Origin: Magnetospirillum aberrantis SpK
Lineage (GTDB): Bacteria; Pseudomonadota; Alphaproteobacteria; Rhodospirillales; Magnetospirillaceae
DNA length: 64,000 nucleotides
Direction: 5' to 3'
NCBI RefSeq assembly: GCF_011022235.1
Contig: NZ_JAAIYP010000044.1
Span: forward strand, 62,001 to 126,000
Below the pieces are notes generated by a model, which saw only the letters and a program-made list of their open reading frames with translations, searched no databases and was not told where the DNA came from. Positions 1-64,000 of this stretch are shown here, piece after piece; within the stretch, counting starts at the first letter, position 1, and each line of letters opens with the position of its first letter. The position numbers and the translations under genes are program-made.

Positions 1-1336
1 CGGCATCGTCGGCGAAACCCTGTTCGCGGCCGACGCCTTCGCCATCGGCAAGGCGTTCGGCACCCGTGTCCGCCGGGCGGGCGGGCGCACGATCTGTGTC
101 GGCTGGGATGGCCGGCTGTCCAGCCCGGAACTGGCCGCCGCCCTGGTGGACGGCCTGGTGTCGGCCGGTTGCCGCGTCGCCAAGGTCGGGCGCGGTCCCA
201 CGCCGATGCTCTATTACGCCGCCAAGATAAAGGGGGCGGATGGCGGCATCATGGTCACCGGCAGCCACAATCCGCCCACCCATAACGGCTTCAAGATGGT
301 GTTCCAGGGAAGGCCGTTCTTCGGTCCCGACATCAAGGACCTGGGAAGTATCGCCGCCGCCGGTGACTGGCTTGATGGCGCCGGTGCCGGCGAGGCCGTG
401 GATGAACCGGTGTTCGCCGAATACGTTGATCGTCTGTTGGCGGATTACGACGGCGTTCATCCGCTCAAGGTGGTGTGGGATTGCGGCAACGGCGCCGCCG
501 GCGAGGTGGCGCAGGAACTGGCCCGTCGTCTGCCCGGCACCCATACCGTGCTGTTCGGCGACATCGACGGCACTTTTCCCAACCATCATCCCGACCCGAC
601 CGAACCGCACAACCTTCGTGCCCTGATGGACGAGGTTCTGTTCTCGCATGCTCATCTGGGGTTGGCCTTCGACGGCGACGGCGACCGGGTGGGCGTGGTC
701 GATGCCGAAGGGCGCATCCTGTGGGGCGACCAGATCCTGGTGATCCTGGCCGAGGATTTGCTGAAATCCCGTCCCGGTGCCCCGATCATCGCCGACGTCA
801 AGGCGTCCAAGGTGTTCTTCGACGAGGTGGCGCGGCTGGGCGGCCAGCCGGTGATGGGGCGCACCGGCCATTCGCTGATCAAGACCCAGATGGCCGAGAT
901 CGGCGCGCCGTTGGCCGGGGAAATGAGCGGCCATATCTTCTTCGCGGATAAGTACTACGGTTTCGACGACGCGCTTTACGCCGCCATCCGCCTGCTGGGC
1001 ATCGTGGCGCGCTGGCAGGGTCAGACCCTGGCCAGTCGCCGCGACAAGCTGCCGCATATGGTCAACACCCCGGAAATGCGCTTCGACTGTGCCGAGGAGC
1101 GCAAGTTCCAGGTGGTGGCCGAGGTCAAGGAACGGCTGGCTGCCGCCGGGGCCAAGGTCAACGCCATCGACGGCGTGCGGGTGGACACCGACGACGGTTG
1201 GTGGTTGTTGCGCGCCTCCAACACCCAGGCGGTGCTGGTGGCCCGGTGCGAGGCCACTCATGCCGACGGCCTCAAACGTCTGCGCAAGGCACTGGAAGCA
1301 CAGTTGACCGCCAGCGGCGTCGCTTTGCCGCATTGA
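1..1336 (+). CDS. phosphomannomutase/phosphoglucomutase, 5' partial
   Basis: Alpha-D-phosphohexomutase of the AlgC/ManB type, interconverting hexose 1- and 6-phosphates for sugar-nucleotide and polysaccharide synthesis in the cytoplasm. The reading frame is open from base 2, so the start lies before the window. Visible family motifs in order: an N-terminal RGIVGETL-like stretch, the phosphoserine loop TGSHNPP, the magnesium loop FDGDGDRVG, the sugar-specificity loop GEMSGHIFF and the C-terminal phosphate loop RASNTQ. All four active-site elements are intact, so the enzyme should be active. Whether mannose or glucose phosphate is preferred cannot be decided from sequence. Confidence 0.95.
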   Translation, partial: GIVGETLFAADAFAIGKAFGTRVRRAGGRTICVGWDGRLSSPELAAALVDGLVSAGCRVAKVGRGPTPMLYYAAKIKGADGGIMVTGSHNPPTHNGFKMVFQGRPFFGPDIKDLGSIAAAGDWLDGAGAGEAVDEPVFAEYVDRLLADYDGVHPLKVVWDCGNGAAGEVAQELARRLPGTHTVLFGDIDGTFPNHHPDPTEPHNLRALMDEVLFSHAHLGLAFDGDGDRVGVVDAEGRILWGDQILVILAEDLLKSRPGAPIIADVKASKVFFDEVARLGGQPVMGRTGHSLIKTQMAEIGAPLAGEMSGHIFFADKYYGFDDALYAAIRLLGIVARWQGQTLASRRDKLPHMVNTPEMRFDCAEERKFQVVAEVKERLAAAGAKVNAIDGVRVDTDDGWWLLRASNTQAVLVARCEATHADGLKRLRKALEAQLTASGVALPH

Positions 1337-1449
1337 TGGGACATGGCTGCCGCGCTTTGCGCCAAACAGGGCGCGGCCTTGTCGTGCCGATGGTCGAGGA
1401 ATATATTTGTGGATGGCAATAGGCCTTCTTCCGACCAAGGGGGGACGCC

Positions 1450-1677
1450 ATGCGTAACCAAAAAACCACCGTTTCCGCCCGCGCCGATTTCGCCCGCCCG
1501 GAAGATTTCGACGCATTCCTTGACCGTGCCCGCCGCGAGGTGGACGCTGAATTCCATCTGCGCACCGACCATGCCGGGCAGGTGCGCCACAACATGAACC
1601 CGCCGCTCGAGATCGAAGAGGCGCTGGACCCGGCGTTGGACTGGCCCTGGTGGCCGGAACCGGCGGGCCGCCACTAA
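1450..1677 (+). CDS. hypothetical protein, 75 aa
   Basis: Small acidic soluble protein without a domain I recognise. The start ATG follows a purine-rich GGGGGGA stretch at suitable spacing. The C-terminal third is rich in Pro and Trp (LDWPWWPEP). It lies 113 bp after the phosphohexomutase and 59 bp before the cyclotransferase-like gene on the same strand, so co-transcription is possible. Codon use matches the core genes. Confidence 0.6.
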   Translation: MRNQKTTVSARADFARPEDFDAFLDRARREVDAEFHLRTDHAGQVRHNMNPPLEIEEALDPALDWPWWPEPAGRH

Positions 1678-1736
1678 GAAACGAGCGGTGGTGGGCGGTG
1701 CCGTGGCGCCGTCCGCGCTTTCGTGGGATTGGGGTA

Positions 1737-2231
1737 ATGAACCTGTTTTTTTACGGCACGCTGATGGATTCGGACGTGCGGCAGTTGGTGTGCGGCAAAC
1801 GGCTGGACGCCGCCGAGCCGGCTGTCGCCCAGGGATTTCGCCGGGTGCACGTGGAAGGCCGGCATTACCCCATGATGTTGCCCCATGCCTCGGGTTGGGT
1901 CGAAGGTACCTTGGTGCGCGGTGTGGACGCCGAATCGCTGCACCGGCTTCAGGTGTACGAAGGCTGGGAATACGGTCTGCACGCCATCAAGGTCCGCACC
2001 GCGTCCGGGGCGTCGGTGATGGCCCAGGTGTTTCTGTGCCCACCGCATGTGAACGCCCACAACCGCGATTGGCGGCTGGAGCAATGGCAGTTGCGTCACA
2101 AACGGGCTTTCCTGCCCAAGGCGCGGCAATTGATGGAACGCGCCCTGAAAACCGGACGCATGCCCGGCGCCCCGGTGTCGGCGCGCCCCCGTCCGGTGCT
2201 GGCGTCGCGGCCGTTGCGGCGGAAGAAATAG
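1737..2231 (+). CDS. gamma-glutamylcyclotransferase-like (AIG2/GGCT fold) protein
   Basis: 164-aa protein with the family's N-terminal YGTL substrate loop (FFYGTLM, residues 4-10) and a YEGWEY segment, where GGCT proteins carry the catalytic glutamate. Family members act on gamma-glutamyl amines or dipeptides, but many bacterial ones are uncharacterised, so the substrate is unknown. I chose ATG 1737 because the fold begins at that Met; the frame stays open upstream but the added residues are low-complexity Arg/Trp. The basic C-terminal tail (PVSARPRPVLASRPLRRKK) is longer than the core fold needs. The 3' end is 3 bp from the convergent carboxypeptidase gene. Confidence 0.85.
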   Translation: MNLFFYGTLMDSDVRQLVCGKRLDAAEPAVAQGFRRVHVEGRHYPMMLPHASGWVEGTLVRGVDAESLHRLQVYEGWEYGLHAIKVRTASGASVMAQVFLCPPHVNAHNRDWRLEQWQLRHKRAFLPKARQLMERALKTGRMPGAPVSARPRPVLASRPLRRKK

Positions 2232-2234
2232 AAG

Positions 2235-3506
2235 TTAGCTGCCCTGAACCACCTGGCAGGCCTGTTTGGCGCGGCCAAGGCGTTTGCAGGCGGCACGGGC
2301 CTGATCCTCGGTGAAACCGGTCAGGCGGGCGCGGTAGGTGGTCTTCTTGCCCCGGTGGAGCTCAGAGACGTCCACGGCGGCGGTGCTGACCAGCCCGCCA
2401 AGCTTTTTCGCGGCTGAACTGGCGGCCGAGTGCGCCGGCTTGTAGGAATTAAAGGCTCCCACCTGGATGGCCCAGGTCGAAGGGTCGTCGTCGCCTTCTT
2501 CCTCGGTCTCGGCGGATTTGGCCGCGCGCATGGACACCTGCTTGACCGAGCTGTCGCGGTTGGCGGCGGCGATCAGGGCGTCAAGGTCGGCGCGGTCGTC
2601 GGATTCGATGCTGGCGCTACGGATGTCGGGGCCCTTGCCCGCCCGCGCGAAGCCCTTGTCCAGGATCTGTGCCATGTTGCGGTCGCGCCAGGCGGCGGTG
2701 TTGCCGCCGAACACCACGCCGATCAGGCGCCGGCCCTGGCGTTTGGCCGAGGCCATCAGATTGAAACCCGAAGCGTTGATGTAACCGGTCTTGATGCCGT
2801 CGGCACCCTGATAGCGCAGCATCAGGCGATTGTGGGTGCTGATGGGCTGGCCGCGCCACTTGAACTGGCGGGTCGAGAAATAATGGTAGTACTTGCCGTG
2901 GGTGCGGATCAGGGCGCGGGCCAGCAGGGCCTGATCGCGCGGCGTCGAAATCTGGCCGGGGTTGGGCAGGCCCGAGGCGTTGCGATAGGTGGTGTCGTCC
3001 ATGCCCAATTGCTGCGCCTTGCGGGTCATCAACTCGGCGAAGTCGCCTTCGCTGTCGGCCAGGGCTTCGGCCACCACCACGGCGACGTCGTTGGCCGACT
3101 TGGTCACCAGGGCCAGCACCGCGTCTTCGACCGAAATCCGTTCGCCCGGCGCCAGCGCCAGTTTGGACGGCGCCTGGGCGGCGGCATGGGCCGACACCCG
3201 CATGGTGCTGTCAAGGCGAAGCTTGCCGGAATTGAGGGCGTCGAACAGCAGGTAAAGCGTCATGACCTTGGTCAGCGACGCCGGATAGGATCGCCGATCG
3301 GCGTTGACCGCATAAAGAACGGCGCCAGTGTCATGGTCCATGACGATGGCGCCGTAACGGCTGTCGCGCTGGGCGGCCTGGGTAAGGGAGGGGAGCGCCA
3401 GGCCGGTGACCAGCATGGCGAGGCAAAGCAGAAAAATCCGCGAGACGAATCCGTAAGGGCTGCGGGCCGCGTTCAATTCCTCGACCTTCCGTTCACCGAT
3501 CGACAT
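2235..3506 (-). CDS. dacC: D-alanyl-D-alanine carboxypeptidase (PBP5/6 type) with C-terminal SPOR domain
   Basis: Periplasmic serine carboxypeptidase that trims the terminal D-Ala of peptidoglycan pentapeptides. Residues 20-45 form a signal peptide. The catalytic triplets are in order: SxxK (SLTK, Ser77 and Lys80), SxN (Ser137-Ala-Asn139) and KTG (239-241). From about residue 340 a SPOR domain follows (WAIQVGAFNSY), which in other proteins binds denuded septal glycan, so action at the division site is likely. At 423 aa it is a normal length for the alphaproteobacterial fusion form. Symbol assigned by family only. Confidence 0.93.
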   Translation of the reverse strand: MSIGERKVEELNAARSPYGFVSRIFLLCLAMLVTGLALPSLTQAAQRDSRYGAIVMDHDTGAVLYAVNADRRSYPASLTKVMTLYLLFDALNSGKLRLDSTMRVSAHAAAQAPSKLALAPGERISVEDAVLALVTKSANDVAVVVAEALADSEGDFAELMTRKAQQLGMDDTTYRNASGLPNPGQISTPRDQALLARALIRTHGKYYHYFSTRQFKWRGQPISTHNRLMLRYQGADGIKTGYINASGFNLMASAKRQGRRLIGVVFGGNTAAWRDRNMAQILDKGFARAGKGPDIRSASIESDDRADLDALIAAANRDSSVKQVSMRAAKSAETEEEGDDDPSTWAIQVGAFNSYKPAHSAASSAAKKLGGLVSTAAVDVSELHRGKKTTYRARLTGFTEDQARAACKRLGRAKQACQVVQGS

Positions 3507-3660
3507 CGACTAGAGTAGGAGGCAAGGATAAAGAAATTGCGAATCTGTGTCCAGTTTCCCCGCGCTTTTCAGGGATTTTTTGCCTGAGCGCGGTTTCGCG
3601 ACGCAACTTTCGCAGGATATGTTTATGTATGGTCGTCTCGAATCCCAAGGTGGAACCGCC

Positions 3661-4335
3661 ATGACGTCGTTGCTTGCCCGTGCCGCCCTGATCCTTGCCG
3701 GTCTTGCGCTTTTGCCGTCCTGTACCTGGAGTGGCGGCGACATCGGCGATCCCGTCGAACGGAAGCTGCATTGGTTTTCGTTCGTCGGTGGCGACGACAT
3801 TCGAACCACTTGCGCCGCTGGCACGCCCGACCGTTTCCGGCTGGTCTACAATGCCGATTACAATGAACAATTGCGGATCTACGAAGTGGATTCGCTGCGT
3901 CGGCTGTTGACGATCCGGGTGGTGAACCAAGGCGCCATGGGAAAATTGTCGGGCGACGATCTGCTGGCGCCGTGGCGGGCGACCGAAGCCAAGGTCCAGC
4001 TTGACCAGGACGGTTACGACCGTCTGATTCAAGGGTTTGCCCAGGGCGGCATGTTCGCCCCGCCGCCGGTTGGGCTGGAACTGCCATCGCGCTCGTTTTT
4101 CTGGACGGCGGCGATGTGTCGTGACGGCCGTTTCGGGTTGACCGCCTGGAAATATCCGTCCGTGTCCTTCGCGGCCATGGGATTCGATGTCCAGTTGTTC
4201 GCGCTCGATACCACCGGAATCGAAATCAACCCGGCGCGCGAATTGCCCGTGGACCCGGTGTGGAACGACAAGGCGTCACGTCTGGAGGTGCCGAATTTCT
4301 CCCTCAAGGTGACTGCCGACGGGTTGCTGCAATAG
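3661..4335 (+). CDS. putative lipoprotein, 224 aa
   Basis: Starts with a lipoprotein signal peptide: a hydrophobic run after MTSLLAR and a lipobox-like LLPSC with the Cys near residue 21, so export and lipidation are predicted. The remainder has no domain I recognise. I prefer ATG 3661 because AAGGTGGA lies just upstream and the signal peptide starts there; the frame is open further 5' but without a ribosome site. It is divergent from the carboxypeptidase (155 bp apart) and could share its regulatory region. Confidence 0.7.
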   Translation: MTSLLARAALILAGLALLPSCTWSGGDIGDPVERKLHWFSFVGGDDIRTTCAAGTPDRFRLVYNADYNEQLRIYEVDSLRRLLTIRVVNQGAMGKLSGDDLLAPWRATEAKVQLDQDGYDRLIQGFAQGGMFAPPPVGLELPSRSFFWTAAMCRDGRFGLTAWKYPSVSFAAMGFDVQLFALDTTGIEINPARELPVDPVWNDKASRLEVPNFSLKVTADGLLQ

Positions 4336-4371
4336 CGCCATGACAGTGATGTTGCGCTGCACAAAGTCATA

Positions 4372-4401
4372 TTGACTCGGGCTTTGCTGCGGGGGCATAG
4401 T
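4372..4401 (+). promoter_or_regulatory. sigma-70-like promoter for the phasin gene
   Basis: TTGACT at 4372-4377 and CATAGT at 4396-4401 with an 18-bp spacer, oriented toward the phasin. This implies a 5' leader of about 130 nt, which contains a GTCGTC/GACGAC hairpin at 4496-4516 just before the ribosome site AAGGAG. Confidence 0.55.
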
Positions 4402-4538
4402 GCGGTGAATATTGCGCCGCAGCATGGCGTGTTCCGGTTGACCGGACGCGCGGCGCCGATGGCGCATCCCATCAGCCCCGGACGGATGACGCCTTGTCGT
4501 CTCCTCCTCCGACGACGACCTGAAGGAGCACGCCTGTC

Positions 4539-5210
4539 ATGACCACCGCCTCCACTACCCCCAAGGCCAAGCCGGCCGCCAAGACCACCGCCGCCAAGGC
4601 CAAGCCGGCCGAGGCCGCGCCTGCGTCCACCGACGAAGTCGCCGCGCCGGTCGAGGCTGTCGCCGCTCCTGTAGAAGCCGCGGCTCCGGCTTTGGTTCCG
4701 GCCGCCGAGGTCATCGAGCAGGCGGTTGCCGCCGGCAAGGATACCCTGGAGCAGGTGGTCAAGGCGTCGCAGGATGCTGCCACCAAGGGGTACGACCAGG
4801 CTGTCGCCGTCGCCAAGGATCAGGTCGAGGCCGTGCAGAAGGCCCAGGCCCAGGCGGTGAAGTCGTCCGAGGAAGCCCTGGCCGCCGCCAAGGAGAACCT
4901 GGACGCCGTGGTCAAGGCCGGCCAGATGCTGGCCCAGGGGCTTCAGGACCTCAGCAAGTCGGTGGTGGTGCTGACCCAGGAAGCGGTCGAGGAAAGCGTG
5001 GCCTCGACCAAGAAGCTTCTGGGCGCCAAGAGCCTGCACGAGGCGGTGGACATCCATTCCGCTCACGCCAAGGCCCAGATCGACCGGTTGCTGTCCGAAG
5101 GTGCTCGCCTGTCCGACAGCACCCGCAAGCTGTTCGAGGAGGCCCTGGCCCCGGTGCAAAGCCGTCTTCAGGCGACGGTGGACAAGATTTCCAATCTGAC
5201 CAAGCACTGA
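4539..5210 (+). CDS. phasin family protein (PHA granule-associated)
   Basis: 223-aa protein. Residues 1-60 are a low-complexity Ala/Lys/Pro segment resembling DNA- or nucleoid-binding AK-rich tails. Residues about 60-223 are long amphipathic helices (EQAVAAGKDTLEQVV, AVKSSEEALAAAKENL) typical of the Phasin_2 family that coats polyhydroxyalkanoate granules. The Lys/Ala arm could tether granules to DNA, as proposed for PhaF/PhaM-type phasins (inference). A class I PHA synthase is encoded in the same window at 45420. The ribosome site AAGGAG lies upstream. Confidence 0.85.
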   Translation: MTTASTTPKAKPAAKTTAAKAKPAEAAPASTDEVAAPVEAVAAPVEAAAPALVPAAEVIEQAVAAGKDTLEQVVKASQDAATKGYDQAVAVAKDQVEAVQKAQAQAVKSSEEALAAAKENLDAVVKAGQMLAQGLQDLSKSVVVLTQEAVEESVASTKKLLGAKSLHEAVDIHSAHAKAQIDRLLSEGARLSDSTRKLFEEALAPVQSRLQATVDKISNLTKH

Positions 5211-5244
5211 GCCAGATCGAGCACTGAGCCAGATCGAGCACTGA
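5208..5244 (+). repeat. 17-bp perfect tandem duplication spanning the phasin stop codon
   Basis: The unit TGAGCCAGATCGAGCAC occurs twice back to back (5208-5224, 5225-5241) and begins a third copy. The first TGA is the phasin stop codon. It looks like a slippage duplication and does not alter the protein. Confidence 0.9.
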
Positions 5245-5269
5245 GAACGCGGCGCACGTTTCGCGCGAG

Positions 5270-5303
5270 AAGGCCCGGCGAATTCGTTCGCCGGGCCTTT
5301 TTC
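5270..5303 (+). terminator. Rho-independent terminator after phasin
   Basis: Perfect 13-bp stem (5270-5282 with 5287-5299), TTCG tetraloop and a T-rich tail. It separates the phasin from clpS. Confidence 0.9.
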
Positions 5304-5418
5304 TTGGGCAAAAAAAGTCGTGCGACGGCTTTTGCGGCACACGAGACCCTTTTCGCCGGACCGTTTCGCCCAATATGATAGAGGTGTACCAGTGGGCAAC
5401 ACCCGTGCATGCGAGAAA

Positions 5419-5751
5419 ATGAGCGACCATCGAGACGACCAACGTAACGACGACGGCAACCAGACGGGTGTGGCCATCAAGGCTCGGCCCAAGACGAAAA
5501 AGCCGTCCATGTACAAGGTGCTGATGCTGAACGACGACTACACGCCGATGGAGTTCGTCGTCCATGTGCTCGAGCGCTTTTTCAACAAGAACCGCGAGGA
5601 GGCGACGCGCATCATGCTGCATGTCCATACCCGCGGTGTGGGGATTTGCGGCGTGTACACATACGAGGTGGCGGAAACCAAGGTGACCCAGGTCATGGAT
5701 TTGGCCCGGCAGAACCAGCATCCGCTTCAGTGCACAATAGAGAAGGACTAA
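5419..5751 (+). CDS. clpS: ClpS, adaptor of the ClpAP protease
   Basis: Cytoplasmic N-end-rule adaptor that binds proteins with bulky N-terminal residues and delivers them to ClpA. The 110-aa protein has a disordered polar N-terminus and the conserved core [17 protein letters not shown] (N-degron pocket), then [21 protein letters not shown] and the C-terminal helix ending in QCTIEKD. I chose ATG 5419; an in-frame GTG at 5392 preceded by AGAGGTG is a plausible alternative adding nine residues. It is 18 bp upstream of clpA, as in most proteobacteria. Confidence 0.96.
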
Positions 5752-5769
5752 CCTTCGGAAGGAGCCCGC

Positions 5770-8061
<2,292 letters not shown>

Positions 8062-8085
8062 CGCCGCTTTTTCGGGAGTGACACG

Positions 8086-8110
8086 AGGGGCGCCAATCGG
8101 CGCCCCTTTT
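8086..8110 (+). terminator. Rho-independent terminator of clpSA
   Basis: 9-bp perfect stem AGGGGCGCC/GGCGCCCCT with AATC loop and TTT tail, 25 bp after the clpA stop. Confidence 0.88.
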
Positions 8111-8140
8111 CCGTCAAGATGTTATGGGCTTTCGCTGTAC

Positions 8141-8170
8141 TTGACTCGGAACTCGAAACAGAGGCATAAT
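8141..8170 (+). promoter_or_regulatory. sigma-70-like promoter of candidate sRNA
   Basis: TTGACT (8141-8146), 18-bp spacer, CATAAT (8165-8170). It is nearly the same architecture as the phasin promoter and points into a stretch with no convincing gene. Confidence 0.65.
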
Positions 8171-8176
8171 GAGGTC

Positions 8177-8449
8177 GTAAACAAGGAAGTGAGGTTGGTT
8201 GTTTTCACCGGCAGTACCCAAGTTAACCGGACAACATTTCACCCCATGTGGGGTGGATGAACCGGGAAGGAGGATGCGATACCGGCATGACACCACCGGG
8301 TAAGATTGAGGGCGCCTTTGAATAAGGTCCCGTATGTTTACAAAATCAGCGAGTACTCCTATCGGCATCGCGCCGAATATTAGGGTCGCGCCGACCCAAG
8401 ACCGATAGCCCCGCGAAGAGCGTTGAGTCGCCCGCGGGGCTCGGCTTTT
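8177..8449 (+). ncRNA. candidate small noncoding RNA (about 270 nt)
   Basis: The interval between clpA and the convergent gene at 8469 has its own promoter (8141-8170) and ends in a terminator: AGCCCCGCG (8407-8415) pairing with CGCGGGGCT (8433-8441), then CGGCTTTT. Inside are a hairpin at 8240-8255 (CACCCC/GGGGTG, loop ATGT), an extended stem CTATCGG/CCGATAG (8359-8365 with 8402-8408), and a nested hairpin GGGTC/GACCC (8383-8397). A CTCCT anti-Shine-Dalgarno-like motif lies at 8356-8360. Only tiny ORFs exist, for example a 12-codon one at 8287 behind AAGGAGG, so a leader peptide or small-protein mRNA remains possible. It does not match 6S, tmRNA, RNase P or SRP RNA signatures I know. Confidence 0.5.
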
Positions 8450-8468
8450 GTGGTCTTGCTTCCGTTCA

Positions 8469-9554
8469 TCATCGAAGAATTGTGCAGTCCGGCCATGGGG
8501 CGTGGCGGACAGCCGTCATGCGCAACAGACCGCCTTGGCCGGCGCGGATCAGAAACGTCACGCTTCGCCGTTCGGGGGAAAGGTCGGCGAAATCCATGCG
8601 GACCTGCCACAGGCTGGAATCGTGGCGGCAACGTTCGGCCGCACCGGCAAAAATTCCAGACAATGACGGCGCGCCGCCACGGCCGCGCAACAAGGCGTGC
8701 ATGCGGCCGGTGCCATCGCGTGCCGAAGGCTCGGTCCAGTCGGCGGCGGCTTGCCACGGTTGGCTCAGCCATTCCTCGACGAATTCCGCCGGCCCGGCGG
8801 CGACCGGGTCGCGACGGCGGACGGTGTCGCCCTCGACGCTGAAATGGCGAATGACGTGGCGTTGGCCGCGACTGGCATCAATGCTGGCGACGTCGAATTC
8901 CACCCTGAGCCGGTGCCCGTCGAACGCCAAGGCGAAGCGGTCGTCGCCAGTGCCCCAATGGGCGTATTCACGCCGTTCCCACAGCAGGGCAGGGGGCATG
9001 CCGGGGCCGGCCCGCCACAGGCGCAGCCGCAGCGGTTGCCAGACGGTGTCGCACCATTGGCCGCGTTCGGCGACCAGAACCAGATTGCGGTCGCCATCCT
9101 CGACCACGCGCAGCGCCAACAGCGCCGAGGGCGTGCCGTCGCCCATGTCGCGCCAGAAGCGCCGCCAGCCGTTTGGGGTGCGGTGGTAAAGGGCGGTTGC
9201 GATGGCGTTGCCGCAGACCAGTCCCAGTGTGGTTCGGACCTCGACATAGGGGCCGGTTCGCCCAAAAAAGACGGAAACCCGGCCGAAACGGTCGACGGTG
9301 TCGGGGGCGATGCGACAATCGCCTCCTTGGGCGGCGGCTTCCGTCTCCAGGCGACGGGCCAGGATGGAGAAATCGGCATCGGACGCGGCGGTCGCCAGGG
9401 TTTCGTCGATGCGTTGCCACAATGCGCGGCCGAGGGCGACACGGGGCACCATCCAGTCGGCGGCATGGCAGGCTTGGCGGAACTCCGCCGCCGCCGCCGT
9501 CAGGCTTGGCTCGCCGTGGGCGGCGGCCGGCGCCAGCGCCAGCATCGCCGCCAT
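8469..9554 (-). CDS. hypothetical exported protein, 361 aa
   Basis: The protein begins with a short Ala-rich hydrophobic segment ending AAAHGEP, a likely signal peptide, so it is probably periplasmic. It has scattered Cys residues and many Trp/Arg, and no domain I can name. Codon use is normal for the core. It is last in a minus-strand cluster with the genes at 9575 and 9780 (20-bp gap), suggesting an operon. The candidate sRNA terminator converges on its 3' end. Confidence 0.65.
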   Translation of the reverse strand: MAAMLALAPAAAHGEPSLTAAAAEFRQACHAADWMVPRVALGRALWQRIDETLATAASDADFSILARRLETEAAAQGGDCRIAPDTVDRFGRVSVFFGRTGPYVEVRTTLGLVCGNAIATALYHRTPNGWRRFWRDMGDGTPSALLALRVVEDGDRNLVLVAERGQWCDTVWQPLRLRLWRAGPGMPPALLWERREYAHWGTGDDRFALAFDGHRLRVEFDVASIDASRGQRHVIRHFSVEGDTVRRRDPVAAGPAEFVEEWLSQPWQAAADWTEPSARDGTGRMHALLRGRGGAPSLSGIFAGAAERCRHDSSLWQVRMDFADLSPERRSVTFLIRAGQGGLLRMTAVRHAPWPDCTILR

Positions 9555-9574
9555 CAGGATGTTGGAGGCCGGCC

Positions 9575-9751
9575 TCAGTGGGGTAGCGCCTGTTTGGCGG
9601 CGTCCACCGCCAGCCGGGCGGCGTCGAGCAGGCCGCGCTTGGTCGCCAGTTGCGGCGCGCTTGGCCAGACGCAGTCGTTGGCGCGGTCCAGAAAGTCGAA
9701 GGCACGGGTCAGTTCCTGACCACAGATCACCAGTTTCTCGGTGTCGACCAT
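9575..9751 (-). CDS. hypothetical protein, 58 aa
   Basis: Short helical protein. ATG at 9751 is preferred over an in-frame ATG 21 bp upstream because AGGGAGG sits 5 nt before it. The single Cys and the FDFLDRANDCVW segment are its only notable features. It lies between two hypothetical genes on the same strand with gaps under 30 bp. Confidence 0.6.
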   Translation of the reverse strand: MVDTEKLVICGQELTRAFDFLDRANDCVWPSAPQLATKRGLLDAARLAVDAAKQALPH

Positions 9752-9779
9752 GATTGCCTCCCTGTTGGCCATGTGGCGG

Positions 9780-10163
9780 TCAGTGACCGTCCTTGGCCTT
9801 GCGGTAACCCGCCTTGTGCATGGCTTTCTTGAGGTCGTCCCAGGCGGTGTAGATGTCGGCGGCGGTGATGCCGGCGACGCCGTTGGGCCCGGTGCGGAAG
9901 AACGCTTCCGCCAGCCGCATCTGGGCGGCCAGGGATTGCGCGGCGGCGCGCGTGGTTTCGCGGTTCAAGAGCGCGTTGCGTGTCGCCAGGAACTCTTCCA
10001 ACTCGGCCAGTTCGGCGGGCGAGCACGAGCGCCGTACGGTTTCGTCGATTTCCGGGTTGTCCTTGTCCAGCCGGGCCACCACTTCGGCCCTGCCGCGCTT
10101 GATGGCGGGGTCGTAGACGGTGCGGATCACCTGGATGACGCGGCTGCGTTCGCGGAATTGCAT
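9780..10163 (-). CDS. hypothetical protein, 127 aa
   Basis: Soluble, mainly helical, charged protein. ATG 10163 is chosen because GGAGG is correctly spaced upstream; the frame is open further but without a ribosome site. No family recognised. First gene of a likely three-gene minus-strand operon with 9575 and 8469. Confidence 0.6.
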   Translation of the reverse strand: MQFRERSRVIQVIRTVYDPAIKRGRAEVVARLDKDNPEIDETVRRSCSPAELAELEEFLATRNALLNRETTRAAAQSLAAQMRLAEAFFRTGPNGVAGITAADIYTAWDDLKKAMHKAGYRKAKDGH

Positions 10164-10267
10164 GGTCCACCTCCGGCCGGGCAATGGCCCGCATGCGGAC
10201 GGTTCATGGGCATGATAGTACGCGCGATATGGGGGGATATCAAGCCCGATCATGGGCCGCATACGGA

Positions 10268-10792
10268 TCAGTCGCGGGCAGCTTTGCGCCGAGCGCTTTC
10301 CCATTCCTTGGGAGAAGAGAGGCTGTCGGCCCACAATCCCCTGCCGGCGGCCAGGGCCGCGGCCTGTTCCGCCTCATAAGGGCCGTCCTTGGCGGCGCGG
10401 GCGACGCCGGCCGCCACCAGCAAGCGGCCGACATCGCCTTCGGCGCCACGGCAGCGCCCGAACAGGATGCCGCCGGAAACGTCCAGAATGTCACAGGCCA
10501 CGCCCTTGGCGACCAGTTCGGCCATGCGTTTGCGGGCGGGGCGGGCACAGGCGAATTCGCTCTTGCCGTCGCGGGTGGCGCACAGGTCGCGCGGTCCCGG
10601 CGCGGCGACGCCCAGAACCTGGATGCGCAGGCCGCGCAATTGGATGGTGTCGGCGTCGAACGCCTCGGCCCGGCCCCACACGCAGGCGCCGCCGCCGTCA
10701 CCGTCGTCGGCACAGCGGATGGGGCCGGCCTGGGCCGAAGAGGCTGCAAGCATCAGGAGAAGGGCTTGGGCAAGAGCGCGTTTCGCATGCAT
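10268..10792 (-). CDS. exported thermonuclease-like (SNase fold) protein, probably degenerate
   Basis: 174 aa with an N-terminal signal peptide (cleavage near SSAQA-G) followed by an SNase-like pattern: FDADTIQLRGLRIQVLGV resembles the DGDT...RIRL.GIDAPE stretch of staphylococcal nuclease, and CARPARKRMAELV resembles the following helix. The catalytic Glu position reads Gly (AAPG rather than DAPE), so nuclease activity is doubtful. ATG 10792 is preferred because the signal peptide starts there. Divergent from alaS (138 bp). Confidence 0.6.
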   Translation of the reverse strand: MHAKRALAQALLLMLAASSAQAGPIRCADDGDGGGACVWGRAEAFDADTIQLRGLRIQVLGVAAPGPRDLCATRDGKSEFACARPARKRMAELVAKGVACDILDVSGGILFGRCRGAEGDVGRLLVAAGVARAAKDGPYEAEQAAALAAGRGLWADSLSSPKEWESARRKAARD

Positions 10793-10930
10793 GCCGCCAC
10801 CATAGCGTGCCGGTGGCGCGACGCCAACTGGACAGCGGGTGTGAGGGCGAGGTAAAAAGCCGGTTCGCTCCGGGAATTCCGGTCCTGGCGCACGCTTGCG
10901 CGCGTCCCACGCACGATCACGGTAAAGGCC

Positions 10931-13564
<2,634 letters not shown>

Positions 13565-13571
13565 TCCCGTA

Positions 13572-13613
13572 ATGACAACGGCCCCGGAAGGCGACTTCCG
13601 GGGCCGTTGTCAT
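13572..13613. terminator. bidirectional hairpin between alaS and the convergent metal exporter
   Basis: Perfect 19-bp inverted repeat (13572-13590 with 13595-13613) with GCGA loop, placed exactly between two convergent genes. No long T-run on either side, so termination strength is uncertain. Confidence 0.75.
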
Positions 13614-13614
13614 G

Positions 13615-14535
13615 TCACCCTGCCGCTTCCACCTCGACGGTGACGTGCGACAGGTCATGCAGGTGGGCCAGTCGTTCCTTGTAATGCCCCGGCGGTTGGG
13701 GACACGGGGTTTCCACCGCGATGGCCGCCGCGTGGTGGCCGGGGCCGACCTGCCAGACGTGCAGATCGGTGACGCGATCCCCATCCTGTTCCAGGGCGTC
13801 GCGGATTTCCTCGGGCAGGTCCTCGCCGGGGGGCAGACGGCCGACCAGCACGGCGCCGCTGTCCTTCATCAGGCCCCACGACCAGCGGCCGATCACCACC
13901 ATGCCGACGATACCCATCAGCGGGTCCAGCCACGGCCAGTTCCACACCCAGCCGGCCAACAGCGCGGCGATGGCCAATACCGAGGTCAGGGCGTCAGCCA
14001 GAACGTGCATGTAGGCGGCGCGCAAATTGTTGTCGGTGCCGTGATGATGGGCGTGGTCATGGTGATGCCCGTGCCCGTGGTGCCCGTGATCCTCGTGCTC
14101 CTCACGCAGCAGCCAGGCCGAGGCCAGGTTGACCGCCAGTCCCAGGACGGCGACCACCAGCGCTTCGCGGTAGTGGATGCTGACCGGCGAGAGCAGGCGG
14201 CCCACGCTTTCCCAGCCGATGCCGGCGGCGACCAGCGCCAGGACCACCGCGCTGGTGAAGCCGGCGAGGTCGCCCAACCGTCCGGTGCCGAAGGAATAGC
14301 GGGAATCGTGCAGGTGGCGGCGGGCCAGCAGGTAGGCCACGGCGGTGATCAGCATGGCCCCGGCATGGGTGGCCATGTGCCAGCCGTCGGCCACCAGCGC
14401 CATGGAGCCGAATACCGTGCCGGCGCCGATCTCGGCTGCCATGGTGACGGTGGTCAGCGCGATCACCGCCCAGGTGCGGCGTTCGTTGCGGTCCTGGTCG
14501 TGTCCCAGGAAGACATGGCTATGGCTGACGCTCAT
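13615..14535 (-). CDS. dmeF: cation diffusion facilitator family metal exporter (DmeF-like)
   Basis: 306-aa inner-membrane Co/Ni (possibly Zn) proton antiporter. About six membrane segments are visible. The metal site of TM2 is DGWHMATHA (Asp50, His53/His57) and that of TM5 is HVLADALTS. A His-rich cytoplasmic loop (residues about 148-166, GHHGHGHHHDHAHHH) and a C-terminal cytoplasmic domain follow. It overlaps the upstream repressor gene by 4 bp (ATGA), so the two are translationally coupled. Pairing with an RcnR-type repressor points to cobalt/nickel rather than zinc. Confidence 0.9.
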   Translation of the reverse strand: MSVSHSHVFLGHDQDRNERRTWAVIALTTVTMAAEIGAGTVFGSMALVADGWHMATHAGAMLITAVAYLLARRHLHDSRYSFGTGRLGDLAGFTSAVVLALVAAGIGWESVGRLLSPVSIHYREALVVAVLGLAVNLASAWLLREEHEDHGHHGHGHHHDHAHHHGTDNNLRAAYMHVLADALTSVLAIAALLAGWVWNWPWLDPLMGIVGMVVIGRWSWGLMKDSGAVLVGRLPPGEDLPEEIRDALEQDGDRVTDLHVWQVGPGHHAAAIAVETPCPQPPGHYKERLAHLHDLSHVTVEVEAAG

Positions 14536-14804
14536 TTGAGATAGCTCCTGAGGATCGAGGCCAGTTCCTCGGCACCTTGGCGGCGGGCGTCGTCGGTGGG
14601 GGCCTTGACGATGTGGTGGTCCACATGTCCTTCGATCAGTTCCCCCATCAGGCCGTTCATGGCGCCCCGCACCGAAGCGATCAACTGCAATACCTCAAGA
14701 CAATCGTTGCCGCCGTCCAGGCTGCGTTCGATCGCCTCCACCTGTCCGCGAATGCGACGTATTCGCGCCAAAAGCTTGGGTTTGTCCTTGAACACATGGC
14801 TCAT
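14532..14804 (-). CDS. dmeR: RcnR/CsoR-family metal-responsive repressor (DmeR-like)
   Basis: 90-aa all-helical repressor. The RcnR-type Ni/Co ligand set is complete: His3, Cys35, His60 and His64. The second Cys of copper-sensing CsoR is absent at the corresponding His position, so Co/Ni sensing is the best guess. It precedes and overlaps dmeF and is expected to repress the pair until metal binds. A G-tract operator-like site lies immediately upstream (14818-14841). Confidence 0.9.
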   Translation of the reverse strand: MSHVFKDKPKLLARIRRIRGQVEAIERSLDGGNDCLEVLQLIASVRGAMNGLMGELIEGHVDHHIVKAPTDDARRQGAEELASILRSYLK

Positions 14805-14817
14805 GATCGCTCCGCGA

Positions 14818-14841
14818 ATATAGGGTGGGGGGGTATCCTAT
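14818..14841 (-). promoter_or_regulatory. candidate DmeR operator (G-tract with ATAGG/CCTAT arms)
   Basis: ATAGG (14820-14824) and CCTAT (14837-14841) flank a GGTGGGGGGG tract, resembling known RcnR/CsoR sites in which a G/C-tract is flanked by AT-rich inverted arms. On the minus strand it overlaps a TAGGAT -10-like element 18 bp from GTGACA. Confidence 0.6.
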
Positions 14842-14865
14842 GACTCAAGGCTGGCTTTTGTCACG

Positions 14866-14895
14866 AAAAAAGGCCCGGCGAATGGCCGGGCCTTT
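14866..14895 (-). terminator. Rho-independent terminator of the chemoreceptor gene
   Basis: 11-bp perfect stem AAAGGCCCGGC/GCCGGGCCTTT with a T6 run on the minus strand, downstream of the chemoreceptor at 15055. Confidence 0.75.
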
Positions 14896-15010
14896 CAGGC
14901 TGTTGAAAAAGCCTCTCGTCTATCGTCATTCCCGCGAACGCGAATCCATGGTGCAACAACACCATATTTTGACGGATAATCAGATTGTGCGGGACTTTGT
15001 CAGCAATCTG
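14896..15010. mobile_element. 115-bp MITE-like or solo IS-end remnant
   Basis: The ends 14896-14914 and 14992-15010 are imperfect 19-bp terminal inverted repeats (13 of 19 matching by eye) of the CAGGCTGTTGAAAAAGCC type common to IS ends. The interior contains CGTCATTCCCGCGAACGCG, similar to a short intergenic repeat widespread in proteobacteria. No coding capacity. Confidence 0.45.
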
Positions 15011-15054
15011 GGGGGCTCAAGGCTTCCCTCATCGTCATGGGGACCGGACGCCCG

Positions 15055-16737
15055 TCAGCTCGCCCGGACCTGTTTCAGGAATTCCGTCACCTCGCTGCGC
15101 AAGGCGTCGGATTGGTGGTGCAGCGCTTCGGCGGAGCCAAGCAGGTCGGATGCCGATTGTTCTGTCTGGCGCGCGGCGTCGGTGACGTCGACGATGTTGC
15201 GCGACACTTCGGCGGTGCCAACCGAAGCCTGTTGTACCGAGCGGGCAATTTCCCCGGTGGCCGCGCCTTGCTGGGTGACGGACGAGGCGACGGTGGTGGT
15301 GATCTCGGAGATGACGTCGATGGTCTGGGTGATGCCGCCGATGGCGGCGACCGCCTTGCCGGTGGCCGCCTGGATCGCCGCCACCTGCGACTGGATGTCC
15401 TCGGTGGCCTTGGCCGTCTGGTTGGCCAGCGACTTGACCTCTTGTGCCACCACGGCGAAACCCTTGCCGGCCTCGCCGGCACGCGCCGCTTCGATGGTGG
15501 CGTTCAAGGCCAACAGGTTGGTCTGCGACGCGATGTCGTTGATCAGCCCGACCACTTCGCCGATATGGGTCGCGGCCTCGGCCAGACCGCGCACCATGAC
15601 GTTGGTGTCCTTGGCCTCGCCCACTGCCTGGGCGGCCACCTGCGACGCCTCGGCGACGCGGCGGCTGATTTCACCGATGCTGGCGCTCAGTTCCTCGGTG
15701 GCGGAGGCCACTGCGCCGACGTTGCCGCTGGCCTGATCCGAGGCGGAAGCCACCGACGAGGCCTTGTTCAGCGTCAGGTCGGCGGTCGAGGACAGCCCCT
15801 GGGCGTTGCCGCGCAATTGCTGGGCGGCGGCGGTGACCTCGCTCACCACCTTTTCGATGTTGTCGGCGAAGGCGCGGGTGGCGGTGTCGATGGCGGCGCG
15901 GCGGGCGGCCTGTTCCTGTTGGGAGGCTTTTTGCTGATGGTCCAGTTCCTCGGCACGGGCCAGCGAATTCTTGAAACTGTCCAACGCCTTGGACATGGCC
16001 CCCAGTTCGTCGCCGCGGTGGGTGTCGGTGATGGTCACGGTGTAGTCGCCGGCGGTCAGTCTGTCCATGCTGGCCGACATCCGGCCGATGGCCGACATCT
16101 GGGCGCGGGTGACGAAGAACAGGGCCACACAGAGCAAGGCGCCGATGGCGGTCGCCACACCGATCACCGGCAGGCGGATGTCTTCGAGCATCTGGAAGAA
16201 GGTGGATTTCGGCATGCCCGCCACCATGGCGCCGATGATCTTGCCGCTGTCGTCGCGCAACGGCTCGTAGCGCAGCAGGTAATCTGTTCCGATGACGTTG
16301 GCTTCGCCGTCATAGGGCTTGCCGTCACGATAGACCTGATCCTTGACCGGTCCATCCTTGAACTTGGTGCCGACACCGCGCTTGCCTTCCTTGTCCACCA
16401 CGTTGGTGGAAACGCGGACATCGTCGCGGAAGATGGTGGCGCCGATGCCCATGGCGGCCCGCAGCTTGTCCACCACTTCGTGGTTGTCGTCCACAACGTA
16501 GGATCCCCAGGCCAGCTTGCCGTCCACGATGTGCGGCTCGCCGCCGCCCTTGGCCCGGAGCAACTCCTGGAAGATGCGCATGTTGCTCTTTTGTTGGGCT
16601 ACCGCCTGCTCGGCCAAGTTTGACTGGACGATGGACAACACCAGCGACACCACGGCCACGGTGCTGAAAATCGTACCGAGAACCGAGATCGCCACGATGC
16701 GGTGGGTGATCGAAAGGCGGGAGAGGAAAGTCGTCAT
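15055..16737 (-). CDS. methyl-accepting chemotaxis protein with periplasmic Cache-type sensor
   Basis: 560-aa transmembrane chemoreceptor. TM1 lies at about 17-40, then a periplasmic domain (about 41-195) resembling single-Cache sensors ([35 protein letters not shown]), TM2, a HAMP domain, and a cytoplasmic hairpin with the conserved tip [20 protein letters not shown]. The C-terminus ends LKQVRAS with no CheR-tethering pentapeptide. ATG 16737 is chosen because the TM1 start fits; the longer frame adds 70 unlikely residues. Ligand unknown. Confidence 0.93.
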
Positions 16738-16856
16738 GGCGGCCCCTGGTAACACAACCGTTAAACTTTTCAGGGGCTTAGGGTAGCGTATCGTTGGTGG
16801 TGTTTCTATCCCTTCAAAAGGCGCAAAAGGGGAATGATATAAAAATAATACCCCTG

Positions 16857-18764
16857 TTATATTTCGACCTGACTGCCCAGCTCGACCACGCGGTTGGAGG
16901 GCAGGTGGAAGAAATCCATGGCAGAGGTGGCCGAGCGGGCCATCCAAGCGAACAGATGTTCCCGCCAGATGGCCATGCCTGGGGCGTTCGACGGGATGAT
17001 GGTTTCGCGCGACAGGAAATAGGAAATGCTCATGGGTTCGTAGAAGAAACCCAATTGCGCCGTGCTGGCGTGGGCCAGGGTGCGTGGAACGTTGGTGTCC
17101 TCCATGAAGCCGAAGCGCAGGATCAGACGTTGAAAGCCTGGGGCCAGTTCATGGCATTCGATCCGGCGCGCGGCCGACACCACCGGTATTTCTTCCATGG
17201 ACACGGTCAGGATCACCACCCGTTCGTGGATGACCTTGTTGTGTTTGAGGTTGTGCAAAAGCGCCAGCGGGACACCGGCGGCGGTGCCGGTCAGGAAGAT
17301 GGCGGTGCCGGGAACGCGCGTCACCTTGTCGGAAAGCGACGCCATGAATACGTCCTCGGGCATGGCGTCGGACTTGAGACGGCCCATCAGCAAGGCGCGG
17401 CCGCGTTTCCAGGTGGTCAACAACACGAAGATGGTCACGCCCACCGCCAGCGGGAACCAGCCGCCGTGGGGAATCTTGGTGGCATTGGCCAGGAAGAAGG
17501 CGAGGTCCAAGGTTATGAACACGCCCAGCAGCAACCAGACCCGCGTGCGGTTCCACTTCCACACGGTGACCATCAGGATGCCGAGCATGGCGGTGGTGAT
17601 GGCCATGGTTCCGGTGACGGCGATGCCGTAGGCCGAGGCCAGGTTGGACGACGAGCGAAAGCCGATGACCAGGGCCATGACGAACAGCATCAGCACCCAG
17701 TTGAGAATCGGGATGTAGATCTGGCCGATCTCTTTTTCCGAGGTGTGGATGATGGTCATGCGTGGCAGATAGCCAAGCTGGATCGCCTGACGGGTGACCG
17801 AGAACGCCCCGGATATCACCGCCTGCGAGGCGATCACCGTGGCGCAGGTTGCCAGGATCAGCAACGGTATGCCGGCCCAGGCCGGCGCCATGTTGAAGAA
17901 TGGATTTTCGATGGCCTCGGGGCGGGTCAGCAGCAGCGCGCCTTGGCCGAAATAGTTCAAGAGCAGCGCCGGAAGCACCAGCAGATACCACGCCAGCCGG
18001 ATGGGCAGGCGGCCGAAATGCCCCATGTCGGCGTAAAGCGCTTCGGCGCCGGTGACCACCAGCACCACCGAGCCCAGCGCCAGGAAGGCCAGCTTGCCGT
18101 CATAGGCGATGAAAAGGATCGCGTAATGTGGTGAAAGCGCCTTCAGAATGCTGGGGTCCAGGCCGATGTTGCGGATGCCCATGATGGCCAGGACCAGGAA
18201 CCAGACGGTGGTGACCGGCCCGAACAGTTTGCCGACCGCGGCCGTCCCGTGGCTTTGGATGGCGAACAAGATCACCAGGATGACGATGGTCGCCGGCACC
18301 ACCCAATGCTCCATCTCGGGCGCCACCACCTGAAGTCCCTCCACGGCGGAAAGGATCGAGATCGCCGGGGTGATCATGGCGTCGCCATAGAAAAGCGCGG
18401 CGGCGAAGATACCGAAGGTTCCGACCAGGACCAGCATGCCCGGCCGGCTGTTGATGGCGCGGGTGATCAGGGCCTGCAACGCCAGAGAGCCGCCTTCGCC
18501 GCGGTTGTCGGCGCGCATCACCAAGATCACGTACTTGATGGAAACCACCAGCATGATCGCCCAGAACACCAGGGACAGGACCCCCAGTACATGCAGGCGG
18601 TCGAGCGCCAGCGGATGCGGGCCGGCGAAGGTTTCCTTCATGGCGTAAAGCGGGCTGGTGCCGATGTCGCCGAACACCACGCCGATGGCGCCGAACATCA
18701 GCGCGAAAACGTTGCGGGAATGGCCGTGGCCGTCCTGGTCCGTGGGAACGGAAGCGTTTGGCAT
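16857..18764 (-). CDS. kup: Kup-type potassium uptake protein
   Basis: 635-aa proton/K+ symporter of the inner membrane. The start of the transport domain is diagnostic ([22 protein letters not shown]), followed by about 12 membrane helices and a C-terminal cytoplasmic domain. ATG 18764 follows GGGGGAA; an upstream in-frame ATG would add 23 non-conserved residues. It probably is transcribed alone. Confidence 0.96.
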
Positions 18765-18846
18765 GCGTATTCCCCCGTATGCGTCGCGCGATATAGGCGG
18801 CAGCCCCCAGGGAGAGTCAAGGATTCTTCCCAAGACCTTCCGGTTC

Positions 18847-19575
18847 TCAGGTCAGGCTCAACAGCGCTTCGACGAACTCTGGCACCACTTCCGACGCCGG
18901 TCCATAGATGGCTTCGGCGAACAGGGAAGCCCCTTCGCTGGGGGCCAGGTTCAGTTCCATCGTGTGGGCGACGCCGCGTTGGCGGACGGCGTGGACGAAG
19001 CCGGCCGCCGGGTAGACGTGGCCCGACGTGCCGATGGACACGAACAGACCGCACTCGTCCAATGCGCTGTAGATGCGCTCCATCTCCAACGGCATTTCGC
19101 CGAACCACACCACATGCGGCCGCAGGGCCGGAGACAGGCAGCGGGGGCAAGGGGTATCGGCGGCGACGTCGCCCGGCCAGTCCATGACGGTGCCGCAGCC
19201 GTCACAGCGCACCTTGCGCAACTCGCCGTGCATGTGAACGAGGTCGCGCGATCCGGCGCGCTCGTGCAGATCGTCGATGTTCTGGGTGACCAGCAACACG
19301 CCGCCGGGCCAGCATTGTTCCAGCCGCGCCAGCGCCAGATGGGCGGCATTGGGCAGGATTTCCGGTTCGCTCAGCTGACGGCGGCGGGCGTTGTAGAATT
19401 CCTGGACCAGATCGGGATCGCGGCGGAAACCTTCGGGTGTCGCCACGTCCTCAAGCCGCACCTTGGACCAGATGCCACCGGCACACCGAAAGGTGTCCAA
19501 CCCGGATTCCTTGGAGATGCCGGCACCCGTCAACACGACGATGGGCGTCTCGGGCGAAAGAATGGGGCGGGTCAT
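18847..19575 (-). CDS. cobB: NAD-dependent protein deacylase, class III sirtuin (CobB-like)
   Basis: 242 aa. The Rossmann motif is [14 protein letters not shown], then [13 protein letters not shown], catalytic His116 in HMHGEL, and zinc ligands Cys124, Cys127, Cys143, Cys146. The Tyr61-x-x-Arg64 pair marks the class III (SIRT5/CobB) acyl pocket that accepts succinyl and malonyl lysines as well as acetyl. Unrelated in role to the SIR2-domain gene in the island at 49617. Confidence 0.94.
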
Positions 19576-19632
19576 GGGCGATCCCTGCTGCGGCTATTGT
19601 GCGGGTGCAGCATAACAAAGCCGCCCCGCTCA

Positions 19633-21351
19633 TCAAGCCGTTCGCACGCCGTCCAGGAATTCGCCAATGACATTCCGCAAGGACCGCGCCTGTTGCGCCA
19701 GGTCTCCCGACGATCCCAGCACCTGGGCGGCGGCGGCGCCGGTGGTGTCGGCGGCCTCGCGCATGCCGGCCATGTTGCCGTGCACTTCGGCGCTGCCGGC
19801 CGAGGCTTCGTCGACGCTGCGGGCGATTTCAGCGGTGGCGCTGGCCTGTTCGCCCATGCCGGCGGCGATCTCGCCGGAAATGGCGCCAAGGTTGTGGATG
19901 ACCCGCACGATTTCCTGGATGGTATCGACCACGGTTCTGGTCTGATCCTGGACGCGGGCGATCTGGGCGCCGATCTCCTCGGTGGCCTTGGCGGTTTGGT
20001 TGGCCAGGTTCTTGACCTCGCCGGCGACCACGGCGAAACCCTTGCCGGCCTCGCCGGCACGGGCGGCCTCGATGGTGGCGTTCAGGGCCAGAAGGTTGGT
20101 CTGGTTGGCGATGGTGGCGATCAGACGCACCACCTCGTCGATATGGCCGACGGTCTCGGCCAGTTGTTCGACCTCGCGGGCGGCGTTGTTGGCGTCAGCG
20201 ACCGCGCTTTCCGAAATGGATGAGGATTGGGCCACCTGACGGCTGATTTCGGCGATCGAGGCGGTCAGTTCCTCGGCGGCGGCGGCCACCATCTGGACGT
20301 TGCTTGACGCCTGGTCCGAGGCGGCGGTGGCGGCGACCGCCTGGGCGGCGGTCTGACCGGCGGCGGCCGACATGGTACCGGCGGTGGCTTCCAACTGCTG
20401 CGCGGCGGCGGCGACATGACCGACCAGGGCGGAGGCATCGGCGTCGAAACGTGCGGTCATGCGGGCGATCGCTTCGGCCCGGCGCTGACGTGCCGCCAGT
20501 TCCGCGCGCTCGCGTTCCTCAAGCGCGCGTTGGGCCACCAGCGTCTGGCGGAACACCTCCAACGCCGTGGCCATGGCGCCGATTTCGTCGCGGCGGTCTG
20601 CTCCGGGGACCGTCACGGCGGCGTCGCCGTCGGCCAGCGCGCGCATGGCCCCGGTCACCGCCGCCAAGGGCGGCACGATGGAACGCTGGGTGCGCCAGGC
20701 GACCAGCGCCCCCAACACGAACCCGCCGGCCAAGGTGGTCCAGGCACCGATCAGCAAAAGGTTCAGGCGGCTTTCCACCTCGGCGGCGTCGATGGTCAAA
20801 AGTTCTTTCTGGCTGTCCACCATGCCGCCGTGGCGGCGCCCGTCGGCGCCGCGCTCGCCCGCCAGGATGGTGATGGCGCGGGTCACTCGCGGCACCAGAT
20901 CCTCGACCAGGATGCGGGTGCCCTGGGGGCCGGGACCGGCGGCTTCCGCCTGATCCTGGAAACCGCTGATTTGCGGGAACAGGGTCTTCAATTCCTGCCA
21001 GCGCTCGCGGTTGGCGGGATCGGTGAAGCGGGCGGCCAACGGTTCCATGTCTTGGGCCAAGGTGCCCAGATTGCGCCATGCCTCGGCCCGGTCGGCCCGG
21101 AAGCGGTCGGCACCGGTCAGCAAGAAGCCGCGCAATGCCGCCAGCGACGCCTGAAGCTGGGTTTCCATGCGGGCGCTGGTTTCGGATACCGGCAGCCGCA
21201 AGCCGACGATGCGGTCGTTGACCTCTTGCAGCCGTTGCGCCGACAGGGCGGCCAGCGTCGCGGCCACCCACAACAGCGCACACAAGGCGGCGAAGCCCAA
21301 GGCCAACCGCCGGCCGATGGGCTGTGCCGCCCACCATCCGCTTACGTTCAT
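19633..21351 (-). CDS. methyl-accepting chemotaxis protein with four-helix-bundle-type sensor
   Basis: 572 aa. TM1 lies at about 13-35, then a periplasmic, wholly helical region (about 36-195) typical of 4HB sensors, TM2, HAMP, and a signalling domain with tip [25 protein letters not shown] 21351 has GGGAGGGGG just upstream. It is divergent from the phosphatase gene at 21478. The signalling tip is nearly identical to the chemoreceptor at 15055 while the sensors are unrelated. Confidence 0.92.
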
Positions 21352-21477
21352 GAACCCCCTCCCCAGGGTGTGTTCCAATCTAGTAACCGCTAGAAAATGG
21401 TTGGGGTGGCGGACTTGTCCGTGACCTCGGTCAATTGGTGTCGCAAAGGCTCTTGCGGGGGCCGGGGAAAAGCAGGT

Positions 21478-21963
21478 ATGCCCAAGGCCATGATCAATGT
21501 CTTGTTCGTCTGTACCGGCAACATCTGCCGTTCGCCCACCGCCGAGGGCGTGTTCCGCGCCCTGGTCGCGCAACACGGGCTGGATGGGCATATCGCCGTG
21601 GATTCGGCCGGCACCCATGCCTATCACGTGGGCGAGGCGCCGGATCGCCGGTCCACGGCGGCCGCGCGCAAGCGGGGCGTCGAGCTTGCGGACCTGCGGG
21701 CGCGCAAGGTCCAGGCCGAGGATTTCGAGCGTTTCGACCTGGTGCTGGCCATGGATCGCGGCCATGCCGAGATCCTGCGCCGGATGTGCCCGGCGGAACG
21801 GGCGGAACGGGTGCGGCTGTTTCTCGACTTCGCCCCGGATTCGGGTGCCAAGGACGTTCCCGATCCCTATTACGGCGACGGTGACGGTTTCGAACGGGTG
21901 CTGGACATGATCGAGGCCGGATCGGCCGGTTTGCTGGCGCATATCCGGGCCGCCCTGCTGTGA
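21478..21963 (+). CDS. low-molecular-weight phosphatase (LMW-PTP family)
   Basis: 161 aa. The CX5R(S/T) loop is [11 protein letters not shown] (Cys12, Arg18) and the general-acid DPYY motif is present ([10 protein letters not shown]). Family members dephosphorylate phosphotyrosine or, in a characterised bacterial/plant subgroup, ribulosamine 5-phosphates. The downstream ketosamine-kinase gene starts inside this gene's stop codon (TGATG), which favours the deglycation role. ATG 21478 is used; ATG 21490 is an alternative. Confidence 0.9.
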
Positions 21964-22805
21964 TGGAGGTTCCGGCTTCACGAATCGCCCGCGCGTTGGG
22001 CCGCGCGGTGACCGGCTCCACCGCCCTGGCCGGCGGTTCGGTGGCCCGCGTCCATCTGGTGACCCTGGAACGTGGCGGCCGGGTGGTGGCCAAGCTGGGA
22101 CCGGGACTTGAGCCCGAGGGCTGGATGCTCGGCTATCTCGCCAGCCGGACCACGCTTCCGGTTCCCCATGTGGTGTTGGCCGAGGACGATCTGCTGTTGC
22201 TGGAATACGTTCCGGCCGGCGGTGGCATCTCGGCCTCGGTCGAAGCCCATGCCGCCGATTTGTTGGCGCGACTGCACGAGGTGACGTGGCATTCGTTCGG
22301 TGCCGAGCGCGACACGGTCATCGGCGGTCTGTTGCAACCCAACCCGCCGGCCCGGTCATGGGTCGAGTTCTTCCGGGATTGGAGAGTGTTGTTCATGGCG
22401 CGCGAGGCGCTGGCCGCCGGGCGGCTGTCGCCGGACCTGATGGCACGGATCGAGACCTTGGCCGGGCGTCTGGACCGCTGGCTCGACGAACCCGACCAGC
22501 CGCGTCTGATCCACGGCGATTGCTGGGGCGGTAACGTGCTGGCCCGCGACGGCCGGGTCGCCGCTTTCATCGATCCGGCGATCTATTACGCCGATCCAGA
22601 GGTGGAACTGGCCTTCGCCACCTTGTTCGGTACCTTCGGCGAGGCGTTCTTCGCCCGTTACGGGGAACATCGCCCGTTGCGTCCCGGTTTCTGGGAAGCA
22701 CGGCGCGAGCTTTACCTGCTTTACCCGCTGCTGGTGCATGTCCGCCTGTTCGGCGGCTCTTACGCCGCCGAGGTCGAGCGGATCGTCGACCGCTTCCTGG
22801 GTTAG
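21963..22805 (+). CDS. fructosamine/ketosamine-3-kinase family protein
   Basis: 280-aa APH-like kinase. Catalytic loop HGDCWGGN (184-191) and metal-binding [17 protein letters not shown] are intact. Bacterial members phosphorylate ribulosamines or erythrulosamines on glycated proteins so that the sugar is released spontaneously. The start overlaps the stop of the LMW-PTP gene by one base. The 3' end overlaps the convergent rsmB gene by 4 bp. Confidence 0.9.
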
Positions 22806-24103
22806 GATTCTTCCGCCTTTTTCTGCATCACCGCGGCGAAGAAACCGTCGGTGCCGTGCGACAGCGGACTGAGCCGCAGCCACGGGCCGGCGACCGGGCA
22901 GGGCGTTCCCGCCAGTTCCGCCCACAATTCGGGAATGGGACGGGCCACGTAATCGGGATGGTCGGCCAGGAACGCCTCGACCCGCTTTTCGTTTTCCTCG
23001 GGCAGGATCGAACAGGTGGCGTAAACCAGCAATCCGCCCGGCTTGGTCAGACGGGCGGCGCTGTCCAGGATGGCTCTTTGCCGTTCCACCAATTCCAAAA
23101 GGTCGGTTTCTGTCAATTGCCATTTGGCGTCGGGGTTGCGTCGCCACGTGCCGGTGCCGGTACACGGCGCGTCCACCAGTACGCGGTCGTAGCTGCCGGC
23201 GCTGCGCTTGATCCACTTGTCGGATTCACCCGAGATGACGCGGCGGGTGACGTTGTGCACGCCGTTGCGGCGCAACCTCTCTTGCGCCTTGTCCACCCGC
23301 CATTCGGCGACGTCGCAGGCCACCAGCCGGCCCTTGTTCTGCATGGCCGCCGCCAGCGCCAGGGTCTTGCCGCCGGCGCCGGCGCAATAATCCACCACCG
23401 CCATGCCGGGTCGCGCGTCGGCCACCAGGGCTACCAGTTGCGAGCCTTCGTCCTGGACCTCGATCAGGCCGTTGCGCCACGCCTGAACCTGGACCAGGGC
23501 GACGCGGGACTTGAGCCGCAGACCAAGCGGCGACAACGGGCAGGGCTCGGCGGCGATGCCCTCTTTCTTCAAGGCGATCAGGGCTTCCTCTCGCGTCGCC
23601 TTGAGCGTGTTGACGCGCAGGTCCAACGGCGCCTCGTCGCGCATGGCCGCCACCTCGCGCAACATGGTCTCGCCCCACAGCGCGTCGAGCCGGGGCGTCA
23701 GCCATTCCGGGAACTCGCCCTTGACCCAGGTCGGCATGTCGCGGTTGAAGATGTCCTTGCCCTTGAGCTGGTCGAACAGGCGCCGTTCTTCCTTGCCCGG
23801 CTTGGGGGCGGAATGGGCGCCGTCGAACAGCTCCGGCTTCAACTCGCCGCCTTCGAAGGCAAGGTCGGCGAAGACGCGGGCGCGGGCGTCGTGCGGATGG
23901 CCCAGGAACTCCAGCCACCAATCGATACGGGCCTTGCGGCGCAGCACCCGCCACACTGTCTCGGCCACCGCGCGGCGGTCCTTGGAACCGATATAGCGGC
24001 GTCCCTTGAAATAGAAGGATGCCACCTGGTCGGCGGGGCGGTGGGTGGCCTCGATCTCGTCCAGCAATTCGATGGCGGCGGCAAGGCGGGCGGCGGGGGT
24101 CAT
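22802..24103 (-). CDS. rsmB: RsmB-like rRNA (cytosine-C5) methyltransferase
   Basis: 433-aa SAM-dependent methyltransferase. An N-terminal NusB-like RNA-binding region is followed by the catalytic fold with motif I VDYCAGAGGKTLALA, the catalytic Cys in DAPCTGTGTWRRNP and the second Cys in YATCSILPEENE, as in RsmB/Nop2 enzymes modifying 16S rRNA C967. ATG 24103 is preferred over a TTG four codons upstream. A terminator separates it from the upstream aminotransferase, so it likely has its own promoter. Confidence 0.9.
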   Translation of the reverse strand: MTPAARLAAAIELLDEIEATHRPADQVASFYFKGRRYIGSKDRRAVAETVWRVLRRKARIDWWLEFLGHPHDARARVFADLAFEGGELKPELFDGAHSAPKPGKEERRLFDQLKGKDIFNRDMPTWVKGEFPEWLTPRLDALWGETMLREVAAMRDEAPLDLRVNTLKATREEALIALKKEGIAAEPCPLSPLGLRLKSRVALVQVQAWRNGLIEVQDEGSQLVALVADARPGMAVVDYCAGAGGKTLALAAAMQNKGRLVACDVAEWRVDKAQERLRRNGVHNVTRRVISGESDKWIKRSAGSYDRVLVDAPCTGTGTWRRNPDAKWQLTETDLLELVERQRAILDSAARLTKPGGLLVYATCSILPEENEKRVEAFLADHPDYVARPIPELWAELAGTPCPVAGPWLRLSPLSHGTDGFFAAVMQKKAEES

Positions 24104-24113
24104 GGCGGTATCC

Positions 24114-24157
24114 AAAAAAGGTCCGCCCCTTCGGGCCGTCGGGGCCGGAAGGGGCGG
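24114..24157 (-). terminator. Rho-independent terminator of the aminotransferase gene
   Basis: CCGCCCCTTC (24123-24132) pairs with GAAGGGGCGG (24148-24157); on the minus strand a T6 run follows (24114-24119). Confidence 0.85.
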
Positions 24158-24179
24158 GAAGACGGAAGAAGGATGTATA

Positions 24180-25409
24180 TCAGGCCGAGCGGGCCTGGGT
24201 CATGCTGTTGTGTTCGCGCGTGATCAGCGCGCCCAGGCGGCGGATACCCTCGCGGATCTTGTCCGGGCAGGTGGCCGAGAACGACAGGCGGATGGTGTTC
24301 TTCAACGCCTGGGTGGCATAGAAGGCCGAGCCGGGGACGAAGGCCACCCGTTCCTCCTCGATGGCGCGGGCCAACAGGGCGGCGCCGTCGAAGCCCTCGG
24401 GCAACTCGACCCAGATGAACATGCCGCCGCCGGGACGGGTGAAGGTCACGCCCTCGGGCATGAATTCGTCCAACGCCGCCACCATGGCGTCGCGCCGCGG
24501 ACGGTAGGTGGCGCACAAGGTGTCGGCATGGTCGGCCGGCAAGCGGTCCAGCAGCTTGGCCAACGCCACCTGGGCCAGGGTCGAGGTGTGCAGGTCCGAG
24601 GCCTGCTTCATCAGCACCAGCTTTTGGATGATCGGGCTGGCGGCGACGATCCAGCCGACACGCAGGCCCGGCACCACCGATTTCGAGAAGGTGCCGCAAT
24701 AGACGACGCGGCTGTTCTCGATGCTGCCTTCGCGGGCGATGTCCAGCGCCATCAGGCACGGCAGCAGCGGGCCGTCGAACGACAGCTTGTTATAGGCGGT
24801 GTCCTCGATCAGGACCACGTCGTTGCGCCGCGCGCCGTCCAACAGCGCCTCACGCTCGGCCATGGTCATGGTGGTGCCCGACGGGTTCTGGAAATCGGGC
24901 ATGGCATAGGCCAGCTTGGCCTTGACCGGCGTCGGGCCGGTCAATTGCGCGATGTCGCCATAGGTGGGCGCACTGGCGGTGAACGCCTGCAACAGGCCAA
25001 GATAGGTGGGGCGCGCCACCAGGACCTTGTCGTCGGGGCCGATGAACAGACGGCCCAGGAAGTCCAGACCCTGTTGCGAGCCGTTGGTGATGACGATGTT
25101 GTCCTTGGTGCACTCGACGCCCAGGGACTTCATCTCGGCGACGATGTGGTCGCGCAACGGGCCGTAGCCTTCGGACACCGAATATTGCAGCGCCATGTTG
25201 GACGTCGCCTCGTCGCCGAAAATCTCGGCGTGCACGTCGCCCATCAATTCGCGCGGGAACAACTTGGGGTCGGGAATGCCGCCGGCGAAGGAAATGATGT
25301 CCGGCTGGTCCAGAAGCTTCAGAAGCTCACGAATTTCGGAAGCCTTGGCACGCTTGCCGAAGGGAGAGAAACGGTCAGCCCAATCGATCACCGCAGTCAT
25401 CCTTGTCAT
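24180..25409 (-). CDS. PLP-dependent aminotransferase (class I/II, LysN/2-aminoadipate-like subgroup)
   Basis: 409-aa fold-type I enzyme. Visible are the N-terminal FAGGIPDPKLFP entry loop, SVSEGYGPLRDHI, NGSQQGLDFLGR, the Asp in LIEDTAYNKL, the PLP lysine in GTFSKSVVPGLRVGW and the substrate Arg in RLSFSA. The GGIPDP opening is typical of the multisubstrate group including 2-aminoadipate and aromatic/branched-chain transaminases; the substrate cannot be assigned. ATG 25409 follows GGCGGGAC. Confidence 0.88.
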   Translation of the reverse strand: MTRMTAVIDWADRFSPFGKRAKASEIRELLKLLDQPDIISFAGGIPDPKLFPRELMGDVHAEIFGDEATSNMALQYSVSEGYGPLRDHIVAEMKSLGVECTKDNIVITNGSQQGLDFLGRLFIGPDDKVLVARPTYLGLLQAFTASAPTYGDIAQLTGPTPVKAKLAYAMPDFQNPSGTTMTMAEREALLDGARRNDVVLIEDTAYNKLSFDGPLLPCLMALDIAREGSIENSRVVYCGTFSKSVVPGLRVGWIVAASPIIQKLVLMKQASDLHTSTLAQVALAKLLDRLPADHADTLCATYRPRRDAMVAALDEFMPEGVTFTRPGGGMFIWVELPEGFDGAALLARAIEEERVAFVPGSAFYATQALKNTIRLSFSATCPDKIREGIRRLGALITREHNSMTQARSA

Positions 25410-25590
25410 TGTCCCGCCGCGCAAAGAACGACGATTGTAATAGAGCTTTCTGTTTGGCGGACGCCAAAAAATGCGCGTCAGGGAAAATATTGTTGCGTCG
25501 ATGGCCTCGCCCGACGCTATGGCGACCCTATGCCCATTCCACAAGAAAGGCAAGTGTTGCTGACCTAAATTCGTATTCCCGAAACGACGA

Positions 25591-25620
25591 CGCCCCGAAA
25601 GGTCGGAACCTTCCGGGGCG
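25591..25620 (-). terminator. hairpin terminator after guaB
   Basis: 13-bp stem with one mismatch (CGCCCCGAAAGGT with ACCTTCCGGGGCG), 17 bp beyond the guaB stop. Confidence 0.7.
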
Positions 25621-25637
25621 TTGAGGAGTGTGGAAGG

Positions 25638-27149
<1,512 letters not shown>

Positions 27150-27284
27150 TCAAGCATGCCATGGCAGCATTATCGGTTTGGATATGGTATGGTAGATATG
27201 CTGGAGCGAGATGCATCCCGGCGCATGGGTTCGTCGCGTCAGGGAAACCTCGCCCCTTCGGTGCCTGGATCACGGGAGGGAGCG

Positions 27285-27626
27285 ATGCGAACGTCGGAAA
27301 CCTGGATATGCCTGGCGGATGGTGACCGCGCGCAATTTTATCATTGCGAGTCGCCGGGCTACGCTGTCGAGCCGGTGATGGGGTTCGGCCTGCCGCAGGG
27401 CGCGCGGACCTTTGCCGGCCGGTTGGCTGCGCAGTTGGACCGGGCGGCGCGCGACAGCCTGTTCAACACCTTGGTCCTGGTGGGACCGCATGCGGTTCTG
27501 ATGGCTGTCGAAGAGGAAATGGCCCCTGGGACCCGCGCCCGCGTGGTGGGCGAGGTCGAGCGCGACCTGTGTGGTCGCAGCCCGCGCGAGTTGGAGGCCC
27601 ATCTCGGTATGGTGCTGCGGCACTGA
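27285..27626 (+). CDS. host attachment/baeRF-type (release-factor-like domain) protein
   Basis: 113-aa protein resembling the family annotated as host attachment protein, now grouped with bacterial/archaeal eRF1-domain (baeRF) proteins: WICLADGDRAQFYHC at the N-terminus, FAGRLAAQLDRAARDSLFNTLVLVGP in the middle, and the final helix RSPRELEAHLGMVL. Function unproven; a ribosome or stress link is proposed for the clan. ATG 27285 has GGGAGGGAG upstream. Confidence 0.7.
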   Translation: MRTSETWICLADGDRAQFYHCESPGYAVEPVMGFGLPQGARTFAGRLAAQLDRAARDSLFNTLVLVGPHAVLMAVEEEMAPGTRARVVGEVERDLCGRSPRELEAHLGMVLRH

Positions 27627-27651
27627 TGCTTTTTTCGGACGGGGCGGGGGC

Positions 27652-28404
27652 CTATTCCGCCTCGTTTGTCTCGCGGTCGTCGCGCCAGTCGGCGTCTTGG
27701 TCCGACACACCCTTGAAGCCCATGGCCACCACATAGGTTTCCGCCGATTCCTTGCGGCTGGCAGGCGGTTTGGCGTGGCGGACGCTGGTGAAATTCCGCT
27801 TCAGCATGTCCAACAGCGTCTTTTCCGTGCCGCCCTGGAACACCTTGGCGACGAAGGTGCCGTTGGGTGCCAGCACTTCCATGGCAAAATGCAAGGCCAC
27901 CTCGACCAGACCGATGATGCGAAGGTGGTCGGTGGCCGGATGGCCGGTGGTGGGCGCGGCCATGTCGGACACCACCACGTCGGCCAGACCGTCCAGCGCG
28001 GCCTTAAGGCGGTCGGGCGAATCGTCGGCCAGGAAGTCGCCCTGCATGCAGATGGCGCCCGGCACCGGGTCGTATTCCAGGATATCCATGCCGACCACCT
28101 TGCCCTTGGGGCCGACGCGGTTCACCGCGATCTGGGTCCAGCCGCCGGGGGCGGCGCCCAGGTCGACCACGCGGGCGCCGCGCTCCAGGAAGTGGAAGCG
28201 GTCGTCCAACTCGATCAACTTGAAGGCGGCGCGCGAACGATAGCCCAGCTTGCGGGCTTCGTGCACATAGGGGTCGTTCAGTTGGCGTTGCAGCCATCGC
28301 GTCGAGGACGGCTTGCGCTTCTTCGCCGTCTTGACCGTCTCGAACATCATGCGGCTGCCCGAACCGGCACGGCCGCCGGCCGATCTCGAAGGGGGCTTGC
28401 TCAT
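27652..28404 (-). CDS. rlmE: 23S rRNA (uridine-2'-O)-methyltransferase RlmE (RrmJ/FtsJ)
   Basis: 250 aa; methylates U2552 of 23S rRNA. SAM motif VVDLGAAPGGWTQ, with the catalytic K-D-K-E tetrad in SRAAFKL, SDMAAP, FVAKVFQGG and RKESAETYVV. A basic Ser/Gly-rich N-terminal extension (about 35 aa) precedes the core, as often in alphaproteobacteria. The start lies in the ATGA overlap with the upstream ppx/gppA gene. Confidence 0.95.
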   Translation of the reverse strand: MSKPPSRSAGGRAGSGSRMMFETVKTAKKRKPSSTRWLQRQLNDPYVHEARKLGYRSRAAFKLIELDDRFHFLERGARVVDLGAAPGGWTQIAVNRVGPKGKVVGMDILEYDPVPGAICMQGDFLADDSPDRLKAALDGLADVVVSDMAAPTTGHPATDHLRIIGLVEVALHFAMEVLAPNGTFVAKVFQGGTEKTLLDMLKRNFTSVRHAKPPASRKESAETYVVAMGFKGVSDQDADWRDDRETNEAE

Positions 28405-29480
28405 GCTCGGCGTTCTCCTTGGGTCCGGCGGCGGGCGGTTTCGGCCATCATGGACAGCAACAGCCCCTCGCGCACGCCGCGGTCGGCCACCCGCAACGAC
28501 GCAAGCGGCCACGATTGGCACATGGCTTCCAGGATGGCGCATCCGGCCAGCACCAGATCGGCCCGTTCCGGGCCGATGCAGGGATGGTTGGCGCGTTCGG
28601 CCGCGCTCATGGCGGCCAACCGGTCGGTGACGTCGGCGATGTGCTCGAAATGCAGATCGACGCCATCCACCAGACTGCGTTCATAGCGGACCAGATCCAG
28701 ATGCAGTGCCGCCAGGGTGGTGACGGTTCCCGACGTGCCCAGCATCTGCACCTCTCCGCTTTTCAGCCGTTCGGCGATATGATGGCGGGTTTCGAAGTCG
28801 ATCAGCCGGGTGCGGATGGTGTCCACGGCTTGGTCGTATCCCGCCTTGGTGTTCAGGCTTTCGCCCATGCTTTCCGCCAGGGTGACCACGCCGACCGGCA
28901 AGGATTGCACGCCTTGCATCTCGTGGCGTCCGCCATTGTTCCTGACCCACACCAGTTCGGTGGACCCGCCGCCGATGTCGAACACCAGCGCCCACGGGAC
29001 GTCCGGCTCCATCAGCGAGGCGCAGCCGGCCAGCGCCAGCCCCGCTTCCTCGTGCGCCGAGATGATGTCCAGCGTCAATCCGGTCTCGCCGGCGACACGG
29101 GCGGCGAATTCCTGGTGGTTGGTCGCGCGTCGGCACGCCTCGGTGGCGACCAGCCGGGCATGGGTGACGCGGTTTCGGGACATCTTGTCGGCACAGGCGC
29201 TCAGTGCCGCGACGGTGCGGGCCATGGCGTCCTCGCTCAACCGCCCGGTGGCGGCGACGCCCTCGCCCAGCCGGGTGATGCGGGAAAAGGCGTCAACAAC
29301 CCGAAAGCCCCGCCGTCCCGTGGGCCGTGCCACCAGCATGCGGCAATTGTTGGTGCCGAGATCCAGGGCGGCATAAATGGCGTCGGCGGGCGAAGACGAG
29401 GACACGAAACTTGGGACCGGTTCATTTTCGGAAAAAAGGCGATGCCAGGGAGTGGCTAGCGTATCGCAGCCCGCCAACAT
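28401..29480 (-). CDS. exopolyphosphatase/guanosine pentaphosphate phosphatase family protein
   Basis: 359-aa ASKHA-fold enzyme of the Ppx/GppA family, hydrolysing polyphosphate and/or pppGpp. Phosphate loop 1 ALDLGTNNCRML and loop 2 FDIGGGSTELVW are present; it is the short form without the C-terminal HD domain. ATG 29480 has AGGTGG upstream, though conservation begins near residue 34 and a GTG at 29405 is an alternative. Overlaps rlmE by 4 bp. Confidence 0.9.
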   Translation of the reverse strand: MLAGCDTLATPWHRLFSENEPVPSFVSSSSPADAIYAALDLGTNNCRMLVARPTGRRGFRVVDAFSRITRLGEGVAATGRLSEDAMARTVAALSACADKMSRNRVTHARLVATEACRRATNHQEFAARVAGETGLTLDIISAHEEAGLALAGCASLMEPDVPWALVFDIGGGSTELVWVRNNGGRHEMQGVQSLPVGVVTLAESMGESLNTKAGYDQAVDTIRTRLIDFETRHHIAERLKSGEVQMLGTSGTVTTLAALHLDLVRYERSLVDGVDLHFEHIADVTDRLAAMSAAERANHPCIGPERADLVLAGCAILEAMCQSWPLASLRVADRGVREGLLLSMMAETARRRTQGERRA

Positions 29481-29667
29481 ACCGTGCCACCTGTGGCGTG
29501 CCCAAGAAAAAATGTTCAGCCAAAGGGGCTTAGGATTAAAACGTCGCAGGGCATTTTTTTTCTCTTTTCAACAGCAAAAATCTTGTGATAGAAGGTGCCC
29601 CTCTCGCGACGGGGAAGCTTCCGCAACGAAGCCATCTTCCGCCGTACCGGCCGGCAAAGCCGCCTGC

Positions 29668-29741
29668 TGGGGGATCGTCTAACGGTAGGACAGCGGACTC
29701 TGACTCCGCCAGTCTAGGTTCGAATCCTAGTCCCCCAGCCA
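29668..29741 (+). tRNA. tRNA-Gln (anticodon CTG)
   Basis: Acceptor stem TGGGGGA/TCCCCCA, anticodon arm GCGGA-CTCTGAC-TCCGC with CTG in the loop centre, T-loop GGTTCGAATCC and encoded CCA. It is the integration target of the element to its right: its last 19 bases recur at 33393. Confidence 0.97.
29723..29741 (+). repeat. attL-like direct repeat (3' end of tRNA-Gln)
   Basis: AATCCTAGTCCCCCAGCCA, identical to 33393-33411. It covers the tRNA T-arm/acceptor 3' half as in classical tRNA-integrating elements. Confidence 0.88.
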
Positions 29742-29794
29742 ACTCACCCTAAGTATTTCAATAACTTACGGTTTCCAGCACGCCGCCCGGCGAG

Positions 29795-30706
29795 ATGGGC
29801 GTTTGCTACATTTCGCTGCTACATTCGGGCAGGGAAACGGCAAGCGTGCGCTCCATTCCGAATGCCGTCCGGCGCGGCAATACCTTCCACTTTCGACGGG
29901 CAGTGCCCACCGACATTCGGGCCATCCTTGGGCGTCGGGAACTGACCCGCAGCCTCGACACCAGTGACGCGAGGGATGCACGTATTCGCGCTCGTCAGCT
30001 ATACATTGTGTCGGAGACTTTATTCGACACCGTTCGGACCTTGCCGATAGCCATGCTGACCACTGACAAGCTCGCCAAACTCGTCCAGACTTTCTACGAG
30101 ACAGTATTGCTGGAGGAGAACAAGAAGCGGCTCCTTCAGGGGGTAATCTCAGCAGAACAGCGGCAGACGGAGATTGAACGCCATGCAGCGTGGGCGGCGG
30201 ACTGCAAAGACGCCCTGGCCCGGAATGACCTCCAATTCATGGCTTCCGCGACAGAGGCAATGCTGCTGAAGACCCGAATGTTCGGTATTTTCACCGAGGA
30301 GGACCTTGCCCACGTCAGGCAGTCGATGTTGCGTGCAGGCATCGAGTTGGCCGAGGCCATCAAGGCCCGCTACGAAGGGGATTTCAACTACGAACCCCGC
30401 GATAAGCTGCTTACACAGGTCATTCAGCAGGTCCAGACACAGGCCTCCGCACAGCCCACACCTTCAGCGGCTTCCGTGCATTTCCCACGCAAGCCGGTGC
30501 CCCCGGCTCCCCCGGCATCGAAAGCCCCCATGTTTTCGGAGTTTGCCGAAAAATTCCGTCTCCAGCAGCGCCGGGAAGGGACTTGGCGCGGCCAGCATAC
30601 CCAGCAGTCACGCAAGACGTATGAACTGTTTATGGAGATTGCCGGGCCCTGGGCGATACGGTGGAGTTCGTCCCCGGCGTTTATGGCGCACCGCCGCCTG
30701 ACGTGA
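29795..30706 (+). pseudogene. tyrosine-type integrase, N-terminal fragment
   Basis: The first about 285 codons match the N-terminus of phage-type integrases: a compact beta domain (NTFHFRRAVPTDIRAILGRRELTRSLDTSDARDARIRA), a helical stretch, a Pro-rich linker and the start of the core-binding domain (FSEFAEKFRLQQ...QQSRKTYELFMEIAG). The reading frame then enters unrelated sequence at about 30646 and stops at 30706. The whole catalytic domain (R, HxxR, Y) is missing. The position just inside attL is normal for a tRNA-targeting integrase. Confidence 0.85.
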
Positions 30707-31428
30707 CCGGGCGTAACGTGGTGCTGGTGGATTTCAGCTACAAGCGCCCGGTGATGGAGGCCCTGTGCCGCAACGCCGCCAGCGTCATTGTGCTGGATCA
30801 CCATAAGACTGCCGCCGAGGAATTGGATGGTTTGGCCGCGCCCCAGGAAAACCCGATTGCGGTCATCGTCACCATCGACATGGAGAAATCCGGGGCGGTG
30901 TTGGCCTGGGAGCATTTCCATCCCGGCCAGCCCATTCCCCGCCTGCTTCAGCACGTTCAGGACCGCGATCTATGGCATTTCGCCTTGCCGGGCACGCGGG
31001 AAATCAGCGCCTGCATCTTCAGCTACGCCTTCGAGATGGCCCGCTGGGACTGGCTTGCCGCCGAGATCGAACGTGACCCCACCGCCATACTGGCCGAAGG
31101 AACGGCCATCGAGCGAATGCACCATAAAAATGTTGCTGAACTGCTGCGCACCAGCACCCGCACCATGACCATCGCCGGTCATCGCGTCCCCGTCGCCAAC
31201 CTGCCCTTCACCCTGGCGTCGGATGCGGGGAATGTGTTGTGCCGGGGGACGCTGGATGGGGCCGCCCCGCCGTTCGCAGGCATTTATTATGACCGCCCCA
31301 GGGGGCGTAGCTTCAGCCTGCGTTCCATTGGCGACTTCGACGTATCGGCCATCGCCAAGCGGTACGGTGGGGGTGGTCACCGGAACGCCGCCGCCTTCAC
31401 TATGCCGCTGGGGTGGGAGGGGGAATAG
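30649..31428 (+). pseudogene. DHH-family phosphoesterase, 5'-truncated
   Basis: Continuous frame from about 30649, beginning LGDTVEFVPGVYG. The DHH motif (VLDHHKT) and the C-terminal DHHA1 motif (GGGGHRNAAAF) are present, but the N-terminal segment that supplies the first metal-binding Asp motif (DxDG) in this family is absent. A GTG at 30661 could restart translation, but the product would lack that part of the active site. The 5' boundary is the junction with the integrase fragment. The 3' end overlaps the convergent ATPase gene by 29 bp. Confidence 0.75.
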
Positions 31429-32179
31429 AGGATTCGTCGGCAAATAATCGTTCCAATGCCCTGGCCGGATCGCTCAAAAACGTGCGTGTCACCCGGTAAT
31501 GCTCGGTTTCCTCAAGTCGCACCGGATGGATGGCGTCGCCGTCCAAGGAAAGCAATTGGGTGCCGGGCAGTGCCATGAGAATGGGGGAGTGGGTGGCGAT
31601 GATGGCCTGCACTTGGCCGCTCAGTTGCCAGTGGCGCAATATGCGCAGAAATGCCAGTTGCCGTGTCGGAGACAATGCCACCTCCGGCTCGTCCAACACG
31701 TAGATGGCGCGTCCACTGGTGCCGAGCCGGCTTTGGAACAGGGCGAGGAACGACTCCCCGTGGCTCTGATGGTGCATGCGCCGTCCGCCGTAATTGTCAA
31801 GGTCGGCAACGGCGTCGATGTAGCTCGCCAAACTGAAGAAACTTTCCGCCCGGAAAAAGAAGCCGTTCGACACCTTTGGCAGCCACGAAAGCCGCAAGGC
31901 GTGCGTCAGCGCATTTTCAGCAGGAAGGCTCTCGGGCTGGTGGTCCTGGCTGCCGCCGAGCATGGGGAACCCGGCTGCTGCGGCGATGGCCTCGACCAAT
32001 GTGGATTTGCCCGAGCCGTTCTCTCCCACTAGGATCGTAACGGAAGAGGCGAGATCAAGGACGAAGTTCCCGTCTCGCAGGAAGGTCAGGCGATTGAATG
32101 GAAATGCCGTCGTGTCAGCTTTATCCCGCTGCAGGGCAATCTGTTTCAGGAACGGAGCCGAGAGGCTTTTCCCTTTCAT
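31400..32179 (-). CDS. AAA-family ATPase (ABC-like fold, COG3910-like)
   Basis: 259-aa soluble ATPase. Walker A GENGSGKST, a signature-like HGESFL, Walker B YVLDEPE with catalytic Glu, and the H-loop ATHSPIL are all visible, as in predicted standalone ATPases related to SbcC/RecF heads. No membrane segments, so not a transporter subunit. Such ATPases occur in phage-defence and mobile contexts, but no partner nuclease is present. Intact despite the decay around it; divergent from the gene at 32228. Confidence 0.8.
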   Translation of the reverse strand: MKGKSLSAPFLKQIALQRDKADTTAFPFNRLTFLRDGNFVLDLASSVTILVGENGSGKSTLVEAIAAAAGFPMLGGSQDHQPESLPAENALTHALRLSWLPKVSNGFFFRAESFFSLASYIDAVADLDNYGGRRMHHQSHGESFLALFQSRLGTSGRAIYVLDEPEVALSPTRQLAFLRILRHWQLSGQVQAIIATHSPILMALPGTQLLSLDGDAIHPVRLEETEHYRVTRTFLSDPARALERLFADESSIPPPTPAA

Positions 32180-32227
32180 CGCTTACTCCAATGGCTCTAT
32201 TGACCGCCAGTTTGAAATGTCTTGTAC

Positions 32228-32641
32228 ATGCCGATTGAACTTCCTCCTGGCGTAGGTCCCCATGAGGGACGGGAATGCGCACTGATGCTGGCAGGCACAA
32301 AGCCGCTGGCGATGTTCTGCGAAGTCGCGGGCTATTGCGACTATTTTCCCGAGGATGAATTCGCTCCTCATGTTTCCTCGGGGCGGATCGTTCGCCGGGA
32401 GGAACTATATCGACATCTCGTTGGTGGCTTCATCACCCGCTGCCTTTATTATGCTCTGCCGAGCCATGAATGGCGGATGGAGGCGGCGCATGCGATCCAA
32501 AAAGCGATATTCACAGGCTCCCGAAGGGGAAGCGAGGCGGATGATGTCCGCCTCGGCCAACTTCTCGGTTACAGCCGTGAGGAAATTTCGGCATTTATGG
32601 ATCACATGCGCCGCAGCCGCTATTTGAGAATGCAGTTGTGA
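32228..32641 (+). CDS. hypothetical protein, 137 aa
   Basis: Soluble protein without a family I recognise; contains several Cys in the N-terminal half and a C-terminal SREEISAFMDHMRRSRYLRMQL helix. ATG 32228 is preferred over a TTG two codons upstream. It starts 48 bp from the divergent ATPase gene and overlaps the convergent peptidoglycan-binding gene by 22 bp. Confidence 0.55.
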   Translation: MPIELPPGVGPHEGRECALMLAGTKPLAMFCEVAGYCDYFPEDEFAPHVSSGRIVRREELYRHLVGGFITRCLYYALPSHEWRMEAAHAIQKAIFTGSRRGSEADDVRLGQLLGYSREEISAFMDHMRRSRYLRMQL

Positions 32642-33003
32642 CAGATGGTGGGGGAGAAGACGCCGCCGTGCTTAGCCCCGCAGACGGTACAAGTGTACCT
32701 GGGGGACCGATCCACCTCATCATCCGTACCGCCAAATTGTGGTTCACCAGCAGCGATTTGCTGATTGACCTTGGTCTCCGTGGGGCCTCCGGGGCGCATG
32801 AATGCATCAACCTTCAGGCCGTTATCTTTCTGGAACCGCTTGATGCCTTCAAACGTCGCCTCGTCGGTCCAGTCGTCGATGCCGCGATGGGGCGGAATGT
32901 TGTAGTAGCCGAGTTGATTCAAGGCCTTCTTCGTGTTCATCAGATCGGTCCGATCAACACGGTAATTTGTTCCGACGGGCTCTTTCAGCTTAAACCAGGA
33001 CAT
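32620..33003 (-). CDS. peptidoglycan-binding-domain protein with C-terminal zinc-ribbon-like motif
   Basis: 127 aa. Residues about 18-85 form a PG_binding_1-like repeat (ALNQLGYYNIPPHRGIDDWT, then GIKRFQKDNGLKVD) ending with a characteristic RPGGPT. The C-terminus has two CxxC pairs (CTVCGAKHG...CHNC) resembling a zinc ribbon. No signal peptide is visible, which fits phage-type or otherwise non-Sec-delivered factors. GGAG precedes ATG 33003. The 5' leader is about 207 nt with a duplicated hairpin, and the promoter abuts a LexA-type box. A paralogue lies at 34963. Confidence 0.75.
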   Translation of the reverse strand: MSWFKLKEPVGTNYRVDRTDLMNTKKALNQLGYYNIPPHRGIDDWTDEATFEGIKRFQKDNGLKVDAFMRPGGPTETKVNQQIAAGEPQFGGTDDEVDRSPRYTCTVCGAKHGGVFSPTICHNCILK

Positions 33004-33103
33004 GACTCTTCTCCTCGCGATCCGCGCGATAAGGCGCAGACGCATCGGCAGGCACTGGGCGGAGGCCAAGTGCGGTTGATCCAGTGGCTGGGGACGCTTC
33101 CTG

Positions 33104-33208
33104 TCGGTTCTCCACCGCGTTCGCAAACGCGGCAGGCCGCCGGGTCATCCGAAGAGTGCATCCAGATCGGTTCTCCATCGTTTTGCGAACGCGATGGGCC
33201 GTCGGTCA
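33104..33208. repeat. duplicated 42-44-bp hairpin-forming repeat in the 5' leader
   Basis: Copy 1 at 33104-33147 and copy 2 at 33167-33208 share TCGGTTCTCC, an inverted-repeat core (CCGCGTT/AACGCGG in copy 1, degenerate in copy 2) and a GGCCGYCGG-like end. They lie between the promoter and start codon of the peptidoglycan-binding gene. Confidence 0.75.
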
Positions 33209-33218
33209 CTTCAATAAG

Positions 33219-33262
33219 TATCTACCAGAAGGCGCGTGTCTCGTCAAGAACAAAAAGTGAAC
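33219..33262 (-). promoter_or_regulatory. minus-strand promoter abutting a LexA-type SOS box
   Basis: Minus-strand -35 TTGACG (33242-33247), 17-bp spacer, -10 TAGATA (33219-33224). Directly upstream is GAAC-N7-GAAC (33248-33262; GTTC-N7-GTTC on the minus strand), the direct-repeat LexA consensus of alphaproteobacteria. Drives the gene at 32620. Confidence 0.65.
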
Positions 33263-33392
33263 ATGCGGCCGAGATCAGAGGGTTCTTCTCATTTGCCGGC
33301 AACCCGCAAATTTGCTACATTCAGTCCCTCAGTGCGGCACGCCAATCGCTGTAAGCCATTGAAATTCAATGGGCCTGCCTCGGCCTCGGGAA

Positions 33393-33411
33393 AATCCTAG
33401 TCCCCCAGCCA
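33393..33411 (+). repeat. attR-like direct repeat of tRNA-Gln 3' end
   Basis: Exact 19-bp copy of 29723-29741 outside any tRNA context. Confidence 0.88.
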
Positions 33412-33485
33412 TTTACTTCGGCATTATGTAGCAAGCTCACCAAACCCCGGATAGTCAGCCCGGTGCCATTCGCCGACAATGGCGT

Positions 33486-33914
33486 ATGGCCGAGCCGCTC
33501 GCAATTACCATTCTCCGCAAGAAGCGCGACCGCATCCGCGACACCATCGCCAAGTATGAGGCGCGGCTTAAAGAGGCTCAGGCGGACCTGGCGCACGTCA
33601 TCGCGGCCTTGAGGTTGTTCGAGATCGACGGCAATGCCGATGATTTCCCAGCCTACGTCGATCTGAACCGGGTATTTCGCCGTGGCGAGACGACTTCATT
33701 CTGCCTCGAAACGCTTCGGGTCGAAGGGCCGCTGGATACCCGCGAGCTTACAGCCCGTCTCATGCGGCGAAAGGGCCTGGACGAACACGACAAGGTGCTG
33801 TCGCAGGCCATCGCGCTGAGGATCGTTCAAACGCTTCGATCTCGCGCCCGTCGTGGACTGGTAGATGGCACTACACGTCGGAAGGGTGTCTGCGTGTGGC
33901 GATTGATCGAATGA
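33486..33914 (+). CDS. hypothetical protein, 142 aa, coiled coil
   Basis: N-terminal half is a likely coiled coil (LRKKRDRIRDTIAKYEARLKEAQADLAHVIAAL). The C-terminal half looks like a winged-helix fold (FCLETLRVEGPLDTRELTARLMRRKGLDE...VDGTTRRKGVCVWRLIE), so a DNA-binding role is conceivable. No clear ribosome site before ATG 33486. It lies just outside attR, in a region of mixed mobile debris. Confidence 0.55.
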   Translation: MAEPLAITILRKKRDRIRDTIAKYEARLKEAQADLAHVIAALRLFEIDGNADDFPAYVDLNRVFRRGETTSFCLETLRVEGPLDTRELTARLMRRKGLDEHDKVLSQAIALRIVQTLRSRARRGLVDGTTRRKGVCVWRLIE

Positions 33915-33952
33915 ATGTCTTTGCAGCTATCAACGATGTCCACTTGACGCCA

Positions 33953-34246
33953 TCATTCAGTGCGCAAATCGAGGCCATCGCGGGCGATTTTGAGTAAGGC
34001 TTCGGCCACGGCGTGTAACCCAGGGTCGCCGCTCCCATCAACAACCCCACCAACCGTCGCTGTATGGAAATCCTTGGCAGACGTTTCAATCATCGCCGCC
34101 CAAACACAGGCGAAAGGAGCCAGCGCCTCACGAAAACCGGGCTTGTTTGGGTCTATGTCCAGGCGGGAAGTTAAGGCATAGAACGTGTTGCGCATGTACG
34201 TCTCTGCCGTGTCCGAGGCCTGCTTCATCGCGTTATCTGGTGTCAT
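33953..34246 (-). CDS. hypothetical protein, 97 aa
   Basis: Soluble helical protein without recognised domain. ATG 34246 is preceded by AGGGGA at a rather long distance. It sits between a hypothetical gene and the IS1595 fragment. Confidence 0.45.
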   Translation of the reverse strand: MTPDNAMKQASDTAETYMRNTFYALTSRLDIDPNKPGFREALAPFACVWAAMIETSAKDFHTATVGGVVDGSGDPGLHAVAEALLKIARDGLDLRTE

Positions 34247-34327
34247 CCATCGTCCCCTTGTCCTTGTTGAATGCAGGATATCTGCACCCCAAAGGTAGCG
34301 TTTTGCTGCGCCTTGGTCGAGCAATGG

Positions 34328-34972
34328 TTAGCAACCACGCTGCCAGTAGCCCTTCCATTGGCGGCTGACCGGATGGCTGGCGGCAGCAGCCACCACCATC
34401 ATGAACTGCTCGCCGTTGCTGACGCGGCGATGGTCTTCCCGCCAGTCCATTTCGGCGGCATAGGCGGCGAGATACGGGCCGGCGACGTGGTGGTAGGTGC
34501 CGAATTCTGCGCGGCGGAGGCGGCTGAAAAAGCTCTCGGCTTGGTTGGTGCAGCTTTCACCGTCGCTGTAGACCTCGGAATGGTTGATCCGCTTGGTCAG
34601 GAAGCGGGCGTGCAACTGGTCCCAATGCGGGGCCTCGTCGGCGTGGATGGTGCTGCCGGGCGCCACCCGCTCGTGGATGGTCGGAACGGCCGCGTCCTCG
34701 CTCTTGACCACGAAGGTCAGGGTCTTGCCGTTGCGCTCTCGGGCGACGATCACCACCCGGCGCTTGCCGTTCTGGTTCTTGCGCAGGCGGCGGTCGCGGC
34801 GGTTTTCCTTCCAGTTGGCCGGCTTCACGTAGCCGCCGAAATAGGCGCCGTCGATCTCCACCTCGCCCGAGGCCACGGCGCCGGCATCCTCGGCCGCCAT
34901 CGCCTCGCGCAGCTTGTGCGCCAGGACGAAGGCCGTCTTGTACTGGACATCGAGATCGCGGCTCAGTTGGAG
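34328..34972 (-). pseudogene. IS1595-family (ISXO2-like) transposase, C-terminal fragment
   Basis: The frame from about 34972 to the stop at 34328 encodes the DDE catalytic part of an IS1595 transposase: RDLDVQYKTAFVLAHKLREAM, the first Asp in GEVEIDGAYFGGYVKP, then STIHADEAPHWDQL and YSDGESCTNQAESFFSRLRR. The N-terminal zinc-ribbon half and left IS end are missing; the frame runs back into the adjacent peptidoglycan-binding gene in another phase. Inactive. Confidence 0.85.
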
Positions 34973-35400
34973 GTCCACCTTCCTCCCTGGGGTTTGTCGC
35001 GCGGCGTCGATTGGGGAGACCAGATGGTTGGCTCGGGCGCCTCGCCCAACAGGATACTGAGCAGGTCGGCGGGTTTCCGGGTGCCGTTGGGCTGCTGCTG
35101 GGGAAAGGTGGGCGGGGTGCGAATGTCCGGGACGTCCGGCTTTTCGTCGAAAGGCGCGCGCCGGGGCATGAACGAATTCGCCTGCGTGCCGCCGCCCAGC
35201 AGACCGCCCAGCTTGGCGATGGTCGGGCCGCCCGGCTTCAGCACCCCATCCACCTGTAGGCCGTTCTCCTTTTGGAAATCGCGGATGGCCTTGTCGGTAT
35301 TGGGATTGGCGTAGCCGCTGGGGCCGTCCTGACCGAGATCGAGATAGCCTGCCTTGCCCAGCAGGGTCTGCACCTTGGCGACGTCGGCGCGGGTGGTCAT
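34963..35400 (-). CDS. peptidoglycan-binding-domain protein, C-terminus probably replaced by IS fragment
   Basis: 145 aa. Residues 1-70 are a PG_binding_1-like domain (VQTLLGKAGYLDL...AIRDFQKENGLQVDGVLKPGGPT), paralogous to the gene at 32620 and sharing the PGGPT end, followed by a Pro-rich linker. The last residues (GGRWTSN) run to or across the junction with the IS1595 fragment, so the natural C-terminus is likely lost. Could still be expressed; the upstream neighbour is an IS256 remnant transcribed divergently. Confidence 0.6.
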   Translation of the reverse strand: MTTRADVAKVQTLLGKAGYLDLGQDGPSGYANPNTDKAIRDFQKENGLQVDGVLKPGGPTIAKLGGLLGGGTQANSFMPRRAPFDEKPDVPDIRTPPTFPQQQPNGTRKPADLLSILLGEAPEPTIWSPQSTPRDKPQGGRWTSN

Positions 35401-35456
35401 CGTCGATCTTCGGTAGGGTTTGGTTGCGACCTTCAACCGAACCAAGGATCAAGACG

Positions 35457-35670
35457 ATGACCAATGAGATGATGAGCCTTCGCGGGCTGCTGGAAAAGAG
35501 CGCAGACGCCGACCTGCTGCGCGAGATGATCGGCTTTGCCGCCGAGCGGCTGATGGAACTGGAGGTGGCGACGCTGACCGGCGCCGGGCACGGCGAGCGT
35601 AATCCCGCCGACCGGCTCACACACCGCAATGGGCATGACCGGCATCTCCAAGAGCCAGGTGTCGCGCCTG
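35457..35670 (+). pseudogene. IS256 (Mutator)-family transposase remnant with internal deletion
   Basis: Begins like an IS256 transposase (MTNEMMSLRGLLEKSADADLLREMI, then MELEVATLTGAGHGERNPADRLTHRNG) and jumps at about 35635 directly to the downstream MTGISKSQVSRL segment in another frame, after which similarity ends. The DDE core is gone. It lies about 80 bp from tRNA-Glu. Confidence 0.8.
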
Positions 35671-35748
35671 ATCGCGTTGTCCATCATGGACAACGGGCCA
35701 TTCAACAACGTGGCGGATTTTGCTGGAAAATCAACACGCTAGCGGAAT

Positions 35749-35824
35749 TGGCGTCCCCAAGGGGATTCGAACCCCTGTCGCCGCCGTGAAAGGGCGGTGT
35801 CCTAGGCCTCTAGACGATGGGGAC
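35749..35824 (-). tRNA. tRNA-Glu (anticodon TTC)
   Basis: On the minus strand: acceptor GTCCCCA/TGGGGAC, anticodon arm CCGCC-CTTTCAC-GGCGG with TTC, T-arm GGGGTTCGAATCCCC, CCA encoded. It borders IS debris on its 3' side. Confidence 0.97.
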
Positions 35825-35900
35825 GTCGAGGCAAGGCGCGCTTTATAACCTCGACCGAGGGAGAGGGCAAGGCCTCTTTTTAAAAAAATCGATGGCCGAA

Positions 35901-35934
35901 AAGAAAGGGGCGGCTTCGGTTTCGAAGCCGCCCC
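35901..35934 (-). terminator. Rho-independent terminator of cstA-ybdD
   Basis: Perfect 12-bp stem (35907-35918 with 35923-35934), GTTT loop; the minus strand continues CTTTCTTTTC. Confidence 0.85.
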
Positions 35935-35941
35935 AGAAGGT

Positions 35942-36148
35942 CTAGCAGCAACGGGTCACCGACCCGTCGCCGCCGACGCCGTAGCGGGCGTCCTGGCGAT
36001 TTCTGAAGAACTCCTCGTAGGTCATGATCGGCTCGTCCGGGTGCTGGACCATACGGTGCGCCACATAGGCGTCGTAATCCGGGATGCCCACCATAAGGCG
36101 GCTCATCTGCACCAGACGGTCCTTGATCAGCTTGAGGTCGCCAAGCAT
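35942..36148 (-). CDS. YbdD/YjiX-family small protein (CstA-associated)
   Basis: 68 aa. Typical core IPDYDAYVAHRMVQHPDEPIMTYEEFFRNRQDARYG and the C-terminal RCC. These small proteins accompany CstA/BtsT pyruvate or peptide transporters and are thought to be required for their activity. Gap to cstA is 6 bp. Confidence 0.92.
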   Translation of the reverse strand: MLGDLKLIKDRLVQMSRLMVGIPDYDAYVAHRMVQHPDEPIMTYEEFFRNRQDARYGVGGDGSVTRCC

Positions 36149-36154
36149 GTCCGC

Positions 36155-38215
<2,061 letters not shown>

Positions 38216-38375
38216 GGGACTTCTCCCCCCGATACAGGATCGAATGCTCAGTTGTAATACCACTGAAGTAATAGGGGTATTTCACCCGCGTCGTGTCTGA
38301 CCTTCGCCGAGACCGTTTGACAAAGGCGGAAAACGCGAGGCTGACAACTTGTGAATGGAAAGAAAAACAATCCGT

Positions 38376-40169
38376 TCAGCGGGCGGGGGCGGCATCGTCG
38401 ACGATCAGTTGGACCGAGGTGGTGCCTTGCCAGGTGTCGGCCCGCAAGGTGCCGGCCAAGTGGAAGGCACCGCCGCGCCCCAGAAGCAACGCTTGGCCCA
38501 TGTCGCTGTCGGCGGCGCGGAAGGCGATGGCCTTGAGGCTGGCGCCGCCCATGCCCTTGACGATCAGCCGCACATGGCCGTTGCCGACCACGTCGGCCTT
38601 GACGATGCGGGCGTCGGTGACGGCGAAGCGCGGTTCCGGGTTGCCGGCGCCAAAGGGGGCCAGTTGTCCCAACGCCTCGATCATGTCGGTGGTGCAGCCG
38701 GCGGGGTCAAGCGCGCCGTCCAGTTCCAGCACCGGCACCAGTTCTCCGGTCAATTGCGCCTGAAGCCGGGCGGCCAGGAAGGCGCGGAACTCGTCCAGTT
38801 TTTCGCGGGCCACGGTGAAGCCGGCGGCCATGGCGTGGCCGCCGCCGGCCTTCAGCACGCCGGACTGGCGGGCGGCGATGATCGCCGCGCCCAGATCCAG
38901 GCCGGGAACCGAACGCCCCGATCCCTTGCCCTCGGCGCCGTCCAGGGCCACCACGCAGGCCGGGCGGTTATAGCGTTCCTTGAGCCGGCCGGCGACGATG
39001 CCGATGACGCCGGGGTGCCAGTCCTCGCCGGCGGCCAGCACCAGCGGCAGACCGTCGTCGGCGGCGTCTTCCACCTGTTCGATGGCCTGTTGCAGGACAG
39101 CGGCCTCGATTTCCTGGCGGTCCTTGTTGTAGCCGTCCAGAACCTTGGCGATCTCGCTGGCTTCGGCCGGGTCGTCGCTGGCCAGCAGACGGGTGCCCAA
39201 CTCGGCCTCGCCGACGCGGCCGCCGGCGTTGACGCGCGGGCCGAGAAGGTAGCCCAGGTGGTAGGCGTCGGGCCGTTCCTTGACGCCGGCCACGTCGGCC
39301 AGCGCCGACAGGCCGACATTGCCGCGTTTGGCCATGACCTTGAGCCCCTGGGTGACCAGAGCGCGGTTGACGCCCTTGAGCGGCACCACGTCGCACACCG
39401 TGCCCAGGGCGACGATGTCCAGCCATTGCAGAAGGTCGGGCGGGGTGCGTCCCTGATACCAGCCCTGTTGCTTGAGCACGCGGTTGACCGCCACCGCCAC
39501 CAGGAAGGCGACGCCGACGGCGGCCAGATGGCCGTGCGGGCTGTCTTCGTCCAGGCGGTTGGGGTTGACCAGGGCGAAACAGCGCGGCAGTTCCGGCTCG
39601 GCCTCGTGGTGGTCGACGACAACCACGTCCAGCCCGGCCTCGGCCACGGCGGCCAGCGGCGCGTAAGCCGTGGTCCCGCAATCCACCGTCACCACTACGC
39701 CGACGCCTTCGGCCTGAAGTTTCAGAAGTGCCGGGGCGTTGGGGCCGTAGCCTTCGGTGATGCGGTCGGGAATGTGCACGCGCACCACCGCGCCGACCGA
39801 TTCCAGGAACAATCGCAACAGTGCCGACGAGGTGGCGCCATCCACGTCGTAATCGCCGAAGATGCCGATGGGCTCGCCGCCCATCACCGCGCGGGCCAGC
39901 CGTTCCGCCGCCTTGTCCATGTCCTTGAGGTGGAACGGGTCGGGCAACAGGTGGCGCAGGGTGGGGGTCAGGAACAACTCGGCGTCGTCCAGTCCGATGC
40001 CACGCGCCGCCAGGGCACGGCCCACCACTTCGGGCAAGTCCAGACGTTGGGCCAGCGCCAGCGCCACCCGAGGATCGCCGGCGGCCGCCTGCCACCGCCG
40101 CCCGGTCAGCGACCGCTCGACACCCAGGAAGGCCTCGGCGGTGGGAAGGGGGGCGGCGGGGACGGACAT
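38376..40169 (-). CDS. recJ: single-stranded-DNA-specific exonuclease RecJ
   Basis: 597-aa 5'-3' ssDNA exonuclease of RecFOR repair and mismatch repair. DYDVDG (106-111), the DHH motif VVVDHHEAEP, DHHA1 region GGGHAMAAGFTV and the C-terminal OB-like domain are all present, so it is complete. Last gene of the alaC-hom-glpX-recJ operon, 4 bp after glpX. Confidence 0.96.
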   Translation of the reverse strand: MSVPAAPLPTAEAFLGVERSLTGRRWQAAAGDPRVALALAQRLDLPEVVGRALAARGIGLDDAELFLTPTLRHLLPDPFHLKDMDKAAERLARAVMGGEPIGIFGDYDVDGATSSALLRLFLESVGAVVRVHIPDRITEGYGPNAPALLKLQAEGVGVVVTVDCGTTAYAPLAAVAEAGLDVVVVDHHEAEPELPRCFALVNPNRLDEDSPHGHLAAVGVAFLVAVAVNRVLKQQGWYQGRTPPDLLQWLDIVALGTVCDVVPLKGVNRALVTQGLKVMAKRGNVGLSALADVAGVKERPDAYHLGYLLGPRVNAGGRVGEAELGTRLLASDDPAEASEIAKVLDGYNKDRQEIEAAVLQQAIEQVEDAADDGLPLVLAAGEDWHPGVIGIVAGRLKERYNRPACVVALDGAEGKGSGRSVPGLDLGAAIIAARQSGVLKAGGGHAMAAGFTVAREKLDEFRAFLAARLQAQLTGELVPVLELDGALDPAGCTTDMIEALGQLAPFGAGNPEPRFAVTDARIVKADVVGNGHVRLIVKGMGGASLKAIAFRAADSDMGQALLLGRGGAFHLAGTLRADTWQGTTSVQLIVDDAAPAR

Positions 40170-40173
40170 GTGC

Positions 40174-41175
40174 TCAGCGGTCGTGCAGCTTGGCGTGTTT
40201 GTCGAAATCGTGCCGCGCCGAAAGCTGGCGGATGGTACCGGTCATCGAACGCATGACGATGGAATGGCTGATCGCGCCGCCCTTGTAAAAGCGCACGCCC
40301 TTCAGCAGATGGCCGTCGGTGATGCCGGTGGCGGCGAACATGACGTCGCCGCGCACCATCTGATCCACGTCCCATTTGGCGTTCAGATCCTGGATGCCGG
40401 CATGGCGGGCACGCTGTTTCTCGTCCTCGCTGCGCAGCATCAACCGGCACTGCATCTGGCCGCCCAGGCATTTGAGGCCGGCGGCGGCCAGCACACCCTC
40501 GGCGGCACCGCCCGAACCCATATAGAGGTCTATACCGGTTTCCGGCAGTCCGGTGGCGATGGCTCCCGAGACGTCGCCGTCATCGATCAGCACCACGCGG
40601 GCACCGGAATCGTAGATGCGGCCCAACAGGTCGGCGTGGCGCGGGCGGTCCAGCATGCACACCGTCAGCTCGGTGACCGCCATGCCCTTGGCGGCGGCGA
40701 CGCGGGCCAGGTTCTCCTCGGGTTCGCGCTCCAGGTCGATGATGCCCTTGGGCAGACGGCCGCCGACCGCGATCTTTTCCATGTAGACGTTCTGCGGCAC
40801 ATGCAGGAACGACCCCGAATCGGTGGCGGCCACCACCGACAGGGCGTTGTGGCTACCCTTGGCGCAGATGGTCACGCCTTCGATGGCGGTCAGCGCGATA
40901 TCGACGCGCGGTCCCTTGTCGGTGCCGACGTGCTCGCCGTTGTGCAGCGGCTGGTTCGGGTCCTCGGCGTCGCCGTTGACGATGACGCCGTCCATGGCCA
41001 GGCTGTTCAACGCCTCGCGCATGGCGGCGGTGGCGGCTTCGTCGGCGGATTTTTCGTCGCCGCGGCCGACCCAGCGGCCGGCGGCCAGCGCACTGGCCTC
41101 GGTGACGCGCACCACCTCAAGCGCCAGATTGCGGTCCAGGGCTTGTGGCGGCGGCACGAAGATGCGGTTGGGCAT
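40174..41175 (-). CDS. glpX: fructose-1,6-bisphosphatase class II
   Basis: 333 aa, lithium-sensitive phosphatase of gluconeogenesis. Features: GDEKSADEAA near residue 40, VNGDAEDPNQPL, IALTAIEGVTICAKG with metal-binding Asp, GGAAEGVLAAAGLKCLGG and GDVMFAATGITDG. Adjacent to hom (16 bp) and recJ (4 bp), a conserved alphaproteobacterial order. Confidence 0.95.
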   Translation of the reverse strand: MPNRIFVPPPQALDRNLALEVVRVTEASALAAGRWVGRGDEKSADEAATAAMREALNSLAMDGVIVNGDAEDPNQPLHNGEHVGTDKGPRVDIALTAIEGVTICAKGSHNALSVVAATDSGSFLHVPQNVYMEKIAVGGRLPKGIIDLEREPEENLARVAAAKGMAVTELTVCMLDRPRHADLLGRIYDSGARVVLIDDGDVSGAIATGLPETGIDLYMGSGGAAEGVLAAAGLKCLGGQMQCRLMLRSEDEKQRARHAGIQDLNAKWDVDQMVRGDVMFAATGITDGHLLKGVRFYKGGAISHSIVMRSMTGTIRQLSARHDFDKHAKLHDR

Positions 41176-41191
41176 GCGAGGACGTTCCCCC

Positions 41192-42484
41192 CTACAGGTT
41201 CTCGATGCGGATGATACGCGGCGGCTCGACCACGGCGGCCAGGGTGCCGATGCGGGCGACGGCGCGTTCCATGGCGGCCTCGGTGGTGTCGTGCAGCGTC
41301 ATGACCATGGGCACGGTCTCGCCGGGGGCGCGGCCGGGCTGGATCATCTGTTCCACCGACACCTGTTCGTCGCGAAGCGCCGCCGAGACGTCGGCCAGGA
41401 CGCCGGGGCGGTCCAACACCATCAGGCGCATGTAATAGGCCCCCTGGCGCGCCGTCATGGGGGCGGCCGGCAAGGGTGACAGCGCCGCCACCGGCACACC
41501 GAAGGTGGGAGTGCGGCAACCGCGCGCGATGTCCACCAGATCGGCGGCCACCGCCGAGGCGGTGGGACCGGCCCCGGCACCGCGTCCTTCGTAGATGGAG
41601 CGGCCGACGAAATCGCCTTCCGCCACCACCGCGTTGAACACGCCGTCGACGCGGGCGATGGGGGCGCGCACCGGCACCATGCACGGGTGCACCCGCTGTT
41701 CCACGCCCAGTTCGGTCTTGCGGGCGATGCCCAACAGCTTGATGCGATAGCCAAGCTTCTCGGCGAATTCGATGTCCACCGCCGAGATGTGGCGGATACC
41801 CTCGACATGCATGGACTGGAAATCCACCGGGGTGGCAAAGGCCAGCGAGGTCAGGATGCACAGCTTGTGGGCGGCATCGACGCCGTCGATGTCGAAGCTG
41901 GGATCGGCCTCGGCATAGCCCAGGGCCTGCGCTTCGGCCAACACGTCGGCGAAGTCGCGCCCGGTTTCGCGCATGGTGGTCAGGATGTAGTTGCAGGTGC
42001 CGTTCAGGATGCCGGTCACCTGGGCGATGGAATTGCCGGCCAGCCCTTCCTTCAGCGCCTTGATGATCGGGATGCCGCCGGCCACCGCCGCTTCGAAGGC
42101 CAGCGCCGCGCCCTTGTCCTCGGCCAGTTTGGCCAGCTGGGTGCCGTGGTGGGCCAACAGCGCCTTGTTGGCGGTGACCACCGACAGGCCGCGGGCCAGC
42201 GCGGTCTCCACCACCTGCTTGGCGATACCGTCCGAGCCGCCGATCACCTCGACCACCACGTCGACGTCGGCTTCCGCCGCCATCACGGCGGCGTCTTCGT
42301 ACCAGACGACGCTGTCGGGAATGGCCACGCCGCGATCCTTGGAGCGGTCACGGGCCGACACCGCCGCGACCTCGATGGCGCGGCCGGAGCGGGCGGCGAT
42401 GATGCCCGCGTTGTCGGCAAGCAATTTGACCAGCCCGGCACCGACGGTGCCCAGGCCGGCAACAGCGATCTTCAGGGATTTCAT
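41192..42484 (-). CDS. hom: homoserine dehydrogenase
   Basis: 430 aa; reduces aspartate semialdehyde to homoserine for Thr/Met synthesis. NAD(P) motif GLGTVGAGL at residues 10-18, NKALLAHHG, the catalytic core ILNGTCNYIL and FDIDGVDAAHKL, and a C-terminal ACT domain (YYMRLMVLDRPGVLADV) for threonine feedback inhibition. Its ATG overlaps the stop of the upstream aminotransferase by one base (TGATG), indicating coupling. Confidence 0.96.
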   Translation of the reverse strand: MKSLKIAVAGLGTVGAGLVKLLADNAGIIAARSGRAIEVAAVSARDRSKDRGVAIPDSVVWYEDAAVMAAEADVDVVVEVIGGSDGIAKQVVETALARGLSVVTANKALLAHHGTQLAKLAEDKGAALAFEAAVAGGIPIIKALKEGLAGNSIAQVTGILNGTCNYILTTMRETGRDFADVLAEAQALGYAEADPSFDIDGVDAAHKLCILTSLAFATPVDFQSMHVEGIRHISAVDIEFAEKLGYRIKLLGIARKTELGVEQRVHPCMVPVRAPIARVDGVFNAVVAEGDFVGRSIYEGRGAGAGPTASAVAADLVDIARGCRTPTFGVPVAALSPLPAAPMTARQGAYYMRLMVLDRPGVLADVSAALRDEQVSVEQMIQPGRAPGETVPMVMTLHDTTEAAMERAVARIGTLAAVVEPPRIIRIENL

Positions 42485-43713
42485 CAGCCGGACACCACGC
42501 GCTGTTTCTCGGATTCTTCCAGGATCTTGTCGTAATTGCCCAGGAACGCCTTGATGTTGCGTACCGCCTGACGGGTGCGATGGCGGTTCTCGACCAGACC
42601 GATACGGACGAAATTGTCGCCGTACTCGCCAAAGCCGATGCCCGGCGCCACCGCCACCTGGGCCTCGCGCATCAACAGCTTCGAGAACTCAAGCGAGCCG
42701 AGATGGGCGAAGGCCGGCGGAATCGGCGCCCAGGCGAACATGGTGGCGGGCGGGCTGGGCACGTCCCAGCCGGCGGCCTGAAGCCCCTCGATCAGCACGT
42801 CGCGCCGCGCCTTGTACATCTGGCGGATGTCCTCGACACAATCCTGGGGGCCGTTCAGGGCGGCGGTGGCCGCCACCTGGATGGGGGTGAAGGCGCCGTA
42901 ATCCAGGTACGACTTGATGCGGCCCAAGGCGGCGATCAGCTTCTTGTTGCCGGCGGCGAAGCCGATACGCCAGCCCGGCATGTTATAGGTCTTGGACATC
43001 GAGGTGAATTCGACGGCGATGTCCTTGGCGCCCGGCACCTGAAGGATCGAGGGCGGCGGCGTCACGTCGAAATAGATTTCGGCGTAGGCCAGGTCCGACA
43101 GGATCCAGATGCCGTGATGGCGGCAGAAATCCACCACCTGCCCATAGAAGTCCAGATTGGCCAGCAACGCGGTCGGGTTGCTGGGATAGTTCAGCACCAG
43201 GGCGATGGGCTTGGGCACCGAATGGCGCACGGCGCGGTCAAGCGCGCGCAGGAAGTCGGCGTCGGGGGTCACCGGCACATAGCGGCACGAGCCGCCGGCG
43301 ATGATGAAGCCATAGGGGTGGATGGGATAGCTGGGATTGGGCACCAGCACCACGTCGCCGGGGCTGGTGATGGCGTTGGCCAGATTGGCCAGCCCTTCCT
43401 TGGACCCCAGCGTCACGATGCATTCGCTCTCCTGGTCCAACTCGACGCCGAAGCGGCGCTGGTAATAGTTGACCAGGGCCTTGCGCAGACCGGGGATGCC
43501 GCGGCTCATGGAATAGCGGTGGGCGCGCGGATTGCGCGCGGCCTCGACCAGCTTGTCGACGATGTGTTCGGGGGTCGGCTGGTCGGGATTGCCCATGCCG
43601 AAATCGATGATGTCGTCGCCGGCGGCACGAGCTCGGGCCTTCATGGCGTTCACTTCCGCGAACACATAAGGGGGAAGGCGCTTGATCCGATGGAATTCCT
43701 GTTCCGTGCTCAT
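42484..43713 (-). CDS. alaC: AlaC-like aminotransferase (glutamate-pyruvate class)
   Basis: 409-aa PLP enzyme. Opening IKRLPPYVFAEVNAMK, DFGMGNPDQPTPEHIVDKL, YSMSRGIPGLRKAL, NYPSNPTA, PLP lysine in SMSKTYNMPGWRIGFAAGN and Arg in FVRIGLVEN are those of the AlaC group (alanine synthesis; some members act on methionine or aspartate). ATG 43713 chosen from the conserved N-terminus. First gene of the hom-glpX-recJ operon. Confidence 0.9.
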   Translation of the reverse strand: MSTEQEFHRIKRLPPYVFAEVNAMKARARAAGDDIIDFGMGNPDQPTPEHIVDKLVEAARNPRAHRYSMSRGIPGLRKALVNYYQRRFGVELDQESECIVTLGSKEGLANLANAITSPGDVVLVPNPSYPIHPYGFIIAGGSCRYVPVTPDADFLRALDRAVRHSVPKPIALVLNYPSNPTALLANLDFYGQVVDFCRHHGIWILSDLAYAEIYFDVTPPPSILQVPGAKDIAVEFTSMSKTYNMPGWRIGFAAGNKKLIAALGRIKSYLDYGAFTPIQVAATAALNGPQDCVEDIRQMYKARRDVLIEGLQAAGWDVPSPPATMFAWAPIPPAFAHLGSLEFSKLLMREAQVAVAPGIGFGEYGDNFVRIGLVENRHRTRQAVRNIKAFLGNYDKILEESEKQRVVSG

Positions 43714-43849
43714 GATGCCGATTCTTTCTTCCGCCAATCCGGCCTCGACAAACCAAGGCCGGAAAAGCCTTTCGCGAGGATTGGGAAGGGGCAGTTCTAG
43801 CGCGCCCTCGGGCAAGAATCGACACCTTTTTGGTAGGGCTGGCGTCGCG

Positions 43850-44146
43850 TTATTGCTCTTGCACCCGATGACGGCATCCCCATGCGGCCAACGTGGCGTT
43901 GATTTGGTCGCGCACGAAAAAACGCGCGGCCTCGACGTCGTAGCCTTCGGCCAGCAAGCCGTCGTAATCGGTGTGGACGTGACGGGCGTGGGCCACCAGC
44001 GCCGCCCACGCCGCCGCCTGGGGCGACGCGACGCGCAGGCCGGCGGAATCGACGGCATGGTCCAGGATGTCGGCCCGCTCGAACGCGGGCAAGGCCGGGG
44101 CCATTACCGTCAACGCCTGGGCGATGCGGTCGCGCCGTGCGGTCAA
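43850..44146 (-). CDS. DUF2293-type protein
   Basis: 98 aa. The C-terminal pattern ARHVHTDYDGLLAEGYDVEAARFFVRDQINATLAAW is characteristic of the DUF2293 family of unknown function. The start appears to be TTG at 44146 overlapping the stop codon of the upstream lipoprotein gene (TTGA), so expression depends on coupling; no ribosome site is seen. Confidence 0.7.
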   Translation of the reverse strand: MTARRDRIAQALTVMAPALPAFERADILDHAVDSAGLRVASPQAAAWAALVAHARHVHTDYDGLLAEGYDVEAARFFVRDQINATLAAWGCRHRVQEQ

Positions 44147-45207
44147 ATGACGTCGATATAGACCTGGGCGCCGACGTCCGAAACCATGCCGGCGGCACTG
44201 GGATCGGCACCGACCATGATCTTGCGGGCGGGGACGCCGCGCTTGGTCAGTTCGCGCGCCACCGCGTTGGCTCGCTTCATGGCGGCATCCAGGCTGCCCA
44301 TCATCTGCTGCACGTCGTCACCGCCGAACAAGGGCGCGGGGGCATGGCCGACGACCCGGACCACGCCGCCGGTCTGGCGATAAACGCGCGCCACCTCGGC
44401 GATCGAGGCGCGGTCGGCCGAGGTCAGGTTGGCCGAACCGGCGTTGAAGTCGAGCGACGCCACCTGGAAGCTGGCCGCGGGCTGGGCCACGGGTTCGGGG
44501 GCGGCCATGCCTTTGCCGCCACCCTTGACGCGGTTCCTGGCCGACGACGGCGGCACCAGATGGATCGGCTCTTCCTCGTAACGGGGAGAGCCGCCATAGC
44601 TGGCGACCATGTTCGGGCTCAGGCTCTGTTGTGCCGATTCCGCCAAGCGGCGCTGGAACTGCGCCTGCAACTGGCGACCGCCGCGGGCGGGCACGGTCTC
44701 GGGAATGTCGGCGGGCGCCGGCGGGGTCATGTTGACGCTGTCCGGCGGGGCGTTGGGGCCGTCGTCGCGCGCCGTACCTGGCAGCGCCTGGGCGGTGACG
44801 GCCGGCTTGGGCGGCACGCCCTCGGCGCTGGCGACCTGGGTGCCGGCCGGCGGCGGCGTGCGGCGGGCCAGTTGCTTGGTGGGCGTCACCTCGCGGCGGA
44901 TCGGTTCGGCGTATTTGGAATTGGTGCGGTCGGCCGGCAACCCTTCGGTCAGGTCGTCGCGCGAATCGGCGCCGGTCTTGCTGTCGGACGCGGCCTCGGC
45001 CTGTCCCTTGGCGGGCACGGGCTCGGCCACTGGGGTTTCGTCGTCGCCGGCGATCATCCGCTCGGCACCCTTGTACCATTCCACCGGGTTGACGGCGTCG
45101 GGAACCGACGAGCAACCGCTCAGCATCCCAACGGCGAAAAGTACCCGGACGGCCGTCAGCGCGCGTTCACGATTGCGACCGATGCTCAAATCCAAGCGAC
45201 CCATCAT
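44143..45207 (-). CDS. OmpA-like lipoprotein
   Basis: 354 aa. Lipobox VGMLSGC with Cys at about 32, then a long low-complexity Pro/Ala-rich linker (about 60-230), then an OmpA-C-like domain (FNAGSANLTSADRASIAEVARVYRQTGGVVRVVGHAPAP...RANAVARELTKRGVPARKIMVGA) that in relatives binds peptidoglycan. The strict OmpA NxxLSxxRA signature is only partly kept. A role in envelope anchoring is inferred. Coupled to the DUF2293 gene. Confidence 0.75.
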   Translation of the reverse strand: MMGRLDLSIGRNRERALTAVRVLFAVGMLSGCSSVPDAVNPVEWYKGAERMIAGDDETPVAEPVPAKGQAEAASDSKTGADSRDDLTEGLPADRTNSKYAEPIRREVTPTKQLARRTPPPAGTQVASAEGVPPKPAVTAQALPGTARDDGPNAPPDSVNMTPPAPADIPETVPARGGRQLQAQFQRRLAESAQQSLSPNMVASYGGSPRYEEEPIHLVPPSSARNRVKGGGKGMAAPEPVAQPAASFQVASLDFNAGSANLTSADRASIAEVARVYRQTGGVVRVVGHAPAPLFGGDDVQQMMGSLDAAMKRANAVARELTKRGVPARKIMVGADPSAAGMVSDVGAQVYIDVI

Positions 45208-45419
45208 GGTAAGACCCACCACCCCGATTGTCGTAGAGAATGGACGCAGTGCCAACTTTTACGGCATGTTCACGTTTAACAGGCTGGCGATTGAAAGTAT
45301 ATAGGTCAGGTAGGGGCTTTCGAAGGGGGTGATGCCGTTTCGCGGACGGTGCTATCCTCGACGTGGAACAGTCGCGATTGCTTTTTTGCGTTTCGTGGAA
45401 ACTCCAGACGAGGATTCTT

Positions 45420-47216
45420 ATGGCCGAAGAGATGGGTAACGACGTCAAGCTGATCGACCCTGCCGAACTGTCCAAGGCGATGGCCAACATCGCGGAACGC
45501 AGCCAGCGCGTCGTCGCCGAGTTCCTTAGCCGCCAGACGGCGGACCCGGCCTCGGTCAACCTCGATCCGCTCAACATCGGCAACGCCTTCATGGAGATGA
45601 CCACCCGGTTGATGACCGACCCGGCCAAGCTGGTCGAGGCCAATTTCAACCTGTGGCAGGACTACATGGCGCTGTGGCAGAACACCGCGCTCAAGTTCAT
45701 GGGCGAAGTAGCCGAGCCGGTGGCCCGACCCGACGCCGCCGACCGCCGCTTCAAGGACGAGATGTGGGAAGAGAACGAGATCTTCGACTTCATCAAGCAA
45801 TCCTACCTGCTGTCGGCGCGCTATCTGCATGGCGTCGTCAACGGGGTCGAGGGGCTTGACGACCACACCGCCCAGAAGGTGGATTTCTATACCCGCCAGT
45901 TCGTCGACGCCATGGCGCCGTCCAACTTCGTGCTGACCAATCCCGAGGTGCTGCGCACCACCGTCGAATCGGGTGGCGAGAACCTGCTCAAGGGCTTGAA
46001 CAACCTGCTTGACGACCTTGAACGGGGGCACGGCAAGCTCAGCATCAAGATGACCGATTACGACGCCTTCAAGGTGGGCGAGAACATCGCCGTCACCCCG
46101 GGCAAGGTGGTCCATCAGAACGACCTGATGCAGTTGGTCCAGTACACCCCGACCACCGACAAGGTGCTGAAGGCGCCGCTGCTGGTGGTGCCGCCGTGGA
46201 TCAACAAGTTCTACATCCTCGATCTGCGGGCCAAGAACAGCTACATCAAATGGGCGGTGGACCAGGGACACACCGTGTTCGTCATCTCCTGGGTCAACCC
46301 GGACGAGAAGCTGGCGGCCAAGACCTTCGCCGACTACATGAAGGAAGGCCCGCTGGCGGCGTTGGACGCCATCGAGAAAGCCACCGGCGAGCGTCAGGCC
46401 AACGTGGTCGGCTATTGCCTGGGCGGCACGCTGACGGTGTGCACCCTGGCCTACATGGCGGCCAAGGGCGACGACCGTTTCCTGTCGGCGACGCTGTTCA
46501 CCACCATGACCGACTTCAAGGAACCGGGCGAACTCGGCGTCTTCATCGACGAAGAGCAACTCCAGAACCTCGAAGGCATGATGAGCCAAAGCGGCTATCT
46601 GGACGGCCGCGACATGGCCATGACTTTCAACATGTTGCGGGCCAACGACCTGATCTGGTCGTTCGTGGTCAACAATTATCTGTTGGGCAAGGACCCGTTC
46701 CCGTTCGACCTGCTGTATTGGAATTCCGATTCCACCCGCATGCCGGCGGCCATGCACAGCTTCTATCTGCGCAAGATGTACCAGGAAAACCAGTTGGTGG
46801 TTCCCGGCGGCATCACCTTGGACGGTGTCGCCATCGACCTGTCCAAGATCAAGACGCCGATCTACATGCTGTCGACCCGCGAAGACCACATCGCGCCGTG
46901 GAAAAGCACGTTCTCGCTGACCCAGAACACCTCGGGGCCGGTCAAGTTCGTGCTGTCGGCCTCGGGGCACATCGCCGGCGTGGTCAATCCGCCGGCCGCC
47001 AACAAGTACTGTTACTGGACCAACGCCAAGAAGGTGAAGAACCCCGACACCTGGCTGAACGGCGCCAAACAGGAAGACGGTTCGTGGTGGCCGGATTGGC
47101 ATGCCTGGGCGTCCAAGTTCGGCGGCCCGCAGGTGGCGGCGCGACAGCCCGGCGAGGGCAAGCTGAAGCCGTTGGACGAGGCGCCCGGCTCCTACGTCAA
47201 GGCCCGCGCGGTCTGA
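45420..47216 (+). CDS. phaC: class I poly(3-hydroxyalkanoate) synthase
   Basis: 598-aa polymerase of short-chain hydroxyacyl-CoA at the granule surface. N-terminal PhaC_N domain, then the alpha/beta-hydrolase core with lipase-like box GYCLGG (331-336, nucleophile Cys333), the Asp in STREDHIAPW and the His in SASGHIAGVVNPP. ATG 45420 follows GAGGATTCTT. It stands alone with its own terminator; the phasin is about 40 kb away. Confidence 0.96.
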   Translation: MAEEMGNDVKLIDPAELSKAMANIAERSQRVVAEFLSRQTADPASVNLDPLNIGNAFMEMTTRLMTDPAKLVEANFNLWQDYMALWQNTALKFMGEVAEPVARPDAADRRFKDEMWEENEIFDFIKQSYLLSARYLHGVVNGVEGLDDHTAQKVDFYTRQFVDAMAPSNFVLTNPEVLRTTVESGGENLLKGLNNLLDDLERGHGKLSIKMTDYDAFKVGENIAVTPGKVVHQNDLMQLVQYTPTTDKVLKAPLLVVPPWINKFYILDLRAKNSYIKWAVDQGHTVFVISWVNPDEKLAAKTFADYMKEGPLAALDAIEKATGERQANVVGYCLGGTLTVCTLAYMAAKGDDRFLSATLFTTMTDFKEPGELGVFIDEEQLQNLEGMMSQSGYLDGRDMAMTFNMLRANDLIWSFVVNNYLLGKDPFPFDLLYWNSDSTRMPAAMHSFYLRKMYQENQLVVPGGITLDGVAIDLSKIKTPIYMLSTREDHIAPWKSTFSLTQNTSGPVKFVLSASGHIAGVVNPPAANKYCYWTNAKKVKNPDTWLNGAKQEDGSWWPDWHAWASKFGGPQVAARQPGEGKLKPLDEAPGSYVKARAV

Positions 47217-47238
47217 TTTCTGGATCGGTGTGGTGACG

Positions 47239-47270
47239 GGGCGGCGTCGGCGATGGCCGGCGCCGCCCTT
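47239..47270 (+). terminator. hairpin terminator after phaC
   Basis: GGGCGGCG (47239-47246) with CGCCGCCC (47261-47268) plus inner CGGC/GCCG, GATG loop, then TTGTCGTCT. Confidence 0.75.
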
Positions 47271-47299
47271 GTCGTCTCTACGCCCTGGGATTGTATTCC

Positions 47300-47341
47300 T
47301 TGACAATGGCTCGCATGTTCTGGTAAGAACATAAAGCGAAC
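47300..47341 (+). promoter_or_regulatory. promoter overlapped by LexA-type SOS box
   Basis: TTGACA (47300-47305), 18-bp spacer, TAAGAA (47324-47329). GAAC-N7-GAAC (47327-47341) covers the -10/+1 region. A dyad ATGTTCT/AGAACAT also lies at 47315-47332. Drives the gene at 47361. Confidence 0.65.
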
Positions 47342-47360
47342 ATTGTTTGGAGGGTGAGAA

Positions 47361-47777
47361 ATGGGTGGTTTCGAGAGCGCGGCCATGGCTTTGGGGTCGA
47401 TGGTCGCCAACCAACAGCAGTCCCGTCAGGCGGCGAAGGCCCAGTCCGCGCAGATGGAGGCGCAAAACGCGCTGGTGGTGCAGCAACAGCAGATCAAGGC
47501 CAAGCAGCAGCGCGACCTTCTGTCCCGTCAGATGGCCTCGGCGCGGGCACGGCTTGCCGCTGGCGGCGTCGGTGTCGGCTCGGGTTCAGGGCAGGCGCTG
47601 CTGGCCGGCATGGTCAAGGACAGCGAAAGCCAACTGGCCGATTCCGATGCCTTGCTACAGGGCCGTCAGGCCGCGTCCTCCGCCGGTAACAGCAGTTCCG
47701 GCAGCGGGTTGCTGCAAGGTTTGAACACGGTGCAACAGGCCTGGAACGTCATCCAGCGTTTGCCGGGCGGCGGCTGA
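47361..47777 (+). CDS. phage-like coiled-coil protein (virion-internal/ejection-type), 138 aa
   Basis: Gln/Ala-rich helix (MVANQQQSRQAAKAQSAQM, VVQQQQIKAKQQRDLLSRQ), then a Gly/Ser linker around RLAAGGVGVGSGSGQ and another helix. The composition and the AAGGV...SGS pattern resemble small internal or ejection proteins of podovirus-like prophages; this is similarity of pattern, not a proven family match. GGAGGGTGAGAA precedes the ATG, and the promoter carries a LexA-type box. No other phage structural gene is nearby. Confidence 0.5.
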   Translation: MGGFESAAMALGSMVANQQQSRQAAKAQSAQMEAQNALVVQQQQIKAKQQRDLLSRQMASARARLAAGGVGVGSGSGQALLAGMVKDSESQLADSDALLQGRQAASSAGNSSSGSGLLQGLNTVQQAWNVIQRLPGGG

Positions 47778-47786
47778 GGGCTCTGG

Positions 47787-48185
47787 CTATCTTAGCGCGT
47801 TGTTGACCAGATAGGTGGCGATGTCGGCGGCCTTGGCCTTGGTCTTGGGCGGCTCCTTGCCGTCCAGCGCCAGGGCGATCAGCCGCGCGTTCTCTACCGA
47901 CACCAGGTTGACCTTGACGATGCCGACGGCCCCCCTGAGCTTGGGGTAGTAGTTGGGATCGACCAGCTTTTCCTTGCGGGTCAGCCGTGTCATCACCTCG
48001 TCCTCGCTCTGCTCGGTCTCGGCGGTCTTCAGAACCTTCCAATCATCGTAACCGGCCAAGCCGGCCACCGCTTCGTCGGGACCTTGGCCATCGGCCAGCC
48101 CGACCTTGAACAGGTTCTTGCCCAAGCCGACATCGGCGCCCCATTCCTGCATGGTCTTGCTGATGGCGACGTAAAGGATTGCCAT
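47787..48185 (-). CDS. hypothetical protein, 132 aa
   Basis: Soluble protein starting MAILYVAISKTMQEWGADVGLGKNLFK; no family recognised. ATG 48185 has CGGAG upstream. Convergent with the phage-like gene (9 bp between stops). It is the last gene before the TCGA-poor island and has core-like base composition. Confidence 0.55.
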   Translation of the reverse strand: MAILYVAISKTMQEWGADVGLGKNLFKVGLADGQGPDEAVAGLAGYDDWKVLKTAETEQSEDEVMTRLTRKEKLVDPNYYPKLRGAVGIVKVNLVSVENARLIALALDGKEPPKTKAKAADIATYLVNNALR

Positions 48186-48222
48186 TCTTCGCTCCGTTGA
48201 AACGGCGGTGTGCCGAAATGGG

Positions 48223-48255
48223 AAGGGGGCCGCCGGCAGAACCGGCGACCCCCTT
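48223..48255. terminator. strong hairpin, possible terminator
   Basis: AAGGGGG-c-CGCCGG (48223-48236) pairs with CCGGCG-a-CCCCCTT (48242-48255), one mismatch. It lies 38 bp upstream of the gene at 47787 and may have ended a transcript entering from the right before the island inserted (inference). Confidence 0.5.
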
Positions 48256-48541
48256 GAACCACGCACCAAGTGTCGATGACGCCGGATTAGCGCTTGGTGA
48301 AATGGTGGCTTTTAAAAAGTATTTAATATCAATGCCTTGCGATGGAATAAAAAGCAGCACAAGGTCAGCACAAGCATATTTTTTTGAGAACCGGGCGGTC
48401 CGCATTTTCTAACACGCACCACCAGAGGGGGCAAGAGGTCAACTCGCGCTCATTGAGTGAGGGCGATTGTTGGGAGAGGTGACCCGTGCGATTGTTGGCG
48501 TTAGGAGCCGCCAAGCGGCACCGCCGAACTTAGGAGGAACA

Positions 48542-48856
48542 ATGTACTTCACCGAAGAAATCCTGCAACAGGTCATCCTGTGGGCGATTCAGCGGACCTC
48601 GCTTTCGTTGGGGCTTATTTCTGAAGGGGACCAGTTTATTCCGGAGGATGCCTTTGAGCGCATCGCCCTGGCTAAGGGACACCGGGATGCATTGATGGAG
48701 TTTGTTGCTGCTTATGGAGCTTGGTACGCCTTCCATCTAGAGATTTACAAAGCGGAGAAGCAGGGCAAGCTAAATCCGGAAGAAAACAACCGCTTGATGG
48801 CGCTTATTCATCGTCGCGACAATGCCAAAAAGACCTTGTTGGATATTACTGATTAG
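48542..48856 (+). CDS. hypothetical protein, 104 aa
   Basis: Helical soluble protein of lower GC than core genes. A strong ribosome site (TTAGGAGG) precedes ATG 48542. No family recognised. Two 11-bp direct repeats GCGATTGTTGG (48463-48473 and 48488-48498) lie upstream and may be regulatory. Convergent with the recombinase gene (7 bp). Confidence 0.55.
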   Translation: MYFTEEILQQVILWAIQRTSLSLGLISEGDQFIPEDAFERIALAKGHRDALMEFVAAYGAWYAFHLEIYKAEKQGKLNPEENNRLMALIHRRDNAKKTLLDITD

Positions 48857-48863
48857 GCGTTGA

Positions 48864-49415
48864 TTAGTGGTCATCGGCCAGCGCCCGATAGACGCTGGCC
48901 CGACCGATCCCGAGAGTGCGAGCGATATCCGCAGGGCGCACGCCTTGGGCCTTCAGGGCGCGCACTTCCTCCGGTTTGATGGTCGGCCTGCGCCCCTTGT
49001 ATTTGCCTTCAGCCTTGGCTTTGGCGATGCCTTCCCGTTGTCTTTCCAGCATTACCTCGCGCTCCCACTGGGCGATGCCACCGAGCAAGGTCAGCATCAG
49101 GCGTCCGTTTGGCGTGCTGGTGTCCATCCCCATATTCTGGATGCGCAGGCCAACGCCTTTCTCCTCCAGGGTTTGCGTGATCTGAAGGAGGTGGGAGACC
49201 GAGCGGGCCAGCCGGTCAAGCTTGGTCACGATCAGCACGTCACCTTCGCGAACGAAATCCAGCGCAAGAGCAAGTTGCTCGCGGGCGACGACATCCACCG
49301 ACGACACTTGTTCGCAAAACAGCTTTTCGCAGCCTGCGGCCTTTAGGTCGCGCACTTGGGCTTCCAGGCCAGCTTGCTGGTCAATGGTGGAGGTGCGGGC
49401 GTATCCGACGAGCAT
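48864..49415 (-). CDS. serine recombinase (resolvase/invertase family)
   Basis: 183-aa site-specific recombinase of the Tn3-resolvase/DNA-invertase size class. Nucleophile Ser9 in GYARTSTIDQQ, the conserved LDRLARSVSHLLQ, NGRLMLTLLGGIAQWEREVMLERQREGI, the E-helix and a C-terminal helix-turn-helix (RPADIARTLGIGRASVYRAL). All core residues intact. Immediately upstream is an inverted pair of 15-bp repeats likely to be its own site. Confidence 0.92.
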   Translation of the reverse strand: MLVGYARTSTIDQQAGLEAQVRDLKAAGCEKLFCEQVSSVDVVAREQLALALDFVREGDVLIVTKLDRLARSVSHLLQITQTLEEKGVGLRIQNMGMDTSTPNGRLMLTLLGGIAQWEREVMLERQREGIAKAKAEGKYKGRRPTIKPEEVRALKAQGVRPADIARTLGIGRASVYRALADDH

Positions 49416-49419
49416 TTGT

Positions 49420-49502
49420 CCAAATCCGTCTCATTTACTTCTTTAAACGCTATCACGAATCCCTGTTTCGTCAATGAGACAACGTATATGAGACAGATTT
49501 GG
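49420..49502. other. candidate res/crossover site of the serine recombinase
   Basis: CCAAATCCGTCTCAT (49420-49434) and ATGAGACAGATTTGG (49488-49502) are inverted 15-bp repeats with one mismatch, 53 bp apart, just upstream of the recombinase start. A further ATGAGAC lies at 49474-49480. The layout resembles the inverted subsites of resolvase-binding regions. Confidence 0.6.
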
Positions 49503-49616
49503 CCGTCATAAGCGCCAGCGCCCAGTGATTCGCTGAACCACGGTCTTTTGAGACGCGTCCCTTAGGGCGCGACGTTGTGTGGGGTCGCCGCCTTCCAAGA
49601 ACGGGTGAGTTTCCCG

Positions 49617-50978
49617 CTAAAGTTCAAGAGTGTATTCTTGCCCAGCGGAAAGGCTGCTCAATAAGGTGAGTGCGTCTTCAGAATATTTGTGGTTAATGGT
49701 CGTCTTTCCGCTTTTCACGGCGATATGATAGCGGTTATCGCTTGCCTTGATGTCAACGCCAGTATCCTGCCGAAGCTGCTCAATCAGCTTGTGTGCGCAG
49801 TGCCAACCTTTCCCGCCCAGCTTTTCCCCAAGATTGGTTAGGAGATATGGGTACTTGGCATTGAGAGCAGATGGATTGTCCAGGGTCGTAATGCCGTAAA
49901 CCTTCGCCAGTTCATCGGTTGAACTGACTGCGTGCTCCAGCACCTTGAAATCCACCTCCAGCGCACGGCTAGGAAGGTCGTGGCGAACAAGTTCATAGGT
50001 GCGCGCCATCAATGACCTGAGGATTTTAGGATTTACTTTGATTGCCGCTTCATCTGCGGCAAATGCGTCAAACACCCACTGGAATGAGGATGCGCAAATG
50101 CTTTTGACGCGCACACTTCTATCGCCCCCAACTGAAATCAGCTTTTCCCTGGCAGGGTATGCCTCTGTGATTTTTTCCTGCCATTCAACCAGATAGATGT
50201 TGGGTATAAGCTCTCCATTTGGACAAAGTATCTCGTCAATGTCAGACAGAATGGCTTTTATATTTTCATCGTTGGCACTGTAGCCGACAAAAAGCAAAGG
50301 GTGTTCGGCGAAGAAGGCAAGAAGCTTTGCGCTCAAATATTTCTTTTTGTTTTGAAACTCAACGTAGTCAGATGTGGTGAGGACAAGGCTGGCGTGATCC
50401 GAAACGCATCCGTGGATTTTGAAAATCTCTCCCACCGAAGCATATTGATGGCGAAGTATTTTCTGACCAATGACTGGGGCGTAGTCGCTGAAAACCGCTT
50501 CCGAAAAGCTGTCAAAGTTGGTCGTGATAACGGCGTGCGGGCGAATCGCTTGCAGAGCCGCCAACTCCGCCCGAAGGGCCGGGTCTTTCACTTGGTCGGC
50601 AGACTTGGGGGTGATGCTGGCTAAGTGTTCGCAGACCTTAAACTTTAAGTAAGCGTCTGCCCTGGTCTCGGGAGTAAACATTGAGTTCGGGAACAATGCC
50701 TGACCACTTCCCCAAGCCCATTCACGGTAGGAGTCCGCAAAAGTTTCACCGATATCGCTGTAGCTTTTGAACGCTTGTTTAAAATAGGCGAATGGCTTCC
50801 CAATGACCGGGCATTGTTCGGCCATCTTCTGCAAAAGCTCTTCCCAACTTGGCCCACCAAAGTAACGCCGGGAAAGACCGGAGCCGACAAAAAGGATTGG
50901 CTGGCACCCCATATTTTCTATGCAAGCTGCAACATCATCCTTGCAGTCGGCAATGTAAGATTCGTAGTCCTTCGCCAT
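49617..50978 (-). CDS. SIR2-like domain protein, candidate anti-phage effector
   Basis: 453 aa. An N-terminal SIR2-like NAD-binding fold: GSGLS (32-36), ITTNFD (151-156), catalytic-type His189 in KIHGC, and FVGYSAND (about 230). No zinc-Cys motifs, so it is the defence type that typically hydrolyses NAD+ rather than a deacetylase. The C-terminal about 170 aa (PYLLTNLGEKLG...HKLIEQLRQDTGVDIK...NRYHIAVKSG) is unrecognised and looks winged-helix-like. It is divergent from hsdR (140 bp). ATG 50978 chosen from the start of the fold. Noticeably lower GC than the neighbouring hsd genes. Confidence 0.85.
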   Translation of the reverse strand: MAKDYESYIADCKDDVAACIENMGCQPILFVGSGLSRRYFGGPSWEELLQKMAEQCPVIGKPFAYFKQAFKSYSDIGETFADSYREWAWGSGQALFPNSMFTPETRADAYLKFKVCEHLASITPKSADQVKDPALRAELAALQAIRPHAVITTNFDSFSEAVFSDYAPVIGQKILRHQYASVGEIFKIHGCVSDHASLVLTTSDYVEFQNKKKYLSAKLLAFFAEHPLLFVGYSANDENIKAILSDIDEILCPNGELIPNIYLVEWQEKITEAYPAREKLISVGGDRSVRVKSICASSFQWVFDAFAADEAAIKVNPKILRSLMARTYELVRHDLPSRALEVDFKVLEHAVSSTDELAKVYGITTLDNPSALNAKYPYLLTNLGEKLGGKGWHCAHKLIEQLRQDTGVDIKASDNRYHIAVKSGKTTINHKYSEDALTLLSSLSAGQEYTLEL

Positions 50979-51118
50979 CCCCCGATCCCCCGAAAAGTTC
51001 ACCTCGTGGGTCGCCAAGCGTGCGCGCCCTGGTGCTTTAACTACCTAACACAGCATCTCGCGGTTGTCGCCCCGATGTCGCCTCGGTAGACTGTTGAAGT
51101 CGCTGGGGGAGTCGCGTG

Positions 51119-53260
51119 ATGTCGGCCAATGAGGCGTTTAGTCGCGTAAAGATTGACGCGCAGTTACGGGATGTCGGCTGGAGCCTGTCGGACGGGAAGA
51201 GCGTCCGATACGAGTATGTCCTTCCCGATAAGACCAAGGCCGACTATGTGCTGTGTAACCGGCACGGTCATTCCTTGGCGGTCGTGGAGGCCAAAAAGGC
51301 GTCCATCAATCCCGTTGAGGCCGAGGGGCAGGCCCTGGCCTATGCCAAGCAGCTTGGCGTCCCCTTCATCTTCCTGGCGAACGGCGAGGAGGTGTGGTTC
51401 TGGGAGTGGGAGAAGGAAGCCCATCCCCGCAAGGTCGCCACCTTCTCCTCCCAGGCCGATCTTGAGCGCGCCGAAGCCCTGCGAAAGCTCCGTGTTGACC
51501 CGATGACGGTGGCGATTGACGCCAAGATCGCCGGGCGCGACTACCAGAAAGCCTGCATCAACGCGCTCTGCCAGGAGATCAACCTGGGCCGCCGCAAGAT
51601 GCTGGTCTCAATGGCGACTGGCACTGGCAAAACCAGAACCGCTGCCGCCTTCATCAAGCGACTGTTTGAAGCCAATGTGGTCAGCCGGGTGTTGTTCCTG
51701 GTGGACCGCATCACCCTCGCGAAGCAGGCCGAGGACGCCTTCGCGGAATACCTCCCCGATTACCCCGCCTATGTGCTGCGCGGTGGCCGCCGCTTCCAGG
51801 ATGAGAAGCGTATCACCATCTCCACCCTTCAGACCTTCATCGGCGAATACGCCAAGCTCCCCGCATCGTATTTCCAGCTTGTCGTCGTGGACGAGTGCCA
51901 CCGGAGCATTTACGGCAAGTGGTCGGGCACCCTGCGGCACTTTGATGGTATCCAGGTTGGCCTCACCGCCACGCCTTGCGTGATGAAGGATGCCGATGAT
52001 CTGCCCGATCCCGAGGACGGCCAGTTCATTCGCGACACCCTCAAGTTTTTTGAGGTTAAGGAGCCGACGTTCACATATTCGCTGAAACAGGCCATCCAGG
52101 AGGGCAACCTCCTCCCCTACCACATCTACCGCGCACTGACGGTCAAGACCGCCGCCGAGGGCGGGTTTGAAGTGAAGCGGGACGAGCTTGATTGGTCGGC
52201 GATGGACGAGGCCACGAAGGCCGAGTTTGAGGCCCTGTTCAATGGTGCGGATTCCATCGTCGTGGACCCGTCAGCCCTGGAGCGGAAGTTCACTATCCCG
52301 GAGCGCAACCGCGCCATCGTGCGCGAGTTTCGTCAGGTCTTGGAGAAGGGCTTCACCGGCAAAGACGGCGTGAAGCGCGCACCCCTTTGGGGCAAGACCA
52401 TCGTGTTCGCTGTCACGAAGAAGCACGCCGAGACCCTGGCCCATATGTTTGACCAGGAGTTCGCCGACAAGAAGCCGTCTCCCCAGACCCGCTATGCGGA
52501 TTTCGTTGTGTCGGGCTTGGGCGAAGACGACACCGTGGACGGCTTCACGAAAATCAAGCGTTTCAAGGACGAGGAGTTTCCCAAGGTCCTGGTCTCGGTG
52601 AATATGCTGGACACCGGCTTTGACGCCCCCGAGGTGGTCAATCTGGTGATGGCCCGCTTCACCAAGTCCACCATCCTCTATCAGCAGATGCGCGGGCGCG
52701 GCACCCGGCAGGCCCCGCACATCAAGAAGTCCGCGTTCACGATGTTTGACTTCGTGGGCGTGACCGACTTCCACGGCGACGACGAGGATGCAGGTGAGGG
52801 CGGATTCGTCATTCCGTCCAAGCCCCGCGACCCGACCGCGCAACCCCGTAAACTGCTCACCCTGGACATCTATGACCACATTGACCCGTCCACCCGCGAA
52901 TGGTTCACCGTTGACGAGGACGGCAACCTGATTCGCACCGACGAGCAGGAGGCCAAAGCCACCGAGTTGGGCCTGCTGTTTGAGGCGTGGCTGGTCGGGC
53001 GCTCGTTTGACACCGAGCAGATGCGCTGGCTGCGGATGATTGAGAGCCAAATCCGCGCCAACGCGGGTGAGATGGAGGAGTTCCAAGCCTACCATTTCAC
53101 TATGCCGCCCTTTTCCCTCAATGGCGGCTACCAGCGGGCGCGACAGGTGTTCGGCGGCGATGACGCCCTGAACGAGATGCTTGCCAGCCTGAACGCCGCC
53201 GTGTTTCCTGCCGCTCCCGGCGGCGACGGCCCCGCCCCTGAACAGCCTTCGGCGCATTGA
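51119..53260 (+). CDS. hsdR: type I restriction enzyme R subunit (HsdR)
   Basis: 713-aa motor-nuclease subunit. HSDR_N nuclease core: Asp42 in ADYVL and the catalytic EAKK (57-60). SF2 helicase: Walker A TGTGKT (167-172), DECH (258-261), LTATP, and motif VI QMRGRGTRQ. An EcoEI_R_C-like C-terminal domain completes it; this subgroup is shorter than EcoKI HsdR. ATG 51119 follows GGGGAGTCGCGTG. First gene of hsdR-hsdM-hsdS, 14 bp before hsdM. Confidence 0.95.
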   Translation: MSANEAFSRVKIDAQLRDVGWSLSDGKSVRYEYVLPDKTKADYVLCNRHGHSLAVVEAKKASINPVEAEGQALAYAKQLGVPFIFLANGEEVWFWEWEKEAHPRKVATFSSQADLERAEALRKLRVDPMTVAIDAKIAGRDYQKACINALCQEINLGRRKMLVSMATGTGKTRTAAAFIKRLFEANVVSRVLFLVDRITLAKQAEDAFAEYLPDYPAYVLRGGRRFQDEKRITISTLQTFIGEYAKLPASYFQLVVVDECHRSIYGKWSGTLRHFDGIQVGLTATPCVMKDADDLPDPEDGQFIRDTLKFFEVKEPTFTYSLKQAIQEGNLLPYHIYRALTVKTAAEGGFEVKRDELDWSAMDEATKAEFEALFNGADSIVVDPSALERKFTIPERNRAIVREFRQVLEKGFTGKDGVKRAPLWGKTIVFAVTKKHAETLAHMFDQEFADKKPSPQTRYADFVVSGLGEDDTVDGFTKIKRFKDEEFPKVLVSVNMLDTGFDAPEVVNLVMARFTKSTILYQQMRGRGTRQAPHIKKSAFTMFDFVGVTDFHGDDEDAGEGGFVIPSKPRDPTAQPRKLLTLDIYDHIDPSTREWFTVDEDGNLIRTDEQEAKATELGLLFEAWLVGRSFDTEQMRWLRMIESQIRANAGEMEEFQAYHFTMPPFSLNGGYQRARQVFGGDDALNEMLASLNAAVFPAAPGGDGPAPEQPSAH

Positions 53261-53274
53261 GATAGGATCAGACG

Positions 53275-54891
53275 ATGCCCCTTACCCCCGACCTTCGGCG
53301 CGGCATTGATGAAATCCGCAACTACCTCTATGGCGGCGGCTTCCCGGACCCGCTGAACAACGCTGAACAGCTTTCGTTCTTCTTCTTCTTCTATCTCGTG
53401 GAAGGGATGGACGCCGACAACCTGATGCGGGCAAGGGCGACCAAGCGCGACTACACCTCAATGTTCGCGGGTGAGTGGGCCATCAAGAATCCCCTCAATG
53501 CTCCTGGACAGGCCAAGGTGCCCGCCGAGCGGATGAAGTGGTCACAGTGGAATGTGATGGCCGGTGAAACCCTGGTGCGGTGGGTTCGCGACGAGGTGTT
53601 TCCATTCTTCACCGATGTGGCCGAGCGGTCGGCGATGAACTTTATGACCGGCGCGCGACTGGGCATTGATGAGCCGACCGTGCTCACCCAGGTGGTCGGC
53701 CTGATTGATAAGCTGCGGCTGGACGAGGCCGATGCCGACACCAAGGGCGACCTGTTTGAATATGTGCTGAAGCAGGTCAAGCAGGCCGGTGAACTGGGCC
53801 AGTTCCGCACCCCGCGCCACATCATCCGCGCCATCGTTGAGATGGTGGACCCCAGGGTAACGGAGACCATCTACGACCCGGCTGCGGGCACGGCGGGCTT
53901 CCTGGTGGCTGCCTACAATCACATCCGGCTCGCCAACTCCTCCCCTGCGGGCATCTTTGAGGCAGAACTGGACGGCAAGATGGTGAAGCGTGGCTGGGGC
54001 GACAAGCTCTCGGCGGCGATGACCAACAAGCTCTCCAATGCCACGTTCTATGGCAACGACGTTGACCCCAAGATGGTCCGCCTTGCCACGATGAACCTGA
54101 CCCTGCGCGGGCTGCCCAATGTCCAAATCCTCAAGCGCAATGCGCTGACGACCACGATGGAGCGCACAGAGAAGGCCGAGCTTGGCCTTCCGTTGGACGG
54201 CTACGATGTGGTGCTGGCGAATCCGCCGTTCTCGGGCAAGCTGGACAAGGACCGGGTGGTGGACGATGTGAAGGTGGGCGCCTCCACCGCCACCGAAATC
54301 CTCTTCCTCAAGTATATGCTGAACTCGCTGAAGGAAGGCGGGCGCTGCGGCGTGGTCGTGCCCGAGGGCGTGCTGTTCGGCAGCACCGGAGCGCACAAGG
54401 AACTGCGCCGCCAACTGGTGGAGAACAACACCGTGGAGGCGGTGATGAGCCTGCCCGGCGGCGTCTTCCAGCCCTATTCGGGCGTGAAGACCTCCGTGCT
54501 TCTGTTCCGCAAGGGCGGCACCACCGACAAGGTGCTGTTCCTTCACGCCGACGCGGACGGCTACAAGCTGGACGCTAATCACGACACCCCGGTGGATGCC
54601 GACGACTTGCCGGTGCTGGTGGACGCCTATCAGCGCCGTGGCGATCTGTGGGGCGAATGGGAGGCACGCGACGAAAGCGCGGAATGGTCGGAGAAGTGGT
54701 GGTTCGCTGGCCTGGATGCCGTCCGCGCCGCCGACTTCAATCTCTCGGCGGGTCGGTATCGGCCTCAATCCCAGGCCCAGGTGGAGCACCGCGATCCGTT
54801 GGAACTGCTGGACGAGCTTCGCGCCATTGAAGGGGATATCCTGTCGGAACTGGACGCCCTGGCGGACAAGCTGCGGGAGCGGGTGGCTTGA
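53275..54891 (+). CDS. hsdM: type I modification methyltransferase (HsdM)
   Basis: 538-aa N6-adenine methyltransferase. HsdM_N helical domain (residues 1-140), SAM motif YDPAAGTAGFLV, and catalytic NPPF (ANPPFSGKL). It should protect the host from the linked HsdR. The stop overlaps the hsdS start (TGATG). Confidence 0.96.
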   Translation: MPLTPDLRRGIDEIRNYLYGGGFPDPLNNAEQLSFFFFFYLVEGMDADNLMRARATKRDYTSMFAGEWAIKNPLNAPGQAKVPAERMKWSQWNVMAGETLVRWVRDEVFPFFTDVAERSAMNFMTGARLGIDEPTVLTQVVGLIDKLRLDEADADTKGDLFEYVLKQVKQAGELGQFRTPRHIIRAIVEMVDPRVTETIYDPAAGTAGFLVAAYNHIRLANSSPAGIFEAELDGKMVKRGWGDKLSAAMTNKLSNATFYGNDVDPKMVRLATMNLTLRGLPNVQILKRNALTTTMERTEKAELGLPLDGYDVVLANPPFSGKLDKDRVVDDVKVGASTATEILFLKYMLNSLKEGGRCGVVVPEGVLFGSTGAHKELRRQLVENNTVEAVMSLPGGVFQPYSGVKTSVLLFRKGGTTDKVLFLHADADGYKLDANHDTPVDADDLPVLVDAYQRRGDLWGEWEARDESAEWSEKWWFAGLDAVRAADFNLSAGRYRPQSQAQVEHRDPLELLDELRAIEGDILSELDALADKLRERVA

Positions 54892-56093
54892 TGACTGCGA
54901 TCCAGCCGGTTGCGGTTGCCACGGTTCCCCTGCGGGAAGTGGCGACGATCTACAGCGGCGGAACCCCCAGCAAAGCAAACGCCTCGTTCTGGGTGGGCGA
55001 TATTCCCTGGGTTTCCCCGAAGGATATGGGCGAGGACCGCATTTCCGATGCCGAGGACCACATTTCAGCAGACGCGGTGGAGGGATCGGCGACGAAACTT
55101 GTCCCCACGGCCAGCATCCTGGTTGTGGTGCGTTCGGGTATTCTGGTCAGAAAGCTGCCCATCGGGTTAACCACTCGCCCGGTCGCCTTCAACCAAGACA
55201 TCAAGGCCCTGGTGGTTGACGAAACCAGGTTCTTGCCAGAGTTCATTTTCTGGCTCTTGCGCGCGGCGGAACCGCGTGCCCTGGTCGTGGGCGTCAAGAA
55301 GGGCGCGACCGTCCACAGTCTGTCTGCGGGCTACCTGGAAAGCATTCCCGTTCCGGTTCTGCCCTTGGACGAGCAGCGCCACATCGTGGACATCCTCAAT
55401 CACGCGGCCAGCATCCGGCGGCTGCGGGAGGAGGCACGGGCCAAGGCGCGCGACATCATCCCGGCGCTGTTCGTGGATATGTTCGGCGACCCGGCCACGA
55501 ACCCCAAGGGGTGGCCTGTCTCCAGATTGGACGCAGAGGTTAGTTTCGTCAGCGGAGCAACCCCCTCCAAGCAAGAGCCGCGATATTGGGCTGATGGTAC
55601 GCCCTGGGTTTCTGCCAAGGATATGAAAGCTGACCCAATCGTGGCCGCTGAAGACGAGGTTTCTGATGCGGCCTTTGCTGAAACGAACCTAAAACTGATA
55701 CCAGCCGGATCAGTCCTCATCGTGGTGCGGGGAATGATCCTTGCCCACACCATACCGATCCGTGTGAATGCGGTTCCGGTGGCGATCAACCAGGACCTCA
55801 AAGCGATGTTGCCGAAGCCGGGAATGAGCGAACAGTTCATCCGGTGGTGCCTTCAGTGCCTCCATAACCATCTGCTCGCGAAGATTTCCACTGCGGCGCA
55901 CGGCACCAAGAAGCTTGAGATGGATGTGCTAACGGCCTTACCTATCCCCGCCCCCCCTGTGCCTCTCCAGCAAGAGTTCGCCCAGCGCGTGGCCGAGGTG
56001 GAGGGCATTTCGTCCCTCAACGACCGCGCCACCACGGCAGCGGAACAGATGGCCCAATCGCTGTTAGCCCAGGTGTTCGGGCAGACCGCATAA
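54891..56093 (+). CDS. hsdS: type I specificity subunit (HsdS)
   Basis: 400 aa with two target-recognition domains, each opening with the same pattern: VATIYSGGTPSKANASFW at about 15 and VSFVSGATPSKQEPRYW at about 215. Each is followed by a helical spacer (LDEQRHIVDILNHAASIRRLREEA; PLQQEFAQRVAEVEGI). Both halves are intact, so it should read a bipartite DNA site; the sequence cannot be predicted. Translationally coupled to hsdM. Confidence 0.95.
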   Translation: MTAIQPVAVATVPLREVATIYSGGTPSKANASFWVGDIPWVSPKDMGEDRISDAEDHISADAVEGSATKLVPTASILVVVRSGILVRKLPIGLTTRPVAFNQDIKALVVDETRFLPEFIFWLLRAAEPRALVVGVKKGATVHSLSAGYLESIPVPVLPLDEQRHIVDILNHAASIRRLREEARAKARDIIPALFVDMFGDPATNPKGWPVSRLDAEVSFVSGATPSKQEPRYWADGTPWVSAKDMKADPIVAAEDEVSDAAFAETNLKLIPAGSVLIVVRGMILAHTIPIRVNAVPVAINQDLKAMLPKPGMSEQFIRWCLQCLHNHLLAKISTAAHGTKKLEMDVLTALPIPAPPVPLQQEFAQRVAEVEGISSLNDRATTAAEQMAQSLLAQVFGQTA

Positions 56094-56229
56094 CGTATTC
56101 TCCGTAGACACCCGAGGCGGCGATGACGGACCTGGACGCGGTGGAGATGACGGCGCGCCAATGGGTGGGGATTTGCGTCCAATCCGGGGCTGGCTGGCCG
56201 AAATGGTCCACCAAACCGCCTGATCGCCG

Positions 56230-56598
56230 TTACGGCTGGGATCGGCGGCTTTTGCGGCGCTGTTTGTCCAGCAGTCCGATCATCCCCGCCACCAACTCCA
56301 TTTCGTTGTCGGGCAGCCGTCTGGCGGCAGCCGCCACGATGGCGGCGTTCTGGGAATGGGGATCGGCTTCCGGCTGGTTGGACTTCACCATTTCTTCCAA
56401 TGGAACGCCCAGATGCCGGGCGAACTGATCCAGGGTGAGCAGACCAGGGATCGTCTTGCCACGCTCCATATTGGAGATGGTCTCAACGGCCTTGCCGGTC
56501 ATTTCCGCAAACTGCGCCTGCGTCAGCCCGCGCTCTTCGCGCAACTGCCGGATTCGACTCCCAATGCGTCTTCCAAGCTCCATTTCCATACCCCGCAT
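56230..56598 (-). CDS. XRE-family transcriptional regulator
   Basis: 122 aa. A Cro/CI-type HTH in residues about 10-65 (IRQLREERGLTQAQFAEMTGKAVETISNMERGKTIPGLLTL), then a short helical tail. Convergent to hsdS (136 bp apart). A CCCCGCA/TGCGGGG inverted repeat (56591-56611) covers the start codon and may be its operator or mRNA hairpin. The only TCGA of the island (56554-56557) is in this gene. The start could be ATG 56598 or 56589. Confidence 0.88.
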   Translation of the reverse strand: MRGMEMELGRRIGSRIRQLREERGLTQAQFAEMTGKAVETISNMERGKTIPGLLTLDQFARHLGVPLEEMVKSNQPEADPHSQNAAIVAAAARRLPDNEMELVAGMIGLLDKQRRKSRRSQP

Positions 56599-56724
56599 TC
56601 TCTGTGCGGGGCGTGTTGGAGCCTATTGACACAATCATACGGATTTTTACCTGAGCCTCATTGGGGCGTCAGAACCCCATTATCCCTTCATATCCACCGT
56701 AGAATGACGCAGATTGCCGGGCTG

Positions 56725-56747
56725 AACTTGATGTGATAGATCAAGTT
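56725..56747. promoter_or_regulatory. perfect 8-bp inverted repeat, candidate operator
   Basis: AACTTGAT (56725-56732) and ATCAAGTT (56740-56747), 7 bp apart, between the XRE gene and the gene at 56822. Flanked by an 11-bp direct repeat CTCATTGGGGC (56657-56667 and 56752-56762). Spacing does not fit an FNR box. Confidence 0.5.
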
Positions 56748-56821
56748 TGTGCTCATTGGGGCTGCCCAAGTGACTTGCTCACGCGGTCGGTGGGGCGGCA
56801 CGGCCTGTGGAGAGGGGAACG

Positions 56822-57442
56822 ATGAAGAACATACTGGCATTCCTGCTGCTGATGGGCGTGATCGCCCTTCTGGTCAAGTTTTCGGGGCAGATTGCCTTCG
56901 TGCTTGCCTTCGCACTGGTGATCTTCATCGGCTATCTCCAGAAAGGAAACGTCACCAACGAAAGACTGGTCAAGAATCGTAGGGGCTTTCAGGTAGGCGC
57001 GGGCATCGTCGCGGCTCTGCTCTTCGTCTTCAGCGCGAATATGAAGATTGAAGCTTCTAGAGAGAAGGAAGCTGCCGCTGTGGCGGAACAGCAAAAGCAG
57101 AGCGCGGACGCGGCCAAGAAGGAGGCCGAGCAGCAAGAGAAGTTGGTGAAGGCCAAGGAGATGGCGGCGAAATGGGGCATCACGCCCGAGCAGTATCTTG
57201 CCGCCGATGAAAGGAGCTATGCCGCTTGGGGCGCTTGCCAGCAGGAGGCGCGGAAGGCGGTTCCGGGATCACAAACTAACTGGACGCCCCAGTTCGGATG
57301 GACCACCTCGGATGGCAACGTGATTAAGATTCACGGCACGGACATCACTCTTGACCTGGGGCGCGGTCAGAAGCAGCCAGTCTATTACAACTGCGCCTAC
57401 ACCATCGCCACCGGCAAGGCCGAGATTGAAAGCGTCCAGTAA
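56822..57442 (+). CDS. membrane protein with coiled-coil and C-terminal domain, 206 aa
   Basis: Three hydrophobic segments (about 4-20, 23-41, 57-72), a charged Ala/Glu/Lys coiled coil (75-120), and a C-terminal domain with two Cys (GACQQEA, YYNCAYT). Topology uncertain; the last domain is probably outside the membrane. GGAGAGGGGAACG precedes the ATG. The next gene, encoding an exported protein, starts 10 bp later, so they form a pair. No family recognised. Confidence 0.65.
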   Translation: MKNILAFLLLMGVIALLVKFSGQIAFVLAFALVIFIGYLQKGNVTNERLVKNRRGFQVGAGIVAALLFVFSANMKIEASREKEAAAVAEQQKQSADAAKKEAEQQEKLVKAKEMAAKWGITPEQYLAADERSYAAWGACQQEARKAVPGSQTNWTPQFGWTTSDGNVIKIHGTDITLDLGRGQKQPVYYNCAYTIATGKAEIESVQ

Positions 57443-57452
57443 GGCTGGGACG

Positions 57453-57968
57453 ATGATCCGCTCCGCCGTTGCCGCGCTGCTTCTGGGCGCTCTGACGACT
57501 GCCCCATCCTCGGCGTTTGCCGATATGTATGGCTTTCCCAATGGGGGCTACACCCCGACGCCGGAACAGCGCGCCCAGCAGCAACGCGCCCTTGAGATGA
57601 AGCGGAAGGTGACGGAGTGCGACGGCCTGCGCCAACAGGTCGTCCGCACCGTCAATACCTGGGTCAATCAGGTCTATGCGAACAGCTACGATATGTCGGA
57701 CCAGGGCTGGGTCCAGCACAACAGCCGGGAAATCTTTATGAGGGATACCCGTGAGGAGATGGCGCGGTTCCAGGAGGCGATGCGACAACTGACCTATGGT
57801 GAGGTTGATGTGTCGGCCTGTCAGGCCACGGCAGCCCGCTATCGCGGCTACGTGGAGTGCTATTTCACCAACACGATGAACAACGAGCCGCGCAGGAATC
57901 GCTCGGATTGCGGCAGCGACCTGTATTCCACGTTCGTGAATCCCGACCTCTATTACCCACCCGATTGA
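57453..57968 (+). CDS. hypothetical exported protein, 171 aa
   Basis: Signal peptide (MIRSAVAALLLGALTTAPSSAFA) followed by a helical domain with four Cys (TECDGL, SACQAT, VECYF, SDCGSD) that could form disulfides in the periplasm. Ends in YYPPD. Follows the membrane-protein gene by 10 bp and likely acts with it. Function unknown. Confidence 0.65.
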   Translation: MIRSAVAALLLGALTTAPSSAFADMYGFPNGGYTPTPEQRAQQQRALEMKRKVTECDGLRQQVVRTVNTWVNQVYANSYDMSDQGWVQHNSREIFMRDTREEMARFQEAMRQLTYGEVDVSACQATAARYRGYVECYFTNTMNNEPRRNRSDCGSDLYSTFVNPDLYYPPD

Positions 57969-58992
57969 TCGGGCGGGAGTCTTCTTGGCATACAAATGGG
58001 CCTGTTCCGGCCCGTCATCGGCGCTACCGGGGTAGCATCGGGGTGATCGCGCGGGTTCCCCTCGCTCCAGTTCCTTCACCTACCCAATGGGAACCCCATA
58101 GGGGAAATGGTAACCCGGCTCCGTCGCACAAGCGTGAGCGCGAGCGAGCGCCAGCGACAAGGAGCCGGATGTTGCTGCTGGTGGCGAAGCCAGCAGCGGC
58201 AACGGGCGTCAGCCCTGACTCCACGCACAAGGAGCAGCAAGAAGTCCAAGGAGAGCAATAGGTCCAACAAGGGCTTGGTCTCGTGAAGCGGCTGTGCTGT
58301 CGCACATCCGGCGATTTTCGCTCGCTCTCGCTTGCGCTCGGCTGACGCTCAATCGCGGATTTCTTGAGATTTGCGTTTCTGATTGATAGCAGAGGTTTGC
58401 TGCGAATAGCTCAATCCCCCCCATTGATGAGACCGGGCATAAAGAGGCCAGCCAGGGGCCTCGCCTATCTCATCAATGAGGGGGATGTAAGCTGGAGGGT
58501 GTCTCTGATCTGACCCTTCGGCCTGCTGCTTGCTCGTCCTTTGGTTATTCACCCGGCTGGCGGTTATCCTGTACCAGCCGTGGGGACGGTCATCCGGTCT
58601 TGCGACCACAACGGTTGTGCTTGCGCACGCCACGCCACAGAGCAATCAAGCGTCTACCCTGCGGCGTGAATGGACAGACGCTATCTGCCCATTTCATTTG
58701 CTCCCCACCAGCAGTGGAGAGACCCCTTTCGCTGATGAACCATCAGCCCGGCGCTCGCAACCTCGGTATCCAATATGGGCCGATGAGGTCGGTATGTCTC
58801 CGGTCATTGCTCTACTCAACTACCATAATGGTGTCCGCCGTGCTCGGGCGGAATGGGGTGGAGGAACCCCGTCGCTGCTCCTGTAGAGTTTGGTAAAGGT
58901 ATTTATCACAGAGCCGCCAAAACACATCAAAATCGCCCCAAACAAGGCGATTCGCCCCTTCACGGATAAATATCCGAGAAAGGAGGTGTCCA
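57969..58992. other. 1-kb structured region without convincing genes
   Basis: No ORF here has a good ribosome site and sensible protein. Many strong inverted repeats are visible: CCGGCTCC/GGAGCCGG (58115-58122 with 58161-58168) continued by GTCGC/GCGAC; GCTGCTGG/CCAGCAGC (58174-58181 with 58190-58197); CATTGATGAGA/TCTCATCAATG (58422-58432 with 58468-58478) enclosing GAGGCC/GGCCTC; AATCGCC/GGCGATT (58931-58952); and CGGATA/TATCCG (58963-58976) just before the next gene. Candidate structured RNA(s), transfer or replication origin, or long regulatory leader. Confidence 0.55.
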
Positions 58993-59292
58993 ATGACACA
59001 AACTGTTGATCTTTATGACGCGCTCTACTGGTTCCTCGCCAGCCAGCGCATCTGCCAATCCAAGAGCGACTTCGCTCGTCGCTTCTTCAGGTGCTCCCCT
59101 GGTTACTGGCGTAACCGCGAAAGCGCCGAGACCAAGCCATCGCTCGCTGCCGCGATGCGCCTGCTGGGTGAACTGGAGAAGCTGGCTGAGACCACCCCAC
59201 TGGCTGATCCCACGACCGCCACTCTTAGGGAGTTCGTGGTCAAGGTTCGTGCCGACATCCAGGACCGCGTTGAGGGAGGTGCCCAATGTTGA
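58993..59292 (+). CDS. small HTH-like protein, DUF6626-like, 99 aa
   Basis: The pattern SKSDFARRFFRCSPGYWRNRES...KPSLAAAMRLLGELEKL suggests a small helix-turn-helix-like fold; the next gene encodes a divergent paralogue. Strong ribosome site AAAGGAGG before ATG 58993, 16 bp after a CGGATA/TATCCG dyad that may be autoregulatory. First of four overlapping genes. The DUF assignment is tentative. Confidence 0.65.
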   Translation: MTQTVDLYDALYWFLASQRICQSKSDFARRFFRCSPGYWRNRESAETKPSLAAAMRLLGELEKLAETTPLADPTTATLREFVVKVRADIQDRVEGGAQC

Positions 59293-59603
59293 GTTGGGAC
59301 GACCTGATGCGCGCCTGCCGTGCCACCAAGGTGGCCGAAACCCAAGAGCAGATGAGTGATCTGATGGGCAAGCGCCCATCCTATGTCCGTTCATTGAAAG
59401 CACGCGGCAAGCAGCCAAGCGTGGACTCAATGGCTCAACTCCATACCCGGCTGACGGAACTGGAGGACGAGTTCAGAGACCTGATCGTGTTCGGGTTTGA
59501 TGCCTCAGAGTCGCGGAAGGTCGCCCACCGGATGGTGGCCGAGTTTAGGGATGGTGTGTTCCGCGACATCACCGCCCGCTGCCGCAAGGGAGGCGCAAAA
59601 TGA
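59286..59603 (+). CDS. small HTH-like protein, paralogue of the preceding gene, 105 aa
   Basis: TQEQMSDLMGKRPSYVRSLKARGKQPSVDSMAQLHTRLTEL aligns in pattern with the upstream product (TQ/SK..FS...G..PSY...K....PS...L...L). GGGAGGTGCCCA precedes its ATG, which overlaps the upstream gene by 7 bp. Its stop overlaps the next start (ATGA). Predicted DNA-binding; partner or target unknown. Confidence 0.65.
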   Translation: MLSWDDLMRACRATKVAETQEQMSDLMGKRPSYVRSLKARGKQPSVDSMAQLHTRLTELEDEFRDLIVFGFDASESRKVAHRMVAEFRDGVFRDITARCRKGGAK

Positions 59604-60139
59604 ACGCCCCAAACATCCATCTTCTGCTGTGGGATGCCGAACGTGAAGAGAATCCAGATGACAGCGCCTATGCCCAGGCGACCGATGATGGACGAGTGCT
59701 GTTCCGGCAGCTTTGGGCCAAGAACAGCCTGTCGCCCAAGATGCTGATGGATGACCCGGCCACCGACGCCGACACGACGCTAGATGGGCTGATTCGGTTC
59801 CTGCGCCATAGCGTGGCGGTAGGATACGCGGTCCAGCCCATCATCGCCGATGATGACGCGCTCCTGACCCTCAAGCTCACCGCCGACGACGAACGGCTGA
59901 TGTTCTTTCCCCAACGGATCAAAGATTCACAACCGGCTCCGCTTGAAGATGCTGCCGCCGTGATGGTGGCTGCTGCCACCATCCAGGAGATTGAGGAGGC
60001 CGAGGCCCATCTGGTGGCCCTGTATGGCCGCCTCCATCATCTCTTTAGGATCGGTGATCGTGAGCAAATCTCTCGGCTTCGGGCCGCATTGGTCCATTGC
60101 TTCTCGGGCGGCGATTTCCCCCAGGATGGTGACCAATGA
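59600..60139 (+). CDS. hypothetical protein, 179 aa, in four-gene operon
   Basis: Acidic soluble protein; N-terminus MNAPNIHLLLWDAEREENPDD, a central FRQLWAKNSLSPKMLMDDP, and a helical C-terminus rich in Ala/Glu. No domain recognised. Four-base ATGA overlaps on both sides show translational coupling, so stoichiometric co-production with its neighbours is likely. Confidence 0.65.
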   Translation: MNAPNIHLLLWDAEREENPDDSAYAQATDDGRVLFRQLWAKNSLSPKMLMDDPATDADTTLDGLIRFLRHSVAVGYAVQPIIADDDALLTLKLTADDERLMFFPQRIKDSQPAPLEDAAAVMVAAATIQEIEEAEAHLVALYGRLHHLFRIGDREQISRLRAALVHCFSGGDFPQDGDQ

Positions 60140-60639
60140 TGCGCGTGGCCCTGGTCTCCGAGGAGATGGTTGTAGCCGACGATTCGGGCGTTTACCTCTC
60201 CATCCACGAGGGCACGCGTGAAGCCATAGAGGGCGATTGGCGCATCCCACCGACCATCACCGGCCTGATCCGCGACCGGTACGGCATCCATTTCAGGGCA
60301 GTGGGCCAGTTCCTGACCCACTACCTCGTCACCCAGGTCTGGGGCGTGGAAGGCCATCACCGACTGCTGCTGGTGGAACCGCAGGACGAAACCTTGCTGC
60401 TGCTCAGAAAAGACGAACTCACCTTCCTGTCCGAATGGCACACGACCGCAGACGAGTTCCGCAATCTGCTGGTCAGCAGCTTCCTCGCCCGAGAGGCAGA
60501 CGAAGCCGCCAAAATATGGTCCATTGCGACCCGGCGATTGGTGAAGATGGGCGAGATTGCCAATCCTGATGATGTTGAGTTGCGGCTGATGATGAGCCAG
60601 GAGCTTTATACCCGCACTTTACTGCCAGCCTGCCCTTGA
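60136..60639 (+). CDS. hypothetical protein, 167 aa, last gene of four-gene operon
   Basis: Soluble mixed alpha/beta protein (VYLSIHEGTREAIEGDWRIPPTITGLIRDRYGIHF, LLLVEPQDETLLLLRKDELTFL). No domain recognised. Its ATG overlaps the upstream stop (ATGA). Confidence 0.65.
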   Translation: MMRVALVSEEMVVADDSGVYLSIHEGTREAIEGDWRIPPTITGLIRDRYGIHFRAVGQFLTHYLVTQVWGVEGHHRLLLVEPQDETLLLLRKDELTFLSEWHTTADEFRNLLVSSFLAREADEAAKIWSIATRRLVKMGEIANPDDVELRLMMSQELYTRTLLPACP

Positions 60640-60690
60640 CAGATACAGGAGGGTGATACGATGGAAGGCTAACATTTCTGAGGCCCCATC

Positions 60691-61131
60691 GTGCTTTCCT
60701 CGCTCAACTTCACCGACGAACACCGCCCTGCCGATGCCGCCGATACGCCCATCCTCAAGGCTCGCGCTGCCGTCCTCAAAGGCATCCAGAATCAGCGGCT
60801 ATTCATCCAGGCCGCCCGCAGCGGCCAGCCCATCAATCTGACCAAGACCATCACCGGCAAGGACGGCGGCGAGCGCGTCCAGCGCCTGCGCCCCCGTAAG
60901 TGGTATTGGCGCTCCCCGCAGGGACATATCTGCTTGGAGGTGTTCTACGGCCACCGTGCCCTGCCGCTCCACGACGGCAAGACGGTGGTGGCGTGCCCCA
61001 ATCTGGACGCTCTGGAGGCTGCTCTGATAGTCATTGCCGAATCGGTGATGGCTGGGGAACTTGATGCCGCCCTGGGCGCGGCCCAGGCCACCGATAAGCG
61101 CCTGCGGGGTGGAGTCCACTCAGTCCGTTAA
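60691..61131 (+). CDS. hypothetical protein, 146 aa
   Basis: GTG start at 60691 with TGAGG upstream. Basic N-terminal half (KARAAVLKGIQNQRLFIQAARSGQPINLTK, VQRLRPRKWYWRSPQGH) suggests nucleic-acid binding; C-terminal half helical. A TTGACA at 60636 may begin its promoter. The 3' end overlaps the convergent integrase gene by 12 bp. Possibly an excisionase-like or regulatory partner of the integrase by position only. Confidence 0.55.
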   Translation: MLSSLNFTDEHRPADAADTPILKARAAVLKGIQNQRLFIQAARSGQPINLTKTITGKDGGERVQRLRPRKWYWRSPQGHICLEVFYGHRALPLHDGKTVVACPNLDALEAALIVIAESVMAGELDAALGAAQATDKRLRGGVHSVR

Positions 61132-62424
61132 CAGGAAATCCATATCCACGACCTTTTCACCGGTGGGCAGGACAGTTTGTCGCGTTAGTTCCGCCGCATC
61201 GTCAATGGTGACGTTGGATTTATTCAGTGTTTCTGCGTTCTGGATGTTGCGGGTGTGGTCGTAGTGTTTCTCAATGTAGGAAACTGATGTGCCCATATTC
61301 TTCGCCAGTTTGTCCACTGGTACGCCTGCCAGGAGGCGCTCCGTTGCATAGGTGTGGCGGAACGAGTAGAGGGTCCTGGTGCGGCCAAAGCTGTCGCGTG
61401 CGACCCCTGCATCTTTCAGCATCGCTTTGAGAGTTTTATAGCCCCATTCGGGGGCATTTCCGTCCTTGCCGATGATGACCAAATCCTTGCCGTCCATCGG
61501 CTTTCCGGTCAGCTCGTGCAACTCCTCAAGGTGCGTCAGGACTTGCGGCATCACGACGCAGGTGCGTTCGCCGGTCTTGGTGGTCGGTGCGATGTGAAAG
61601 GTAATCACATTGCCCTTGTGGTGGGTTATGTCGCACCAGCGCAGTTGGAAAAGTTCGTTTGGACGCAATCCAGAATAATAACAGATCATTACCGCGTGTC
61701 CCATTAGCGCGCGGTAATATTTGTGCAGGCCGTTCTTGCCCTTGGATGGCCAATCTTCCAGGAAAGCAATAAGGGTTGCCATATCGTCGGGGGTGAAGTG
61801 CTGGCGGCGCGTGGTGGACGCCTTTTCTACGCCCTTTTTGGAGCGACTTTTTGTGATCGTGGTCACGGGGAGAGTGACCATCCACCCCTTGCGCTTGAAC
61901 CATTTGAAGGCTTGGTTCAGCAAGCTCTTGTCCATCTTCAATGTGGCGGTGGCGGGCGATATCGCCGCATTCGGCACATTGGCCAGTTCGTCTTTGCCGG
62001 GGCTTTTTGTCCAATAGCTGCGCCGCCAATCCCAATAATCCTCAACCTTGGCATCCGTGATGGTCACAAGGTCCATTTCGCCGAAGAACCCAACGAAATA
62101 GCGTTTTCCAATACTGTTATGAAGCCGTTGGCGATGCTCGCTCAGGCAAGTTGCACCCTCTTTCAGCCACAGCTCAAAGGCGTCCTTGAACCTGCGCTCC
62201 TTGATGGGGAGGTTGTTCCTGACCTTTACCTTCATCTCGGTAAAAAGGTTGTCTGCCCAACTCACGGCTTCGGCAAGGTTGGTGGTGCCGCTGGATTTGA
62301 GCGTGTAGCCGTTCACGCCGGGGAGGCGGAAGCGGGCGTTCCAGATGGGCTTTTTCTTGTCGCCATCAATGTAAAGGAGAACGCGCCCGTCGTGGAGTTC
62401 GTGCCTTTCAACATATCTCACCAT
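61120..62424 (-). CDS. tyrosine recombinase/integrase
   Basis: 434 aa, complete. N-terminal arm-binding and SAM-like core-binding domains, then the catalytic domain: Arg254 in SGLRPNEL, the beta-hairpin Lys around TKTGERT, Arg356 in YSFRHTYAT, and nucleophile Tyr388 in EKHYDHT. Likely the enzyme that inserted the island. It lies next to rpsI; GCATAAG repeats at 62501-62584 upstream could be its arm sites. Confidence 0.93.
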   Translation of the reverse strand: MVRYVERHELHDGRVLLYIDGDKKKPIWNARFRLPGVNGYTLKSSGTTNLAEAVSWADNLFTEMKVKVRNNLPIKERRFKDAFELWLKEGATCLSEHRQRLHNSIGKRYFVGFFGEMDLVTITDAKVEDYWDWRRSYWTKSPGKDELANVPNAAISPATATLKMDKSLLNQAFKWFKRKGWMVTLPVTTITKSRSKKGVEKASTTRRQHFTPDDMATLIAFLEDWPSKGKNGLHKYYRALMGHAVMICYYSGLRPNELFQLRWCDITHHKGNVITFHIAPTTKTGERTCVVMPQVLTHLEELHELTGKPMDGKDLVIIGKDGNAPEWGYKTLKAMLKDAGVARDSFGRTRTLYSFRHTYATERLLAGVPVDKLAKNMGTSVSYIEKHYDHTRNIQNAETLNKSNVTIDDAAELTRQTVLPTGEKVVDMDFLLTD

Positions 62425-62588
62425 CGCGCATCCCCCTCTCTGCTCGGTGGCCTGTTCGCGTGGTGTTCAGGGGAGTTCGCTCCCCCCGTTGTCAGCATCA
62501 GGCATAAGGAACCGCATATATTGGTGAACTGGAAGATGAGGGGCGTCAAGGGGCTGGAATAGGCAGCATAAGCCCGGCATAAGGCAAG

Positions 62589-62618
62589 GAAAAAGGGCTT
62601 GGATTGCTCCAAGCCCTT
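62589..62618 (-). terminator. terminator of the rplM-rpsI operon
   Basis: 11-bp stem AAGGGCTTGGA/TCCAAGCCCTT (62593-62603 with 62608-62618), TTGC loop, minus-strand T-run. Confidence 0.85.
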
Positions 62619-62658
62619 GATCTCTTGCCAGTTTTTCGCTGACAGGCAGTTCGGAAGC

Positions 62659-63129
62659 TTAACGCTTCGAGAACTGGGTGGAACGACGGGCCTTGTGCTT
62701 GCCGTACTTCTTGCGCTCGACCACGCGGGGATCGCGGGTGAGGAAGCCGCCGGCCTTCAGCGCCGGGCGGGTCGCCGGGTCGAAGAAGGTCAGCGCGCGG
62801 CTGATGCCGTGGCGCAGGGCGCCGGCCTGACCGGACAGGCCACCACCGGCGACGGTGGCGACGATGTCGAACTGACCCTCGACGCGGGCGGTCTGGAACG
62901 GCTGGTTGATCAGCATGCGCAGCACCGGACGGGCGAAGTACTGGGTGACGTCGCGGCCGTTGACGGTGATCTTGCCCGAACCGGGCTTGACCCACACGCG
63001 GGCGACGGCGTTCTTGCGCTTGCCGGTGGCATACGAGCGGCCCTGGGCATCGACCTTACGCTCATGCACGGGCTGGTCAGCCTGCGGAGCGGCGGCCTTG
63101 AGATCGGCCAGGCTGGAGAGATCGGCCAT
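62659..63129 (-). CDS. rpsI: 30S ribosomal protein S9
   Basis: 156 aa. An alphaproteobacterial N-terminal extension (about 28 aa) precedes the conserved [29 protein letters not shown] and the C-terminal decoding-centre tail ending QFSKR. Downstream partner of rplM (6-bp gap), as in nearly all bacteria. The island begins right after its terminator. Confidence 0.98.
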
Positions 63130-63135
63130 CTGGGC

Positions 63136-63594
63136 TTACCTCTTGTTCTTGGGGTTCATCGAGGCGACGTCGACCACGGTCGGGTTCTGCGCCTCGTGCG
63201 GGTGGCTGGGGCCGGCGTAAACGCGCAGATTCTTCATCTGGGCGCGGCCAAGCGGACCACGGGTGATCATGCGCTCGACGGCCTTGATGATGACGCGCTC
63301 GGGGAAACGGCCGCTCAGCAACTGGCCCATGGTGCGGCCCTTGATGCCGCCCGGGTGGCCGGTATGCCAATAGAAGGTCTTATCCGCCAGCTTGTTGCCG
63401 GTCAGCTTGACCTTCTCGGCGTTGACGACAATCACGTTGTCGCCCATGTCCATGTGCGGGGTGAAGGTGGGCAGGTGCTTGCCACGCAGGCGCATCGCGA
63501 TGATGCTGGCGAGGCGGCCCAGAACGACGCCGTCCGCGTCGATCACAACCCACTTCTTCTCAATTTCGGACGGTTTGACGTTATAGGTCTTCAT
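63136..63594 (-). CDS. rplM: 50S ribosomal protein L13
   Basis: 152 aa, complete: [71 protein letters not shown] and the C-terminal [19 protein letters not shown] 63594 gives the canonical length; upstream in-frame ATGs are not conserved. Confidence 0.98.
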
Positions 63595-63710
63595 GGCACC
63601 CACGGCAAAACCAGTTGAGGAAACCGGACAAACCCGGCCTCCGAAGGTCGCGCAGTATGCCATTGTCGCCGCCAGAGTCAATGGCAAATAAATCGTTTAA
63701 AAACAGATAC

Positions 63711-63941
63711 TTAGATGCGCGGTATTATAATACCTCTTCCGTAAGTGGCTGTATGGACCGTTTTGCCGGAGGTGTCATACAGCACGCGGATGCGGCCCAT
63801 CAGCCGACGTGCCGCTTCGATGCCGAAGCCGTATAAGCCGAGGAAAGTTCTCAGCTCGTTCCGGGCAAGCCCAAGGTGTGGTTTTGCGCAATGCATATCA
63901 ATTGGGTGTACGCTAAGTCCTTGATTTTTCTTCCCAACCAC
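63711..63941 (-). CDS. doubtful short ORF, 76 aa
   Basis: Open frame from GTG 63941 (internal Met at position 16). The second half (GFGIEAARRLMGRIRVLYDTSGKTVHTATYGRGIIIPRI) has core-like codon use and a protein-like composition, but there is no ribosome site and no family I recognise. Could be a gene remnant upstream of rplM. Confidence 0.3.
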   Translation of the reverse strand: MVGKKNQGLSVHPIDMHCAKPHLGLARNELRTFLGLYGFGIEAARRLMGRIRVLYDTSGKTVHTATYGRGIIIPRI

Positions 63942-64000
63942 CGTTCGGACTTTGCTGGTAATAGATCAGTTGGTGACTTTGGGCCTTCCAGGTCTTCCAC

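Follow-up and report, generated by a model that had tools for sequence, protein, structure and literature searches.

The window analysed here, a 64,000-nucleotide stretch of Magnetospirillum aberrantis SpK contig NZ_JAAIYP010000044.1, carries a 14,372-bp integrative element (48287-62658) inserted in the 3′ end of rpsI. A tyrosine integrase, flanking att repeats and empty sites in relatives mark it as a site-specific integrative element. Comparison with the rpsI ends of other genomes identified the right attachment repeat (62659-62677) as the rpsI 3′ end and the left one (48287-48305), with its TTAGCGCTT core, as a relic of that end matching the right repeat at 15 of 19 bases. A terminator-like hairpin downstream of rpsI (62585-62620) was read directly, and a similar one lies at rpsI in genome G192. 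The cargo includes a plus-strand type I restriction-modification (R-M) operon, assigned by Pfam and PADLOC and encoding HsdR (restriction subunit, 51116-53260), HsdM (methyltransferase, 53275-54891) and HsdS (specificity subunit, 54888-56093). On the minus strand are a serine resolvase (48864-49415; PF00239, 1.1e-41), a SIR2-domain protein that is a candidate for defence (49617-51017; PF13289, best model PDC-S25, PADLOC 3.1e-80), an HTH regulator (56230-56598; PF01381) and the tyrosine integrase (61120-62424; PF00589, 1.2e-12; phrog_1).

The remaining genes all lie on the plus strand. A 129-aa protein of no family (48467-48856) falls outside the part shared with a near-copy of the island in the congeneric genome G122. 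A 211-aa protein with a hydrophobic N-terminal part (56807-57442) gave only weak family matches; one to a tape-measure protein (3.2e-4) was discounted. It is followed by a 205-aa protein (57351-57968) with relatives within or adjoining CATG-free elements of G128 (51%) and G192 (37%), a DUF6626-like protein scoring under the gathering threshold (58993-59292), and a DUF6626 protein common to related islands (59286-59603). Next come two backbone proteins, one of 179 aa and no family (59600-60139) and one of 167 aa (60136-60639) present in 2 genomes, its own among them, of 317 from the order, and a 146-aa protein (60691-61131; phrog_31551, weak DUF6641 match only) that recurs in elements with related integrases. 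None of the island genes was recognised as coding for a phage structural protein, a relaxase or a T4SS component. Pfam searches of its 15 proteins found no relaxase or conjugation genes of the ICE or IME type, and these searches, together with PHROGs searches of 10 of the proteins, found no VapE/primase, packaging or capsid-remodelling genes.

The same element is a desert for three tetranucleotides, TCGA, CATG and AATT. The first-pass annotation had described a TCGA desert, placing copies at 48273, 56554 and 62667 with none between and counting seven in the first 1.34 kb; the positions were exact and the count correct. Against a maximal-order Markov expectation of 52.1, there is 1 TCGA in 48277-62666, which confirms the desert. 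CATG (0 versus 62.8 expected) and AATT (0 versus 29.3) are emptier still, and all three deserts have the extent of the element, with att repeats at 48287 and 62659 bearing out the proposal that the desert marks the island limits. These three are the only 4-mers with two or fewer copies in the island; of the unrelated 4-mers that might have been equally depleted, this was true solely of two other palindromes, CATG and AATT. GATC, described earlier as remaining, is still present but halved (45 versus 87.6 expected), and TGCA has no copy across 52789-61345. Among the 64 six-base palindromes, 46 are absent, compared with 11 expected absent. The only TCGA of the element (56554-56557), within the HTH regulator gene, is also present in the G122 copy. 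The predicted shaping of codons was confirmed in 14 island genes, with TTC-GAN at 0 and TTT-GAN at 17, and ATC-GAN at 0 and ATT-GAN at 17. In 500 synonymous-codon shuffles of the 15 island genes, TCGA averaged 54.1 copies with a minimum of 40, versus 1 observed. By both the Markov and the shuffle measure the words fall far under composition-corrected expectation, as in restriction-site avoidance.

The G122 near-copy (14,378 bp) has another integrase and another site and shows the same triple desert. The element at rpsI and the one at the start of purB carry different tyrosine-integrase modules, and both modules are without TCGA, CATG and AATT; Pfam confirmed the identities of the G122 integrase, purB and an insertion sequence in genome G120. 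The sequences flanking the exchanged cargo diverge by 5.5% and 14.7%. The window and G122 copies are separated by 269 substitutions, none of which created a new TCGA, CATG or AATT, whereas random placement of 269 substitutions gave 13-15 sites on average and at least 2 in every one of 2000 trials.

Some related elements are missing palindromes of their own, including CATG, GCGC, GGCC, CGCG and TGCA, and other elements retain TCGA, CATG and AATT yet lose different words. G120 has a GCGC-free desert of ∼20.2 kb and G128 a CATG-free desert of ∼12.7 kb, and a GGCC/CGCG-free element of G140 encodes VapE-like and Prim-Pol proteins. We considered whether uniform size might be a sign of packaging (window, 14,372 bp; G122, 14,378 bp; G140, 14,106 bp; G192, ∼13,697 bp) and did not use it as evidence because of the sizes of the G120 and G128 deserts. 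At locus L197, a stretch of 9,148 bp contains none of the four RGCY words yet retains TGCT and AGCA, which is the loss pattern of a degenerate recognition site. Inside a GGCC-free island of G120, an IS66 element carries 43 GGCC and is 99.96% identical to a second copy; chromosomal residence has therefore not purged it.

The losses are almost confined to palindromes. In a set of 33 sequences, selected on homology to the integrase or DUF6626, with host flanks added and with the window and G122 among them, stretches empty of a word expected more than 20 times occurred in 17 of 528 palindromic pairs (8 of the 17 from the window and its near-copy) and 0 of 7920 others. In 69 further, independent loci (79 minus 10 repeating loci analysed earlier), the same threshold gave 14 of 1104 palindromic and 3 of 16,560 other locus-word pairs, the three being GGCT twice and AGCC, all parts of RGCY. 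No palindromic empty stretch above 15 expected copies was found in 54 of the 69 loci, many of which are incomplete, nor in L035, L036, L041 and L064-L066, which weighs against the restriction explanation given below. The 48 loci whose integrase starts at 10001 and whose length is at least 11 kb (21 of the 69 were left out) were split at the integrase: the element side (407,098 bp) held 20 palindromic and 3 other empty stretches above 12 expected copies, the flank on the host side (446,400 bp) 1 and 1. The avoided words are thus palindromic or degenerate-palindromic, with weaker nonpalindromic exceptions: GGCG in L039, TGCG in L196, and CAGG, AGCG and CCAG in viral contigs. Relatives were found with a query based on alignment A1; a single integrase sequence matched nothing in genome or viral contigs, and the 146-aa protein matched nothing in viral contigs. 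A tblastn search of plasmids returned distant integrases only (6 records below 60% identity).

The words are absent, the absence stops at the att sites and has survived both substitution and the exchange of modules, it concerns palindromes almost alone, and related elements have purged different sets. Taken together, these findings suggest that type II restriction, selecting over a long time as the element was transferred, left the desert as its imprint, a reading to which we assign a probability of about 85%. The island would repeatedly enter new cells as double-stranded DNA, or become double-stranded there; copies bearing sites of resident type II enzymes would be cut, leaving as survivors those that lacked TCGA, CATG and AATT and had few 6-bp palindromes. 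Past hosts presumably supplied the type II R-M enzymes responsible, and the element may move much as a phage or satellite does.

The strongest competitor, though an unlikely one, is that DNA bearing the words was cut by a phage or helper-element nuclease with sequence specificity, and that the island escaped by losing them. Viral contigs with related integrases do show the same eliminations, in 18 of 624 palindromic versus 1 of 9360 other cases (1 of 40 contigs, L214, was left out as the same prophage as G191), and RGCY, CATG, TGCA and GTAC are specificities of chlorella-virus enzymes, which we count in its favour; the viral eliminations also speak for the restriction reading. However, no such nuclease surfaced among the island proteins in Pfam, PHROGs and PADLOC scans, and the word sets vary by element, so that many different nucleases would be required. 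That palindromes or hairpins are avoided across the board with no specific enzyme involved, as single-stranded transfer might bring about, appears very improbable. Such avoidance would account for six-base palindromes being reduced overall (57 copies versus 251 expected) and for TTAA, GTAC, TATA and ACGT being lowered to 0.28-0.46 of their synonymous-shuffle means; yet GCGC, AGCT and ATAT stand near expectation (Markov ratios, 0.92, 0.92 and 1.13; shuffle ratios, 1.07, 0.91 and 1.37) while the ratios for CATG, AATT and TCGA lie between 0 and 0.02, and the selectivity of elements that keep these three and lose others contradicts it. Scarcely credible is a codon, compositional or mutational bias inherited from the genome of a foreign donor: the island does differ in GC content from its host (0.585 versus 0.646), but shuffles that keep codon composition give means of 23-54 copies of the three words, the 2,144 bp of noncoding island DNA is empty of them as well, and substitutions fail to create them.

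The first-pass annotation had attributed the desert to TaqI-like selection in former hosts. Restriction stands as the best-supported cause; the TCGA-specific story, for all that TCGA is at 1 of 52 expected, is refuted as sole cause and hardly to be entertained, since CATG and AATT are purged equally and most hexanucleotide palindromes are purged too, and since RE_TaqI (PF09573) was found in 0 of 317 genomes of the order, and also 0 of 55, with the positive control matched in a Thermus genome. The searches for RE_TaqI and for methyltransferases identified no TCGA-, CATG- or AATT-specific enzyme, which weighs against the restriction reading. D12 methyltransferases occurred in 4 of 8 genomes, the window's own being without one, and C5 methyltransferases in 19 of 19. 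Three C5 methyltransferases compared with solved structures showed generic likeness to M.HaeIII, M.HhaI and DNMT1; as no recognisable target-recognition region underlay this likeness, we did not assign specificity from it.

The principle is already known; what is new is its degree and carrier. In a survey of prokaryotic viruses, orthodox type II sites are completely or nearly eliminated, notably more rarely in temperate phages (Rusinov 2018, PMC6286503). The island resembles these viruses in complete or near-complete elimination from mobile DNA; the carrier here is a defence island in the chromosome, in which no phage genes were recognised, and three 4-bp words are lost together. Plasmids, in a survey of R-M targets, likewise avoid 6-bp palindromes, with 4-bp palindromes not more avoided than in core genes (Shaw 2023, PMC10359461), in contrast to the full absence of 4-bp words here; we counted this against the restriction explanation. 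Like P4/PICI phage satellites with their defence hotspots (PMC9122126), the island combines an integrase with variable defence cargo, and the VapE-like and Prim-Pol proteins of the G140 element are a further likeness; the window island differs from them in that no gene for primase, VapE, packaging or capsid was recognised in it.

Since a number of related islands have each lost their own word set, these islands appear to record the DNA-cutting defences that their ancestors survived. Integrated defence islands, beyond phages and plasmids, can be shaped to total 4-bp site loss, and the purge marks element boundaries and recent mobility sharply and simply. It also offers a way of reading past restriction encounters from sequence and makes the movement of elements without visible transfer genes testable. 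More tentatively, at somewhat less than even odds, alphaproteobacterial defence islands may travel like virulent phages, probably packaged, and the words completely missing from each purged island may be readable as a list of the type II specificities that its lineage encountered, degenerate ones such as RGCY among them. If so, R-M specificities could be inferred from island sequence alone.

Our counts reproduced exactly the TCGA copies reported in the first-pass annotation (48273, 56554 and 62667, with none in between), and a maximal-order Markov model gave an expectation of 52.1 copies for 48277-62666. CATG (0 versus 62.8 expected; CATG-free gap 48150-62914) and AATT (0 versus 29.3 expected; AATT-free gap 46722-63562) were missing from the same interval, and these three were the only 4-mers with two or fewer copies there. 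TGCA was absent across 52789-61345, where 26 copies were expected, and the counts of GATC, ACGT, GTAC and CTAG were lowered in the island. Of the 64 six-base palindromes, 46 were missing from the island (10.9 expected to be missing), and pooled they amounted to 57 copies versus 251 expected; this ratio of 0.23 compares with 0.65 to 0.78 in three host stretches flanking the island. Six-base palindromes were also scarce at 29001-33000 (29 versus 76 expected), near a GC dip at 32001-34000 and the genes for tRNA-Gln (29668-29741) and tRNA-Glu (35749-35824); this region is possibly a second island, one that lacks a 4-mer desert.

The depletion was evident in both coding and noncoding DNA. In 500 synonymous-codon shuffles of 15 island genes, TCGA, CATG and AATT occurred on average 54.1, 36.9 and 22.8 times, with minima of 40, 25 and 12, and all three words were absent from the 2,144 bases of island noncoding DNA. 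In 14 island genes, GAN never followed TTC, ATC, GTC or CTC but followed TTT 17, ATT 17, GTT 15 and CTT 9 times, and no G ever came after the codon CAT.

The desert has the same extent as an integrative element at rpsI. Its left end is a repeat of the rpsI 3′ end, TTAGCGCTT at 48287 (15 of 19 bases match), and its right end, at 62659, is rpsI itself, 14,372 bp away. The TCGA copies at 48273, in host downstream DNA, and at 62667, in the end of rpsI, both lie outside the element. Among 11 rpsI loci from other genomes of the genus, DNA matching the island's left flank adjoins the rpsI end in six (L046-L048 and L052-L054), is not adjacent to rpsI in one (L055) and was not matched in the remaining four. 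The island encodes the integrase, a serine resolvase, a SIR2 protein (best model PDC-S25), type I hsdRMS, an HTH regulator, DUF6626-like proteins, a phrog_31551 protein and several proteins without a family. None of the 15 island proteins searched against Pfam or the 10 searched against PHROGs was recognized as a phage structural, replication, relaxase or T4SS protein. A weak match of a 211-aa protein to tape-measure proteins (3.2e-4) was discounted.

A congeneric genome, G122, carries a counterpart of 48874-61107 at 97.8% identity, in an element of 14,378 bp located at the start of purB (adenylosuccinate lyase), with repeats at 2863 and 17241 of locus L031 and a tyrosine integrase (PF00589 with DUF6538) distinct from that of the window element. 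This element contains no CATG or AATT and a single TCGA, at a site common to the window copy, and the unshared ends of both copies, including the two integrase modules, are free of all three words. The central segment, 49821-59640, differs at only 2 positions, versus 52 differences to its left (5.5%) and 216 to its right (14.7%). A near-identical middle between diverged flanks points to a recent exchange of defense cargo between two diverged element backbones. The 269 substitutions separating the copies created no new TCGA, CATG or AATT, whereas random placement (2000 trials) created means of 13.4 (base-matched) and 15.4 (context-matched) sites, with minima of 2 and 6. The purge thus persisted as the copies diverged.

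We scanned all 256 tetranucleotides for stretches empty of a word, graded by the copies expected there from a local second-order model, in 33 sequences (797 kb) picked by integrase or DUF6626 homology together with host flanks. Empty stretches in which more than 20 copies were expected occurred for 17 of 528 palindromic sequence-word pairs and for 0 of 7920 others, with the window and its near-copy contributing 8 of the 17; above 15, there were 22 palindromic pairs versus one other (GGCG in L039). The missing words differed among elements: CATG in the rpsI element of Novispirillum itersonii G192 (0 versus 54 expected) and in the G128 element (0 versus 51), GCGC in one island of G120 (0 versus 83), and both GGCC (0 versus 60) and CGCG (0 versus 35) in a 14,106-bp element of Paramagnetospirillum marisnigri SP-1 that encodes VapE-like and Prim-Pol proteins. 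A P2-like prophage of N. itersonii ATCC 12639 (L033, L060) lacks TGCA over about 29.7 kb (0 versus 101). In a second G120 island, GGCC is confined to one block, a 2,515-bp IS66 element (L097+L098, 18293-20807; transposase and Orf2) with 43 copies and 99.96% identity to the genome's other copy, which borders the GCGC-free island. DNA gained after landing has therefore escaped the purge. A 9.5-kb rpsI element in L035 had no palindromic empty stretch above 15.

In a further 69 named loci (1.07 Mb), 14 of 1104 palindromic pairs (11 loci) versus 3 of 16,560 others (2 loci) exceeded 20 expected copies, and 7 versus 0 exceeded 30; 54 of the 69, many of them incomplete sequences, had no palindromic empty stretch above 15. 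The three nonpalindromic exceptions were GGCT twice and AGCC once. L197 (Sphingomonadales UBA7471) has none of the four RGCY words in 9721-18869 (9,148 bp), adjoining an integrase and a resolvase, and the longest gaps for AGCA and TGCT are 1,896 and 1,294 bp; this pattern has exactly the form of a degenerate recognition site. CviJI is an enzyme that recognizes RGCY. L168 lacks RGCY over 6,182 bp and GGCC across all 11.4 kb examined. An element of a Sphingomonadaceae MAG (L174) shows another triple purge, being free of GGCC, CGCG and CCGG for about 9-11 kb. In most loci where a stretch exceeded 15, the start of the desert lay outside the integrase match, by about 230-490 bp; it lay inside the match in L172, in L196 and for the GGCC desert of L174. 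For 48 of the 69 loci, empty stretches above 12 numbered 1 palindromic and 1 other on the host side (446,400 bp) versus 20 and 3 on the element side (407,098 bp). Viral contigs with related integrases gave 18 of 624 palindromic pairs versus 1 of 9360 others above 20, and at lower levels some nonpalindromic words too (CAGG, AGCG and CCAG). Like the window island, some purged islands (in L137, L168 and G120) carry type I R-M genes.

Taken together, the near-exclusively palindromic words, the whole-element extent of the deserts and their limits at element ends fit repeated selection by putative type II restriction enzymes, which would have purged the island of their sites, as do the upkeep under substitution and the element-specific word sets, one of them degenerate. 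The TaqI-family profile RE_TaqI (PF09573) matched the Thermus genome used as a positive control but none of 317 genomes of the order. Of 8 genomes searched for D12 methyltransferases, 4 yielded them, the window's own not among these, and C5 methyltransferases turned up in all 19 genomes searched; comparison of three of the latter enzymes gave no assignable specificity.

According to Rusinov 2018 (PMC6286503), about a tenth of viral genomes show complete or nearly complete site elimination, with extreme elimination less frequent in temperate phages. Shaw 2023 (PMC10359461) describes avoidance of 6-bp targets by plasmids and no difference between plasmid and core genes for 4-bp palindromes, and a 2025 review (PMC12707154) mentions phages and small or conjugative plasmids. 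A literature search that covered few subscription journals, some sources in part, returned no account of complete 4-bp purging in integrated islands. The phage-grade purge, together with the satellite-like P. marisnigri element, suggests that the element may enter cells in a phage-like manner.
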